Assembly: GCA_905221615.1 (NCBI GenBank)
Contig: CAJNDT010000131.1
Span: forward strand, 1 to 64,000
Length of the DNA: 64,000 nt
Origin: Symbiodinium sp. CCMP2592
Taxonomy: Eukaryota; Sar; Dinophyceae; Suessiales; Symbiodiniaceae
Reading direction: 5' to 3'
This document shows, one piece after another, positions 1 to 64,000 of this stretch. Within the stretch, counting starts at the first letter, position 1. Each line of letters starts with the position of its first letter. The notes below the pieces were generated by a model. It did not search any database. It had not been told where the DNA came from and was given only the letters and a program-made list of their open reading frames with translations. A program made the position numbers and the translations under genes.

Positions 1-952
1 GAACCTCCGAACCTGGCTCCCTTCTGAGGTCCTCGCCCTTGATTCCCGGATCTGGGCCTGGAAGGGACTCCGCTGGGGATGGGGCCTCCTCCGAAAACTT
101 GGTGGTGGCCGGTGAGTTCGCCTCAACCTGGTCACTGGGGACAGGATCTGGATGAGGTGAGGGTTCCTCAACCTGCTCAGGGACCAAAGAAGAGGCTGGC
201 TCAGGTGAGATCTTCTCAACCTGTGTTTTGGAAGCCTTGCCTTCTGTATCCGGCTTGGGTGCCGGTGAGGTAACCTCAACCTGGGAGCTCTGGGCAGGCT
301 CCTGCTTAGGAGAGGTCAGTACCTCTTCCTGCTCATGCTCCGAGGGAGAGGCCGGTTCAGGCGAGACCTTCTCAACCTGGGTTGCGGCGGCCGGGCCTGG
401 ATCACCAGCATCTGTATCCGGCTTGGTTGCCGGTGGAGGAACCTCAGTCTGAGAACTCTGGGCAGGTTTGTGTTTAGGAGAGGTCAGCACCTCATCCTGC
501 TCAGGTCCCAAAGGAGAGGTTGGTTCAGGTGAGACCTGCTCAACCTGAGTTGTGGAGGCTAGGCCTGGTTCATCAGCATTGGAAGGCGAGGGCACCTCAG
601 CCTGCAGATTGGAACCGGAGGCTCTTGGCGAGGCCTCCTCAGCCTGGGCCTCTGTGCGTTGCCGCTTTGGCGGTGGTGGTGGTGGGGTTCGGGCTACCCC
701 CGGCTTGGGTACGGCTTTTGGCCTTGTGATAGGGGCCTCAACCGACCTTGACAAGTTGGGACCAGAAGCCGGAGGTTCCCGGTCGGTACCTGAGTGCTGA
801 CTTTGCCTGGAGTACCTTGATCTCGAAATAGCAGGTTTGCCCTCACTGAAACGATGCTGCAAGAGGGCCTGGTACCTCTGTTCCGTTACCGGGTCCTCGA
901 AAGGGGCATTTTGCCCCTTCCCTGGCTTATTCTTCCCTTTTCCTTTACCCAT
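1..952 (-). CDS. Pro/Glu/Ser-rich repeat protein, 3' end outside window
   Basis: An open frame runs from an ATG at 952 down to the left edge (317 codons, no stop). The N-terminus is basic (MGKGKGKNKPGKG). The rest is rich in Pro, Glu, Ser and Gln, with imperfect repeats of roughly 50-60 residues carrying TQVEKVSPEPAS, EVLTSPK and PAQSSQ. No enzyme domain is visible. The ATG lies 26 bases past the ORF3 stop and directly after a spliced-leader-like motif, so this may be a further cistron of the retroelement block or the start of a separate retroposed transcript. The repeat structure and uninterrupted frame argue for coding. Function is unknown; a disordered scaffold or nucleic-acid-binding protein is a guess only. 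Confidence 0.55.
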   Translation of the reverse strand, partial: MGKGKGKNKPGKGQNAPFEDPVTEQRYQALLQHRFSEGKPAISRSRYSRQSQHSGTDREPPASGPNLSRSVEAPITRPKAVPKPGVARTPPPPPPKRQRTEAQAEEASPRASGSNLQAEVPSPSNADEPGLASTTQVEQVSPEPTSPLGPEQDEVLTSPKHKPAQSSQTEVPPPATKPDTDAGDPGPAAATQVEKVSPEPASPSEHEQEEVLTSPKQEPAQSSQVEVTSPAPKPDTEGKASKTQVEKISPEPASSLVPEQVEEPSPHPDPVPSDQVEANSPATTKFSEEAPSPAESLPGPDPGIKGEDLRREPGSEV

Positions 953-971
953 CTTGGAGCCAAAAGCTGCG
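953..971 (-). other. Spliced-leader-like motif before the left-edge ORF
   Basis: The minus strand reads CGCAGCTTTTGGCTCCAAG immediately before the ATG at 952. It matches the 3' part of the dinoflagellate spliced leader (ending TTTTGGCTCAAG) with one inserted C and a two-base gap upstream. It could be a decayed leader relic from retroposed mRNA, or a trans-splice acceptor (pyrimidines plus AG). Confidence 0.4.
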
Positions 972-978
972 AGAAGGC

Positions 979-2547
979 TCAGACATGGAGGGTTAGCAAA
1001 ACCAGGTACGAGTAGCACTTAGACCAGGCTACATCTGCAGGCTTGGCGCAAACAGCACCTACCCCATCATCAGTAATGAGCTTGGAGGGGAGAAGTAAAG
1101 TTCGATAATGTCCTGAGGTCGGGGAGTTGCCTAAATGCGAGACCACGGCCTTGGGGTAGTAACGAAGAAGTTCCCCATCCAATCCCTCAAGCACACAAGG
1201 ATCCTCAAAACCAACTGGGTTCTCGAGCCTCCGAAAACCCCCCCCGTTCCCAACAAACCTCAAAAGCTGCAATGCAATCAAAGGCGGGTGAGTGAGGATT
1301 TTCACTTCTCCACCTTGTTGCCAACTTGCCAGGAGTTCCCTCATAGAGACTTCGTGCTCCGGGAGGTGAAGAGGAAGTGGGAAAAGGTTACCCGCGTGGT
1401 GAGGTGCGTTGGGAGCATGAGCTCGCCATGAAACGCAAGAGAGGTCACGGGGAAGCCCCGAAGAAAGGTGCATGAGAAGTTGACAAACATCATGCTGGCT
1501 GTTTGGGGATTCCCATCGACCCTGGCCTGCAACTAATCTCTTCCAAACCAGGGACTGCCACAGCTCGACTTTGCGCTGATCTTTCAACCATCGCAGGATG
1601 CCCTGGATGGGGGATCCAGCAAAGGGGCTGGAGGCATCAAGGAGCAGGTCAACACAAAAGAAACCAACCACCAGAGAATTGGTGTAACAATGGTTGGATG
1701 GATTTTGGAACTTCACCTTGCGAACAATGGAGCCAGCAGCCCTTAAGTCTCCAAGCTCTGGGCTTCCAGGATCCCGGTAGTCGCGGACAGCAGGAGAGGG
1801 AGGCTCAATCCTGACCATGTTCTGCAAGGGAGGGTCATCGGGAGTGAGAGTTTGCAGGGGAGTGGCCTCAACCCTGTTAAGTGGTGTTGCAAAGAAGTTG
1901 CTAAGGTTTTGGGCTTTTGGGAGAGTCTCCTTAGAAAGCTTGCTAGCCTTCTTGGAGGCAGGTAGTGACTCCGGAACCCCTACACCACTTAACAAACCCT
2001 TGGTGAACTTAGTCAGTTTGTTAGTGTGTTTACGGGTCACACACAGGGACTGGAGGAGCCCCGGGACTTTCTTTGCCCGCGCTGGCAAAATGCCTTCACA
2101 CACTTTACACTGCCAAGCTTTGCCTATGGAAACAAGCTGATGGGAAGAGTGACAGGCCAGGTGATCCGGGGGACGACCTTCCCTTCCCAAGCACGGCTGG
2201 GCAAGGACCTGCTGGAACAGTGAAGGAGGGTCTACTTGCTGCAGGTAAAGGCCACATTTCCCACACATGGCTGTGAGGTTCGTAGGGTGCTGACTCCGAA
2301 TTTCCCACTGGTGTCCTAGCGGAGAGACGGTTTGGCTGACGAGTTGCTCAATCTGTTGCCTTTTGTTGAGGGTTGGAGGTTTTGGCTGGCGCTTGCAGAA
2401 AATAGTCTTCTTGTCCTGCGTAGTAATCAAAATCTCCGCCCTCTGGCTAAGTAGCTGGGAAAGGGTGGAAACCAGCGTGTCAACTTGCCTGACTTGCTTT
2501 TTGGCATCAGGGTGCAAAGCTTGCTTGGTCAGCCCTGGATCCAGCAA
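979..2547 (-). CDS. LINE ORF3: zinc-binding region plus ubiquitin-specific-protease-like (C19-type) domain
   Basis: The frame is open from 2565 to a TGA at 979-981. Residues count from a TTG at 2547; the first ATG is residue 94 (2268), just before the zinc region, so entry may be by frameshift from ORF2 or internal initiation. Residues 95-150 hold CGKC, HSSH and CKVC, a likely zinc site. About residues 275-522 resemble a USP deubiquitinase fold: a Cys box NPSNHCYTNS (Cys287), a QHDVCQLL block near 350 matching the USP QQDAQEF-type helix, a His box SGHYRTLL (His480), and a C-terminal CYSYLVLL like the family's closing strand. The family cleaves ubiquitin isopeptide or peptide bonds; whether this copy processes the element's own proteins or host ubiquitin is unknown. 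It overlaps the end of ORF2 by 41 bases. Catalytic Cys and His are both present and the frame is intact. Confidence 0.72.
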   Translation of the reverse strand: MLDPGLTKQALHPDAKKQVRQVDTLVSTLSQLLSQRAEILITTQDKKTIFCKRQPKPPTLNKRQQIEQLVSQTVSPLGHQWEIRSQHPTNLTAMCGKCGLYLQQVDPPSLFQQVLAQPCLGREGRPPDHLACHSSHQLVSIGKAWQCKVCEGILPARAKKVPGLLQSLCVTRKHTNKLTKFTKGLLSGVGVPESLPASKKASKLSKETLPKAQNLSNFFATPLNRVEATPLQTLTPDDPPLQNMVRIEPPSPAVRDYRDPGSPELGDLRAAGSIVRKVKFQNPSNHCYTNSLVVGFFCVDLLLDASSPFAGSPIQGILRWLKDQRKVELWQSLVWKRLVAGQGRWESPNSQHDVCQLLMHLSSGLPRDLSCVSWRAHAPNAPHHAGNLFPLPLHLPEHEVSMRELLASWQQGGEVKILTHPPLIALQLLRFVGNGGGFRRLENPVGFEDPCVLEGLDGELLRYYPKAVVSHLGNSPTSGHYRTLLLPSKLITDDGVGAVCAKPADVAWSKCYSYLVLLTLHV

Positions 2548-2565
2548 GTTGGTCAGCTTCCTGAT
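2500..2565 (-). promoter_or_regulatory. Candidate +1 ribosomal frameshift site between LINE ORF2 and ORF3
   Basis: ORF2 ends GCA CCC TGA (stop 2509-2507). The ORF3 frame is open from 2565, so the two overlap by up to 57 bases. Slipping one base forward at CCC joins the RNase H end directly to the ORF3 frame (next codons GAT GCC AAA). A stop codon after a slippery proline codon is the kind of context used by eukaryotic +1 frameshifts such as antizyme. An ATG overlapping the stop (TGATG) exists but is in the third frame. A simple indel in this copy is the alternative. Confidence 0.4.
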
Positions 2566-5500
2566 TCAAATGCCAACGCCAAACCTCATCTTTTCCAAAC
2601 TTTTCAGCAAATTTTCCTACATCCAAGTGAGCCTTAACCCAATGAAGATGTTGTGGGGATATGTTCTGCCATTGGGGTTTCCAAAACATGGAATGCTTGG
2701 ATGTAACCGCCCTAGCTGCAGCCTGCTTGCAAGCTACCCGAGAATCCGTAGTAAGATCCGTCAGGCCTGGGCAAAGCTCATGGGCCTTAACAATGGCATG
2801 GACCTCCCCATCTAGAACCGTGGCCGGCCGAGGCAAAACCCCGCTCGCAGTTGCAATAACTGTGATACTTTGGCCCGTTTTGCGTGCTAGAATCACAGCC
2901 CATCCAATGGTCCGCAATCTGGGATCGGAAGAAAATTTTCCGCCACTGGCATCAGTACCAATGACAAGATTCGAGTCCCAGGGCTGTGACGGCCAGGTGC
3001 CCGCATACCTATCCTCAGCGTTCTGAAGTGGCGAGGAAACATAGGCAAGAGGGGGAAGGGCTCGCAACCAAAGGCAGGGCGCAGGATGGGACTGACGCAT
3101 TTGTTCAAGATGCCTGGGAAGCTTTGGCTGTCTGGCCCATCTGGGGCAGTCCCACAGCACATGTTGTAGTGTGTTTTCTGAATCAAGGCCCCGATCCTTA
3201 CAGTAAGGGCACTTGGGGTGGCCACCACTTCCCGCATGCACAACTGCACCTTGCCAGATTGACCTGTAGAAGGTCAGACGTTTGGTCTTCTTTAAAGCAA
3301 TGCGGCGATGAATTGTGAAATCTACACCATCCTGAGCTCCTTGACCGCCATGTTGGCCAGAGATGGCTCGCAACCTTTCGCTCTTGATGGTAGACCGAAT
3401 CTTGCGCCGCAGCTCCTGAAAAAGAAAGGGGCTGAAGTCAACGGGCCAGGGTTGGCCATCAATATGCCAGACTTCCGGGGACTGGACATCCCATCCCATA
3501 TCCCTGGCATACTGAATCATGGCCGAAATGGGTCCGGCAACGATTTTCCAAGGGTGAGGCGAAGCCTCCAACCTGGATTTGACCAAGGGCCAGGACCTTT
3601 GAACTTCCTCCCAGATGGAAGGAGAACGGCCAAGAATACGAAGAAAAACTTGCAAATGCTCACAAATAATCTGCTCTCGGGGATCCGGAAATCTGTGGGA
3701 GAACATCTCCAAGACGGTCAGGGTTCCTCCTAGATGTTGGCGTCCTAAGCTACCAGCCAGCACAGCGCGGTGCCATTTCAACCGTTTGGGACTAACACCC
3801 TGTGCCTGATGGCCATAGGTGGCACACGTCATGATGGATCCTCGCACAACCCTCGTGCGTGAACATTGCGAATCAACACCTAAAGCACGAAGGCGCTTGT
3901 GGCGGCCTTGCGCCTTCTTGTGCCTGCCCAGAGAGGTGGCAAGCCTGCGGCGTCTGCCAGCATTGCTGTCAACTCCTAAGTCTTTGGCTAACAGAGTAAT
4001 GCCAGGATCTTGGTCCGAACGCAGACGCGCAAGAACTTGAGAGGTGGCAGAGTCTGAGCAAAGAAACTTGGTTTTTTCCAAGGAAACCTGAAGATTTCGT
4101 TCCGCAAGAGAGTCTCGCAGTATACGAAATGTCTTGAGGGCTTTGTGAGCCGTGTTAGAAGCAGTGGACCCTACCACGTCAGCCGAAATGTCATCCAGCC
4201 ACTGGTCGATGTTGTGAGTGAGGCCAGTGGCCTGAAGGTCCCTGATTGGGACAAACAAAGCCAGTTTCGAAACCACCGGCGCAACAGGGCAACCCTGAAG
4301 CAGCCCAACTGTGGGAATGATTCCCGGCGAAACCGAATTTTCGGCTGAGACAAATCGTGTCCCACCATAAATTTGAAGGGAAAGCTCCAAAAGCAAAGGT
4401 GGGAACTGTAACAGGAGTCCAGTGTCGACTACCGAGGCCCAAACCACACAATCATAGAAACCTTTGATATCAAGAAAGAGTCCTACAAAGTGTTTGGACT
4501 GAGTTCGGGAGGCTTCGGCCCACAGCAACCGGCGGATGCCGATGTCTAAAGATGTTCGACCTGGCACTGCGGCATCCCAAGGAGCCAGGGCCTGGTAGGA
4601 GACCGTCCACTCTTGGATCAGGGACCACCTGGCTCTGCAGTAGTCCCTCCACAAAACGTGAGTTAAAGAGATAGGTCTCTCAGCAGTAGCCGATTTGGGC
4701 AGCATACAAACTTGTGTCAGGAGAAACTGCTGCGGGACTCGGAGGCCTCTTTCGAGCTCCTGATAAAATTCAGCGATGTCCTGAAGCATTGGCCAAGTCA
4801 ATTTCTTGAGAAGGGACTTGCTCCAGCCGTCCGGTCCTGGGGCAGTGACCCTGCCTTTGGAAAACCTTTGTTGCAGCTGTTCCGGGGAAATGGGGCTCAG
4901 GGTAGCGACCTGCTGAGCAGCAAGTTCCCGTAGCTGTCCGCGAGCCTGTTGCTCTGCGTGTGGAAGAGGAGGAAGGTCCTCAACTCTAAGTACGCCTTTC
5001 CAAGTGCGGAGCCATAGTTTGGTTCTGGCCAGGGCGCGAACCTCTGCGGACAGATCCCGAAAGGGACGTGCAGTGGTGATTTCACCTTTTTTGATCGTCT
5101 TGAAAAGGGGGGCCATCCCTTTTTCTTGGGCTCCCTGCAACCACGACCTGTACGATTTGGTCTGGGCATCCTGGTGAACTTTAGAGGCCAGCAGAAATTG
5201 TTCCTGCAATGTTTGCTGGACGGGCTCGGGAACAGCAGCCTGCTCCGAGAGACAGGCCTGGAGCGTAGAAAGTAAAGAAACAGCTTCCTCCGAGTTGCCC
5301 TGCCAGTGGTCCAGGATCTGCGGCAAATACTCCTGGCATTGCTCTCGACGTTTGGGGTGGTCTCCCTGGCACAGAAATTGTACCCGGTGCCAAAAAGCCT
5401 GGCAAGAACCTTCCCATGCGAACTGGGACATGCGAGGAACAGCTGGGAGGAATGCAACTTGGAGTTGGCGACCAATACCCTGGGACGATTGCAAAAGACT

Positions 5501-7276
5501 GTGCTCAACCGAACTGGAAATGGAAGCCAGTCGATTGCTCAGAGGGTCAGCCGAAAAGGTGGTATCCGGCAAGGAGGCGAGGGTCTCCTCAACCTGTATG
5601 TAATCAAGCGGTTCTTCCCTGAAGGAAAGCACAAAGGAGGGAAGCTGTGGAGTAGTGAGCTGGAAAGCGCCCACATTGAGGGCAACTTGGATTGCTGCAT
5701 GTGGCTTGAAAGGAACATCCCAGGAGGCATCAACCCGGAGCAAACCTTCCAGGCAGTGTGATACAGCCAGAAAATCAAGCTCATTGTCACCACAGGTGGC
5801 TTTGTTGGGCCCAATTGGTTCCAGGGACAAACTTTGAAAAATGGCAGTGTCCAACAAATCCTTCAAAGGCGAGTTCCAGTCTCCACCTATCAGGATTGGG
5901 CCCCTCACAGATTGACGAATAGCGCGCAGAGATGCAAGGATGTCAGAGTTGACCGGGGACCCGAAGCCGGAAGAAGACTGGAGGTACAGGCTAACTACTG
6001 TCAAGTCAGCCCCTTGTGTGCGTAGCGTCACCGCCACGTAACCGCAACCTTGGTTGGTATACTGGCCTCGCAAACGGGCTCCCAGGTGGGCTCTAACTAA
6101 AACCCCTACTCCGCCTCTAGAGCTATTCCGTCGGCCCTCCCCAGGGGCTGCGGGCACAAGGAAAGAGTCAAAGCCCATGGCAGCCATAGACGAAATTTCA
6201 GCAACAATTTGGGACTCCAAAAGGTGGTGCTCCTGAATCAAGATAACATCCCCTTGAGCTGAAAACCATTGCTTGACTTCTGGCCTCCAAGAAGTGATGT
6301 TGCAAGATGTGACTCGCATTTGCCTGTGCCCCTGTGGCTGCGATTTGCGCAAAACTTCAAAGCCCCGAGCAACAAGCAAGAGCAAAGTCAAGTCAAAAGA
6401 ACGTTGGAGGGCCAAGATCTCCTGGCACAGCCACCAACCTAAGCTGCCCTGCTCAACCTGATCAAGAAGGTGGCCAACCACCTCTGAAGTTGCTCCCAAC
6501 AGATCTGGGTTCTTGACAGCCTCCCACACCTGGCCTTCGAGTGTGCGCCACTGGCTATGTGGGCTTGCCAAAGGAGGCACCTCAGGTGGCATTTCACAAG
6601 GGGCAAGCTGAGAGAAGGGTACCCTAATGTGTTTGGGCTTTTTCGTTCTACGTCTGGTTTTATTACGTTTGCGTGTGACCCCTACCTCGGCATGGCTCCC
6701 CGACGCCTGTAAGCGAGGAAACTCCTCAACTTGAGATGCCGTTGCTGAGGTTGTGGCCACAAAAGCAGAGATTGGAGAAGCACCGGTCACAGGGACCTCA
6801 TCAAACTCAGTTGTCGAGAAAGATGGGGGCCAGAACTGGGGCCCTGTGATGAGTTGGGTGTCCTGGGACTGCAGCGGGGTGCTGTGGCGCAATCCTTTGG
6901 TAACAGTCTGCCAGGCACTCAGATCCCCACAAGAATCCCATTCTTCCTGACCAGAAAAACCTGGTAACCAAAACTGACCCCATACAAGGTCGTTGTTGCA
7001 AAATTGTGAGTAAGCCTCAACATACCCTGAAACCTTCTCTAAGGACTTGGGCTGCTGAGGTTGGCACTCCCCCAATGAAAACAAATCACTATACAAAGAT
7101 ATGGGTCGCTTAACCGATTCGCCGGAAAACCCGCATGGCTGAGAGCTGGACACAGGGGCACAGGAAACGTCTTGATCAAGCTGAAGGGCAGGCTGAAATG
7201 CACAAGCAGGTTGCCCACTCTCCCCACTCAAAGGACCTTCCTCGAAAACAGACCTAACCTGGACCCCCAGCCCCAC
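2507..7276 (-). CDS. LINE ORF2: AP-type endonuclease, reverse transcriptase, zinc knuckle, RNase H
   Basis: This is the retrotransposition enzyme, about 1589 residues. An N-terminal extension (1-320) has a basic RKRNKTRRRTKK patch near 202-213. The endonuclease-exonuclease-phosphatase domain (about 321-545) shows CNITSW, QEHH, GGVGVLV, GGDWNSP, ELDFLAVS and a final PHAAI; it would nick target DNA. The reverse transcriptase has motif A LFLDIKGFYD (about 930), motif B GLLQGCPVAP and motif C QWLDDIS (catalytic Asp pair about 1028). A CPYC-x12-H-x4-C zinc knuckle lies near 1354. RNase H begins at TDASGG (about 1440) and continues DGEVHAI, TTDSRVA and QEADQLAG, giving a full acidic set. The first codon in this frame after the ORF1 stop is not ATG (GGA GTG), suggesting translation by TAG read-through or reinitiation. 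The frame is intact, so the copy may be young. Confidence 0.93.
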   Translation of the reverse strand: MGLGVQVRSVFEEGPLSGESGQPACAFQPALQLDQDVSCAPVSSSQPCGFSGESVKRPISLYSDLFSLGECQPQQPKSLEKVSGYVEAYSQFCNNDLVWGQFWLPGFSGQEEWDSCGDLSAWQTVTKGLRHSTPLQSQDTQLITGPQFWPPSFSTTEFDEVPVTGASPISAFVATTSATASQVEEFPRLQASGSHAEVGVTRKRNKTRRRTKKPKHIRVPFSQLAPCEMPPEVPPLASPHSQWRTLEGQVWEAVKNPDLLGATSEVVGHLLDQVEQGSLGWWLCQEILALQRSFDLTLLLLVARGFEVLRKSQPQGHRQMRVTSCNITSWRPEVKQWFSAQGDVILIQEHHLLESQIVAEISSMAAMGFDSFLVPAAPGEGRRNSSRGGVGVLVRAHLGARLRGQYTNQGCGYVAVTLRTQGADLTVVSLYLQSSSGFGSPVNSDILASLRAIRQSVRGPILIGGDWNSPLKDLLDTAIFQSLSLEPIGPNKATCGDNELDFLAVSHCLEGLLRVDASWDVPFKPHAAIQVALNVGAFQLTTPQLPSFVLSFREEPLDYIQVEETLASLPDTTFSADPLSNRLASISSSVEHSLLQSSQGIGRQLQVAFLPAVPRMSQFAWEGSCQAFWHRVQFLCQGDHPKRREQCQEYLPQILDHWQGNSEEAVSLLSTLQACLSEQAAVPEPVQQTLQEQFLLASKVHQDAQTKSYRSWLQGAQEKGMAPLFKTIKKGEITTARPFRDLSAEVRALARTKLWLRTWKGVLRVEDLPPLPHAEQQARGQLRELAAQQVATLSPISPEQLQQRFSKGRVTAPGPDGWSKSLLKKLTWPMLQDIAEFYQELERGLRVPQQFLLTQVCMLPKSATAERPISLTHVLWRDYCRARWSLIQEWTVSYQALAPWDAAVPGRTSLDIGIRRLLWAEASRTQSKHFVGLFLDIKGFYDCVVWASVVDTGLLLQFPPLLLELSLQIYGGTRFVSAENSVSPGIIPTVGLLQGCPVAPVVSKLALFVPIRDLQATGLTHNIDQWLDDISADVVGSTASNTAHKALKTFRILRDSLAERNLQVSLEKTKFLCSDSATSQVLARLRSDQDPGITLLAKDLGVDSNAGRRRRLATSLGRHKKAQGRHKRLRALGVDSQCSRTRVVRGSIMTCATYGHQAQGVSPKRLKWHRAVLAGSLGRQHLGGTLTVLEMFSHRFPDPREQIICEHLQVFLRILGRSPSIWEEVQRSWPLVKSRLEASPHPWKIVAGPISAMIQYARDMGWDVQSPEVWHIDGQPWPVDFSPFLFQELRRKIRSTIKSERLRAISGQHGGQGAQDGVDFTIHRRIALKKTKRLTFYRSIWQGAVVHAGSGGHPKCPYCKDRGLDSENTLQHVLWDCPRWARQPKLPRHLEQMRQSHPAPCLWLRALPPLAYVSSPLQNAEDRYAGTWPSQPWDSNLVIGTDASGGKFSSDPRLRTIGWAVILARKTGQSITVIATASGVLPRPATVLDGEVHAIVKAHELCPGLTDLTTDSRVACKQAAARAVTSKHSMFWKPQWQNISPQHLHWVKAHLDVGKFAEKFGKDEVWRWHLNQEADQLAGSRADQASFAP

Positions 7277-7279
7277 TCC

Positions 7280-7282
7280 CTA
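7280..7282 (-). promoter_or_regulatory. In-frame TAG between LINE ORF1 and ORF2 (read-through candidate)
   Basis: ORF1 and ORF2 are in the same reading frame and only this TAG divides them. The minus strand reads CAA GGT TAG GGA GTG GGG CTG. A UAG followed by GGA G and a G-rich stretch resembles known stop-codon read-through contexts in retroelements. No ATG occurs in ORF2 near its start. Confidence 0.5.
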
Positions 7283-8419
7283 ACCTTGCTGAGTGCTACG
7301 GCCTCGGCTCCTGGACCTGGGCTTGGCTTGCTCATGCGGCTCAGTGCCCTTGTGTTCTGGCAGAGTTTGGCTCAGCGGGGCACGGGTCGGAGCCGTCAAA
7401 CCAGGCTGGTTTGTGGCTTCAACTTCCATATTCTGCTGCCCATCATTATGCTTGCCGCGCTGGGCCTCCTCGTAAAGATCCTTCTGCTCCTGGGTCAGGA
7501 CAATTCCAACTTTGGCAAGCGTATCCAGAAGCCCTTCCAAGGGATCATCCTTGCGCGCGGGGTCCTCCAGACCCGAAGCATCAGCACGGAGTGTGGCTTC
7601 CAACTCCGACTGCATAGCCGTGACTTCAGCTTGTTTGCTCTGCAATTCAGATTGGCAAACCTTCATCTTCTCAAGCAGCTCCTGGTAGGTTGCTTTGGCG
7701 CGGTCTATGCGAATCTGTAAGGCAGCAGTTTGCTGGATCATCAGTCGCAAGTCCGTAGTGCTCTGCTTAAAGCGACGAGTTGCAATCTCAATCTGCTGAG
7801 TCTGCGTGGGGGCCGGAGGATCCAGTGCTGCAAGGGCTTGCTGGATCGAAGGCGGCATTGACTCCAAGTGCTTCTTGCAAAGGGCCGCAAGGTCTGTTGG
7901 CTCCGACGCAACCGGCTCAGGGATGCCAGCTTGGCGCATCAGCTTCTTCTGATCATCAGACGCAGAGTCCCACAGGTTCTTAGAGGCTTCGGCCTGCTCG
8001 TCAAGCCCACCCTTTGCCCCGTTGCCTTTTCCAGACTGGAGGCCTGGAGGCGGACTCGGCTGCCGGCCTGCTTGGAAACCTGCCTCGCTCAGTTCCTTCT
8101 GGACCTCTGGGGGAAACTTCTGCCAAAGTGTCGTGACGGCTTTGGAGAGGTTGCCCTCTTGATTCCTAGGCCGTTGGGGGCTTTGGGTGGCACTCTCAGT
8201 GGTTGCGCTTCTGTCCCTGTTCTTCTTGGGACCCCGCGGGCGCAGTCTTTGAGTGACCGGAGCACCCTTTGTCTTCCAGGCGTTGCCACACAGGTTGCAA
8301 AAGGGGTGGTGCTGGACTCTGTCTACGAAAATCCAGCTCTGCTTACCCGCCCTAGAGCAGTGAGGACAGACGATGTAGGGCGTTGCTGCACCCTTGGCAC
8401 CGTTTTTTCCCCAAGTCAT
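7280..8419 (-). CDS. LINE ORF1: zinc-finger, coiled-coil nucleic-acid-binding protein
   Basis: The ATG at 8419 gives 379 residues (MTWGKNGAKG start); the frame is open further upstream but without a nearby ATG. A treble-clef-like zinc site lies at C18-x2-C21, His37/38 and C41-x2-C44 (CPHC and CNLC). A Pro/Gln-rich middle is followed by a long heptad-rich segment (about 210-290, with QIEIATRRFKQ and ELLEKMKVCQSELQSKQAE) expected to form a coiled coil. The C-terminus is Arg/Ser-rich (RSRSRGRST). By analogy with LINE ORF1 proteins it should bind element RNA and oligomerise. It ends at the TAG that precedes ORF2 in the same frame. Confidence 0.75.
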   Translation of the reverse strand: MTWGKNGAKGAATPYIVCPHCSRAGKQSWIFVDRVQHHPFCNLCGNAWKTKGAPVTQRLRPRGPKKNRDRSATTESATQSPQRPRNQEGNLSKAVTTLWQKFPPEVQKELSEAGFQAGRQPSPPPGLQSGKGNGAKGGLDEQAEASKNLWDSASDDQKKLMRQAGIPEPVASEPTDLAALCKKHLESMPPSIQQALAALDPPAPTQTQQIEIATRRFKQSTTDLRLMIQQTAALQIRIDRAKATYQELLEKMKVCQSELQSKQAEVTAMQSELEATLRADASGLEDPARKDDPLEGLLDTLAKVGIVLTQEQKDLYEEAQRGKHNDGQQNMEVEATNQPGLTAPTRAPLSQTLPEHKGTEPHEQAKPRSRSRGRSTQQG

Positions 8420-8624
8420 GGCGAGTAAGCTCAACCTGTGACAACGGCTGAGCAAGTGTTCGGCTTGAAAGCACGGAAGTATGGCGCTACCCCGCCCCAA
8501 CCCTTGCTGGACAGCCAGCCTACGACCTTTAAGGTTGCGGTTTGGGTTCCAGTCAGGGCCTTTAGCAAAAGTAGGGACTCCAGGCTAAAAGGCCACGTCG
8601 GCACTGCAAAGTCTGAGCCGAAAA
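8420..8624 (-). other. LINE 5' untranslated leader
   Basis: About 205 bases lie between the spliced-leader relic and the ORF1 ATG. They are GC-rich and without an upstream ATG on the minus strand in the ORF1 frame. Directly after the relic comes TTTTCGGCTCAG, which itself resembles the end of the leader and could be an older, decayed second relic. Confidence 0.4.
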
Positions 8625-8643
8625 CTTGAGCCAAAAAAAATGG
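8625..8643 (-). other. Dinoflagellate spliced-leader relic at LINE 5' end
   Basis: The minus strand reads CCATTTTTTTTGGCTCAAG. The last 12 bases are identical to the 3' end of the dinoflagellate trans-spliced leader and the preceding CCA also matches; the T run is eight instead of four. Such relics arise when a trans-spliced mRNA is reverse transcribed and reinserted. It lies 12 bases after the copia pol stop. A plain polypyrimidine-AG splice acceptor is an alternative reading. Confidence 0.65.
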
Positions 8644-8648
8644 GATTT

Positions 8649-11600
8649 TCACACCCCCTCTTGGACTGATGCGGCACCTAGTGTCTTTTGAGCACACTTT
8701 ACAAGCTCTAGACCTAGCTTTTCAGGATAGAACCCTGAATCTTTTAATTCCACCTGTACATGTTCATGCACTTGGTCACATTCCCTTTTAGGAAACACTT
8801 TGACCCAGCGTTTACTGTTCGTGGCAAAGTACCACCGTTTAAACACACAGTCGTACGCACAGCGGTCTACCACAATACCCTCAGAAAGCCCCAATTCTGA
8901 AGCAACCTGAAGATACCGCGGGTCCTTCCAGAGGTCGTTCTGCAGAGGCCACTCTTGAGTCAACAACAAGCGTTCACTCCGAGCAACCGGTTTCAACAAA
9001 CCTTCAAGAAGTTCCCAAGCACGCTGATGCAACTTCTTCTTCTCTTCCCACTTCTCTTGACTGTACTTGCGCCACCCGCGGTAACGCAAACGACACCCAG
9101 TGGTACAGGGAGTGGAGATATGGCAGTAGATCTTCGTCTTCAAGCCACAACTCAACACAGAAAACAACTCCTTCAGAAAACACTGCGTCTGCTCAGAACA
9201 AAAGTCAAGCTTTTCAGTGACGCCCACATAGGCAATCTCAAGCTTCTCACATGCCTTCTGTAAGGCACTTTCTTCCTGGCAGAACAGTTCAACGACCACA
9301 AAGGTGACCTGGTTCTTCGCCACAGCTTCACACAGTGAAACGTACTCCTCAGGAACAAAAGAACGGTTTACCGGCTCTTCTGCAGTCAGGCGTTCCAGCT
9401 CAAACTCACCCAACTCGTCTTCAAAAGAAACCAAACCGGTTACCTCGTAGAGGTTGTCCAGCTGCTCCTGAAAAACCATACTCTTGGTCAGGCCGTCGGA
9501 GGCATTATATGCTCCGGCCACAAACTCGAGGATCACTCTCCCCGACTGAACCATCTGCTGCAGGAAAGCACACCGCAACTCCAGGTGACGAACCCTTCTC
9601 AAGAGTCCCTCCATTGAAGCAATCGCCTTTGCCGACTCCGAATCGGTACAAATCCGGATCCAAAAGCTTCCAGTATCATCCTCAGGCAATCCCTCCAAAA
9701 ACGACTGTTGAAGCAAACCTGCAAACAAAGCCTCTTTCACAGTCTCTACCAAAGCACTCAATTCAGCCTCGGCGCTGCTCAGGGCCACAACCGTCTGTTT
9801 ACGGCTAAAACTCTTCAGCAGGTTGCACTGCCAGCAGATAATCGCCCCACTCACAGAGGGCAAATTCCAGCTAGCATCACAGAAACAATCGATCACGCGC
9901 GTACTTTCCGAAGGGCGATAGTTCACCCACTGTGCCGGGATCCGCTGAACCCGATTCCCAAGCGTGAGAATCCAACGCAGCACAGCTCGAATACACGCTT
10001 CACTCCTGGAGTCTGGGTTGCTCTGGCTCCGGGCCAGAAAACCTACAACAAACTGCAAATCAGCTCTTGTCAAAGCTAGCCACGACAGTTTGCCCAACAC
10101 GCGCCGGTAGCGCTGATAGGCCTCATGCGTGATCGGGGTGGATTCCAGACTGGTCCACAAACGCTCAAGCTTGGGGAGTTTCGCTCCCTGCGTGATTTGA
10201 TACTCTTCCGCACAGCTATGGAGCATCCCGGGTTTGAGTCCGAAGTACAAGTCTCCGGTCTTCCTCTGATAAATGTTTCTCCCAAGGAAGGAGATCACCG
10301 ATTTCTCTCCCGGTTGAAGCGTTCCCGTGCGCTTCATCTTGAACACTTTACTCAGTTCCTCAAACACTTTCTCAGCTACACTCGCAACCGTGCTGAAAAC
10401 CAAGATGTCATCTACATAGGCCAACACCAACACAATGGCATCCTTGCCTTTCTCCTTGATCACCTTGCGATACACAGTGCTGTCAGCAGTAACAAAGAAA
10501 CCAAGTTTTCTCAGTGTTTCTCCTAGCTCACGAAACCAAGCCAAAGGCCCAATCCGCAAACCATTCATGGCACGCTTCAGCAGACAATGCACACGTTCAC
10601 CTGACACTGTCCTACAGTTCTCCGGCAGCTTCACCACCTCAGTAGAAAACAGCTTAGCCTGCATGAAGGCCACAGAAATATCTCCCGAAATCACCTTCCC
10701 TCCGAAATGCGCATACATCCCCAACAGACACCTCACAGACTCTAAGGTAGTCGTAGGAGAATAGATGCCATCAGCTAAAGCAGAGGTGGGCCCTTTAAAG
10801 TCACGCACAACCAAACGGCAGCGCACACGCTTGTGCCCGTCCTTGTAGTGCAACACCCACCTGGTGGAAAGCACTCTCCTCTTAGCTTCCCGCACAAGGC
10901 GAAACGCCTCCTTCTCAGACACAACCTGGCACACACCAAAGTGGTCCAGTTCCTCCATTTCAAGACGCATCCCTTCCCCAAGTTTCTTCTCCTCAAGAAC
11001 CTCCCCAGTATACTCATCAGCAGCCCCAGAAGGAACCTCAACCTTCACCTTGGACCCTCCAAACTTCAAAGTAAACTCCAACTTGGCCGCCCTAGACCCT
11101 TTAGCGTCCTTTGCCGCGAACACAACCTCAGGTCTAGAACACATGGAGTACAAAGCATGGTCCTCCAGCCAGCTGATCGCCACCTCCATGGGATCATCAT
11201 CGTCGGCCGGCTGCATGTCCACATCGTACAAAGGTGGGGCCTCGTTCTCTCCTGCAGGGGGACCTTCAGGGAGTACCTCTTCCTCCTCAACTGGAGAAGG
11301 ATCATAGTCCATAAGCTCATCCTCCAAGAGCTCAGCTGGAGCCTCCGGCTCCGCACTCCCCCTCTCAACTAGATTACCCTTAGGCTCTCCAGGCTGAAAG
11401 GCTTCGGGGGGCTTCAGGTCTAAGGAAACAGGACGCTCTAAAACGTTGTCTTGCCTAGAAGGGGCACCCGAATCAGCGGCTTGTACCACCAACTCCTCAG
11501 GATACAGGTAAGGCTGGTCCGGCCGAAAGGCCGACATCACCTCGACCTCATCAGGCCGATCAAGAGGGAGCACACGCACTCCTCCACCATTGGGCTTAGC

Positions 11601-12518
11601 AGGCCCTAGGTACATACACGGGATGAGGCGGCGGCCTCGATTCTCAGGCTTCTGCTTCGCAGGTTTGGCAAAACCCTTGCACCCAAAAGGAAACGTCTTC
11701 GTTACTGGAAGATGTTGGCGTCTCAGCCTTTCAATTGGCGTGGTTTGCGACTTCGAGGTCGCATGCAGGTTCCTTGTCCTAGCAACATATCTCAAAGCTT
11801 CCTTGTACAACAAACCACCCAGCCGGAGCTTCTTCTCCAGCGTAGTTTCTAGCGTCAACCAATTCACCCAGAAGGCTTCCTTCAAGTGTCGCACACCTAC
11901 CTCCACAAGCCCTTTCGACTGCGGCCGTCCTTTCGGCACCGCGTCTATGTGCAACGAGAGGCCTGGGTATGAGCGGTCTTTTCCCACCTTGTTCCAAAGC
12001 GAGATCAGAGACGCTTCATTATCCATCCTCAGCACAACATGCTGACCTTGAATACCTGCGGCGGCCAGCTCGGCGTTTATACACCGTGCAACATGCCCTG
12101 GATCACCTCCTGTGGGGTAGGGCACAGCGAAACAATATCCGCTAAGCTCGTGCACCACAATGCACACTCTCAGGTCTTTCGTAAAGAACAAGAAGTCGCT
12201 TAAGAAGCTTGCTTGCGGAATTGAAGGATCTTTGCGCCTTCGCGCTGGAATCACTCCTCGACTGGACACACACAAAGAACACGACGGCAGATAGGGCTGA
12301 TGGCCCCGAGCAACGTGCTCCTGATACTCTTTATCCTCCAGTGGAACATGAAGTTCCCCTTCTTCAGAAATATCCCCAGCATCTTCAGCAGCAGGCTCGG
12401 CTTCAACAACCGGTGCTGGAGCTGAGGCTTGGGCGGGTTCCGCCTGCCTTGGTGGATCACCATCCGGAATCAACTCTTCATCGGAAATCGTCACTTCCAC
12501 CGGAAGTCCACGCATCAT
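8649..12518 (-). CDS. Ty1/copia pol: integrase, reverse transcriptase, RNase H, methyltransferase-like tail
   Basis: The ATG at 12518 gives 1289 residues; the frame is open further upstream (to 14045) but that part is low-complexity. The integrase zinc site is His68/His73 with Cys80-x2-Cys83; the catalytic triad is Asp108 (SDFLFF), Asp166 (RMDNEAS) and Glu206 (GLVEVGV). The RT carries LAYVDDILVF (about 699-708), the copia form of the box. RNase H shows CDASW, SSAEAELSAL, TDSESAKAI (about 956) and NASDGLTKSM (about 1004). The last ~220 residues are extra: VVVELFCQEESALQKACEKL (about 1075), HISTPCTTGC (about 1131) and LTQEWPLQNDLW (about 1185) resemble motifs I, IV and VI of cytosine-C5 methyltransferases, in degenerate form. 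The order IN-RT-RH is diagnostic of Ty1/copia. The stop is 12 bases from a leader relic, with no 3' LTR. Confidence 0.9.
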   Translation of the reverse strand: MMRGLPVEVTISDEELIPDGDPPRQAEPAQASAPAPVVEAEPAAEDAGDISEEGELHVPLEDKEYQEHVARGHQPYLPSCSLCVSSRGVIPARRRKDPSIPQASFLSDFLFFTKDLRVCIVVHELSGYCFAVPYPTGGDPGHVARCINAELAAAGIQGQHVVLRMDNEASLISLWNKVGKDRSYPGLSLHIDAVPKGRPQSKGLVEVGVRHLKEAFWVNWLTLETTLEKKLRLGGLLYKEALRYVARTRNLHATSKSQTTPIERLRRQHLPVTKTFPFGCKGFAKPAKQKPENRGRRLIPCMYLGPAKPNGGGVRVLPLDRPDEVEVMSAFRPDQPYLYPEELVVQAADSGAPSRQDNVLERPVSLDLKPPEAFQPGEPKGNLVERGSAEPEAPAELLEDELMDYDPSPVEEEEVLPEGPPAGENEAPPLYDVDMQPADDDDPMEVAISWLEDHALYSMCSRPEVVFAAKDAKGSRAAKLEFTLKFGGSKVKVEVPSGAADEYTGEVLEEKKLGEGMRLEMEELDHFGVCQVVSEKEAFRLVREAKRRVLSTRWVLHYKDGHKRVRCRLVVRDFKGPTSALADGIYSPTTTLESVRCLLGMYAHFGGKVISGDISVAFMQAKLFSTEVVKLPENCRTVSGERVHCLLKRAMNGLRIGPLAWFRELGETLRKLGFFVTADSTVYRKVIKEKGKDAIVLVLAYVDDILVFSTVASVAEKVFEELSKVFKMKRTGTLQPGEKSVISFLGRNIYQRKTGDLYFGLKPGMLHSCAEEYQITQGAKLPKLERLWTSLESTPITHEAYQRYRRVLGKLSWLALTRADLQFVVGFLARSQSNPDSRSEACIRAVLRWILTLGNRVQRIPAQWVNYRPSESTRVIDCFCDASWNLPSVSGAIICWQCNLLKSFSRKQTVVALSSAEAELSALVETVKEALFAGLLQQSFLEGLPEDDTGSFWIRICTDSESAKAIASMEGLLRRVRHLELRCAFLQQMVQSGRVILEFVAGAYNASDGLTKSMVFQEQLDNLYEVTGLVSFEDELGEFELERLTAEEPVNRSFVPEEYVSLCEAVAKNQVTFVVVELFCQEESALQKACEKLEIAYVGVTEKLDFCSEQTQCFLKELFSVLSCGLKTKIYCHISTPCTTGCRLRYRGWRKYSQEKWEEKKKLHQRAWELLEGLLKPVARSERLLLTQEWPLQNDLWKDPRYLQVASELGLSEGIVVDRCAYDCVFKRWYFATNSKRWVKVFPKRECDQVHEHVQVELKDSGFYPEKLGLELVKCAQKTLGAASVQEGV

Positions 12519-13201
12519 GCACAAACGGTGTGGCGGCTCAGACACTTTCTCATCACAGCCACCTTTCACCTTCAAAGGCTCCGACCTTAGGTCATCCCAG
12601 CCACAAGCACAACACAACCACAAGCCACGCACACGCTCCAAGCCACAACAGCACAAGGACCGCAGACGCCGCACACCAACCAGCACAAAACACTCCACGG
12701 CTTCAGAGGCTCTCGGTGCTTTGCTGGCTCTCGGTGCTTCGGGGGCTCTCGGTGCTTTGCTGGCTTTCGGTGCTTTGCTGGCTTTCGGTGCTTCGGGGAC
12801 TTTCGGTGCTTTGCTGAATCTCGGTGCCTCGGTGACTTCGGACGTTTTGGGGGCTTGGGCTCTCGGGGCTTCTTGCGCGTACCCTGGCAAACACACTCGC
12901 ACAGAGGGCCCCAAGGCTTTAAGTAGAGCCTGAGCCTTTCTCACAAAACCCTCGCAAAACACTTGCAGCACGTCACTGGGCCTCCAGGCTTCTGTGGGGG
13001 TCTGGGCCTCACACTCACTTGCAAAACCCTTCCCAAAAACCCGTAAAACCCTATAGCGCTGCAACCTCAGAACTTCACCCTTTCTACCGAGCACACCCGG
13101 ACACTCACCACACTCAAAGCAACCTACTCTCACAGAAGATCGCTTCCACTTCCTCTTCAGACGCATCCTTTTGCACCCTGCGGTTGGTCGCACGGTAGGT
13201 C
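12519..13201. other. Spacer with Ala/Ser/Pro-coding minisatellite between copia ORFs
   Basis: No ATG-initiated reading frame is convincing here. At about 12700-12845 a 15-base minisatellite (CTCGGTGCTTTGCTGG-like) repeats; in the pol frame it would read KAPRASEAP-type repeats upstream of the pol ATG. The rest (12850-13190) is rich in short CCCTCGCAAAACAC-like motifs similar to those at 14890-15180. It may be leader sequence for the pol mRNA or a low-complexity N-terminal extension. Confidence 0.45.
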
Positions 13202-14836
13202 TCAGATAGAGACAGAGCGGGAGCGCCTCTTGGAGCCGCGTCCATGTTGCGTTGACCCTTGGTCTGGAGGGCCATACGAACCACCGAGTACCCGTTGTGT
13301 TGGGCGGATCGGTGCCTTGCTCTTTGGATCGGTCGGCGGGGCTTGCAGCAAAAGCGATCTGTGGTATCCCAGAGGCGGCTGCGGTCCCAGCAAAAACGAT
13401 CCTTGGTACCCCAACGGCGGGGGCGGTAACGGCGGCAGCGGCACTGCTGGCGCTGCTGGCGCTGGCAAGGCCGGCATAGCCTTCACAGGCACCATCTTCG
13501 GAGGCGCCGCCGGCCTCACTGGCATCGCCTTCACTGGCACCAAAGCAGGATCCACTCCAGGGGTCTCCGGTGCCGCTGGCACGGCTCTTTTCGAAGGCTT
13601 CGGTGGCGAGGGAGAAACTTTGGCCGGCGACCTGGACGGTTTCACTTTGGGCGGCGGTGGCCCATCCGGAATCACAATAACGGCCGGCTTCAAGGTCACA
13701 GCCGGCCTGGTCACTGTCTTTGGCTTTGGAGCCAAACGAGGCTTTCCACGTGGATCTGAGGGCGCCGGTGTCATCGGCACCTCCTCCTCGGCAGCAGCTG
13801 GTGCCACCTCTTCCACCACAGCCTCGGCCGCGGCTTCCACAACCGCTTCGGCAGCGGCGTCCACAACCGCTTCGACAGCGGCCTTCTTCTTCTTTCGCTT
13901 TTTCTTCGCAGGTACAGGAACAGCTTCTTGGGCATCGACCGTGGTTTCCGCAGTCCCCACTGCCACAAGGAGGTCCACTGCACCCTGCTCCGGCTCCTGG
14001 GCCGGCCGTCCTTCGGATCTTTCGTCCAAGCGGCTTTGCACCCATTCCAGGGCACCTTCGGCAAGCGCCTTGCCCTTCGCTACAGCACGGGCGTGCTGCT
14101 TCTTTCTCACAAGCCGCTTGGCCTTCACGACCTTCTTCTCCGTCCGCACCACCTGCATCAGCTGGCGATTGTAGCCCATCGTCACTGGACCACCATCCGC
14201 TGGCTTCCGCTCGGGCTTCCGGGCCTTCTTCTTCGAGGTGGGCGCGACAAACAAATGTGGATTCAGAAAAGTAGGGTCCACAGTGTCCGCCTCGGCTTCC
14301 TCGGCTGCTGCAGCCTCCTTCAAGGCCTTCGTGGCCTTCTTTGCCGCACCACGGACCTCCTTCAAGGCCTTCGTGGCTTCCTTTGTCGCACGAGATGCCC
14401 GCTTCTTCTTGCGCTTGGGCACTTTCTCGACGGCTTTCTCTGCAGCATCCAGGGCCTCAGCAACGTCCGTGGCCACACCAGACTCGGGGCGCCATTTGCC
14501 CCAGCCTTCTTCCTCTTCTTCCTCCAGCTTTGACGGCAGCGGTGATTTCTGCATTGGCGATTTTGGCTGTGAAGGCACTGCCATTTTGTGCCACTCGCGA
14601 GAAATTTTGGTGAGCTCGTCGTGCTCCTCCATCATTCTCCGCTCGGATTCCTCCCGAGCCGTGCTTTCTATCACCGATGCGACCGTCACCACATCGGATC
14701 GTCGGGCAGACGCAGCGCTCTTCATAGCGGTGAGGTCCGCCATCCTCTGAGCCATAATTGCCGCCTGCGACGACCTTTCTTCCTCGTCCGTCGAGGATAC
14801 CGGGGGCTCCGGCTGCTTCTTTCGTCGACGCCCCAT
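13202..14836 (-). CDS. Copia-internal extra ORF: Lys/Ala/Pro-rich protein of unknown function
   Basis: The ATG at 14836 gives 544 residues (MGRRRKKQPEPP). Residues 15-75 look helical (AQRMADLTAMKSAASARR, then an ESERRMMEEHDEL coiled-coil-like stretch). An acidic LEEEEEEGW follows, then Lys/Ala-rich repeats, KKKRKKKKAA clusters that resemble nuclear localisation signals, Ala/Val/Glu repeats (EAVVEAAAEAVVE) and a Pro-rich C-terminus (PPLPPPPLGYQG) ending in an SR-like tail. It shares KKQHARAVA with the gag protein. It sits between gag-protease and integrase-RT, in a different frame from both, and overlaps the end of the gag frame. No known retroelement domain is recognised; a chromatin- or RNA-binding role is a guess. 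Confidence 0.6.
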   Translation of the reverse strand: MGRRRKKQPEPPVSSTDEEERSSQAAIMAQRMADLTAMKSAASARRSDVVTVASVIESTAREESERRMMEEHDELTKISREWHKMAVPSQPKSPMQKSPLPSKLEEEEEEGWGKWRPESGVATDVAEALDAAEKAVEKVPKRKKKRASRATKEATKALKEVRGAAKKATKALKEAAAAEEAEADTVDPTFLNPHLFVAPTSKKKARKPERKPADGGPVTMGYNRQLMQVVRTEKKVVKAKRLVRKKQHARAVAKGKALAEGALEWVQSRLDERSEGRPAQEPEQGAVDLLVAVGTAETTVDAQEAVPVPAKKKRKKKKAAVEAVVDAAAEAVVEAAAEAVVEEVAPAAAEEEVPMTPAPSDPRGKPRLAPKPKTVTRPAVTLKPAVIVIPDGPPPPKVKPSRSPAKVSPSPPKPSKRAVPAAPETPGVDPALVPVKAMPVRPAAPPKMVPVKAMPALPAPAAPAVPLPPLPPPPLGYQGSFLLGPQPPLGYHRSLLLQAPPTDPKSKAPIRPTQRVLGGSYGPPDQGSTQHGRGSKRRSRSVSI

Positions 14837-17522
14837 CGCACAAAACGAGGAGCGTGAAAAACAGAAGCTTGAGCACCAAACTACGATGCACGACCCTTGC
14901 GCACCCTTGCAGTCTCCACTTGAAACCACCTTGCACAGACCTCGCGCACTCACTGCCTTGCAGCTTACGCCGTACTGACCTCGCGCACTCACTGCCTTGC
15001 AGCCTACACGAGGAACCGCCTTGCAAATCCTGACAAAACCCTGGCCCTGAAACCTTGCACGCACACTCCCTCACGACACGCACTGCACTACCTTGCAGCC
15101 TCCGCAGGGAACCGCCTCGCAAATCCTGAAGAAACCCTAACCCTGAAACCTCGCAAGCACACTCACTCACTAAGGTCCACAGGGAGCACAGCACGCCAAC
15201 GCAAGCCATGCACCACAAGCTCACAACACTTATCATCATCGACCCAGCGGTCCACGACGGCTGAGCCTCAGAATCTTTCTTGCCACTTCTGCTACCACAG
15301 CCAAAGCGGTCAAGCTCACAGCGTTCAAGAGACTCCAGAGCAGCACCCTCACAGACCGAAACGGCACTACCACCGTGCGTCCTCAAGCTCCTCAGCAGAA
15401 ACTTAAAAGGCGTGTACTCTAGGCTCTTCACAGACTCCAAAGACCTTTGCTCCTGAGCTTTCTGGGCTTTCTGGGCTTTCGTGGCTTTCGGGGGTTTCGC
15501 GGTTTCAGGCTTTTCCGTGGCTTTCGGGGGTTTCGTGGTTTCAGGCTTTTCCGTTGCTTTCGGGGACGACGAGGGCTTCAAAGCATCAACCTCCATCTTA
15601 TCCCCAGAATCCTTCAAAGCAGCAACCGCGTACCAAGCGCGATCCTTGACAGTCAACCGAATGCGTTTCTTGTTCTTCTTGTTGAAAATATGAGGTGTGT
15701 TGGTGAGCATGGTGTGCCATCCTCTCTGCCAAGCCACAAACGGTGACAAGACATTGAAATCTAGGTTCGTGATCAAGCAATGCTCTAGCACCACCACAAG
15801 CTTCCCAAAACGAACGCGAACGTCACACACCTTCAACACTTCAATCATGTCGTTGGAGGCATTCGACAGCGTGGGCTTAAAATCATAAGTGCGAAGGACT
15901 TCATACTTCTCGAAGCAGGAGACCGACATGCAATGAGAAGTAGCACCGCTATCCACTAGCCAGTAGCTATCTTGCGACTCAATGCCAACTAAGCACACTC
16001 TGTGCTCAACGGTCACTCGGTGCGCCGCAGCAGGCACCTCAGGTGTCGAAGGAGTCGTCCTCAAGACGCCACCGCGGGCATCAACCGGAATCAACTCGCC
16101 AGAAGCGCGAAGGGCCATCACAGTCTCTCCCTCCGGCTCCTCTTCTGCTTCGCCATCCGCTACAGCACGGGCGTGCTGCTTCTTGGTCTTCTTGTCCTTG
16201 CCCTTATCCTTGCCATGCTTGCCTTTGCCTTTCTCTTTGCCCTTTCCTTTGTCTTTGTCGCCCTGGCCTTTGCCCTTGGGCTTGTTGCTCTTGTCGCCTT
16301 TGCCCTGCTTCTTCTCATCTGCGATCCTCTGGCGGCACTCTTCTTGATAGTGCCCTTTCTTCTCGCAGTACCAGCAGACAATCTGGGACTTGTCCTTGGC
16401 ACCGCCGGCTTTTCCTCCTTTCGCGCCTTTGCCGTCTTTCCCGCCTTTGTCTCCTTTGAGGCCACGCAAACCACCACTTGGCAGCTCCACCATGCGCAGC
16501 TGCTCCTCGTAAAAACGAAGACTCTCCGCCATCTCGGTCCAACTGCCAGTCTTGCCATGCAGCACCAAGTACTCTCTCGCTTGCACTGACACAGCTTGCA
16601 GCAAAATGGCCGATCTGTCGGCGGCGTTCAAGCAGAGGTCGGGAAAACGCACCAGCTTTTTATCTCCCTTGGAGATTTCGTCCTCGAGGAAACGCACAAC
16701 TTCCAGAGGGCGCTTCAGCGCTGCAGTCTTTGTGTGGAGCTTTAGCATTTCGTCTCTGATATACACCGCCTCCATGCGGCTGTTCACAGAGTACTGCCGG
16801 TAAAGCTCTCTCACACCCTCATATCCTGCAGCTGCATTGCTCTGGCGTGTCGAAACACTCCGGAGGATCTCCAATCCTCTGTCCCACTTTGCCAAAGCTT
16901 GCTGCAACAGGTAAAAAAGACGTGCACTTCTTCCCGCAGTGTCACTGGGCAAAGTAACCTGCTGGATCTCACCAGCAACAAACAAGCACTGCCTTAGCTC
17001 GCCAACAAAGGCGTCATCGGTCAATGCTAGCCAGCTGGACAGCACTTCCAGAAAGCGGTGGAACTCCTCAAGCTCGCGGATCCGGCCTTGCTTCATCTCA
17101 CCAGCATTGATGAGAGGCAGGGGTGGCAGATACTTCTCTGCACGACCACCAAAACTCGAAAAGCTTCCAGAACTCGCAGCAGGCCCACTCGGAGGGGCAA
17201 CAAGCGACCCAGTAGGCGCCGTCGGCGCTGCTCCAGAACTGCTAGCAGCCACTGCAGCTGCAAAGGGGTCCGAAGACACCTTTCGCCGATCCTCGTCGGC
17301 TTTCCGTCTGGCTTCTTCCTCGTCCAAACGGCGGTTCAAGAGGGTCAACTGAGCACTCTGAGCTTGCATCAGAAAGTTCATCTGATTCTGCTGTTGCTGT
17401 AAAGCCGTGTTCTGGTTGTTCAGCATCTGCAACATCAACTGCTGCAGTTGTTCACCTCCCAACGCAGGGTTCGGAGGAACCGGACACTGAGCAGGAGCTG
17501 CCGGCGCTACAGCCGGACCACT
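14457..17522 (-). CDS. Ty1/copia gag-protease, 5'-truncated
   Basis: The frame is open from the repeat junction at 17522 to a stop at 14457, about 1022 codons, with no ATG at its start, so the gag N-terminus is lost. The remaining N-terminal part is Gln-rich (LQQLMLQMLNNQN), then helical capsid-like sequence. A CCHC zinc knuckle CWYCEKKGHYQEEC lies near 16340-16380, flanked by Gly/Lys-rich RNA-binding tracts. The retropepsin active site WLVDSGATSHCMS is at about 15930-15965. After the protease come KATEKPETAKPP repeats (15476-15565). Beyond about 15430 the translation is low-complexity and overlaps the next ORF, so the true C-terminus may be near there. Gag packages element RNA; the protease matures the proteins. 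Confidence 0.82.
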   Translation of the reverse strand, partial: SGPAVAPAAPAQCPVPPNPALGGEQLQQLMLQMLNNQNTALQQQQNQMNFLMQAQSAQLTLLNRRLDEEEARRKADEDRRKVSSDPFAAAVAASSSGAAPTAPTGSLVAPPSGPAASSGSFSSFGGRAEKYLPPLPLINAGEMKQGRIRELEEFHRFLEVLSSWLALTDDAFVGELRQCLFVAGEIQQVTLPSDTAGRSARLFYLLQQALAKWDRGLEILRSVSTRQSNAAAGYEGVRELYRQYSVNSRMEAVYIRDEMLKLHTKTAALKRPLEVVRFLEDEISKGDKKLVRFPDLCLNAADRSAILLQAVSVQAREYLVLHGKTGSWTEMAESLRFYEEQLRMVELPSGGLRGLKGDKGGKDGKGAKGGKAGGAKDKSQIVCWYCEKKGHYQEECRQRIADEKKQGKGDKSNKPKGKGQGDKDKGKGKEKGKGKHGKDKGKDKKTKKQHARAVADGEAEEEPEGETVMALRASGELIPVDARGGVLRTTPSTPEVPAAAHRVTVEHRVCLVGIESQDSYWLVDSGATSHCMSVSCFEKYEVLRTYDFKPTLSNASNDMIEVLKVCDVRVRFGKLVVVLEHCLITNLDFNVLSPFVAWQRGWHTMLTNTPHIFNKKNKKRIRLTVKDRAWYAVAALKDSGDKMEVDALKPSSSPKATEKPETTKPPKATEKPETAKPPKATKAQKAQKAQEQRSLESVKSLEYTPFKFLLRSLRTHGGSAVSVCEGAALESLERCELDRFGCGSRSGKKDSEAQPSWTAGSMMISVVSLWCMACVGVLCSLWTLVSECACEVSGLGFLQDLRGGSLRRLQGSAVRVVRECACKVSGPGFCQDLQGGSSCRLQGSECARSVRRKLQGSECARSVQGGFKWRLQGCARVVHRSLVLKLLFFTLLVLCDGASTKEAAGAPGILDGRGRKVVAGGNYGSEDGGPHRYEERCVCPTIRCGDGRIGDRKHGSGGIRAENDGGARRAHQNFSRVAQNGSAFTAKIANAEITAAVKAGGRRGRRLGQMAPRVWCGHGRC
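14868..14886 (-). other. Spliced-leader-like motif before the copia-internal ORF
   Basis: The minus strand reads TCGTAGTTTGGTGCTCAAG, 31 bases before the ATG at 14836. It matches the dinoflagellate leader with a gap after CGTAG and a TG insertion before CTCAAG. The match is weak alone, but it is the third such motif placed just before an ORF in this block. Confidence 0.28.
14887..15440. repeat. Tandem GC-rich repeats in the gag tail/spacer
   Basis: A CGCGCACTCACTGCCTTGCAG motif recurs at about 40-base spacing (14943, 14981), and a longer unit beginning CCTTGCAGCCT recurs 96 bases apart (about 14995 and 15091). The gag frame stays open through this stretch and would encode a Cys/Gly-rich low-complexity tail. 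The stretch resembles the spacer before pol, so it may be regulatory leader rather than protein. Confidence 0.5.
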
Positions 17523-18591
17523 ACTGTGGGGGTACTCTGATGTGTCCTACGTTTTTTGTTGTTTTCCGGGCCCCGAAAATGGGCTCGTAAAGCTCGTCGA
17601 AAGTGTGGCAGGGTAGGGAAGCCCTGGACGGAGGTTTTCAGGCCTGGAGAAGTGTTGGGAGGGACTTGGCAAGGCTGCGGTGCATGAATAGTAGACGCCT
17701 TCAAATAGTGCCCGAATAGTGCCCGAATAGTGCCCGAAATAGTGCCCGAACTAGTGCCCGAATGAACCCTTCATAGTGCCCAAATGATTTTTCGCGAAGA
17801 AAAAGGAGATTTTCCTTCCTTTACGAAAGGAAATGTATTTGGGCACTATGAAGGGTTCATTCGGGCACTATTTCGGGCACTATTTCGGGCACTATTCGGG
17901 CACTATTCGGGCACTATGCCAGGTGGAGGCTTGGGCGGCATTATCTGGAGGGCTAAGGGTTGGGAGGCCTGCAGGACCACCAAAACACTGGAAATGCGCA
18001 CGAAGACTAGGAATTTGTGCTGCAGGAGGCATTGGGGAGTGATCTGCGGGGCAGGGTTTGGAATGCAAAAGGGGGGGTTTAGGGAAGGATCTGCAGAGTT
18101 TAGGGCAGGATCTGCAAGGCAGGATTTGGGGGAGGGTCCGCAAGCAAGCGTTTGGAGGAGCATACACGAAAAACATGAGGGGTGGCATGTGCAAAAAATT
18201 GTAGGGTAGTCTATCTACAAGTTTACGGGGGCCTTGGCCATGCGAGGGTTTAGGGAAAGATCAGGCAGGACTTCGGGGAGGATCTATAACGAGACTTTAT
18301 GAAGGAGTTATGGTTTTTATCGAGTGCAGCAGCAGTCAGTCATTGACAGTCTTCTTGTTTGCATATTCAGAAACCTCCCCCCCGCCCCCTGAATTTCAAT
18401 GTGTGCCGCAATGTGTGCCGCAATGCTCATTGGGCGCTTCTATGTAAACATTGAATTTGGGGGGAGCGGGGGGTCTGGAAGGTTTCAAGATTTGTGGACA
18501 AACAATTCCAAAATTGTACTATCGCGCGAGGCCATTTTCAGTGTTCGAAAAACCACGAAAACTGTAGGACGCATTAAGGTACCCCCATAGT
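17523..18591. repeat. 1.07-kb repeat unit A, copy 1
   Basis: The ends form a 13-bp inverted pair, ACTGTGGGGGTAC and GTACCCCCATAGT (one mismatch), suggesting a non-autonomous DNA element. No protein is supported. It contains the 11-mer hairpin at 17701-17917. Copy 2 at 20018-21075 is nearly identical, one 11-bp unit shorter. Confidence 0.7.
17701..17917. repeat. Long hairpin of 11-bp TAGTGCCCGAA repeats, copy 1
   Basis: Five or six TAGTGCCCGAA units on the left (17705-17765) are followed by their inverted counterparts TTCGGGCACTA on the right (17850-17917). The inner arms AACCCTTCATAGTGCCCAAAT and the reverse complement also pair, around a loop of roughly 50 bases that contains a smaller TTTCCTTCC/GGAAAGGAAAT-like fold. 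Confidence 0.85.
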
Positions 18592-20017
18592 CAGTTGCCG
18601 CCTTGCTTGCCATGCTGTGGTATTTATGACAAGTAGTTGTCATGACATCATGGTCAACAGTCTCAAGCTGACCACGCACAGACCCCGCGCATAGCTACAA
18701 GGTTGTTTTTCGAGCAAAGTTCCAATCCAATTGGGAGCGTCTTTGTCCAAAGGTTTTCGATCCATTCTAGAGCCCATTTTCGAGCTCCAAAAACGAAGCC
18801 CAAAATGGGGTCTCCCCTAATAGTTTCCAATCAGGCGGTCTCAGCTTTGGGAACCAATTTTTGGCCTCAAAATGGGGACCAACCCGAGCTCAAAAACTGC
18901 GGAATTCTGCGAGGGAGACGTGTTTGAAGCTTTACCAAAGTTTTGCCCGACATGCGGCGACCAGTGTCGCGAGCGACCGCGTCTGTTGAAATCAATCAAA
19001 ACGCTCCGTTGCTACCCTGGTGATTGGGCTTGTGCTGCTTAAGCACCGTTGTTTGCCACTGTAACAGTCAGTTGCCGCCTTGCTTGCCATGCTGTGGTAT
19101 TTACGACAAGTAGTTGTCATGACATCATGGTCAACAGTCTCAAGCTGACCACGCACAGACCCCGCGCATAGCTACAAGGTTGTTTTTCGAGCAAAGTTCC
19201 AATCCAATTGGGAGCGTCTTTGTCCAAAGGTTTTCGATCCATTCTAGAGCCCATTTTCGAGCTCCAAAAACGAAGCCCAAAATGGGGTCTCCCCTAATAG
19301 TTTCCAATCAGGCGGTCTCAGCTTTGGGAACCAATTTTTGGCCGCAAAATGGGGACCAACCCGAGCTCAAAAACTGCGGAATTCTGCGAGGGAGACGTGT
19401 TTGAAGCTTTACCAAAGTTTTGCCCGACATGCGGCGACCAGTGTCGCGAGCGACCGCGTCTGTTGAAATCAATCAAAACGCTCCGTTGCTACCCTGGTGA
19501 TTGGGCTTGTGCTGCTTAAGCACCGTTGTTTGCCACTGTAACAGTCAGTTGCCGCCTTGCTTGCCATGCTGTGGTATTTATGACAAGTAGTTGTCATGAC
19601 ATCATGGTCAACAGTCTCAAGCTGACCACGCACAGACCCCGCGCATAGCTACAAGGTTGTTTTTCGAGCAAAGTTCCAATCCAATTGGGAGCGTCTTTGT
19701 CCAAAGGTTTTCGATCCATTCTAGAGCCCATTTTCGAGCTCCAAAAACGAAGCCCAAAATGGGGTCTCCCCTAATAGTTTCCAATCAGGCGGTCTCAGCT
19801 TTGGGAACCAATTTTTGGCCTCAAAATGGGGACCAACCCGAGCTCAAAAACTGCGGAATTCTGCGAGGGAGACGTGTTTGAAGCTTTACCAAAGTTTTGC
19901 CCGACATGCGGCGACCAGTGTCGCGAGCGACCGCGTCTGTTGAAATCAATCAAAACGCTCCGTTGCTACCCTGGTGATTGGGCTTGTGCTGCTTAAGCAC
20001 CGTTGTTTGCCACTGTA
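18592..20017. repeat. 477-bp unit B, three tandem copies
   Basis: Units start at 18592, 19069 and 19546 (CAGTTGCCGCC), differing by only one or two bases each, e.g. TTTATGAC versus TTTACGAC. The third lacks its last few bases where unit A copy 2 begins. No ORF looks coding. Near identity indicates very recent amplification or gene conversion. Confidence 0.9.
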
Positions 20018-21075
20018 ACTGTGGGGGTACTCTGATGTGTCCTACGTTTTTTGTTGTTTTCCGGGCCCCGAAAATGGGCTCGTAAAGCTCGTCGAAAGTG
20101 TGGCAGGGTAGGGAAGCCCTGGACGGAGGTTTTCAGGCCTGGAGAAGTGTTGGGAGGGACTTGGCAAGGCTGCGGTGCATGAATAGTAGACGCCTTCAAA
20201 TAGTGCCCGAATAGTGCCCGAATAGTGCCCGAAATAGTGCCCGAACTAGTGCCCGAATGAACCCTTCATAGTGCCCAAATGATTTTTCGCGAAGAAAAAG
20301 GAGATTTTCCTTCCTTTACGAAAGGAAATGTATTTGGGCACTATGAAGGGTTCATTCGGGCACTATTTCGGGCACTATTTCGGGCACTATTCGGGCACTA
20401 TGCCAGGTGGAGGCTTGGGCGGCATTATCTGGAGGGCTAAGGGTTGGGAGGCCTGCAGGACCACCAAAACACTGGAAATGCGCACGAAGAATAGGAATTT
20501 GTGCTGCAGGAGGCATTGGGGAGTGATCTGCGGGGCAGGGTTTGGAATGCAAAAGGGGGGGTTTAGGGAAGGATCTGCAGAGTTTAGGGCAGGATCTGCA
20601 AGGCAGGATTTGGGGGAGGGTCCGCAAGCAAGCGTTTGGAGGAGCATACACGAAAAACATGAGGGGTGGCATGTGCAAAAAATTGTAGGGTAGTCTATCT
20701 ACAAGTTTACGGGGGCCTTGGCCATGCGAGGGTTTAGGGAAAGATCAGGCAGGACTTCGGGGAGGATCTATAACGAGACTTTATGAAGGAGTTATGGTTT
20801 TTATCGAGTGCAGCAGCAGTCAGTCATTGACAGTCTTCTTGTTTGCATATTCAGAAACCTCCCCCCCGCCCCCTCAATTTCAATGTGTGCCGCAATGTGT
20901 GCCGCAATGCTCATTGGGCGCTTCTATGTAAACATTGAATTTGGGGGGAGCGGGGGGTCTGGAAGGTTTCAAGATTTGTGGACAAACAATTCCAAAATTG
21001 TACTATCGCGCGAGGCCATTTTCAGTGTTCGAAAAACCACGAAAACTGTAGGACGCATTAAGGTACCCCCATAGT
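20018..21075. repeat. 1.06-kb repeat unit A, copy 2
   Basis: It has the same terminal inverted pair as copy 1 (ACTGTGGGGGTAC at 20018-20030, GTACCCCCATAGT at 21063-21075). It interrupts the run of B units. The internal hairpin spans 20196-20401. Confidence 0.7.
20196..20401. repeat. Long hairpin of 11-bp repeats, copy 2
   Basis: This is the same inverted array of TAGTGCCCGAA units as at 17701-17917, with one fewer unit in the right arm. Confidence 0.85.
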
Positions 21076-21552
21076 CAGTTGCCGCCTTGCTTGCCATGCT
21101 GTGGTATTTATGACAAGTAGTTGTCATGACATCATGGTCAACAGTCTCAAGCTGACCACGCACAGACCCCGCGCATAGCTACAAGGTTGTTTTTCGAGCA
21201 AAGTTCCAATCCAATTGGGAGCGTCTTTGTCCAAAGGTTTTCGATCCATTCTAGAGCCCATTTTCGAGCTCCAAAAACGAAGCCCAAAATGGGGTCTCCC
21301 CTAATAGTTTCCAATCAGGCGGTCTCAGCTTTGGGAACCAATTTTTGGCCTCAAAATGGGGACCAACCCGAGCTCAAAAACTGCGGAATTCTGCGAGGGA
21401 GACGTGTTTGAAGCTTTACCAAAGTTTTGCCCGACATGCGGCGACCAGTGTCGCGAGCGACCGCGTCTGTTGAAATCAATCAAAACGCTCCGTTGCTGCC
21501 CTGGTGATTGGGCTTGTGCTGCTTAAGCACCGTTGTTTGCCACTGTAACAGT
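21076..21552. repeat. 477-bp unit B, fourth copy
   Basis: This is a full unit after A copy 2, with a single-base variant (GCTGCCCTGG versus GCTACCCTGG). It ends AACAGT, completing the A-B-B-B-A-B array. Confidence 0.9.
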
Positions 21553-21843
21553 AGTGTGCGTGGAAGCTTTTGATTTATTCCGAGCTGCATAGCTTTGAGA
21601 AAGACAAAACAGTGTTTTGAAACGAAAAAAATTGCAGCAATTAACAAATACGAAGTTTTTGACAACGTTTTTTGCAAATTTTCAACAAAAGCAATCGCAT
21701 GTCAGAAAATTCAAGCGTTCCAAGCGTTCGTATTCCATTGGGTGCTGCGAAAAAAGTGCCGCCTTGTGGTCTTGTGATTAGAAAGCTTTTCGAACCGTTC
21801 GGGAAGGACAGCGCTTCCGAGTTATTCGTCAAAACTGTGGAGG
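21553..21843. other. Unique AT-richer flank of the A/B array
   Basis: No gene or repeat is recognised. If the array inserted into the copia element, this could be displaced 5' copia sequence, but no LTR or gag motif is visible. Confidence 0.35.
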
Positions 21844-23015
21844 CCTCGCGAAGCCAGAACTGCTTGTGTTTTGCGGGCCTTAAAATGGGGTCGCCCGACA
21901 GCCCCATAACTGTGCAGCTTTGACATCGTACAAAGACAGGGAATTTTTGCCAGAGGTGACTCTAGCATTTCTGAACAGAGCAGATCAAGCCATGCAGAGT
22001 TATGGTATCGAGAAGGTGGGCCGGAACAGATCATACAAGAGCGGCGGAATTTTCTGGAAGGTATCTCCACCAGATCTGAACAGGACTTCTTGAGCTGTGT
22101 AGAGTTATGGTATCGAGAGGTGTGGCTGACGGTTCGGAATTTGTGCACGGTGCTTAACTCCAAAACCCCTCATGCACGACATGGGCTCACCTGGCTCTCG
22201 CCAGATTTTTTTTGCTCTTTTAGCAGAGACCCATTTGCAACATTCTTTGCCTCTGCCTTGCTTCTGATTGCATTTGCTGTTGCTAGACCAGTGGTTGCGT
22301 TCCCTCAAAAGACCGAACTGCACTTTTCGCTGTTCTCGGAGATTGCACCTCTGCTTCAATTTCTTTTTGCTCTCTGAGTCAGTTCCATCGTCAAATCGGA
22401 TCTTTTTTGCTTCATGGTTGCGTGTGTCTTTGCGCAGGATGGTTGCATCCGCTGTCACAAACCGACAAAAAAAAGATCGCTCGCAGCAGGCGCTCCAACC
22501 GACTTTGTTGCTCAGCAAATCCACATCTCTGCGCAACACAGACCCGTGCCGCTGCCGCCCCCGCAACACAGGTTTTTCGGTCTCAAATGGAAGAACTGCT
22601 TTTGAATCAGGTTAGTGACCGCACTCGTTTTGTCTCGTTTCGTTTTGCTTCGAATGTTTTTAGCTCAAGAAAAAGATCGAGTGCTGCGCACTCTGTTTTT
22701 CTTGTTAGTGGACTCCTGAGAGCTGTGAAGCGCCACGGCCTCGCCTGTGCAAGGTTGGAGTTGAGAGTTTTCCTAGAAGGTACCTGTGCCTGAGAAAGCA
22801 TCGACATTGACCTGTTTGGACCAGATCCTGTTTGTCCCATGAGTCCGCCTGCAGCTCAAAGGTGGAAGTGTTCTGGCTGCTGTGTCTGGAACGTGTTCGG
22901 CCACCAGTGCCGCCGACGTCCACTTTCGGTGCGGACCAACTGCAGCACACGCGGCTCCAAATGTGGGGTCGAACAAGCTTAGCAATTTTGGCTTCGCTTG
23001 AGTGGCCCCCCTCTG
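21844..23015. repeat. 1.17-kb direct repeat, copy 1
   Basis: It starts CCTCGCGAAGCCAG and ends GGCCCCCCTCTG. It matches copy 2 (23490-24660) with only a handful of differences, e.g. one G deletion in GGGAATTT. Short frames of 115-154 codons exist on both strands but none is recognisable. Confidence 0.9.
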
Positions 23016-23489
23016 TTCTCTCATGTCTATCACTTCCACAGGCAAGCTGTCTGTTGGAAATTCTTGTTGGAGAACGATTTTTCCACACTGGATGCCTGCC
23101 TGTGGGCGAGTCGCCTTGATGTAGCAGTGTGGAACGCACGGGCTTGGGCTTGGGCCCCAAAATGAGGAATTCGCGACCCCAAAATAGGGGCCGCCAAGCG
23201 GCCCCGATTTTGGGGTCCTCTGGTTGCCAGTCAAAATATGTTGAAGGAGGTTGACTGGATTTCGCGGCTCCTTTTCTGGGGCCGCGAGACGGCCCCATTT
23301 TTGGGGTCGCAAGTTTGATTCCTGCACCCACAGCGGCTGAATCTCGTCAGCTGCGCATGTCATTGATTGTATTGACTTTGGGGAGCGTCTGGTGGAGGAC
23401 CGTTTGGAAGGTCGGAACTTGTCCAAAGCAGCTGTGTTGCTCGCCCTTAATAGTGCTGCAGCCAGCGGAATGCAACTGTGGAGGGCCGA
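23016..23489. other. Spacer between the 1.17-kb repeats, with foldback
   Basis: These 474 bases are not repeated elsewhere in the window. A foldback lies at 23172-23311: the left arm CGCGACCCCAAAATAGGGG pairs with the right arm CCCCATTTTTGGGGTCGC, and each arm has an internal GGCCGC stem. Confidence 0.6.
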
Positions 23490-24660
23490 CCTCGCGAAGC
23501 CAGAATTGCTTGTGTTTTGCGGGCCTTAAAATGGGGTCGCCCGACAGCCCCATAACTGTGCAGCTTTGAGATCGTACAAAGACAGGAATTTTTGCCAGAG
23601 GTGACTCTAGCATTTCTGAACAGAGCAGATCAAGCCATGCAGAGTTATGGTATCGAGAAGGTGGGCCGGAACAGATCATACAAGAGCGGCGGAATTTTCT
23701 GGAAGGTATCTCCACCAGATCTGAACAGGACTTCTTGAGCTGTGTAGAGTTATGGTATCGAGAGGTGTGGCTGACGGTTCGGAATTTGTGCACGGTGCTT
23801 AACTCCAAAACCCCTCATGCACGACATGGGCTCACCTGGCTCTCGCCAGATTTTTTTTGCTCTTTTAGCAGAGACCCATTTGCAACATTCTTTGCCTCTG
23901 CCTTGCTTCTGATTGCATTTGCTGTTGCTAGACCAGTGGTTGCGTTCCCTCAAAAGACCGAACTGCACTTTTCGCTGTTCTCGGAGATTGCACCTCTGCT
24001 TCAATTTCTTTTTGCTCTCTGAGTCAGTTCCATCGTCAAATCGGGTCTTTTTTGCTTCATGGTTGCGTGTGTCTTTGCGCAGGATGGTTGCATCCGCTGT
24101 CACAAACCGACAAAAAAAAGATCGCTCGCAGCAGGCGCTCCAACCGACTTTGTTGCTCAGCAAATCCACATCTCTGCGCAACACAGACCCGTGCCGCTGC
24201 CGCCCCCGCAACACAGGTTTTTCGGTCTCAAATGGAAGAACTGCTTTTGAATCAGGTTAGTGACCGCACTCGTTTTGTCTCGTTTCGTTTTGCTTCGAAT
24301 GTTTTTAGCTCAAGAAAAAGATCGAGTGCTGCGCACTCTGTTTTTCTTGTTAGTGGACTCCTGAGAGCTGTGAAGCGCCACGGCCTCGCCTGTGCAAGGT
24401 TGGAGTTGAGAGTTCTCCCAGAAGGTACCTGTGCCTGAGAAAGCATCGACATTGACCTGTTTGGACCAGATCCTGTTTGTCCCATGAGTCCGCCTGCAGC
24501 TCAAAGGTGGAAGTGTTCTGGCTGCTGTGTCTGGAACGTGTTCGGCCACCAGTGCCGCCGACGTCCACTTTCGGTGCGGACCAACTGCAGCACACGCGGC
24601 TCCAAATGTGGGGTCGAACAAGCTTTGCAATTTTGGCTTCGCTTGAGTGGCCCCCCTCTG
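23490..24660. repeat. 1.17-kb direct repeat, copy 2
   Basis: This copy is offset 1645 bases from copy 1 and about 99% identical by eye. The sequences diverge abruptly after CCCCCCTCTG, marking the duplication edge. Confidence 0.9.
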
Positions 24661-25232
24661 AAGATTGTGGACAACGCAAAGATTGGAGGTTTTTTATGAA
24701 ATGCAAGTGTTGACGTCGCTTGAACAATCCAAACGGTTGGTTCGATCCACTTGCACGGTGGTTCCGATTGTGTTATTCTTTCATTTGTTTTGGACAAGAT
24801 CACATTCGAACCGGAAATTTCAACGACAACTACAAGTGTTCCCTTGGTAGGCTCATGTTCGCGGCGAATCCCAAGAAACGTGCCCGACAAAGCTTGACCG
24901 TTGTTTCTGGGATCAGATGCACATGATTCCACGACATGTCGATTATGATCTTCCACCAATTGCTTTCGTTTCTTCGTGAAGACGATCTTACCCAGTTCGG
25001 ACACATTCCATTCTGCGCTTGCGTGTGTAGTTGCCGCCGGCTTGTCTGTAACATGCAGTGCTGTGGAGGCAGGCGAATAGCAGTATTTAGGCATCAGGTG
25101 CGGAGCTTCGCAAGACCCTAAGTTTGTCCCCAAGCCTGGTTCCGATTGCTCCATCAGTCTTAATGCTAGTTTTGCAGTGGCACACACTCTTTGTCCCGGA
25201 CTCAGAAAGTCATCTGGACTGGGTATTGGCAT
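24501..25232 (-). CDS. Hypothetical protein, 243 codons, doubtful
   Basis: An ATG-initiated frame with no recognisable domain. The part with more protein-like composition is encoded at about 24700-25232 (SGTFLGIRREHEP, KGTLVVVVEISGSNVILSK). Its last ~50 codons run into repeat copy 2, so any real gene was truncated or this is chance. It could be an exon or pseudogene remnant. Confidence 0.2.
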   Translation of the reverse strand: MPIPSPDDFLSPGQRVCATAKLALRLMEQSEPGLGTNLGSCEAPHLMPKYCYSPASTALHVTDKPAATTHASAEWNVSELGKIVFTKKRKQLVEDHNRHVVESCASDPRNNGQALSGTFLGIRREHEPTKGTLVVVVEISGSNVILSKTNERITQSEPPCKWIEPTVWIVQATSTLAFHKKPPIFALSTIFRGGPLKRSQNCKACSTPHLEPRVLQLVRTESGRRRHWWPNTFQTQQPEHFHL

Positions 25233-25924
25233 GAATCTTCTGTGACGGCCATCGTTGACCCTGTCATCGTCATTGTTGTTAACTTGTTGCTTACATGGGC
25301 ATGTTCACCCGTTGAAAATGTTCTGATAATGGTTGATTCTTTCAGTTCGGCTTGATGTCGCGGCATCATGTCGTTTGTTGGTGATTGTTCTTTTGGATTA
25401 TGCGTCTATGCAGCAAATATGGCTACATTGCTACATGGTATTGTATTGTGTCACTTTAAGAGCAGCCTTCGCATGCTCATGCGCCCAGGAACTCTGTAAT
25501 AGCCAAGTTGTCTTGCAAGTGCTCTTGTAGGCAGCGCTTTCGCCTGTGACGATGCAGATGGTGATGATAAGGAAGATGCCGTGGATGGTGAGTCTGGCAG
25601 TGGTGAGGTTTGTAGTTATGGTCATGTTAAACAGGCTCGCAGTCCAGCGGTTCGCTCTCTATATCGTTGGCATGCTATGCAAATGTGTATAGGGCGTATC
25701 ACCATCCCCAAGAACCTTGCACCCAAGCAGTCAAAGCACGAAATCAACCTCGCAGGCCTGCTCACATTGCTGGATGACCTCCTGTCCGGAGCTCGGCTGT
25801 GAAGTTTAGTGCGGCCAAAGAGATACAGTGATAGTCCATCCTTGCACAAAGCCCACATGCTCTACGAGACAAAAGAAATCATGTCCAAACTAGGAAGCCC
25901 GGATCCTAAACTGCTGGACTTTCT
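25233..25924. other. Unique sequence without supported genes
   Basis: No repeats or convincing coding sequence. A short plus-strand frame (25581-25802) was considered and not supported. Confidence 0.4.
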
Positions 25925-26206
25925 ATCCCTAAACCCTAAACTTCCCAACTCTATCTATTTCATCACGGAAGCCACCAGACCAGACCCGAAACCCCCGACC
26001 CAGACCAAACCTCGAACCCTAAACCCTAGACCTTAAGCCTTAAACTCGAAGCCCTGAGCCCTAAACCCCTCAACCCTTAAACCCTAAACTCGAAACCTTA
26101 AATCCTAAACCCTAAACCCTAAACCCGAAACCCTAAATCCTAAACCCTAAACCCTAAACCCGAAACCCTAAATCCTAAACCCTAAAAACCCTAAACCCTT
26201 ATCCTC
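25925..26206. repeat. CCCTAAA telomere-type array, C-rich on plus strand
   Basis: Degenerate CCCTAAA/CCCGAAA repeats, most regular at 26080-26200, where AAATCCTAAACCCTAAACCC recurs. It marks the start of the telomere-repeat-rich half of the window. Confidence 0.85.
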
Positions 26207-26310
26207 GAATAACTACCCTTCTTCTGGGGCCACGCTTCAGGCGGGGACCCCTGCCTCCGTCGCGACCTGAAGTGGGATCCAGTCACTGTTAAGGGCTCTC
26301 GGCTGCTTCT

Positions 26311-26350
26311 AGGGTTGTCGTTTAGGGTTTAGGGTTTAGGGCTTTAGGGA
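26311..26350. repeat. Short TTTAGGG block, G-rich on plus strand
   Basis: Four to five TTTAGGG units in opposite orientation to the array 100 bases upstream, giving a head-to-head arrangement around unique GC-rich sequence (26207-26310). Confidence 0.8.
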
Positions 26351-28737
26351 TATAAATGTATCCTGTCCTTCTCTCGATTTTATAGGTTCTGAGACCTTGC
26401 AGGTGTCTACATTTTCTGTGAAGAAGCTTTAAGCCTTAACTTCGCTCTTCCCTGTTCAACAGTTCGCCACGCCCCGTCGCAAGTTCTTTTGGGGTTTGGA
26501 CGTTGGGAATAACAAAAACGGGAGCCGATAGCGTATAAGCACTATGACCAAGCATACATTTGAGAGCATAGTTTTTTTACAAGTTGAAAGTTTTACGAAC
26601 CAAACTATGCTGAACCAAATCCCTAAGCACCTTGCCTAATGAAAGGGAGCAGAAGACCCTATGTAAGGAACGCACAGAAAGAACTAGACTTTGAATTGCT
26701 GAGCCCCGCGACCTCCATTGGGTGCCATTGAACCCCCTTGGAAGGCTCGAGGAGGTCATCCCGGATCGCGACGGAGGCGAGAGTTCACAGCTTGGCTCTG
26801 CTGTTTCTGTGGGGATGTTGGGTGCTCAGGGTTTCAGGGGTGCAGGGGTTTTAGAAGTGAAGGATTTTGGGCCTCAGGGAAGAGGACTTTATGATCCAAT
26901 GTTGAACCTGGGTAGAGCTGCAAGGTGCGCTGTCGCAATGTTTATGTTTCTGTTCGTCAATGTAACTTCTGCTGTTTCAGTAGTTTCAAGTGTCTCTTAG
27001 TTTTGCTCCGAGGTGCATTTCGTGAAGCACAGGCAGGACTAGTACTATTGCCACATCGTCATGTATACGTGCGTTCTGGAAATACTTGCACATACTGTAT
27101 GCATGTGTGCATGCATGCATGTATGTACAATGTACATATTCGTGTGTATACATGCATATGGCAATATAATCCAATACAATATTAGATTAGATTATATTAT
27201 ATTGTATATATTATATATCATATATGTATATATATATATATATATACACATAGTTACTGGAACCGACTACAGTCCTTTCAAGATTTGGTCGTTCATCCTT
27301 TGGGGTTGGGCATGGTCTTCTGTTCCACAGGGTCTTCTCGGAGAGAAGGTCTTGGGATTTGGGTTTTGGGTTTGGGGCCTTCTGGTACACAAAGTAGTCT
27401 GTTTTGACAGATCTGCTGTTACTTCGGTCACTTGTATCACAACCTCGTCTTCTAACAGAGTCGTGCTTGGGTTTGCTCGGTTGGACGCTTCTTCGACGAA
27501 GTCCAAAGCTGAGTTCTCACGAGGTTCGGAAAACAGACGATCCTGGCAGACATCTATTACACATGTTGGCACATGTCCTTCGAAGGTTTCGACCGTTTGG
27601 CCAACTTGACACGAAAGCCCTGATCCTTAAACCCTAGACCTAAGCCCTAAATCCTAAACTTTAAGCCGTGAGCCCTACGCCCGACCTGCGCCGTTCGGCC
27701 TAGAGTCTGGCCAGGCTCTGCGCGGCGATGGTCTTGGAGATGTGGATTGCGCCGTCACCCGCCTCTGTGGGAATAGGTTCTTGCTTAGGACCCAGTCTTG
27801 CTGACTGGGAGTTTCAGAAAGCGCCAACCCCCACCCCTGAGGAAGGAACCAAAGTACGGCCAGTGTTCCTGTGGCATCTGTTAATCTTATTCTTTCTTCA
27901 TTCACCTTGCGAGGCTAGTGGTTGGTTATGGAGGTCAACCTGCCAAATTAGTCTTGTTCTGTCTTTCCGGTCGGCACAACTATTGCAATCAGCATCTTCG
28001 TTTGTGTTGCTCTGTCGAGCGATCACTACCACCACTAGTACTTACCCGGTGCCACCGCCACCACGAGCCAAAGGCACTCTTCCTGCTGCGATTGCAGCTA
28101 TCCTGCCGAACCTCTCATACTGGTGCAAAACCTCACGCGAAGAGGTAAATATGTGGCGCCGTTGCAAATAAAGTACTATCATCTCGGCATGTTGTCAATC
28201 CATTCAGGTTTGCACGCGGTCATCTGACCATCTGATTCGTTCGTTAGCCCCAGTCAGGTTGCTCTCGTACTGCTGGTATTATGACATGACTGCAGGACGT
28301 CTTCCGTTGATGGCAGTGCTATTGAGATCATTCTTATCGATTGTCTTTTCGCATACTGATAAGGCTTCGTCTCTGAACGGTAGCATTGCTGATGGGCATG
28401 AAGAAATCTGAGGCTTTGGCCCCGAGGGGCGGTTGGCTGCCTCTCACTCAAACGCCATGACGTGGGAGTGGAGTTTGGGTCTAGGCTTTGAGTGCTTTGG
28501 GGTTCCTGAATGTTTTGCGCTGGTGGATGTTTATTCCGTGCATCCTTCGGAAGCGATTGCGTGTTGTCTTGGTGTGAAGGAGCAGGATCTCGTGAGATTT
28601 GATAAGGTGGGAAACTCGCGACACCCTATCTCGGTAGGCGAAAATTCTTAACACCGGAGTCCCGAGTCCTCGTGCCCCAGAGGCCAGAATCCAAGCCAAC
28701 CAGGTTGCAACATCCCTTACCGGCCTTACCGAACGAT
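26351..28737. other. Mostly unique DNA with TA/ACATGC microsatellites
   Basis: No gene is supported. GCATGCATGTATGTAC and TATATA microsatellite-like tracts lie at 27080-27255, with a short telomere-type patch at 27625-27680. Several frames of about 75-180 codons are random-looking. Confidence 0.5.
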
Positions 28738-28826
28738 TTACCTTTGGTGAGTAGGGAATGGAGGAATGGGGTAAAATTATAACTACTATTACTACCATTC
28801 CTCCATTCCCTACTCACCAAAGGTAA
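28738..28826. repeat. Perfect 32-bp inverted repeat (foldback element)
   Basis: The left arm 28738-28769 (starting TTACCTTTGGTGAGTAGGG) and right arm 28795-28826 are exact reverse complements with a 25-base AT-rich loop. A weaker match (CGAACGATT versus CGATCGTCT) extends outward. Confidence 0.95.
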
Positions 28827-29235
28827 GACGATCGTTTGAGATTCCTAGAGGGCAAGTTCCCCAATGTCGCATGCATCCTACCGGCCTTTGGCCCCCCCCA
28901 ACAACCACTCACACCCAGAAGCCAGAACGCAAAAGACACCCAGCCCACGTCAAGCCTTAGATCCTCACCCTGATCAATCCCCAAAGTTCCCGTCCTTTGG
29001 CCCAACGCCCCTGAAGATCCCCCAAACAGGCACTTCCTAAACTCCCGAATCCCCAGTCCTTCCTGAATCCGATGCCCTTCAGCGCCTAAACCCTAACATC
29101 CTTACGTAACACCGCAGCCGTCTCCCAACCTACACCCTAAGGTTTTACACCCTGCAACCTCAAACCCACACCCCAAAGCCCATTCAACTTCTTGCAAAAC
29201 CTAGGAAGTCCCCATAGAACTCTTTTCCCCAGCCA
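28827..29235. other. C-rich unique DNA
   Basis: No gene or clear repeat; scattered CCCTAAC-like words lead into the telomere-type array. Confidence 0.4.
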
Positions 29236-29342
29236 AACCCCTAAACCCTAAACCCTAAACCCTAAACCCTAAACCCTAAACCCTAAACCCTAAACCCTAA
29301 ACCCTGAACCCTAAACCCTAAACCCTGATCCCTAAACCCTGT
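29236..29342. repeat. Near-perfect CCCTAAA array
   Basis: About 14 consecutive CCCTAAA units with only a few variants (CCCTGAA, CCCTGAT). It is one of the most regular interstitial blocks in the window. Confidence 0.95.
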
Positions 29343-29448
29343 TTCTGAGGCCGAAGCCTTGGACCAGGCAGCAGAATGTGGCGAGATCAATCGGCAAGAT
29401 GACCAAGGCAAGCCCTCCCAGCGGCTGACCTTATCATTATAAGCTATA

Positions 29449-29581
29449 CTTGGAGGGTTTGGGGGACTTAGTAAGTGGTTAGCAAGTAGACTTCTAAGTA
29501 GCCTGAAAGGGACCCTCATTGGGGTTATGGTACTTATAAGTCCCTAAAATAACCAGTTACTAAGTCCCCCGACCCTCCAAA
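29449..29581. mobile_element. Palindromic miniature element, family A (short form)
   Basis: Ends CTTGGAGGG/CCCTCCAA, inner GGGGGACTTAGTAAGT and ACTTATAAGT motifs. It is flanked by TA on both sides. Confidence 0.8.
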
Positions 29582-29599
29582 TAAGTTATGATACGGTTT

Positions 29600-30196
29600 A
29601 AGGTAGGCGGTTTAGGGTTTAGACATGTATACATATGCACATACATATCTCGCATTTCTCGCATTTGGGGCACAGGCTCCTGTTAGGCTGCAGCCCTTTG
29701 GCTTGCATTAATTAAAATAGACCGGTGCGGATCCCCAGTTTGCGCTCGCAGACTACTCAGCAGTGCGCGGTGCAGTAATCTGGGCGATCGCACAGTGAGG
29801 TGTGCAAGATGCTGTGCATGAAACCGGTAGCACAGAGCTCAAAAACCGTAGCACTAGCAACACTACACACCCAAAATCAAAAGGATGCCGCACCATGACG
29901 TGCGCATAAGCTGCACAAGAAGTCGAAATGAAGCTTCAACGTGCAATGCGAAGCAGGCCAACAACTGCGCAGGATATTCCTCATGGGTATCAATGAGGCA
30001 ATCCCTGCACAACACAACTATGTAACGACATACCCGAGATGCCGGAACACCTTCTTTGGAGGTGATATATTGACATCATAACAGAAACGCTAAAAGCTTG
30101 AGCCTTGTTCCCCATGGGGCAGAGAGGCAAACTGCAAGCTTCAGGCCCCGCATGGCGTATTCAAACGGCCATGCCCGCATGTTCATAGAAGTGCCT
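29600..30196. other. Unique DNA
   Basis: No gene supported; a small ATACATATGCACATACATAT tract lies near 29625. Confidence 0.4.
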
Positions 30197-31090
30197 TCAC
30201 ACTCGATATGAAGTGCACTGACTGTGAGCCGTACTCAAGAAAAGCATAGTGGCAATGTACGCGACTTCCGCTATGCAAAACACTGTCTGGCTCCTGCTCG
30301 AAGGCTGAGTTTCACAAACTTTCTCCCAACAGATGCCAACCAGCATGCAGAAGCCGGCAATGGTTGTCCCCAGGCCAGCTCCCACATTGACTAAATCAGC
30401 ATCCGCAGCGACCACGCTCAGAGAACATGCTACATCCTCGCCGTTGTGGCCGATGCCAGCACAGCCCTCACAAGTTCCGCCCCTCTTCTGGACGGAGTCT
30501 GCCTGCTTGACGAACCCGTTGACGCAAAACACGTCTAAGACGCACAGAACAGAAGCATTGAAGATGAGACTTCTGCTGAAAGCAATCTCCGGGGTTGTAT
30601 GTTTGATGAAGAGTCCATGTAAGTAGACATCACCAGCTTGTAAGCACCAGCAGGCCGTCACAGCGCCGAGCGCCCCAAAGTACTCGTTGAGGAAGCTGCC
30701 AACGCAAGGCTTCTCATTCCCAGTAGGCCTTGCCTTATCTTGGGACTGCGCCTTGACACTGTCGAACGTACCACTGGCCTCAACGTCCAAGGTGGGCGTC
30801 AGGATCTTGACAAAGATCTGCATGCCGCCTCGCATGTGCGGCGCCAAGTGAAGGGTCGATTCCTTCTGCAGGTTGTAATCCGAAAGAGTACGGCCGCACT
30901 CAAACTGCCTGCCAGCAAAGATCAGGTGCTGCTGGTCGGGCGGGATGCCTGCCTTAATTTGGGACTTCGCATTGCCTTTGTCGAACGTGCCACTGGCCTC
31001 AACGTCCAACGTAATCGTCTTGCCTGTCAGGGTCTTGTCAAAGATCTGCATGCCGCCTCGCAAGCGCGGCACCAGGCGAAGGCGTGCCTT
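30197..31090 (-). pseudogene. Degenerate polyubiquitin-like frame with hydrophobic tail
   Basis: The frame is open from 31090 to 30197 and begins inside a ubiquitin C-terminus (RLRGG) without an ATG. An ATG at 31051 starts a full 76-residue ubiquitin-length unit (31051-30824): [18 protein letters not shown], then [13 protein letters not shown] and a degraded PHMRGG end. Changes include V5D, K27N, R42H and K48R; K6, K11, K29, K33 and K63 remain. A second unit ([18 protein letters not shown]) lacks GKTI and breaks off after about 33 residues. The remaining ~170 residues are unrelated, with hydrophobic stretches (e.g. [19 protein letters not shown]). Ubiquitin is normally almost invariant, so this is most likely a decayed retrocopy whose frame happens to stay open. 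Confidence 0.75.
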
Positions 31091-31139
31091 TCATGGCACT
31101 GGGGCTACCGATAGCTCCGCGCTGCTGCGGCCATTCGAG

Positions 31140-31200
31140 CCCTCACATACATATACATATATATATATATATATATATATGTACATGTATACATAGCAAC
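31140..31200. repeat. TA/ACATAT microsatellite
   Basis: A (TA)n run of about 26 bases within ATACATATAC/GTACATGTATAC flanks. Confidence 0.9.
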
Positions 31201-31745
31201 TCAAATAAACATATACACAGGAATATATAAGGTTTTTGGGATCCTGCAAGGTTTGTTACGACACTGGCTTTCTTCCGGGTGTTTGCATGAGGTCTAAAGA
31301 GAGCTCTGTAAAAATGTTTTGTCGATCAACATAAGGGGGCCATGGGAGCTCCAAGCAGGGCTCTTTAATGCGATATCAACTATATTGGCAGCAGCAATTC
31401 AAGGATTCTCGTTAATGAATGAACCCTCAGCTTCTAGTCCGAATGTATTAGGGAATGGGCCCAGGGTTGCTTTCGGTAGGTTTGGGGTTTTATTTTGGGT
31501 TAGCATCACTGGAAACAAACGCCTGCATCAGTTGCGGGTCTGGGAAGCCAGGCAAGACAGCGCTGCACTATGCCGCCGCAGTGGGTGCAAGCAGCCTGGT
31601 AGAGGAGTTCCCTGTTCATGCGTTTCGGATGTAGGGGGGGACTTAGGGTTTGGGGCCGTGGTTTAGGGTTTAGGGAGTGTAGGGTTTAGGGGTTCCATCG
31701 TCCCCAACCGTAAGCTCCCAACCCTGAAACCCTTGAACTCTGAAC
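31201..31745. other. Unique DNA with short TTTAGGG patch
   Basis: No gene supported. TTTAGGG units occur at 31645-31690. Confidence 0.4.
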
Positions 31746-31789
31746 CATCATAGGGCTTTACGGAGCCCTTGCAATATCCGCAGAGTAAC

Positions 31790-32120
31790 CTGTATGGAAA
31801 CCTGAAAGGAACCGCTGAGGACCTTGGAAGGAACCCTCAAAGCAACCCCTAAAGGAACCCTCAAAGGAACCGGAACCCTTTAACTTTAAAGGAACCACTA
31901 AAAGGACCCCTGAAGGAACCCTTGCAGGAACTGTTAAAAGAACTCTTAAAGGAACCCTGCAAGGAACCTTTACAGCGACCCTTAGAGGAAACTTTAGAAC
32001 TTGCAAAGGAACCCCTAAAGTAGCCCTTAAAGGAACCTTTTAAGGAACCCTTAAAGGAACCCTTACAGGGACCCTGAAAGGACACCCTAAAGGAGCCCGT
32101 AAAGGAACCCTTAGACGAAG
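31790..32120. repeat. AAAGGAACCCTT 12-mer repeat tract
   Basis: About 25 degenerate copies of AAAGGAACCCTT (a near-palindromic 12-mer). The minus-strand translation FKGSFKGSLKGS is a by-product of the repeat, not a gene. The same word recurs at 34890-35220, 42040-42270 and 61240-61680. Confidence 0.8.
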
Positions 32121-32147
32121 CTCATGGACCTCATTGCACTTAATCCC

Positions 32148-32252
32148 CAGAGACCCCAATATCCCTTGATTAAGGAATGTACTTTTAATCATATAAGGGA
32201 TCCTACCATAATTTAAGGAATATTCCTTAATTAAGGGATATTGGAGTCTCTG
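32148..32252. mobile_element. Palindromic miniature element, family C
   Basis: Ends CAGAGACCCCAATA/TATTGGAGTCTCTG, inner TTAAGGAAT and ATTCCTTAATTAAGG arms. Confidence 0.8.
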
Positions 32253-32339
32253 AATCCGAGCTGCGAGAGGAGTTGCTCCGCGCACGGGCAGACTGTGACC
32301 TCGTGTCGCCCACCCAGTGCGTTTGCTTCTCTCGCCCAT

Positions 32340-32460
32340 TGGTCATTAGTGTTTAGGGTAAGGGTTAGGGTTTAGGGATCATAAGGGTTAGGGGTTTAGG
32401 GTTTAGAGGTCATAAGGGTTTAGGGCATTAGGGTTTAGGGTTTCGGGTTGCCATAAGGCC
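32340..32460. repeat. TTTAGGG-type block
   Basis: Degenerate GGGTTTAGGG interspersed with CATAAGGG; G-rich on the plus strand. Confidence 0.8.
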
Positions 32461-32524
32461 TTCTTTCAAGGATCCAGAAGGGGCGTGGGTGTCTTGTGAG
32501 GCTTTCGGCAGTTAAGGGGTTTAA

Positions 32525-32629
32525 TGCAGGAACCTGATTAAGAAACCCTGGCCTTAGAACCCCCAAATAGTAGGATTCATAGAAGGACCCCTTATCAATG
32601 ACCAAGGTTTCTGAATCAGGTTCCTACAT
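32525..32629. mobile_element. Palindromic miniature element, family E
   Basis: Ends TGCAGGAACCTGATTAAGAA and TTCTGAATCAGGTTCCTACA form inverted arms around a TAGTAGGATTCAT centre. Confidence 0.75.
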
Positions 32630-32800
32630 CAAACTCTTCAAAACCCTTCTAGTACCCTTATGGTACCCTTATAGTAACCCTTATAGTACCCTTTAACGGA
32701 GCCCTTAAAGGCTACATTCGGGAGTTTGGGATTTTGTCATTGCTTGGCGATCTCCAGTTCTGGAGCCTGGACTTGGACTTGGGAGTGTAGCTTTGTATAT

Positions 32801-32902
32801 GGGAGTTTCCGAAAACAGGGGTACCTCTTTTTGGGAGTTCTTATAATAAGGATCCTACTCTTTTTGGTACTATATTAGGGTCCCCTATTTTCGGAAACTC
32901 CC
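32801..32902. mobile_element. Palindromic miniature element, family B
   Basis: Ends GGGAGTTTCCGAAAA and TTTTCGGAAACTCCC, with inner GGTACC and AAGGATCCT. Flanked on both sides by ATAT. Confidence 0.85.
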
Positions 32903-32974
32903 ATATTAACCATAAACCCTACACCCCAAACCCTAAGCCCTGAACCCTAAATCCTAAACCCTAGCCGTACACTA

Positions 32975-33230
32975 CAGCAAAGCATGGCCTGGTATGTTAT
33001 GGTATTGCATGGTACTTTATGTTGTGGTATGGTGTGGCATTGCATGGTATAGTCTAGGGTGCAGTGTGTGGTATAATGCAGTGCAGTCTGGCGTGATGTG
33101 GTCTGGCGTTGTATCGCATGGCTCTTGTATGGTTCAGTACAAGAGAAGTATAATACAACATCTCATGTCGTATCATATCGTATTGTACAATCTTAGTCTA
33201 GTCTGGTATATTACAGTGAAGTATCAGCGG
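32975..33230. repeat. Decayed GGTAT-type satellite
   Basis: Irregular TGGTATGTTATGGTATTGCA-like words; no coding signal. Similar decayed tracts occur at 39490-39990 and 53270-53360. Confidence 0.6.
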
Positions 33231-33590
33231 CTTTTGATGGCCTTTGCTTCAACAGGTGTTTGGGTGCAACGCCTCCTACATCACGGAGTTTGCTGTTCTG
33301 GTTTCTGGGGCTGTATAGCTCTCGTCACGGTGGCGCAGATTGTGAATTTGTTCTTTCGCGTTGATTGGTACCTTTCTAGTCGCTAGACTCTTCGCCTCAA
33401 CATCCAGGCACCCGTATCGCTTACAAAGTCCCGCGATCCCTTCAGTAAAACTCGACAGACAAGCCTATGGAAGCCCTTTGAGAAGCCCTATCGTCAAAGC
33501 AAACCCTTCACATATTCCCTCAATCCTTCGCCCTTAACTTTTTGACCCCTAAAATCCTACGCAGCAAACCGTAAGCCTTGTGAACCCTAG
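33231..33590. other. Unique DNA
   Basis: No gene or clear repeat seen. Confidence 0.4.
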
Positions 33591-33595
33591 GAACC

Positions 33596-34255
33596 GCATG
33601 AAGCCTATGAACCCTCCCTGCCATAAACCCTAAACCCAAAACTTTGAACCACCCTAAACTCCACACCCTAAACCCTAAGCTCCAACCGCCAAACCCTAAA
33701 CCCTTAGCCCTAAACCCTGAACCCTTGACCCTAAACCCTAAGCCCTTAACCCCAAACCCTCCTTAACTCTCAACCCCGGCTGTAAAACCCAGGTGCAAGA
33801 GCGGGCACTCCGCCTTAAGCCTTGGTCCTCAGAGCTGTCCGGAGAACCGGTAGAGCCTTTAGGATTTACAGGGTTTTGGGTTCAGGGTTTGGAGGACTTT
33901 TAGGGTTTTTAGGGTCGAGGGTCAGGGTTTAGAGGATTTTTAGGATTTTCCTGGTTGAGGGTTTTTGTGAGATTCAGAGTTTTGGGGCCTTTTGTGGTTG
34001 AAAGGGATTTAGGGGCTTCGGCGCTTTCGAGTTCCTGGTTTTGGGGAGTAGAGCCTTTAGGGCTTTGGGGCTAGGGGCTTCAGGGTTTAGGGCTTCAGGG
34101 TGTAGGGCGTAGGGTTTAGGGTTTAGGGCTTCAGGGTGTAGGGTTTGGGGTTTAGGGTTTAGGGCTTCAGGGTTTAAGGTTTAGGGTTTAGGGTTTAGGG
34201 TTCAGGGTTTAGTAGGGTTTAGGGACTTCCCGGCTTAAGGTCTGGGCCTCCGGCA
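33596..34255. repeat. Telomere-type repeats switching strand
   Basis: CCCTAAA-type repeats (33596-33770) are followed, after about 90 bases, by TTTAGGG-type repeats (33860-34250); convergent/divergent blocks, both degenerate. Confidence 0.85.
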
Positions 34256-34888
34256 TTGAGGGCTTTCTTTACTAAGGAGTTCGACAGGGTTCTCTCGCGT
34301 AAGGGTTGAGGACTGTGAGCGTTCAGAGTTTTGTCTTCGTGCTTGGCGTTTCGGGTTTTGGGGGCTTTCGGGTTTCAGGGTCTTCGGTTTCGACTGTCAG
34401 CATTTCTTGTGAGTCTGCGGGTTTGCTTGTCAGGGTTTTGGGATTGGCGCTCTCTTTTCCATTTCATTGAATTAGGCCCTCCATGCCGCTTTTTGTTGTG
34501 ATCCATGTGGGTTTGAAGAATCACTATGTGCCAATAACTTTACTTGTAATGCGATGTAATGTTCGAAATAGCTATTCCAAAGTCGTACTAGTCATGATAG
34601 CAAAAGCAGTCGCGATGACGGTGATGCTGCTTATGATAATACAAGGAAAGTTATAGAACATTTGCACTACTTCTGTCAATGGAAAACAGTTACAGTAAGG
34701 GTATTGCAATTGTAGAAAATGAAAACAACTGTACCAACATGTATATACATATACAAATATATACACGTACATACATATGTAGTACATAGGCATACATACA
34801 AATGGTATATGTGTATACCAGATGCCCACTAGGCCTTGAATGTTTGACAGGGGTGTCTAGGTTTGGGCAGCTCTTGGATGAGCGTTCC
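34256..34888. other. Unique DNA with ACATAT microsatellite
   Basis: No gene supported; TATACATATACAAATATATAC tract at 34738-34800. Confidence 0.45.
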
Positions 34889-34889
34889 T

Positions 34890-35220
34890 TGTGTGGCCCT
34901 TTGAAGGAACCCTTATATAATCCCCTTCAAGGAGCCCTAAACCCTAAACCCTTATATAATTCCCTTTCAAGGAACCCTAAACCCTAAACCCTTATAGTCC
35001 CCCTTTCAAGGAACCTTAAACCCTATAGAAACCCTTATAGTCCCATTTTCAAGGAGCCCTAAACCCTAAACCGCCTAGATCCTTATGGTCCCCCACCCTA
35101 AACCCTAAACCCTTATATAATTTTCTTCAAGGAACCCTAAACCCTTATAGTCCCCCTTTCAAGGAGCCTTAAGCCCTATATAAACCCTTAGAGTCCCCGT
35201 GTAAAGGAGCCCGACACCCT
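34890..35220. repeat. About 50-bp tandem array mixing telomere and AAGGAACCC words
   Basis: Units read CCCTAAACCCTTATATAAT or TTATAGTCCCCC followed by TTTCAAGGAACC, six to seven times, with point variation. Confidence 0.8.
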
Positions 35221-35289
35221 AAAGTGGTGCGTCTTGCGGCTCACAGCTGGAGGAGCGAGGAGTCGGTCGCCCAAAACCCAGACGCCATA

Positions 35290-35395
35290 AGCCGCAAGGG
35301 TTTAGGTTTTAAGGGTTTACGTTTTAGGGTTCAGGGTTTAGGGTTTATGTTTTAGGGTTTAGGGTTTATGTTTTCGGGTTTAGGGTTTAGGGCTT
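35290..35395. repeat. TTTAGGG/TTTATG block
   Basis: G-rich on the plus strand, with TTTATGTTTTAGGG variants. Confidence 0.8.
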
Positions 35396-37256
35396 CAGCA
35401 AGAAAATTGTAAAAAACTCTTACAACCCAGTGCAAGGATCTACGGGTTAGAGCACGAGGTGTATATGGGTCCTAAGTTCGGCCCCAAGTCTTAACCCGAC
35501 CTTCTCACCAGCCGCAGGACCCAAGGCTAGAGAGATCAGCTTGAGGAATCGCCTCTCAGCTGTCGGCGTTGGGGTTTAGGCTTTAGGCTTTAGGGTTTAG
35601 GGTTTAGGGTTTGGCGTTGGGATTTGGGTGCCTATGTAGGTTTGATGTCGCCCCCTCTGAACGTGGAGCTCTCGGAGAACAAGCGTGGGCACTGTACGGA
35701 GTTTAAGTATGCCCACAAGGACAGCAAAGGCTGGGCACAGCCCGGGGGGATCGAGGGTCGAGGGCGAGGGATGGTTTATGTAGGCTTGCGGTGCGAGGTT
35801 CAGCGCGTTAGGTTAGTGCAGAAAATGCAGATAAGGGTGCTGAGTGTCATTGGCTTCTTACTTATGGCTCGGGACGCAGTTCATGTCTACGAGCTCGCAT
35901 GAACTACCTTGTTCAGGCATTCGCAGTGTCCAGGGAACTGTTGCGGGATTGTCTGGTCTCTGCAGGATCCGTAGTTCTATACCATTTCTACTACAACTTA
36001 AAACCCTAAACCCCTAAACCCTAAACCCTTAAACCCCAAACCCCTAAACCCCCAAACCCCTGAAGCTTGGATCTGCCCTCCTTTGGTCCGTGATGCAGAG
36101 CCCCGCCGTGCAGGCGTGGAGATCTTTGAGCGGCTGTCCATAAACCGCCTCTCTGGACAGGCCAGGCACTGAGAAGATTGTTCAGGGTTTAGGGTGTAGG
36201 GTTTGGGGTTTCAGGTTATGAGGGCAACTCCTAAACCCTAAACCCCAAGCCACCTTGGACCTTAAACCCTACTACCAGAGCTTCTAGAAAAGCTACTGCA
36301 AGGGCAACTTTGCTTATGAGCGGTGCTATGGGTTGAATGGGTCCTATGATGGTTGACAGGGCTTCGGGGCTTAGGGTTCTGGCGGTTTAGGGTTTAGGGG
36401 TGGTTGGGGTTGAGGTATTTAGGGTTTGGCGCTTCAGGGGTTCGGGGTATTTAGGGTTTGAGGGCAGTCTCTGCGGGCTGCGAGAGCTTTGAACTGTTTT
36501 TTTGGATTCAGCGAGTTCGTTAGCTCACATCGTCTGCGTCAAGGAAGCGACCAGCAAATGCAGATGTTGGAGCCATAAATCGAGACTCTAGAGCCTGAAA
36601 TGCCTCAACCACAAGCCGAAGGGAAGCCCAATAGCATCATCCAAATGCAATGATGATGAACAAGGGCGGCTCTAGGACGGTTGCCCTGACTTTCGATTGG
36701 GGGTCGTCCTGCTGCATTCTGAAACCGCTTGCGGAAACCCGTGAATGATATACAGTCGTGTGTGATCGTTGGTTTTCGGTACAGGATGATGCCATACTAC
36801 ACTCGTCTTAGCATAGTATAGCATAGTAGTAGCATATACTACCATCAACTAATCATAAGGAAATAAACAAATAGATAGAGGTGCACATATACCTAACAAG
36901 TGTAAGGACCACTGCACAAGTAAACAAGCATCTGAGTAGTTAGCCAAATATTTGAGTAGAGGTGTTTTTGTATTAATGTACATATACATATATGCATATA
37001 TGTATCATGTACCGATCTATCTATCCCTCTGTCTTTCTATCCATCCATCCGTCCATCCATCCATCTACATATATACATATGTATATACATATTATGTTAT
37101 ATGATATGATATTATATTATCGTATTTTATATATGATAATACTGAGGCTTAGCAGTTTCGGGTTGTGGTTTCGAGTGTTTGTGCATCCACAGTCCACAGC
37201 TTGCAGGAAGCCTCGAACCTGCAGCCCGGGAAGCATCCCCAATGCAAAGCCTGGTT
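35396..37256. other. Mixed unique DNA and short repeats
   Basis: No gene supported. Contains telomere-type patches (35575-35615, 36000-36060, 36180-36250, 36370-36450) and ATCC and TATATACATA microsatellites (36975-37130). Confidence 0.45.
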
Positions 37257-37425
37257 TGGGGTTTAGGGGTTTAGGGGTTTAGGGGTTTAGGGGTTTAGGG
37301 GTTTAGGGGTTTAGGGGTTTAGGGGTTTAGGGGTTTAGGGGTTAGGGGGTTAGGGGGTTAGGGGTTTAGGGGTTTAGGGGTTTAGGGGTTTAGGGGTTTA
37401 GGGGTTTAGGGTTTAGGGTTTGGGG
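37257..37425. repeat. TTTAGGGG 8-mer array
   Basis: About 20 units of TTTAGGGG (four G, not three), with a few TTAGGGGG variants, ending in ordinary TTTAGGG. Highly regular. Confidence 0.95.
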
Positions 37426-38417
37426 CTGCGTCTCACCGTCTATCTGGATGAGAAAACCAGGGTGTAAACGTGGTTGTAAGTGATGCCAGAAGTGACATAA
37501 CCTGGATCCTAAACCCTAAACCTTGAACCCTAAACCCTACACCCTAAACCTTAACAGCCCCGAATGGTCCCAATGAGGCAGCCTTCAAGTTCTGCAGGGG
37601 CTTGAATCACTAGTAGAAGCATCTCCTCAGAGTCTCCGCACGTTCATACTACAACTTATCCCAAAAGCCTCTCTGACAATTAAGGTCCCCATTCAGAAGC
37701 TCTTGTTTAGGTGACTTGGTGCCGTGGCGGGGAGGTTCGCATCTTCCATCAGGCAGAGGCGAGGATGGCCAAGTGGGGCTCAGAGGGTTTAGCGGTCAGG
37801 GTGGGGAGTGGAGTGTCAGACATCAGGTGTGGTGTGGGGTGTGAGGTTAGAGGGTTTAGGATTCTGAGATGCACTGTTAAGGGTTTACCGGGGCGACATG
37901 TGATCGGCTTGTAGCTAGCATTTAGCGCATCTTTATGGTTAGGCCGGTTCTAGGTAGGAGTTGTTGCTGGGATCTTGTTTCTGAAAAGCTTTTGGAGCAG
38001 TCAATCCACCCGTCGGGCAATCCTTCAGCGCTTGGACCCAATATCGTTGTGGCAAGTCTCGTTAACTACCTTGCTGACTTGTACATGTAATTGTGGGATT
38101 CCCAGAGATTCCCACGTTCGTGAAACAAAGAATGTTGCTTGTAGTCCGGCAGAGACCCTAGATCAGTGATAACTCATACATATTTTTGGAGTATTCATTG
38201 AGTCTTTCGTCTAAGAGAATGCAGTACGTGTACTACTGTCAACGTTAGCATTCTCACGAGATGCAGAACACAACGTAAACAGTGCTGGCGTACTACCTGC
38301 AGCTGGCAGTGGCAGCTTTTTAGGTCCGAAGTGTCTGCGAGGTCACCGGTGTGCGCTTCTCCACGAGGTCTGCACGTGCGCTTTTGTGCATTCAGGGTCT
38401 CTGCGCTGCGAATCTAG
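37426..38417. other. Unique DNA
   Basis: No gene supported; short CCCTAAA patch at 37507-37555. Confidence 0.4.
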
Positions 38418-38515
38418 GAACCTGATTACGTAAGAAACTCTGGGTCTTCATTAGTGTTCTTTGGATAAGGAACAATATCTTGTGATAATGGGCCCAGGGT
38501 TCTTGATTGGGCTCC
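38418..38515. mobile_element. Palindromic miniature element, family E (diverged)
   Basis: AGGAACCTGATTACGTAAGAAA and GGGTTCTTGATTGGGC arms around an ACAATATCTTGTGATAA centre. Confidence 0.55.
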
Positions 38516-38518
38516 ACA

Positions 38519-38650
38519 GTAAACCCTAAAGCCTAGATCCTGGAACCCTAAACCCTAAACCCTGAACCCTCAAATCCTAAACCATAAATCCTGAAACCCT
38601 AAATCCTGAATCCCAAACCCTGAGACCCTAAACTACATTAAACCCTGAGG
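38519..38650. repeat. CCCTAAA-type block
   Basis: Degenerate CCCTAAA/CCTGAAA units, C-rich on the plus strand. Confidence 0.85.
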
Positions 38651-39059
38651 CTCGCCCGAAAGCCGAGTCTCAAGCTGAAGCCGAAAACAAAATCCCTCCA
38701 GCCTGAACGGTGCACCGCCAACCCCAAAGCTTGAATACCCAAGAACCGTGCAGAGAAGGGGAAGTCTTGGGATCGGCTCCGTCTATTTTTTTGGTTTGGG
38801 CTTTCGGCTTCAGGGGGTGCAGCGTTTAGGGCCGTGCGGTATTGACCGGGTATTGGCTTGTCAAACGAAGGCTGGTTCATGCCATGCTGGATGCCTTCAA
38901 GACGACCAGGTGTCAATCCTAGGGTTGAGGGTTGCGGGTTTCCGAACAGAAGCCTGAATGTCGTGCGACGAAGCAAGAGTGGCAAACGCTTCGTCAAGCT
39001 ATGACAAAAGTGTGGTAATACAAAGCTTTCATTGCCTGGAAAAGTTCACGATAGTGCAC

Positions 39060-39160
39060 ACGATATTGACATTCACAAACTGGCAGCGATGCTGATATCA
39101 ATGTTGCGAATACATTCACAAACTGGCAGCGATGCTGATATCAATGTTGCGAATGACAGT
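39060..39160. repeat. 45-bp tandem duplication
   Basis: ACATTCACAAACTGGCAGCG and the following bases to TGTTGCGAAT occur twice back to back, with a partial third (GTCACAAAC). Confidence 0.9.
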
Positions 39161-40560
39161 CACAAACAAGCAGAAAGATGCAGGTATTCGTCTGACCATG
39201 GCAAGAAGAGTGTTGAAGGTATACTATTTTATTATATAGCTCCCAAAGCCTTTGTCATACCTTGCACATTCGACGCCCTTGGGTTACCACGTGAGCCTAG
39301 AGAAAGGGTGTCGTCGCTGCAGGACAGGCGATCCGTCTGGCGAGTTTCGGACCTGGCAGAGCATCACAGGGGAAGGCTCTCCGTCTAACGTGTAGGAGGC
39401 TGATGAAGACATAGACCTGAAAGCCTAAACTAGCCCTCAACCCTAAACCCCGAACGCTGGTTCTTGCGAGAGCTCGTAGTACGGATCCTATGATTAAGAC
39501 AAGACAAGATACGACATATGATGTACTAGATTATAACATAACACTGTACAGTATAACATGATAATAAGGTGGCTTAGCCTGGCATAATATGTAGACTGTA
39601 ATATAATGTAACATAAGATGATACCATCTGATACAACAGTTTGTACGGTTGAGTGTGGGATATGGGAGATTGAGATAGAGTATGTAGTAAAATGGCATAC
39701 ATATGACATATTGCGATACAGACATGGTGCAATATGGTGTAAACATGACATAATATGATACCATCACAGTTCAATCATGTTTAAAATATGATACAGCATG
39801 ATACAGTATTGAACATGATATGACATGATATCAATGTCAAGCATGATATAACATGATTTTGCATAACTTGATATAAGCATGCCGCCTAAATTTGCTACAA
39901 GCATGTTATACCCATGCTATGAGTATGTGAGTATGCTGTAGGCATGCTATAATCTCGCCATAATTGTGCTCTAAATATGATATAAGTACATGGTAGAAAA
40001 ATACGCTTACTTGCATGTCTTGAACATGACCCGAATTACCTTGAACTCTGATCCCGAGGTTAACCCAGAGTTCTTCCGTTTGCATTGAGGGTCTCCGCGG
40101 GATGATACTACAGTACTATATGGGTTGTTTCAATACAGTCGAGTAGAACATAATGTGATATAGTGCTTTACGGCGTCGACAGTTGTGAACCCCGTCGACC
40201 CTAAAATATTGTCTGGTGCCTCTGGAGCGAACCCTTTGGATTGTGAGACCCTCCACACGTGGGTCGCCCCCGTAACGACCTGGCGCCAGGGAAGAGCCAA
40301 CGGAAAGGCGCATCATTGTGCGGCTATCCCTGTTGAGAGTACTATGGCATGGTCCTTCTTTTGCGTTGTCTTCTTCTTCTTCTTTTCATCTTCTTGTCAT
40401 TTCTATCGTTTTCATCATCAGTTTCTCCTTGCTGCATTCTTCGTAGCAGCCTTATTGAAGGCTCGCTTGAGAGTGTGGTATGATGCGGTTGTTTGCAGCT
40501 CTCCTGAGTCGTAGCTCTCCAAGGCTCCGGCATGTCACCCTGTTGTGCCTCAGCCTGCTA
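39161..40560. other. AT-rich DNA with decayed CATGATATAACATGAT words
   Basis: No gene supported. 39490-39990 is made of irregular ATGATATAACATG words; a pyrimidine-rich TTCTTCTTC stretch lies at 40350-40430. Confidence 0.45.
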
Positions 40561-42040
40561 GAATCTAGAACCTAAATCTTAAGATTTTTGACATTTCGAC
40601 TATTCTACAAAAGCATCGCCAAAACTGCAAAATGCTAACAGTTCAGGCTTGTTCGAGCTTCTGCAGCGGAATGCGCCCCTCCTCCTCACGCTGCTTCTCA
40701 CGTGGCTTGCCTGGGGGCAGCAGTCTCTTGTACACCTCTGAAACCCACATGGGTAAAGGGTTTTAGTGCCGGAACGATTTGGAGGCGTTGTTGCCTTCGG
40801 TGAAGCGTTGATGGAGTGAGATTTAGGGTTTAGTGTTATTTCGGGACAATGATGGATGAGAGTTCAGAGTGTGATGTAGGGTTCAGGGATGGGGTCAATG
40901 GCAAGGGTCGGGGTGCCTTCACGGTCTAAGTCACAGTCTTTCTGCAAGAGTGTACGGCAACTCTTCCGACGAGTGTTCGTCATTCAAGAACAGGACATAC
41001 ATCGCAGGCCCGCGGGCTGTAGCTCGGAGGCGCCTGAATATTCAGAATAATTTGGATAGGGATGAATAGGGTTTGGGGGTGATCATGCAATCATTATACT
41101 AGGGGCGAAGAGGGAATGCCATTGCTATTTGTTGAGGCCCCTGAGTGTACCCTAGCCCTGGAGCCTTTCGTCTTCAATCCTAAGCTCTCGAATATTGCTC
41201 GGCTATTGATACGGGAGCGAAGGGAGTCCTGTGTGAAAGTTAGGATTTAGGGTTCAGGGATGTCGAAACCCAAGCCCTAAACCCGAAACCCACTCCTGCG
41301 CATGCTGGTTCATTCTCGCGGTGTTCGCCTCCGAGAAGTAGAGAGTTCGGCTCGGGAGCAGGGTTTGTGGCGTTTCAGTGTGTAGAACTTATACTGCCTA
41401 AACCTGCTAGACAAAGCCCTAGGTAAAGCAAAGACCGAGAGCCACCCCCCACCCCCCCAATTCTGGGAGAACCCTCACTCCGCGCTCATGTCTCATGAAG
41501 TTCTTGCAAAAAACCTTCGTAAAGCTCGCCCGGATACCTTCTTCAAATTATACACAAAACTTTGCAGACTAAAGTCCCCAAGAGAACCCTTGCAGAACCC
41601 TTGGTGATCCCCGACCATACGCCAAGTCCTACACCCTAAGCCCTACAGCCCAAACCCCAAACCCTAAATCCTATATAACCCTCAAACCCTAACTCGGAAC
41701 CCCAAAACCCCAAACAGCAAACCCCAAGAGCCTGAAAAACTTGTTTCCGAGGATCCTCAACGTCTTTACCGTGGATTTGCTCCTCACGGCCCTGTTCTGT
41801 CTCCGGATCTGGCAGGTCGCCTTTCCGTCTAGACTCAGTGTTTTTCAAAGATCTTTTTGGGACTAAGGACATTTTTTGGTACGTTTTTGTAGGGTTTAGG
41901 GTTTAGGACTTAGGACTTGCTTGTTACGGGTTTATGATAAGATATATTGTTGATTGTTCGAATTCTACGGGGTTTAAGTTTTTTGGGTCAGCTTGTTTTC
42001 GGATCCCTTCAAACACGATTGAAGGGCGGGCCGCTTCAAA
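40561..42040. other. Unique DNA with sparse telomere-type patches
   Basis: No gene supported; CCCTAAA-type words at 41630-41700 only. Confidence 0.4.
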
Positions 42041-42049
42041 GAGCCCTTT

Positions 42050-42215
42050 AAGGAACCTTTCAAGGAATTTTCAAGGAACCCGCCTAAACCCTAAACCCCA
42101 AACCTAAAACCCTAAACCTTAAACCCAAAACCCAAAACCTTAAACCCAAAACCCAAAACCTTAAACCCAAAACCCAAAACCTTAAACCCTAAACCCTAAA
42201 CCCTGAAGGCATCCT
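42050..42215. repeat. CCCTAAA and 21-bp ACCCAAAACCTTAA array
   Basis: AAACCCAAAACCCAAAACCTT recurs about three times, followed by regular CCCTAAA. Confidence 0.85.
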
Positions 42216-43760
42216 GAGAGTAACCCTTTAAAGAACCCTTAAAGGAACACCCGGAAAAGAACCTTCAAAGGAGTCTTCAACGCACCATTGGCTGAAAAGT
42301 GGCTAGCAGGGGGTGTTGGCGGTTTTCTCGACGGCGGGGCTTGGTAGGACTCCGACACTGCAGTATACATGTTCAGATGTGCATGCAGACATGCACCCAT
42401 CTATCCGTCCATGCATCCGTCTGTCCATCCATCCATACGTACCTATGTACGTACAAAGATCATTTCATACATTCACGCTACATAGATGGGAAAGATAACC
42501 TTATTCATCTGTGCGGGTGCATCCATTTTTCATGTCGCGCTTTCTTTCCGTCTGTGTGTTTGTTCCTCGCTTTGTGCTTGTTGTACTGGCAGTATGGGTC
42601 GCTTCACTCAATCCGCAACCCTCAGCCGTATAGTTCCAAATCTCTCTAAGTTTGAGGATCCCGTTGCCCCACCTGAGCCTTGAGGTGTTCCCTTGGCGAC
42701 AAGATGGCTATGCCGCTTTCTGGCAGGGATGTGGCATGTGGCTGAGGGTTTCATATGTTTGAGGGTTTCATATGTTTGTTCTTGCAGGGCTCTCGAGGGG
42801 TTTTGTTCGGTTTAGAAGTCGGTCCGATCTTACGTTCACTGGGTCTGTGCGCTTCTGACCCTAGAGCTGCGGGACAAGAAGGCTCTCAGCTCGACCCTCA
42901 CTGCACATAGCCCCCACTGAATCTCAGTGGGTGCGAGCGATCGAGTTGTAGGGTTGATGATGGAGGAAGGGGACTCCATGGCAGGTACAGGCTTGACGAG
43001 GTTCATCACTACATATAAGATAGCCCTAAACTCCCGCCTAAGCCTAAGAACCCAGAGCAAAGGAAGCAGCCATCAAACTCGAAAGCAGGCCTAAGCCCTG
43101 GAAGCAAAGCTGCAAGTCCTAATAAATCCCTAATCCCCTCCCCCACCCCCGCCCTAAAACAGCAAACTTCTGTTGAGGCCCAAAATCCCGCATGACTTAG
43201 ATCATCGCACATATCTCACGTCGCACTGTCCATTTCCCCGCAAGCCCTTGGTTTCAATGTTGCCTCGCCATGGGGTCATGCAGGATTTTGGGCATTCGCA
43301 CAAGCCTTGGTTTTCATCCTTGCATCGCGGCAATGGTAAAGTTAAGGGTAGCAGGGGAGCTGTGGGGATGTTCAAAGATGTTCAAAGTCATGCCGGATTT
43401 CGGGCGTCAACCGTTACACAGTCTACCCATTCTAAGGGCTTAAACCCTAAACCCTTACAGTAGAAGCCAGAAAGAACATCATAAGCCTCATGCCCGTAAA
43501 GCAAAGTATATCGGGAATCCCAGCAGGAATCATCCTAAATCTATGTTCCAACTTCCTGGGGTTCACTATATCATAGGGACCCTTGCGGGGGCAAGGGGGA
43601 CGGGGGTAGGGGACTATATTTCACACGCCTTATTATTTCCTTATTATCGGCGTTACGGCCCCCTACACCCCCTCCTCCCCCTAAACCCTAAACCCTGAAA
43701 CCTTAAACCCGAAACCTTAAATCCCGAAACCTTAAACCCTAAACCCTATAAGGGTCCTTA
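42216..43760. other. Unique DNA with ATCC microsatellite
   Basis: No gene supported. ATCC/GTCC-type words at 42395-42450; telomere-type patch at 43680-43745. The 32-bp segment 42631-42662 recurs at 43893-43924. Confidence 0.45.
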
Positions 43761-43892
43761 CTTTGGGGGTCGGGGGACTTGGTAAGTAGTTAGTAAGTAG
43801 ACTTATAAGTACCCTAAAAGGGACCCTAATTGGGGTTGTGGTATTTATAAGTCCCAAAAATAACCAGTTACTAAGTCCCCCGACCCCCCAAG
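43761..43892. mobile_element. Palindromic miniature element, family A (short form)
   Basis: Ends CTTTGGGGG/CCCCCCAAG, flanked by TA on both sides. A second fragment of the right arm lies at 43925-43956. Confidence 0.85.
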
Positions 43893-44537
43893 TAGTTCCA
43901 AATCTCTCTAAGTTTGAGGATCCCAGTTACTACGTCCCCGGACCCTCCAAGTAAGGACATGACTTTTGGCCCGGACTACCGGGACCTGGTCGCCGGGTCG
44001 GCCCTGGCTTTCCTGAGCGCGGGGACCACTATGCTGTCGGCTTGGTGCCCTTGCTGGGCTTATTATTATGGTTTAGGGTTTATGGTTTTGGGTTTAGGGT
44101 TTATATAGGGTTTGGGGTTTATAGGGTTTGGGATTTAGGGTTTTGGGGTACTTATCATTATTACTAGTATCATTATTACTAGTAGCACTATTTGTTAATA
44201 GTACCAAGTATAAAGTAGTGTTTTGCGTTTCAGTTTTAAGTGTTGAAGCTTTTTCTTGTCTATTGCGATTTGTTTTATGTTTAGCTTTGTTTTTGGGTTT
44301 GTGGTCAGGGGTTTCGCCGTCTGGGATAAGCGACTTGCGGTTAGGCAAAGGCTTTGGGGAGAGTTTCCGGATTGTCCTGTCGGGTTGCATTTGGTTTTGC
44401 CAGGGTTTATCTGGAGAGGGTCATAGGGTCTTGTGAAGGTTTCTTGGGAGGCGTATCAGAATTTTATGAAGACTTGATTGATTCTGCGAGGTGCTGTGTC
44501 TTGGAGGAGTTTCGGGCGTTGAGGGTGTGAGGCTAGG

Positions 44538-44683
44538 TTCCTGAGTAGTACCCTTTTGCCCTTTTTAGTTCTGGGTCTCCTTATTACAACTGAACATTAA
44601 GAAAAAGGGTTACCTTCTTGTTAGAAACCCTAAACCCTAAACCCCAAACCCTAAACCCTAAACCCTAACTACTCGGGAACCCA
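44538..44683. mobile_element. Palindromic element, family G, containing telomere repeats
   Basis: TTCCTGAGTAGT and ACTACTCGGGAAC are inverted ends; between them lie AAAAAGGGTTACC and five CCCTAAA-type units. Confidence 0.6.
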
Positions 44684-45857
44684 GGAGATTTTTTCAGGAT
44701 TTTGGAGCACGGTGCTTGCTGGATCGTCGGGCTTTTGGGTTTCGCCCGGTCCAACCCAGGGCAGGCTTTTGGTGTCTGTGTCGAAGAGGGGTTTAGGGTT
44801 TAGGGTTTAGGGATAGAGGTCGGGATCGTAAGGGTTTGTATGCAGGGTTCATGGGGTTTTGGTGAGGGTAAAGGAGTAGTTAGTACTGGTATTCCCTCAT
44901 GGTCCCTGTGTGAGTCCATTATTGGTTATTAGTCTTGTTATTAGTAGTATCGTTATAGTGTACACCAAAATGCTATTGTAATTGTGACGGTCCCTATAGA
45001 TAAATCGAAACCCTTCTGAAAAGCAAACCTTCTAGAATATCCTTTACCCAAACATAGAATCCTCCTGTTTATGTAGCTGTCTGGGCCCTGCAAACATCGA
45101 ACACATGATCCCTACCAGTTGGCTGGAAGTGCTGGGTGGGCGATGTGCAAACTTCGGTGCCCTAGAGACTTGTCTCATGGTTCAGGGCCGGATTATTGGG
45201 GTTCTTAGGGCCCATCAGGGCTTGCAGGATTTAGCAGTTTTAGGTTTCAAGGATTACAGGGGTTGAAGGTTTTCGGCTTCAGGAACTTTCCGAAGAACGG
45301 AATCCATAGTTACGCCCTCTCTGTTGAATCGACGTGGGTGTTTTTCGCTGTCCGGGTCCTTTCGGGCTCAGGGCTCAAGGTTCAGGCTGCACGGGTTTAG
45401 GGTGTAGGGCTTAAGGTTCAGGGTGCATGTGTTTCTGGTTGAGGGGTTTAGGGTGCAAGAGGGTAAAGGGTGCAAGGCAGGCTGATAGTGGCCAGACAGA
45501 AGGAGCTCTGCAAGCGGCTTGCTTTCCATGTTTTGCTCGTTCGAGGCTGCCTGTCAAGTCCCAAACCCAAAAGTCCACGGGGCCGTAGTTTCGGATTTCA
45601 GCTTAGGGTTTCGGATTTCAGTTTAAGTTTCGGGTTTGGGGCTTAGGGGTTTAGGGAAAGTAAGGGGTTCAGGCTTTAGGGTTTGAGGTTGAGGATTCTG
45701 GATTTCGGGTGAAGGCTGAGGATTAGGATTTAGGGTCTAGGATGCGCGATTTAGGGTTTTGGGGTCTGGGGGAGGACGTGGAAATCCGAAACCCTAAACT
45801 GAAATCCGAAACCCTAAACTGAAATCCGAAACCCTAACCTCTACACCCCAAAGCCTA
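44684..45857. other. Unique DNA with inverted 20-mer repeats
   Basis: No gene supported. GAAATCCGAAACCCTAAACT is present three times in tandem at 45779-45838, and its reverse complement about twice at 45586-45635. Confidence 0.5.
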
Positions 45858-46083
45858 CTTGGAGGGTCGGGGGACTTAGTAACCGGCTATTTTAGGGACT
45901 TATAAGTACCATAACCCCAATTAGGGTCCCTTTTAGGGTACTTATAAGTCTACTTACTAACTACTTACTAAGTCCCCCGACCCCTAAACCCTAAACCCTA
46001 TACTACCCCTATAGCTCCCCTCAAAGGAACCCTTAGAATCCCCTTTAAAAGGAGCCCCTTACTAAGTCCCCCGACCCCCGAAG
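45858..46083. mobile_element. Palindromic miniature element, family A (long form)
   Basis: CTTGGAGGGTCGGGGG start and CCCCCGACCCCCGAAG end, with an internal block of CCCTAAA plus AAAGGAACCCTTAGAATCC absent from the short form. Flanked by TA on both sides. Confidence 0.85.
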
Positions 46084-46253
46084 TAAACGCGCGACACCCG
46101 AGGAGTTCCTTGGGGCCAAGCATTGCAACCCACGAAGGCCAGGGAGTCGGAGGGAGGGGCCTTTTGCTAGGGTTCCTTAAAGGGATCTATAGGGTTCCTT
46201 AAAGGGATCTTTAGGGTTTAGGGGTTTAGGGTTTAGGGTTTAGGGTTTAAGGG

Positions 46254-46349
46254 GAACTCCAGAAAGTTGGAATATGGTTTCAGGGTAGGATACCCTATAA
46301 TTTACCATAGAAGGGTTAGGCTAATCATATTCCAACTGTCTGGCTTTTA
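46254..46349. mobile_element. Palindromic miniature element, family D
   Basis: CCAGAAAGTTGGAATATGGTT and CATATTCCAACTGTCTGG arms around TAATTTACCATA. Confidence 0.8.
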
Positions 46350-46639
46350 CTGTAAACCCTAAACCCTAAACCCTGCTTTGCAGCTTCCCTTCGGGTTTAG
46401 GGGTTCAGGGGGTTTAGGGGTTTAGGGTTTAGGGTTTAGGGTTTAGGGGTTTAGAGTTGGGGGTTCAGGGTAGTTTTGTTTCATTTGGTCTTGTTGTGTC
46501 CGTTTGTTCCTTCATTGGATAAGAACTGAATACGGGTTCTTTTCATGGACAGAGCCATCTTCGGGAGGATGCGTGGCTTGACTAGGGTTCATTCTGCTTG
46601 CAAAGACTATTCTCCCACAGAAGGTCATCAGGGTTGTAT

Positions 46640-46752
46640 ATGAGAGTTTACGAAAATCAGGGGTACCTTATTCTGGATTCTGGGGGCCTTATAATAAGGA
46701 TCCTATTATTTGGGGTACCATATTAGGCTTCCCTATCTTCGGAAACTCCCAT
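46640..46752. mobile_element. Palindromic miniature element, family B
   Basis: GAGAGTTTACGAAAATCAGG and CTTCGGAAACTCCC ends, flanked on both sides by ATAT. Confidence 0.85.
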
Positions 46753-46983
46753 ATGAGGGCTTCAGCCCTCGACAAAAAGCCCAAACTGATAAGCCCTATC
46801 CGTCAACCATCGTTAACCTCACGATGTGTCTGGAAGAGAAAGACTCAAAACCCCTAAGAGTTGAAATCCCTGTAGAACCTTTGTAGTAACCCTGCTAATA
46901 ACAACTCTTACAACCTTGAGCCCTCCGAAAGCTCCGAAGCCCTTTCGGCCCTTTCAACCCCGACCTCAGTGAACTCCCACGGT

Positions 46984-47109
46984 CTACTTGAAGGATCATG
47001 GGACTTAGTAAGTAGGTTATAACTGGGGTTATAAGTCGCCTAGGTGGGGTTATCCTAATTATAACCTACTTATAACCTTACTTACTAAGTCCCATGAGCC
47101 TTGAAGTAG
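46984..47109. mobile_element. Palindromic miniature element, family F
   Basis: CTACTTGAAGGATCATGGGA and TCCCATGAGCCTTGAAGTAG ends. It shares the ACTTAGTAAGTAG word with family A, so the two may be related. Confidence 0.8.
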
Positions 47110-47271
47110 GGTTTAGGGTTGAAGTTTAAACCCTAAACCCTAAACCCCAAACCGAGTTTTGGGGTTCAGGGTTTACTTTTTCGGCTGTGGGCAAAGCCCG
47201 ATGCTCTGCGTCTCAGACTTCGGGTTGCGATGTTAGCCCCACATCCTTGAAAACCCTTTCCCAGAGATCCC

Positions 47272-47366
47272 AATACCCCCTTCATCAAGAATATCTCTTT
47301 AATCATAATAGTAAGGCTTCTATAATTTAAGGTATATCCCTAAATTAAGGGGTATTAGAATTCCCT
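47272..47366. mobile_element. Palindromic miniature element, family C
   Basis: CAGAGATCCCAATACCCCC start; inverted ATTAAGGGGTATTAGAATTCC end. Confidence 0.7.
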
Positions 47367-47452
47367 AAACCCTAAACTCTATAGATCCCTCAAAGGATCC
47401 CTTTAAAGGAACCCTGGATTCTTGGGTTCTCTGGGATCGGTGGCACCGCAAA

Positions 47453-47584
47453 CTTGGGGGGTCGGGGGACTTAGTAAGTAGTAAGTAAGTAGACTTATAA
47501 GTACCCGAAAAGGGACCCTAATTGGGGTTATGGTATTTATAAGTCCCTGAAATGGCCAGTTACTAAGTCCCCCGACCCTCCAAG
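47453..47584. mobile_element. Palindromic miniature element, family A (short form)
   Basis: CTTGGGGGGTCGGGGG and CCCCGACCCTCCAAG ends, flanked on both sides by AA rather than TA. Confidence 0.85.
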
Positions 47585-47647
47585 AAGGTTTCCGTGGCTC
47601 CTCCTAGCGAACCGGATCATCCTGGGACTCTACACTTTCTGGTGCCC

Positions 47648-48005
47648 GGCTCGAGGGTTTACGGCGCCTTAGGGGTTTTAGGGGTTTTAGGGGTTCAGGG
47701 GTTTGGGGGGTTTAGGGGTTTTAGGGTTTAGCGGTTCAGGGGGTTCAGGGGTTCAGGGGTTTAGGGGTTTAGGGGTTCAGGGGTTTAGGGGTTTAGGGGT
47801 TTAGGGTTTAGGGGTTCAGGGGGTTTAGGGTTCAGGGGTTTAGGGGTTTAGGTTCAGCGGGTTTTAGGGTTCAGGGGTTTAGGGGTTCAGGGGTTTAGTG
47901 TTTCAGGTTTTAAGGGTTTAGGGGTTCAGGCTGGGTTTAGGGGTTGGGGGTTTAGGATTTAGGGGTTTAGGGTTTACGGCTTTACGGGGCTTCGGGGTTT
48001 CGGGT
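47648..48005. repeat. TTTAGGGG/TTCAGGGG array
   Basis: About 35 degenerate octamers, G-rich on the plus strand, with frequent TTCAGGGG variants. Confidence 0.9.
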
Positions 48006-48352
48006 TTAGGATACATTTTGGGGTTTCGGCTCTGTCTCAGGCTTCAGGGTTTGCGTCAGATTTTGTTGTGTAGAGCATACAGCTGAGGTAGGTTTTGGAG
48101 GAATTGTGTTCTGCAGTTCGACATTTTGGGGAACAACAAGAACTACCCTTCACTTGGACTCGTCTTGTGTTTGGGGTCTCGTCTATGCAGAGCAATAAGC
48201 AAACTGAGGGTTTCAGCCCCTAAACCCTAAACCCTAAACCCTAAACCCTAAGTCCCAGTTGTGGGTTCCGAAGTCAATGTCCAGCTCTTGCGGCTTGCCA
48301 AAACCTCGGCACCCACAGCCACAAAATTCTTCAGCCCCACAGTTTAGTTCCC

Positions 48353-48448
48353 CTTTGCGAAAATTGAGGGTACCTTGTTTTGGGGTCCTTATAGTAAGGA
48401 TCCTACTATTTAGGGTACGATGTTAGGGTCTCCTATTTGCAGAAATCG
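48353..48448. mobile_element. Family B element, decayed
   Basis: The core GAGGGTACCTTGTTTTGGGG, then AAGGATCCTACTATTTAGGG, is intact; the ends are eroded. Confidence 0.6.
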
Positions 48449-48529
48449 TTCAAGAATCCTGGTTTCATCGTTGCGGGTTCAAAGCGCATTCTGCTTCAAA
48501 GCTGCAAGCTTGCCACCGCAAGGCGCAGT

Positions 48530-48645
48530 TGGGATCATCCCTAAACCCCTAAACCTCTAAACCCTAAACCCGTAGACTGCTAAACCTTAAACCCTAAACG
48601 TCTAAACCTCTAAACCCTAAGCCCTAAACCCCTAAGCCTTAAAGC
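48530..48645. repeat. CCCTAAA-type block
   Basis: CCCTAAACCTCTAAA variants, C-rich on the plus strand. Confidence 0.8.
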
Positions 48646-49400
48646 GGGTTTGGGTTATGTATCGAAGCGCATGACCCCGGGACCTCACCTCCTGAAGGGC
48701 CAGGTTAACAATGCAGCCCGCGAGCAGGGTTTAGGGTATTGCGTTCAGGTTTGAAGGCTTGACGGTTCAGCGAGTTTTTGGGCTTTGTGTATCGGGGGTG
48801 TGCTTATCCGTTCGCGATGCTGGTTTTCGGTACATTCTGTTCCAGGTCTGCCTTACACCGAGAAGCGCGGACAAGGAACACCTTTCGGTTGCTTCTCTCG
48901 GATCGGAGCCTAAGCAGCGAGTGTAAACCACTTAGACAAGGACCGCCCAGCTTTTACATCCCGAAGTTAGCAGCCTGTACAGCCGTAGAGCAGCCGGAAA
49001 CCTGAAATCACCAAAAACCACAAAACCATCCGAAATAATGCAGAGTCCTTGCCCATTCCGGCGCTCAGGTGCGTCTTTATCTTCGTGACCTGTCCTGTGG
49101 CGTACTTGGCCGGGAGCCGAGTTTAGGAGGGCCTCTCGCGTGGAGCCCAATTAAGACCACTCCCTTGGTTTTTGAAGGGACTCCGTGTCGTCTTGGAGTT
49201 TGCATAGTTACCAACATCATTCCTTGGGGTTCCTGATAGGAACTATCCTACACTATACTGTGCCCAAGGACGCAGATTATCACAGCTCCCATAATATGAG
49301 TATGAGTCCTTTTCTACTTGGGATTTAGAACCAGCCTCTTTGTTGTACCAGCTTTCTACAGGAGGTTGTAGTCATAGAAGTTTTGCAAAACTATTCTACA
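48646..49400. other. Unique DNA
   Basis: No gene supported; frames of 72-75 codons on both strands are random-looking. Confidence 0.4.
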
Positions 49401-49512
49401 CTTGGGGGTCGGGGGACTTAGTAAGTAGATAGTAAGTAGACTTATAAGTACCCTAAAAGGGACCCTAATTGGGGTTAAAATAACCAGTTACGAAGTCCCC
49501 CGACTCTCCAAG
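49401..49512. mobile_element. Family A element, short form with internal deletion
   Basis: CTTGGGGGTCGGGGG and CCCCCGACTCTCCAAG ends; the right inner arm lacks about 20 bases. Flanks CA and TA do not match. Confidence 0.75.
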
Positions 49513-50377
49513 TATTCTATAGATCCAGAAGGCTAGCCCTATCCTATCGTTGCTGAAGGTTTAGGGCGGCTCCAAACGGATTGCAAGTTGACTGCTCTTT
49601 TTCAGTAAGGGGTGAAAGAGGCACCGTTGAATATGAGTATAAATCAACATGAACATATGCATATATGTATGTATGTATATATATATATATATATATATAT
49701 TATGTATATGGAGGTATATGAGTTGTTTTTAGATTCCGTCGTTTCCGGCTCAGAACCAGCAAGCCCATCATCTTGCATTTCCAAGCTACTTCGATGAACA
49801 TTCCTGTATTCCAGTTCGTACGCTCATATCCTGTTTCCAGGTCTTTTGTTATCCTGTCCCACAGAGTTTCTATCTCCGGAAAGCAACCCTGAGAATGAAA
49901 AGCCTTCGGTGGTTGTAACATGTATACTTGGTTTTAGTATTCCTTCATGCTCCCTCCTACGGGTAAGTCTTCGCAAAGTCTTCTGCGATGCCGAGCCTTT
50001 AAATCCTGAATCTTAAAGGTTTAGGGTTGCAGGGTTTAGAGAAGTTTAGAGGTTAAGGGTTTGGGATTGTAGGGTTTAAGGTTCAGGGAAGCCGACAACA
50101 AGCTTAGTGGTGCCTGTGTACAGCCTAACTCGAAACCCTACACGTCAAGGCCACTTGGCGCTTGGACTGCAGCACTGCGCCCTGGCTTGAAAGCTTCTCT
50201 CAATTTTGCGGATTCAAGGTTCCCGTAATATAGGGGCCCAAAATAATTACTAGAATTATGGCATAATACACCCCAAAATCCTATTCGAATTATTAAGGCC
50301 CGATACTATCGAAAAGTGGTCTGTGCAGAGTATGTGGCTTCCAACGCTATATACAGTAGCTCTTGAAGATTCGGGAT
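49513..50377. other. Unique DNA with (TA)n and family I fragment
   Basis: (TA)n at 49675-49705. 50238-50300 (GGGGCCCAAAATAATTACTA to ATTATTAAGGCCC) is an imperfect palindrome related to 61118-61210. Confidence 0.5.
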
Positions 50378-50532
50378 TAATGTCGGAATCCGATTAAGAA
50401 ACCTTGGGCCTTTATTAGGGGATTAATGTCGGAATCCGATTAAGAAACCTTGGGCCTTTATTAGGGTTCCTTTTATGAATCCTTCTATTTTGGGGTTATA
50501 GGCCCAGGGTTTCTTAATCAGGTTCCTACATT
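50378..50532. mobile_element. Family E element with duplicated left arm
   Basis: The left arm TAATGTCGGAATCCGATTAAG is present twice as a 46-bp direct repeat (50374-50419, 50420-50465); a single right arm AATCAGGTTCCTACATTAG follows. Confidence 0.8.
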
Positions 50533-50991
50533 AGGGCTTTGCTCTTGGGTTGCATGCTCGAGCGAGTCCAATCCTTGCGCTCCAGTTGTTCAGTTTAGGG
50601 GTTTGGGGGTTTGGGGGTCAGGTGTTTGGGGGTTTAGGGGTCAATAACCTGCTATTTAGGTAGCAAGAGCCAGTCAGGGACACAAATATGAAACGATGTG
50701 GCATTCATACTGACCGCGAATTCCCCAGACTTTAGACCCTAAGCCCCTAAACCCCTAAACTCTAAACCCTAAACCCTAGACCGCTGAACTCCTAAACCCG
50801 AAGCCTAAAAGTCCTTGACCGTAAACCCCTACACAAACCTTAAAACCTGAAACCTAAAAATCCGTTCCGGCTGCAAGCCGCCGAGGCCCTCTCCATTTGC
50901 GTCAAAGGGAGGCCTGAAGAACTAGAGTAGGGTTTGGGGAGTGTAAGATCCTTTTAGTCCCGACGTGGGGTACATCGGGGCTTTAGGGACC
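50533..50991. other. Telomere-type patches in unique DNA
   Basis: TTTGGGGG units near 50595-50640 and CCCTAAA-type units at 50735-50870, opposite strands. Confidence 0.6.
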
Positions 50992-51095
50992 CAGAGATCC
51001 CAATACCCCTTAATTAAGGAATATACCTTAAATCATAATATGAAGTCCCCCCATAATTTAAGGCATATTCCTTAGTTAAGGGGTATCAGAAATCC
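50992..51095. mobile_element. Palindromic miniature element, family C
   Basis: CAGAGATCCCAATACCCC start and AAGGGGTATCAGAAATCC end. Confidence 0.75.
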
Positions 51096-51188
51096 CTAAA
51101 CCCTAAACCCTATAGATCCCTGAAAGGATCCCTTTAAAGGAACCCTAAGAATTCCTTGATTAAGGGTTCCTTGGGTTCTCTGGGGATA

Positions 51189-51411
51189 CTTGGAGGGTCG
51201 GGGGACTTAGTAACTGGTTATTTTAGGGACTTCTAAGTACCATAACCCCAATTAGGGTCCCGTTTAGGGTACTAACAAGTCTACTTACTGACTACTTACT
51301 AAGTCCCTGAACCCTAAACCCTAAACCCTATACTACCCTTATAGAGCCCTTTAAAGAAACCCTTAGAATCCCCTTTTAAAGGAGCCTTACTAAGTCCCTC
51401 GACCCCCCAAG
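51189..51411. mobile_element. Family A element, long form
   Basis: CTTGGAGGGTCGGGGG and CCTCGACCCCCCAAG ends; TA on both flanks; same internal AAACCCTTAGAATCCCC block as at 45858. Confidence 0.85.
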
Positions 51412-51500
51412 TACTTGTTGCTAAGGACCTCTGCGAGCCCGGGAACACAGGGGTTGCCACCTGCGGCGTGAATGGCTGCACCTGCTGCCTGGACTGACCA

Positions 51501-51657
51501 CAGAGACTCCAATATCCCTTGATTAAGGAATATTCCGGGATCCTACCATAATTTAATTAAGGAATATCCCTTGATTAAGGAATATTCCTTAAATTATGGT
51601 AGGATCCCTTGTATGATTTAAGGTATATTCCTAAATTAAGGGATATTGGAGCCTCTG
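51501..51657. mobile_element. Family C element with nested extra palindrome
   Basis: CAGAGACTCCAATATCCC and GGATATTGGAGCCTCTG ends; the middle holds an additional AAGGAATATCCC/ATTCCTTAAATTATGG arm set, so one copy may have inserted in, or duplicated within, another. Confidence 0.75.
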
Positions 51658-51714
51658 GGACACAAATCACTCATCGAGGCTGAGTTCGAGCAGGTTTTGG
51701 CAGGGCTTAGGGGT

Positions 51715-51785
51715 AAGGGTTTAATGTTTAGGGTTTAGGGGTTAGGGTTTCGGGTTTAGGGTTTGGGGGTTAGGGTTTAGGGTTC
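51715..51785. repeat. TTTAGGG block
   Basis: Degenerate TTTAGGG/GGGTTAGGG units on the plus strand. Confidence 0.8.
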
Positions 51786-53154
51786 ATTTGGCGGACTAGG
51801 AAGGGATTCACACAAAATTGACAAAGCAATCTTTCCAGGCTCCTCAATCTCTTGCAGAACCGTCACCAAAAGCCCTCTATACGAGCTGCAGCGTATCTGT
51901 ATTATGGGCCCTGGTGCTCTTTGCAGATTATTGCGATGAAGGCTTTTCCTCTAGTTCGACACCATGGTGATACTTCTACTGGTGGTGCTTTCTTGTCAAT
52001 CTACCGCTTGTATTCTTGCTGTCTTCACGGGAATTCGTCTGTTCCTCAATCCTTAGGCTCTATACCAAAACCCAATCCGAAAGCTTGAAATCGTAAACCT
52101 TAAAGAGTCAAGCAGAGTTGACGACAGCTTGAACATATCTATCGCACTCCCGACATACAGTGTTGCAAGATAAACCTGAGTCCTAAGCCATAAACTTTAC
52201 ACTCGAGGGGCCTGTGATCGGCTTACACTTAGAGCGAGGCTTCAATTCAAAAGTGCCTTGCTCCTTTAGGTAGTGTAGCCTCAGAACCCCCAATCGAATT
52301 CAAAGTGAACAGTTATCGGATCGGCAGCGCCTGAAAAACCCTAAACCCTAAACCCGAAAAACCCTAGAACCTAAACTCCTACTGCACTGTGTGAGCTCGA
52401 CCTGAGCTGTGTTATGAACACTGGGAAACGGTGTGAGTGTTCATCATGCATTGAGAATCGAGAGCATAACGGGCGGAACCCCCAAAGCCGAAGCCTTACG
52501 TCCCAAAGCGAAAGCCTTCATCCCTGGAGACCATGAGCCCTAAGCCCAAACCCTGAGCTTTGGCCCAGGCTCTATCGTTCAGGACATGGGCTGCACGCCT
52601 GCGATCAGCGAGGCCTAATGGGCAAAAGCTTTAGAAAGCGTGAAACCCCTCTAAAAACACAAAACCGAGCCCTAAAAGGGTAAGAGTCATAAACCCGAAA
52701 CCCGAAGCCTTGGGCCTTGAGCCCGAGAAGCACCGTGAAGTGAAGCTCAGTGTCCCTCTCTCACATGTTTTTGCGGATCCTTGGTTCCCGTCATCCTTGT
52801 CGTAATCCTTATCGTCGTCGCAAGAACAGCTGCATTGCACCATCCTTGTAGAAGACAGAAGGCTTTAGCCCTAAACCCTAAACCCCCAAACTTTAAACTC
52901 CTCAACCCTAAACCCCTCAACCCTAAACCCCTAAACCCAAGATTTCCGGGTCTTTTGCCCACGGTGGAGGTCGGCAGCCTTTGCGCCAGCATTGAGCTGC
53001 CTCTCTGTGCACCAGAGGAGCCTCGGCTCCAGCTAAGGGGGAGTGTGTTTTCTCTATCATCTATGGATTTCCGAAAAATGGGGGTACCTTTAAAGGGATC
53101 CATAAGGGCTCCTTAAAGGGATCTATAAGGGTTCTATAAAGGGTTTTAGGATTA
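51786..53154. other. Unique DNA with CCCTAAA patch and family B fragment
   Basis: No gene supported. CCCTAAACCCC units at 52862-52945; a left half of family B (GATTTCCGAAAAATGGGGG) at 53064-53092. Confidence 0.5.
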
Positions 53155-53257
53155 GGGAATTTCCGAAAATTAGGGGTACCTTATTTTGGGGGTCCTTATA
53201 ACAAGGGTCCTACTATTTAGGGTGCTATATTAGGGTCCTGCATATTCGGAAGCTCCC
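53155..53257. mobile_element. Palindromic miniature element, family B
   Basis: GGGAATTTCCGAAAATTAGG and CATATTCGGAAGCTCCC ends, inner GGTACC preserved. Confidence 0.75.
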
Positions 53258-53439
53258 AAGCAATGTTGTATGTTATGCTGTTATACGTTTTATGTTACTT
53301 ACATGTTGTATGCTCGATGTGATATGTTGTATGTTACAACTTATATGCTATGTTATGCCAGAAACTCCAGCGTATTTGTCTTCATGATTTCTTCCCGCAA
53401 TACCAGAACCCTGTGATTTAGCATCGCATCTTACGGACT

Positions 53440-53700
53440 TCGAGTGTCTGTGGTAGTAGTCGTAGTAGTAATAGTAGTAGTAGCAGCAGGAGTAGTAGTA
53501 GCAGAAGCAGAAGTTGCAGTACAAGTAGAGGACGTAGTAGACGTGGTCGAAGTAGTGGGTAGTTGTCGAAGTAGTTGGTAGAAGCAGTAGAAGAAGTAGT
53601 AGAGGTGGCAGAAGTAGTGGTGATGGAAGAAGAGGAACCAGCAGTTGCAGTAGCAGTAGTAGAAGTAGAAGTAGAAGTAGAAGTAGAAGTAGTAGTACAA
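53440..53700. repeat. AGT/AGA trinucleotide purine-rich tract
   Basis: Imperfect (AGTAGTAGA)n on the plus strand for about 250 bases. Long open frames on both strands are repeat by-products. Confidence 0.85.
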
Positions 53701-54743
53701 CTCAAAGGCCCTTGGCCCAAAAGCCCAAAGGCCCAAAACGGCTCAAGGCGCAAAGCCCCTCCACATCACAAAGCCCAAAGCCCCAAACGCAAAAGGGCAG
53801 CGGCCTTGACAGAAGTGGCGCGCATGGTCCGCTTCTCGCAGCAGCCGCCGGGCACAGAAGTCTAGCGTCGTGAGGGTGGATGGTGTCGATAAGTTATAAG
53901 AGTTTGCTAAGGTTCATCAGGGTTTGTAAGGCTTTCGTGAGATTTGTTAGCATTACCGGGGCTTTCAGAGTTCTTTAGGGTTTAGGGTTCAGGAGTTTGT
54001 TCGGCTCTCGATGACAAGGCGAATGTTTTCTGTCGGGGATTGAGGGTCTAGGGATTTATGATGTCTGTTTCAGGTGCAGTACAGGGTTTGGGGTCTAGCG
54101 ATGTAGTGCTTAACCTCACAGGTGCAGGAACTGGGGTTAGGTTTAGATTAGGGGTTTGGGATTTAGGGTGAAGTGTTTCGGGATGCAGGATCTTAGGATT
54201 TTATGTTAAAGGTTCAGGATTTACGTGTCTGGGGCTTCGGGATGTCGGGATGGAGAGGGCAGGGGTTTGAAGTTTATGGTTTACGACGACATGTTTTTTA
54301 AGGGTTGGCTCTCATGAAACCTATCTATGAAACAACGTAAAGGTCCGTCTTATATGTTGCCGGTAGGGCTTTGGGGTTGAGGGTTCAGGCTTCGCAGACA
54401 GTGTTGTATTAAAAGAGTGACGCCTTCTTATGGGAAGCTTTGGGAGAATCCCGCAGATTGGGTTTGGAGGGTTCATGCAGACAGTAAGCCCAAGCCCTGA
54501 GCCCGAACTCTTATATAAACCCTTAACTCGTAATTGCACCCTTTTGCCAAAGAAGATGTCTTGCAATGCTTAAGCAGCTCGCTGTCCGGTTCTTGCGGCT
54601 CTGTTTGAGCTGTTGTGATTGCTGGCGGACTTGTGTCATTTGCGGTCGTAGCCACTTTGGGACACCTTTATACAAGGCTTCTACTTTGGAGGGGCTTCAG
54701 GGGCGTTGGAGGCTTTGGGGTTTGAGGGTTTGTGGCTGTAAAG
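53701..54743. other. Unique DNA with sparse TTTAGGG words
   Basis: No gene supported. Confidence 0.4.
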
Positions 54744-54841
54744 GGAACTCCAGAAAGTTGGAATATGGTTTCAGGGTAGGATACCTTATAATTTACCATA
54801 AAGGGCTTAGGATAACCATATTCCAACTTTCTGGCTTCTAC
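54744..54841. mobile_element. Palindromic miniature element, family D
   Basis: CCAGAAAGTTGGAATATGGTT and ATATTCCAACTTTCTGG arms; very close to the copy at 46254. Confidence 0.85.
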
Positions 54842-54947
54842 TTTAACTTCAGAGTCACTAAACCCCACGGTTCCCTTCCCCCCGGCTGCGTCTCAAGGGC
54901 CTTCGGAAGACCAGGTCGCTGGAAAGCTTGCGTTCCGTAGGTCTCCC

Positions 54948-55058
54948 CAGAGACTCCGTTAGCCCTGAATCAAGGAATATGCCGTAGATTATCGTAGGGG
55001 TACCCAATATGGTTTGAGGTATCGGTATATTCCTTAATTAAGGGGTATGGAGTCTCTG
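54948..55058. mobile_element. Family C element
   Basis: CAGAGACTCCGTTAGCCC and GGGTATGGAGTCTCTG ends. Confidence 0.75.
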
Positions 55059-55381
55059 AGTCCAGACCATAGGCCATTACAGGGGTCATGCTAGGGCGCT
55101 ACAGGGGTTCTAGACTGCAGAACCCCGTATAGTAACCCAAACGGGGCCTTTATGCGCAACCCTAGTGGAACCTCACGCGCCCCGAAGTTCTACGTAGTTG
55201 GGCGGAAGCCTGCGTGGTTCACATCATATAAGGGCCTGCTTTATTCTAGTGGGGTGCTTTGTTCTAGTGATAGTAGAGTATCCTGAATCCTCCCCAAGGC
55301 TATACGAAATAACCCTATCAAAACCTGGTAGAAAGCCTTAAGAAGGAAGCCTTGCAGGAATTCTGCTAAAAATCATGAACC

Positions 55382-55477
55382 CAGAGATCCCAATACCCTT
55401 CAATGAAGGAATATACCTTAAACCATAGTATCAAGGCCTCCATAACTTAAGGTATATTCCTCAATTAACGGGCATTG
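55382..55477. mobile_element. Family C element
   Basis: CAGAGATCCCAATACCC and GGGCATTGGGTTCTCTG ends. Confidence 0.75.
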
Positions 55478-55619
55478 GGTTCTCTGGGAAGGCCCCGGAG
55501 CTGACGGAAGAAGCCCTAAAGGTCCGACCCTTCCCTTTAAGTTCGTCTTCGCAAGAAAGTGTCGCAAGAGACGGCGACTTCATGCGATCAACGCTTGTTT
55601 CAACAAAGAAGCCGTCGTG

Positions 55620-55680
55620 TGAGCAAGACGATGATAAGAATAATGGTGACGATGATGGCGATGATGATGATAATGCTGAG
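55620..55680. repeat. GAT trinucleotide tract
   Basis: GACGATGATGGCGATGATGA-type imperfect repeats. Confidence 0.85.
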
Positions 55681-55786
55681 GGAGGATGCAGGATGGCTAG
55701 GCCGAGGAGGAGGAACTATAATGTTGGTGACGTGGATAACACTGGAAATGCTGGTGCTGACCATCTTCGTCCTGATCGCCAACATC

Positions 55787-56045
55787 AACCCTAAACCCTA
55801 AACCCTAAACCCTAAACCCTAAACCCTGGCCAATGAATATCGATACCGGCAGAACCGCCCTGAAGCTCAACCCGCAGAACTTCAAATGCAAACCCAAAAC
55901 CCTAAACCCCTAAACCCTAAACAATCTAAAGCCCTAAACCCTTAGACCCCTAAACCCTAAACAATCTAAAACCCTAAACCCCTACACCCCTAAACCCCAA
56001 ACAATCTAAAACCCTAAACCCTTAAACCCCTAATAGTACCCTTTC
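55787..56045. repeat. CCCTAAA array plus AACAATCTAAAA higher-order unit
   Basis: Regular CCCTAAA (55787-55830), then three copies of a ~37-bp unit CCCTAAACAATCTAAA plus CCCTAAACCC with variants (55905-56035). Confidence 0.9.
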
Positions 56046-56190
56046 AGTAACCCTTACAGATCCCTTACAGGACCCCTGAACCCCAAAGAACCCCAAGGGT
56101 CCCTGCCCAAGGCCGTTGGCCTGATCGCTTTAGCGGGCCTCAAAGGCTTGCTTTGGCTCCTGAACATGTGCCTCGGCTCGATGACTCGGA

Positions 56191-56263
56191 TGCCCAGTAG
56201 TACCCTTATTCCCTTTTTGTAGTCCTAGGTTCCTTATAAGGTTACCTAATACCAAAATCTGGG
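56191..56263. mobile_element. Family G-like palindromic fragment
   Basis: GATGCCCAGTAGTACCC and ATCTGGGCATCC ends around TTATAAGG. Confidence 0.5.
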
Positions 56264-56621
56264 CATCCTAGATGAGGGTTTAGCGCTTGGGGTTTAGGGG
56301 GGTAGGGTTTGGGGTTTATAGGGTTGTTTTTGTTTTGTTGGCGCGTTTTGAGGTGTAGGACATATTTCCAATTCAGAGCTATTTTTAGAGGGCTGGGGTG
56401 TTGAGATTTAGAGCCCGAGGTTTAGGCCAGGCAGTGACAACTTACTCTCCACACGGACTGCTTTACGTCTGCGAAGCTCGGAGACGTCACAAAGCCCAAC
56501 CTCGCGATGTCTGCTTGTCGTTTTGCGAGAAGCATGGACTTTGCAGTATGTCCTACGACTAGAAAGGAGGGTGATAAGGAAGAAATCGAGGACTGGAAAC
56601 TTCAAGTCCTAGATCCTAAAT
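56264..56621. other. Unique DNA
   Basis: TTTAGGG patch at 56275-56325; no gene supported. Confidence 0.4.
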
Positions 56622-56698
56622 GGGAGTTTCCGAGAATTTAGGGGTACTTTGTTTTGGGGGTCCTTATCATAGGGGGTCCCCCATTTTTGGAAACTCCC
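56622..56698. mobile_element. Family B element, internally deleted
   Basis: GGGAGTTTCCGAGAATTTAGG and CCATTTTTGGAAACTCCC ends, flanked on both sides by AAAT. Confidence 0.85.
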
Positions 56699-57345
56699 AA
56701 ATTGGAATCCCTCTACAGCAACCCCTTGAAGGTTTAGAATGCCTAAGCCCAAACCTCACGGCAGGTTCAGCATCTATGGCTGCTGGTTTCTGGGCATGGA
56801 CGCGCACCACGCTGCACAGGTGGCGAAGATCGAGTACCTGAGGCCCCCTGCACTCGAGTTTTCGATGGTTCCATGATCTCAGCCGTAAGAATAGCGGATA
56901 TGATGATGTTAGCTAAAAGAGTTAGAACAGGAATTGTAAAACCAACACTAGTACTAGAAAACAAGAGATAAGCATTGCCAACAACAACTAGAAACAGCTG
57001 CAATGATGATATTTCTGCTAGCCTTCTCTTACGAGCCCTAACCAGGATCCAGAACTCAGGGCTCGCAACCGTAAACCCCCTTTGAGGTTTGTCATCCACT
57101 TGCGCAGCCGAATGGAAGAGAAGCTGGTCTTCACCCTCAGCAGCGACGAGGACCCGAATGTAGTAACTCGGTCCAGAAGATGAGCAAGGGCACTTAAGTC
57201 TTTCTTTTCTTTCTGTCGGGGTTTCGTTTTGTCAGGGAATCTGATATCTTTCCTTTTTGGGGATTTAGGGCTTGACGGTTTTAGGCTGCACGTTAGCCCA
57301 AACAAACTGCACTTTTTTCAGTGGTTATGCATCATCGTTAACACT
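56699..57345. other. Unique DNA
   Basis: No gene supported; minus-strand frames of 95-110 codons lack recognisable domains. Confidence 0.4.
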
Positions 57346-57475
57346 TGGGGGATCGGGGGACTTAGTAAGTAGCTAGTAAATAGACTTATAAGTACCCTAA
57401 AAGGGATCCTAATTGGGGTTATGATACTTATAAGTCCCTAAAATAACCAGTTACTAAGTCCCCCGACCCTCCAAG
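57346..57475. mobile_element. Palindromic miniature element, family A (short form)
   Basis: CTTGGGGGATCGGGGG and CCCCGACCCTCCAAG ends, flanked on both sides by CA. Confidence 0.88.
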
Positions 57476-57518
57476 CAGGAACCTTGATCTCGACCAGCAG
57501 TGGCTGGTACAGTATCCC

Positions 57519-57706
57519 CAGAGACTCCAATACTGTTGATGGAATATACCATGATTCCCATAGTTTAGAGCCCTTAGAGTCATGCAGGATTTTGTCCATC
57601 AACTGTATTCCTTAGTTCAGGAATGTACCTTGGATTAGAATGAGAGACCTAATATGATCTAAGGTATATTCCTTAATTTTCAATTAAGGGATATTGGAGT
57701 GTCTCG
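57519..57706. mobile_element. Family C element, expanded
   Basis: CAGAGACTCCAATACTG and GGATATTGGAGTGTCTCG ends; the longer middle repeats ATTCCTTAGTTCAGGAAT and AAGGTATATTCC arms. Confidence 0.7.
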
Positions 57707-57905
57707 CAGGCGGCCGATGCAGTTCCAATGGAAGTATGTACAAGCTTGCTTGTACCTGCCCATGCATTCTCCCAAAAGCAAAACCCAACACCCTGAACAG
57801 CCCAAACCTAAAACCCAACAGCCCGACAACCCCAAGCCCCTGCACCCCTTGTTTCTTTTGTAAGAGCTCTGATAAAGCCGCTCCTGCGACTTGCACAGAC
57901 TCCTC

Positions 57906-58012
57906 TATGGGTAGTTGTCAAAGTTATGGTCCCTTTTTGGGTCCCGATTAGAGTACGGCACCTAATGCAAAAAGGTACCCAAAGAGGGACTACGATTTTG
58001 ACAACCACCCAT
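57906..58012. mobile_element. Palindromic miniature element, family H
   Basis: ATGGGTAGTTGTCAAAGTTA and TTTTGACAACCACCCAT ends with TCCCTTTTTGGGT/ACCCAAAGAGGGA inner arms. Possible TA on both flanks. Confidence 0.8.
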
Positions 58013-58144
58013 ATAAAGCTGCACAAGCTGATTGAAGACGTGAAAGCCGTAAGCCTTTTGCCTTTTGTTTTAGGGTTCCCGCGTTAAAACTGAATACCAG
58101 GATAAAGGGCACCCTTATCATGGAGGGGGAACCCTTTTGGGAGT

Positions 58145-58244
58145 GAGTTTCCGAAAATTAGGGGTGCCTTATTTTGGGGTCGTTATAATAAAGATCCTAT
58201 GATTTCGGGTATTATATTGGGGTCCCCCATTTTCGGAAACCCGC
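58145..58244. mobile_element. Family B element
   Basis: GAGTTTCCGAAAATTAGGGG and CCATTTTCGGAAACCCGC ends. Confidence 0.8.
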
Positions 58245-58277
58245 ATATCATATAGAACCCTAAGCCCTGAACCCTTA

Positions 58278-58499
58278 CTTGGAGGGTCGGGGGACTTAGT
58301 AACTGGTTATTTTAGGGACTTATAAGTAGCACAACCCCAATTAGGCTCCCTTTGAGGGTACTTATAAGTCTATTTACTAACTACTTACTAAGTCCGCCTA
58401 AACCCTAAACCCTATACTACCCTTATCGAGCCCTTTAAAGGAACCCTTAGAATCCCCTTTAAAGGAGCCCCTTCCTAAGTCCCCTAAAGACCCCCCAAG
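58278..58499. mobile_element. Family A element, long form
   Basis: CTTGGAGGGTCGGGGG and a decayed CCTAAAGACCCCCCAAG end; same internal TATACTACCCTTAT and AAAGGAACCCTTAGAATCC block as the other long copies. Confidence 0.85.
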
Positions 58500-58766
58500 T
58501 GGAGCCAAAGCGGATCGAAGCTTCAGGTCCTTGGTGCGCTGATGCCCAGCCCACTGGGATTCACGGACTTCCTGGCGGGCGAGCTGACAGAAGCTTGTGG
58601 TTTTATGGTAATACTTTTCAGGGTTTAGTGTTTAGGGGTTTAGGGATTAGGGTTTAGGGTTTAGGGGTTTATAAATCTCTAACCGTATTTGGTTCTTTTA
58701 CTGAATGATCTGGGGGTGCTGTAGTTCAAAGGCTTTCTTCTCGTTCTAAGTGCTTCATCATGCTAA

Positions 58767-58828
58767 GTAGTAGGATCCTTATTATAAGGACCCCAAAATA
58801 AGGTACCCCGTATTTTCGGAAACTCCCA
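58767..58828. mobile_element. Family B half-element
   Basis: Only one half: TAGTAGGATCCTTATTATAA to TTTTCGGAAACTCCC. Confidence 0.7.
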
Positions 58829-58913
58829 TTGTTTCACTGCGTAAATCCCAGGAGGCAAGTACCGGTCTCCCCACGGCCTTCGACGCAGAAGGGGACAACG
58901 CTGCTAGATTCAC

Positions 58914-58976
58914 AGTTTAGGGTTTAGGGTTCAGGGGTTCAGGGTTGAGGGTTTAGGGTTTAGGGTTTCAGGGGCT
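58914..58976. repeat. TTTAGGG block
   Basis: About eight TTTAGGG/TTCAGGG units on the plus strand. Confidence 0.85.
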
Positions 58977-60238
58977 CAAATACATGGGTTCCATAGGGCT
59001 GATAAGGTTTGTATAAGAGTTCTTTGTCGGATTTTCATTGGGTTTCATAGCTCATATCCGTACCATAAGTTTCCATAGGCTGGTGGAAGGGACTCTGCAA
59101 CAGGATGTCTAGGAGTTTGCCGGTAACTATTCGTCAAGATATATAGGTTCTATAAGGGGTCTGTGGTGTAGGCATTTTGTCTTCTACGGCTCTAGGGTTT
59201 CATAGTGTCACGCTGGGCTCCGTAATGTAACGGTTGCACGGGGTTTTAGAGGGATTTTTCAGGAGTTATAAACTTACAAGTCAGTGGTAAGGGTTTTACT
59301 AGAGTTGGACTGTATGAAGTTGAAGAAGGTATTGTAACTTGGCGGCAAAGAGCCGGTCGATCATAGGTCTCCTTTCAGACGATGGTTTAGCCAGAGCCAT
59401 TGAATGTGTTTGAAATAATACAGATCGCTGTTTCACCATCTTTGCGGAATGTGTTACATCAGCAAAGCTTTGCACGACCCCTCATATCGGACGCAACCAT
59501 CGCAATACCAGCGAATGTCAAGCAGATCCGCGTCAAAAGGAAGCTATTCACCGCACGACAGACCCTGTGCTCCAGCAACCCATGCAGAACGCCCCCGCAC
59601 CCCACGGGCCGAACCCGTTAGAACCACGGCACCGCGACCGAAACTCGCAATGTAAAGCCGCCGCCAACGCCCACTGAACCGCGACGGAACCCCGACGGAA
59701 TGCCAACGGCAATCCCCAAACGAAACCCCTACTACAACCCCACGCTGTAGTCACAGCTTGTATACTGGGCGCAGTGTCATGACGTTGTCAAACCCTGTCC
59801 TAAGCTTCCATTTGCAGAATGACTGCGAAATGCTGGACATACCCGTGTCTTCAAAATCCTAGATCCCCTTAAACCACAACCTCTACACCCGAAGCCTTAA
59901 ACCCTAAACCTACGCACTCTCACTCCTGTGATTTTCTGGACAGTGTGAACCTTGTAGGGTGGGACTTCTGCAGCACTTTCAAAACACAAAGCCTACGCAC
60001 TAAACCTCGAAAAGGGCCTTGTTTTCAGTGTGAACTCAATATGAGTGCGCCAATCGACCCCCTGCGGAGAGAAAGGCCCAACACCCCTAAACCCTAAACC
60101 CTAAACCCTAAACCAAAAAAAAAGAAACAAAGGCCTCTAAGAGCCGAGCTTTGCTCAAGGCTGAGACGGAGCCGCAGTGGTGCTAACGATTCCGCGCACG
60201 CTGGGGGGAATCCGGTTGTGTGTCCTGGCGTCGCAGTT
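58977..60238. other. Unique DNA
   Basis: No gene supported; CCCTAAA patch with a following poly-A at 60085-60125. Confidence 0.4.
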
Positions 60239-60440
60239 TACTTGAAGGCTCATGGGACTTTGTAAGTAAGGTCTTAGGGTTCCCTTTAAGGGTACTATAG
60301 GGTTCTATAAGAAGGGTTTAGGGTTTAGGGTCTATTTAAAGGCTCATGGGACTTAGTAAGTAAGGTTATAAGTAGGGTTATAATTAGGATAACACCACTT
60401 AGGGGACTTATAACCTCAATTATAACCTACTTACTTAGGA
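60239..60440. mobile_element. Family F element, with inserted or duplicated arm
   Basis: ACTTGAAGGCTCATGGGACTT, then about 95 bases with TTTAGGG, then a second AAAGGCTCATGGGACTTAG and the palindromic ATAAGTAGGGTTATAATTAGG core. Confidence 0.65.
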
Positions 60441-61117
60441 GGAATAAACCGCAGGGCCTGAGCCCCCACCTTGAAGGCCCTAAGTTTCAAGCTGAAGCTG
60501 AAGGTAGCTAACAGTTTCAGGGCTGAAGGTCTGAGGTTTAGGTTCAGGGTTGAAGGTTTAGGGTATATTTAGAGCCAAGATCCTAGAACCTCAAACTCAA
60601 TCCGGCAGAAACACACCTAAAGCCTCCAAGCCTTAGACCACAAACCCAAACCCTTAACAGCTCAAGCTTCAGCGCTAGGCGAAACCATAAGCCTTAAACT
60701 TTCAAGCAATGGACACCCTTACTAGTAATCCTCCCTCCCTTGAGCTGAACAGGATTGCAGTAGTGTTCCTGACATCAAGGCCCTTGCAGAAGGGGGTTTG
60801 TTTGTCAGGGGTTCTGCGGTATCCGTAACTGTCTCAACCTTATGTCCTGAACGCTCAAGGCCCTAAGACCCTCAACCCCAACCCCCAAATCGGCAAACCG
60901 AGATGCCAAGCCCGAGACCCTCGGAAAGCCGAAAGTCCTGAAGACTCAGATCTTCCAGATTCAAGTACTTAAAACATAGGGTGTCTTGGGGTTCCTTGAT
61001 GAAATCGTACGATCATATCTACTACAAACCAAACCCTCAACCCGAAACTTTAAACCCTAAGCCGGAAACCCTAAACCCTAAGTATCATCTACCCAAAAGC
61101 CCGCTCCTAACTATAGG
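60441..61117. other. Unique DNA with sparse telomere-type words
   Basis: No gene supported. Confidence 0.4.
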
Positions 61118-61690
61118 GGCCGAAATAATTACCTATACTATGTTGGGGGTTCCTTAGTATATATACAGTATAATGGGCCCCGAAAGCTTATTCTAGTGAT
61201 TAAGGCCCCTAATATAGAACCCTACTACATTTTCCTTATGGTATTCCTTAAAGGAACCCTCTAAAGGAACCCTATTCTAATGATTGAAGCCCCTTATATA
61301 GAACCCTACTATAGATCAATTATAGTATTCCATAAAGGAACCCTTAACGGAACCCTTAAAGGAATTCTATTCTAATGATTAAGGCCCCTATATTATAGTA
61401 CCCTTATAACAGTCCTTAAAGGAACCCTTTGAAGGAACCCTATTTTAAAGATTAAGGCCCCTTATATAGAACCCTACTATAGATCCCTTATAGTATTCCA
61501 TAGAGGAACCCTTAAATTCTAAACCCTAGACCCTAAACCTTCCCTTAATAAGGTTCCTATATTATAAAAGCCCTTATAGTAACCCTTATATCGAGCCCTT
61601 TAAAGGAAGCCTATTCTCTTGACTAAGGCCCTAGTCCTTAAATGAACCCTTGAAAGGAAGCCTATTCTAAAGACCTCACGGCCCCTACAT
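61118..61690. repeat. Family I palindrome and 90-130 bp tandem units
   Basis: TAGGGGCCGAAATAATTACC and TTCTAGTGATTAAGGCCCCTA bound the first palindrome. Three to four further units repeat CTATTCTAATGATTAAGGCC, then ATATAGAACCCTACTATA, then AAAGGAACCC. Confidence 0.75.
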
Positions 61691-61769
61691 GACTCTTCGG
61701 ACCCGCGGAGGAGAGCTTTGAGTTCGGACTCCCGAGCTTGATCCAGAGAGCCGAATGGACCGCTGCTTT

Positions 61770-62000
61770 TTGGGTTTAAGGGTTTAGGGGGTAGGGGTTA
61801 GGGTTTAGGGAATTTTAGGGTTTGGGGGCTCAGGGGTTTGGGATATAGGGTTTTAGCGGTTTAGGGTTTAAGGGTGTGGAGTTTTAGGGTTTTAGGGCTT
61901 GGGGCTAAGCGGTTTGGGGTTTAGGGTTTTAGAGTTTTAGGGTTTTAGGGCTTGGGGCTTAGGGGTTAGGGGTTTAGGGGCTAGGGGTTTCAGGATGGTT
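61770..62000. repeat. TTTAGGG/TTTTAGGG block
   Basis: About 25 degenerate units, G-rich on the plus strand, with TTTTAGGG and GGCTTGGGG variants. Confidence 0.85.
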
Positions 62001-63154
62001 TGTAGGGCTTTGTCAGGCTTTCCAGGATCACAGCTTGCCACGGTGAATCAGGACTTTTTCTCATGTGTCTTGTTTATGTGTTTATGTGGGTTTATAGGGT
62101 TGTGTGGGGCTTGGTAGGGTGTTATTTTTGCAATCTTAAATTTAGGAACACTCCTTAAACTATGGAGGGAAATCCTTAGCGTGACTTGGGTATAGTATGT
62201 ACATAAAGGTATTTGGCTCTCTGAGCTTACCTCTGCCGTCAAACGGTGGCACATCGTCTGAGGTGGGTGCAGAAAATTGGTAGCCTCAAGGGTCGAGTTT
62301 ATGGAGTAGGGTTTAGGGTTTGGGGTTCTAGCTGACTTTCAAGGGCTTTCAGGATTGTCAGGGCTTTCAAGCTTTGCTCTCAGGGTTTGTTTGTGTTTAG
62401 GGTTTAGGCTTTGAGTCATTGAGTGTTTTTTTAGGGTTAGGGTTTAGGGTTCAGGGTTTATGGTTTAGGGTTTAGGGCTCAGCCGTTAAAGGCTGTTTCA
62501 TGGTTCGAGGCCTACGGCTTAAGTTTATACAGGGTTTCTGGGGTTGAAGGTTTTCTTGCCTGATTTATGCGGTTTCAGGGTTCAGGGCTGCGGGATTTAA
62601 GCTTTAGGGTTCAGGGTCTTTGCGGTTTAGGGAAGGGTGTGGGTGAAGTGTGCGTGGTTCTGTTGGTCGACGAAAACACCTTGAGGCTCGCGATCGGAGA
62701 TCCGAAATTCTCGGATGTGCACGCTCGTCTCACCCAAGAGATTTCGCAGTGAGCGAAGCTCCCTAAACTCTAAATCCCACGCCTGAAACCCCGAACCCTC
62801 GACCTACATAGGCCCATGACCTGAAGCAGGAACCCAAGCCGCCCCAAGCGTAAAGCACACTATTTCGGTTTACGGGTTAAACTCTAGAGTTTTTCGCGTT
62901 GCAGCGCTTTGGTTGCAGCAGAGCCGGCCAACGAAGAATCTGCCGCAATGCTTCCAAAGTCCGACTTCCAGGACCCTCAATCCGTACTAAGCCCCACGTG
63001 AACTAGCCTGAATAACCCTGAACCCTTAACCCCGAAACCCTAGACGCAAGTCCCGTGTCTCACCCACGGCGCACGCCGGCACACCGAAGAAAGCCTGACC
63101 TCCCGGCTCTTATCGGGGCGAATAAGGGTTTTTGAAGGTATCAGAAGGGGTCAT
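62001..63154. other. Unique DNA with TTTAGGG patches
   Basis: TTTAGGG-type blocks near 62305-62320 and 62395-62480; no gene supported. Confidence 0.45.
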
Positions 63155-64000
63155 AGGTCTAGGGTTTAGGGGTTTAGGGCTTCGGTAATATAGAAGCATG
63201 AATACTTGCCCATGTTAGTCTTGAGGGTTCCATATTATACTTATGGTTTCGTAACCCCCCCAAAAAAAGAAGGCGTACCCGAATCATTAAAGCCCTATAT
63301 CAAAGGGTACAAGGGCTCAGGGCTTAGAGCTCCGGATCTCAACTAAGCCTTCTTCCGGTTCAGGGGTTTGGAGATTTTAGGGGTTTAGAGAATTGGGGTT
63401 TTGAGGGGTTGAGGGTTTAGGGTTTTCAGGGGTTTAGGGTTTAGGGTTTAGGGGGCTTCTGATGGAATTCTTCTTTCAACTGCATCTTGGGTTTTAGGGT
63501 CTTCGGGGGTGCTGGGCTTGGGGGTCCCAGAGTTTTAGCTCGACCCGCAACGATCCGTAAGACTACGACGTGATGCGTTCAATAGGCATACCATGAGCAT
63601 ATGCATATGCGTAGAGGTATATCAACACAGACACACACATGTACACATGTGTGTCCGCTGACCTAAGGCCTATCCTTTGTTGCAGCCCTGATCTACTTCT
63701 GAATGAGCAATAATTATGGCCTGTGAAGGGTTTTTGAGGGGTGTTGGGAATCCCGATAAACCAGCCTTAGTCCCCAGTTCCGCAAAATCGCACTATACAC
63801 CTCTTATAAAATCCTCTTAAAACTCTGTTTAAAAACCTATAACACCCTGCCAAACCCTATGGAGTCCTATCAAACCCTACAAAACCCCATCAAACCCTAC
63901 GAGCCTCTTCGGTTTGCTGAGGTCTCTTGAAGCTCAGGCGCCCATCGCAGACCGAAGGCTACGAGGCCCATCACCTTTAAGGGAACTTATAGGGTCTTAG
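63155..64000. other. Mixed unique DNA and TTTAGGG blocks to window end
   Basis: TTTAGGG-type units at 63160-63185 and 63360-63455; an ACACACATGTACACATGTGTGT palindromic microsatellite near 63630; CAAACCCTA words at 63850-63900. No gene supported. Confidence 0.5.

Follow-up and report, generated by a model that had tools for sequence, protein, structure and literature searches.

The locus described here raises the question of whether a LINE retrotransposon can carry a ubiquitin-specific protease (USP) and, if so, in which of its proteins and to what effect. The window, that is, the whole stretch of 64,000 nucleotides analysed from Symbiodinium sp. CCMP2592, contains a 522-aa open frame on the minus strand (979-2547, stop codon at 979-981). 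The earlier note had described this frame as intact and as overlapping the end of a LINE ORF2, and so we found it: its start overlaps the stop of a longer frame at 2507-7276.

Open frames and activity of the element

The LINE copy runs on the minus strand from about 8635 down to base 1, where it leaves the contig, and is without its 3' end. All its features given below lie on this strand. The 5' end bears a partial spliced-leader-like sequence, CCCATTTTTTTTGGCTCAAG (8625..8644, by alignment to DinoSL). ORF1 (7280..8500) is an open frame of 406 aa when read from a TTG, with the first ATG near 8419, and reaches the gathering score of no Pfam family. A single in-frame TAG (7280..7282) separates it from ORF2, the frame being the same on both sides in 4 of the 4 copies examined, namely the window copy and three fetched copies (including L031:2201-2203 and L033:1998-2000). 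ORF2 has its first Met at residue 180 in copy A and at residue 230 in the other three of the four. Read-through of the TAG or an unusual start is therefore likely. Up to the frame break, ORF2 (2507..7276) holds endonuclease, reverse transcriptase (RT) and RNase H. In the window copy, the RT was identified by Pfam RVT_1 (1.1e-9, 38.7 bits against a gathering score of 29.6), and the endonuclease stayed just under the gathering score of Exo_endo_phos (3.5e-5, 24.1 bits against 24.5); L031 is also below it (23.4 bits) and the protein cluster P0004 above it (29.0 bits). RNase H had no Pfam match in the window ORF2; its acidic residues were recognised by eye in the alignment. A third ORF (2..952; MGKGKGK..., proline-rich) starts 26 nt past the ORF2 stop and is ended by the contig edge. 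In copy B (L033:8324-9901 plus L034:1-339), it is 639 aa long, with a lysine/proline-rich start and an internal 168-nt tandem repeat, and its pieces matched no Pfam family. Searches of the window against NCBIfam and Rfam returned nothing relevant.

The activity of this LINE is recent, since 30 fetched copies, the window copy among them, diverge by 1.5% on average in pairwise comparisons over the 979-2547 frame (from codon 21). In the one copy tested for a target-site duplication (copy B, on C1001), a flanking repeat of at least 13 bp (CTCTTTGTAGCAA) was found across a span of 10,080 bp, and no poly-A at the end. On C4701, C5084, C922 and C4948, same-strand copies follow one another at intervals of 10,055-10,087 bases, close to the length of a single element; reading across the joint on C4701 showed it to be head-to-tail, with an unmatched stretch of about 17 nt. 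Spliced-leader remains are present at the 5' ends of three copies: the window copy retains 12 nt of the DinoSL 3' end (alignment score 24), copy A matches 18 of 19 nt with one gap (score 33) and copy B scores 23, against a background of at most 21 in 2,000 windows of 100 nt taken inside copy A. A search of the window for the DinoSL pattern with up to three mismatches found none, because only 12 contiguous nt remain. These remains make it probable that the element RNA had undergone trans-splicing by the time it was reverse-transcribed.

Several other sequences were noticed around the LINE. At 8625-8649 of the window and at L031:180-330, the same Copia-like 3' end is followed by CCCATTTT and GGCTCAAG and joined to two different sequences; here, microhomology with the target may have involved the spliced-leader-like stretch. 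The Copia-like LTR element adjoining the LINE in the window extends over 8649-17462 on the minus strand, with an integrase/RT-like part (8649-14045) and a gag-like part (14457-17462) assigned by eye. A decayed polyubiquitin-like open frame was seen by eye at 30197-31072 (minus strand). A dispersed repeat family of about 130 nt has 7 copies between 29455 and 58415, where many TTTAGGG-type arrays occur too.

Is the 522-aa frame an ORF of its own? The earlier note took it for one that overlaps the RNase H end of ORF2, and in the window copy the two frames do overlap. Translation of such an ORF3 would begin at a start of its own or depend on a +1 frameshift at CCC-TGA, and the CCC-TGA-T at the junction resembles known +1 slippery stops. 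However, 27 of the 30 copies read through the junction in one frame and need no shift, and programmed +1 frameshifting was rejected for this reason. The overlap is a defect of the window copy, in which a duplication of the 4 nt AAGC (AAGCAAGC, 2519..2526) splits ORF2; the other 29 copies have a single AAGC. The remaining two broken copies, L022 and L029, have single-base changes near the junction, one an insertion and the other a deletion. At least 30 of at least 83 scored genome matches fall within frames no shorter than 2,098 aa, one of these rows counting an internal TAG and both counts being lower bounds for the 1,098,105,373 bases of assembly searched. The unbroken ORF2 of L031 is 2,098 aa long, and P0004 is likewise a single, fused protein of 2,073 aa. 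These continuous frames refute a separate ORF3 for the family, and we give it a negligible probability. The USP-like domain is the C-terminal domain of ORF2. As judged from its sequence, the window copy, broken at 2519-2526, would not produce the whole protein in one frame.

Sequence and predicted structure of the USP-like domain

The domain comprises residues 275-522 of the 522-aa frame (982..1725), or about residues 1851-2098 of the unbroken ORF2. The three boxes pointed out in the earlier note are present in the window frame in the order given there: the Cys box NPSNHCYTNS (1675..1704), with N282 at the oxyanion position and C287 as the predicted nucleophile, the QHDVCQLL box (1474..1497) and the His box SGHYRTLL with H480 (1093..1116). 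Alignment places the third catalytic residue at D493-D494 (1066..1071), which is N-D in the protein cluster P0003. The Cys, the His, the Asp/Asn and the oxyanion Asn are all in order in 30 of 30 copies, as well as in P0003 and P0004. Like cellular USPs, the domain has an Asn at -5 in the Cys box, a PP-hydrophobic-RF strand, an H-x-G...GHY box that pairs with USP7, a Q-x-D box and a [DN]-D. Unlike them, it lacks CxxC pairs (by eye), is about 250 aa long, is fused to a LINE ORF2 and scores below the Pfam threshold.

The sequence might also be a chance or decayed stretch that merely resembles a USP. On its own, the window sequence scores weakly against Pfam UCH (E 0.0012, the best E among three members being 1.5e-4), and a PDB search with this single sequence gave no match. 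Since the window domain does not reach the UCH gathering score (21.5 bits against 23.9), we class it as USP-like rather than as a formal member of peptidase C19. The profile check suggested in the earlier note came out in favour of USPs in its other part: a profile search of solved structures had an E of 5.4e-5, and USPs made up 38 of its 39 rows, USP7 being nearest. The motif N-x4-CYxN[ST] ... Q-x-D ... GHY ... [ND]D, a pattern chosen after the sequence was known, occurred in 0 of 3,078,000 shuffles of the domain, and a looser pattern in 2. In addition, the USP boxes are kept across lineages that are 59-68% identical in this domain. Although the first structure model failed, as described next, we regard chance resemblance as highly improbable. 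Comparison with three viral USPs by hhalign gave a probability of 9% and an E of 0.0037, with very shallow profiles. A tblastn search of phage sequences found none, and no relative was found in viral contigs searched with the 522-aa frame, A2 and A4, or in genome contigs searched with A4.

The structural evidence is divided. The AlphaFold model made without the viral USPs had a pLDDT of 32.0 and was unusable, and its fold search returned no PDB match at E<=0.001. With the viral USPs in the alignment, the prediction yielded a USP fold (mean pLDDT 56.8); Foldseek superposed it loosely, with query TM values of 0.29-0.56 and an rmsd of 8-12 A in most cases. The fold of this better model may be borrowed from the three viral USPs, because without them neither a usable model nor a PDB match was obtained. 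Thus, the structure check proposed in the earlier note speaks for a USP fold when the viral sequences are aligned and yields nothing usable when they are not.

Conservation and origin of the fusion

The linkage of ORF2 to the USP-like domain, which the earlier note had proposed to look for elsewhere, is not confined to this copy: it recurs in other copies in the genome and in two protein clusters of other origin. A search with the C-terminal 499 residues of L031 ORF2 retrieved P0003 (1,541 aa, 172 members; 63% identity, 97% covered) and P0004 (490 members; 52% identity, 100% covered). The fusion, its recurrence in both clusters and the sequence similarity to USPs are thus matters of observation. 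Across lineages, the identity of the USP-like domain compares with 63% in the endonuclease (one pair), 63-65% in RNase H and 62-68% in the Cys-rich region; the RT lies above it (74-76%) and the linker far below (25-38%). Among the 30 copies, pN/pS is 0.19 in the USP-like domain, 0.06 in the Cys-rich region and 0.35 in the linker; these copies are the best 30 of at least 83 by protein similarity, a choice that favours low pN/pS and intact residues and lowers all three values, and should affect the contrast between regions less. The 30 copies have no stop codon in residues 20-522, and 19 of 248 domain residues vary among them, none of them catalytic. The counts behind pN/pS and behind the residues kept in 30 of 30 copies exclude residues 1-19 and codons more than one base away from the commonest codon. 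The USP-like domain is constrained like most enzymatic domains.

A zinc-binding region had also been proposed in front of the USP-like part. The Cys-rich stretch (2002..2490, putatively of zinc type) is real, and its C95, C98, H136, C147 and C150 are kept in 30 of 30 copies. It is not part of the USP, because 16 relatives that lack a USP, among them a set of 8 near-identical ones, share it at E<=1e-10; they end 44-359 residues past it, and in this group of LINEs such a C-terminal stretch is usual. In the USP lineage it is followed by A-Q/R-N-L-S-N-F-F, then by the linker and the USP-like domain. The window form of this peptide, AQNLSNFF (1891..1914), is one that we take, by a motif rule, to be PIP-like. 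Among eight USP-less relatives inspected, seven (P0008, P0010, P0011, P0012, P0013, P0022 and P0023) have a PIP-like peptide within their last 55 residues, of the form Q-x-x-L-x(1,2)-F (e.g. QRTLRF, QTKLNF), QPKLAQFF or T-x-S-V-L-H-F-F, and P0024 has none. Going by these motifs, binding to PCNA may be a common trait of this group of LINEs.

A search with the RT retrieved 25 proteins, and among 27 proteins compared the Cys box was found only in P0003 and P0004; several others of the 27 are truncated gene models, uninformative on the domain. The domain is absent from the gene models P0001 and P0002. In the Symbiodinium genome, copy A is immediately followed downstream by a frame of a USP-less relative. 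The RT tree, which omits P0001, P0002, P0006, P0007 and P0027 because they contain too small a part of the region, groups the USP carriers with the truncated P0005, an annotated Symbiodinium sp. CCMP2592 protein, in one clade with support of 100/99. If P0005 is counted as USP-less, the tree requires 2 changes of the label, a number equalled in 38 of 500 shuffles, and a long-branch warning applies; this label is uninformative, because P0005 ends inside the RT. As far as these sequences go, a single C-terminal gain of the USP-like domain fits. Possibly, some relatives have a separate downstream USP ORF instead of being USP-less, as the comparison covered their proteins only.

Putative function and precedents

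On the strength of these comparisons, we think it rather probable that the domain is an active deubiquitinase, gained by C-terminal fusion in one LINE lineage, that would act in cis on the insertion complex. The domain is the C-terminal part of a recently active LINE of Symbiodinium, apparently of APE type, and in unbroken copies it stands at the end of one ORF2 chain running from endonuclease, RT and RNase H through the Cys-rich region, the PIP-like peptide and the fast-evolving linker. The USP-like domain would remove ubiquitin from the ORF2 protein or from host factors at the nick, with PCNA as a candidate substrate by way of the PIP-like peptide, and the insertion complex would be neither degraded nor diverted by DNA-damage signalling. 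More tentatively, with a captured active USP behind a PCNA-binding peptide, the insertion machinery might edit ubiquitin on PCNA or on itself at the nick and so disarm host control in cis.

The earlier note had suggested either removal of host ubiquitin or cleavage of the element's own polyprotein. We favour the former, and no direct sign of self-cleavage was found in the sequence. A processing protease could serve the element's own products, for example an ORF1-ORF2 read-through protein across the TAG. The single in-frame TAG in all four copies and the late first Met would suit this role, and retroelement proteases commonly process polyproteins. However, USPs cleave after the C-terminus of ubiquitin, Pfam detected nothing ubiquitin-like in any of the element's three ORFs, and USP-less relatives exist, so that we hold this role to be quite improbable.

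Alternatively, a protein with the USP fold might act on a modifier of the SUMO, NEDD8 or URM1 type, or be a non-catalytic reader of ubiquitin. Divergence from cellular USPs, the score under the Pfam cut-off and the absence (by eye) of the CxxC pairs of three viral USPs would agree with this, and transposon-borne SUMO-type Ulp1 domains are known (PMC4640811, PMC2836005). On the other hand, USPs are the nearest solved relatives by profile, and a complete set of catalytic residues in each of the 30 copies, as in two further lineages, speaks against a purely pseudo-enzymatic role. We regard this alternative as unlikely, and prefer removal of ubiquitin by an active enzyme.

Captured enzymes have been described in related elements. 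According to PMC5890265, SymbioLINE-Dnmt elements are Symbiodinium LINEs with a captured DNA methyltransferase, a target-site duplication and no poly-A, features shared here (in one copy) along with an acquired accessory enzyme; the methyltransferase sits in ORF1, whereas the USP-like domain lies at the end of ORF2. Neither ORF1 nor the third ORF had a Pfam match to a methyltransferase, and in this our element differs from SymbioLINE-Dnmt. These LINEs are a direct precedent for domain capture. The earlier note's statement that OTU- or Ulp-type proteases occur in transposons is borne out by PMC2836005 and PMC4640811. The NeSL/Utopia LINEs also join a LINE protein to a ubiquitin/SUMO-type cysteine protease; theirs is Ulp1-type, N-terminal and in elements with a restriction-like endonuclease (PMC4640811), whereas ours is USP-like, C-terminal and in an element apparently of APE type. 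Ginger1 (OTU or Ulp1) and a Trichomonas transposase with Peptidase C19 likewise fuse a transposition enzyme to a ubiquitin/SUMO hydrolase, but are DNA transposons; PMC2836005 already notes C19 beside a DNA transposase, and its authors suggest a role in repair signalling for OTU, Ulp1 and C19. Human LINE-1 requires PCNA binding, through a peptide in ORF2p that precedes the RT (PMC10830420), whereas the putative PIP-like peptide here is near the C-terminus.

In the literature searched, which covered few subscription journals and had Repbase outside its scope, no LINE with a USP-type domain was found; a classification of papain-like peptidases (PMC10318531) contains no word starting with "transpos", and a paper on retrotransposon accessory domains (PMC6338049) none starting with "ubiquitin". 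DNA transposons are known to carry ubiquitin-type proteases (PMC2836005), and certain nematode LINEs have one of the Ulp1 type (PMC4640811); the capture of a USP-type domain by an APE-type LINE would be new. If active, the domain would offer a handle, open to point mutation at one Cys, on how target-primed reverse transcription is aided or impeded by ubiquitin signalling, and it might partly explain the spread of these LINEs in Symbiodinium.
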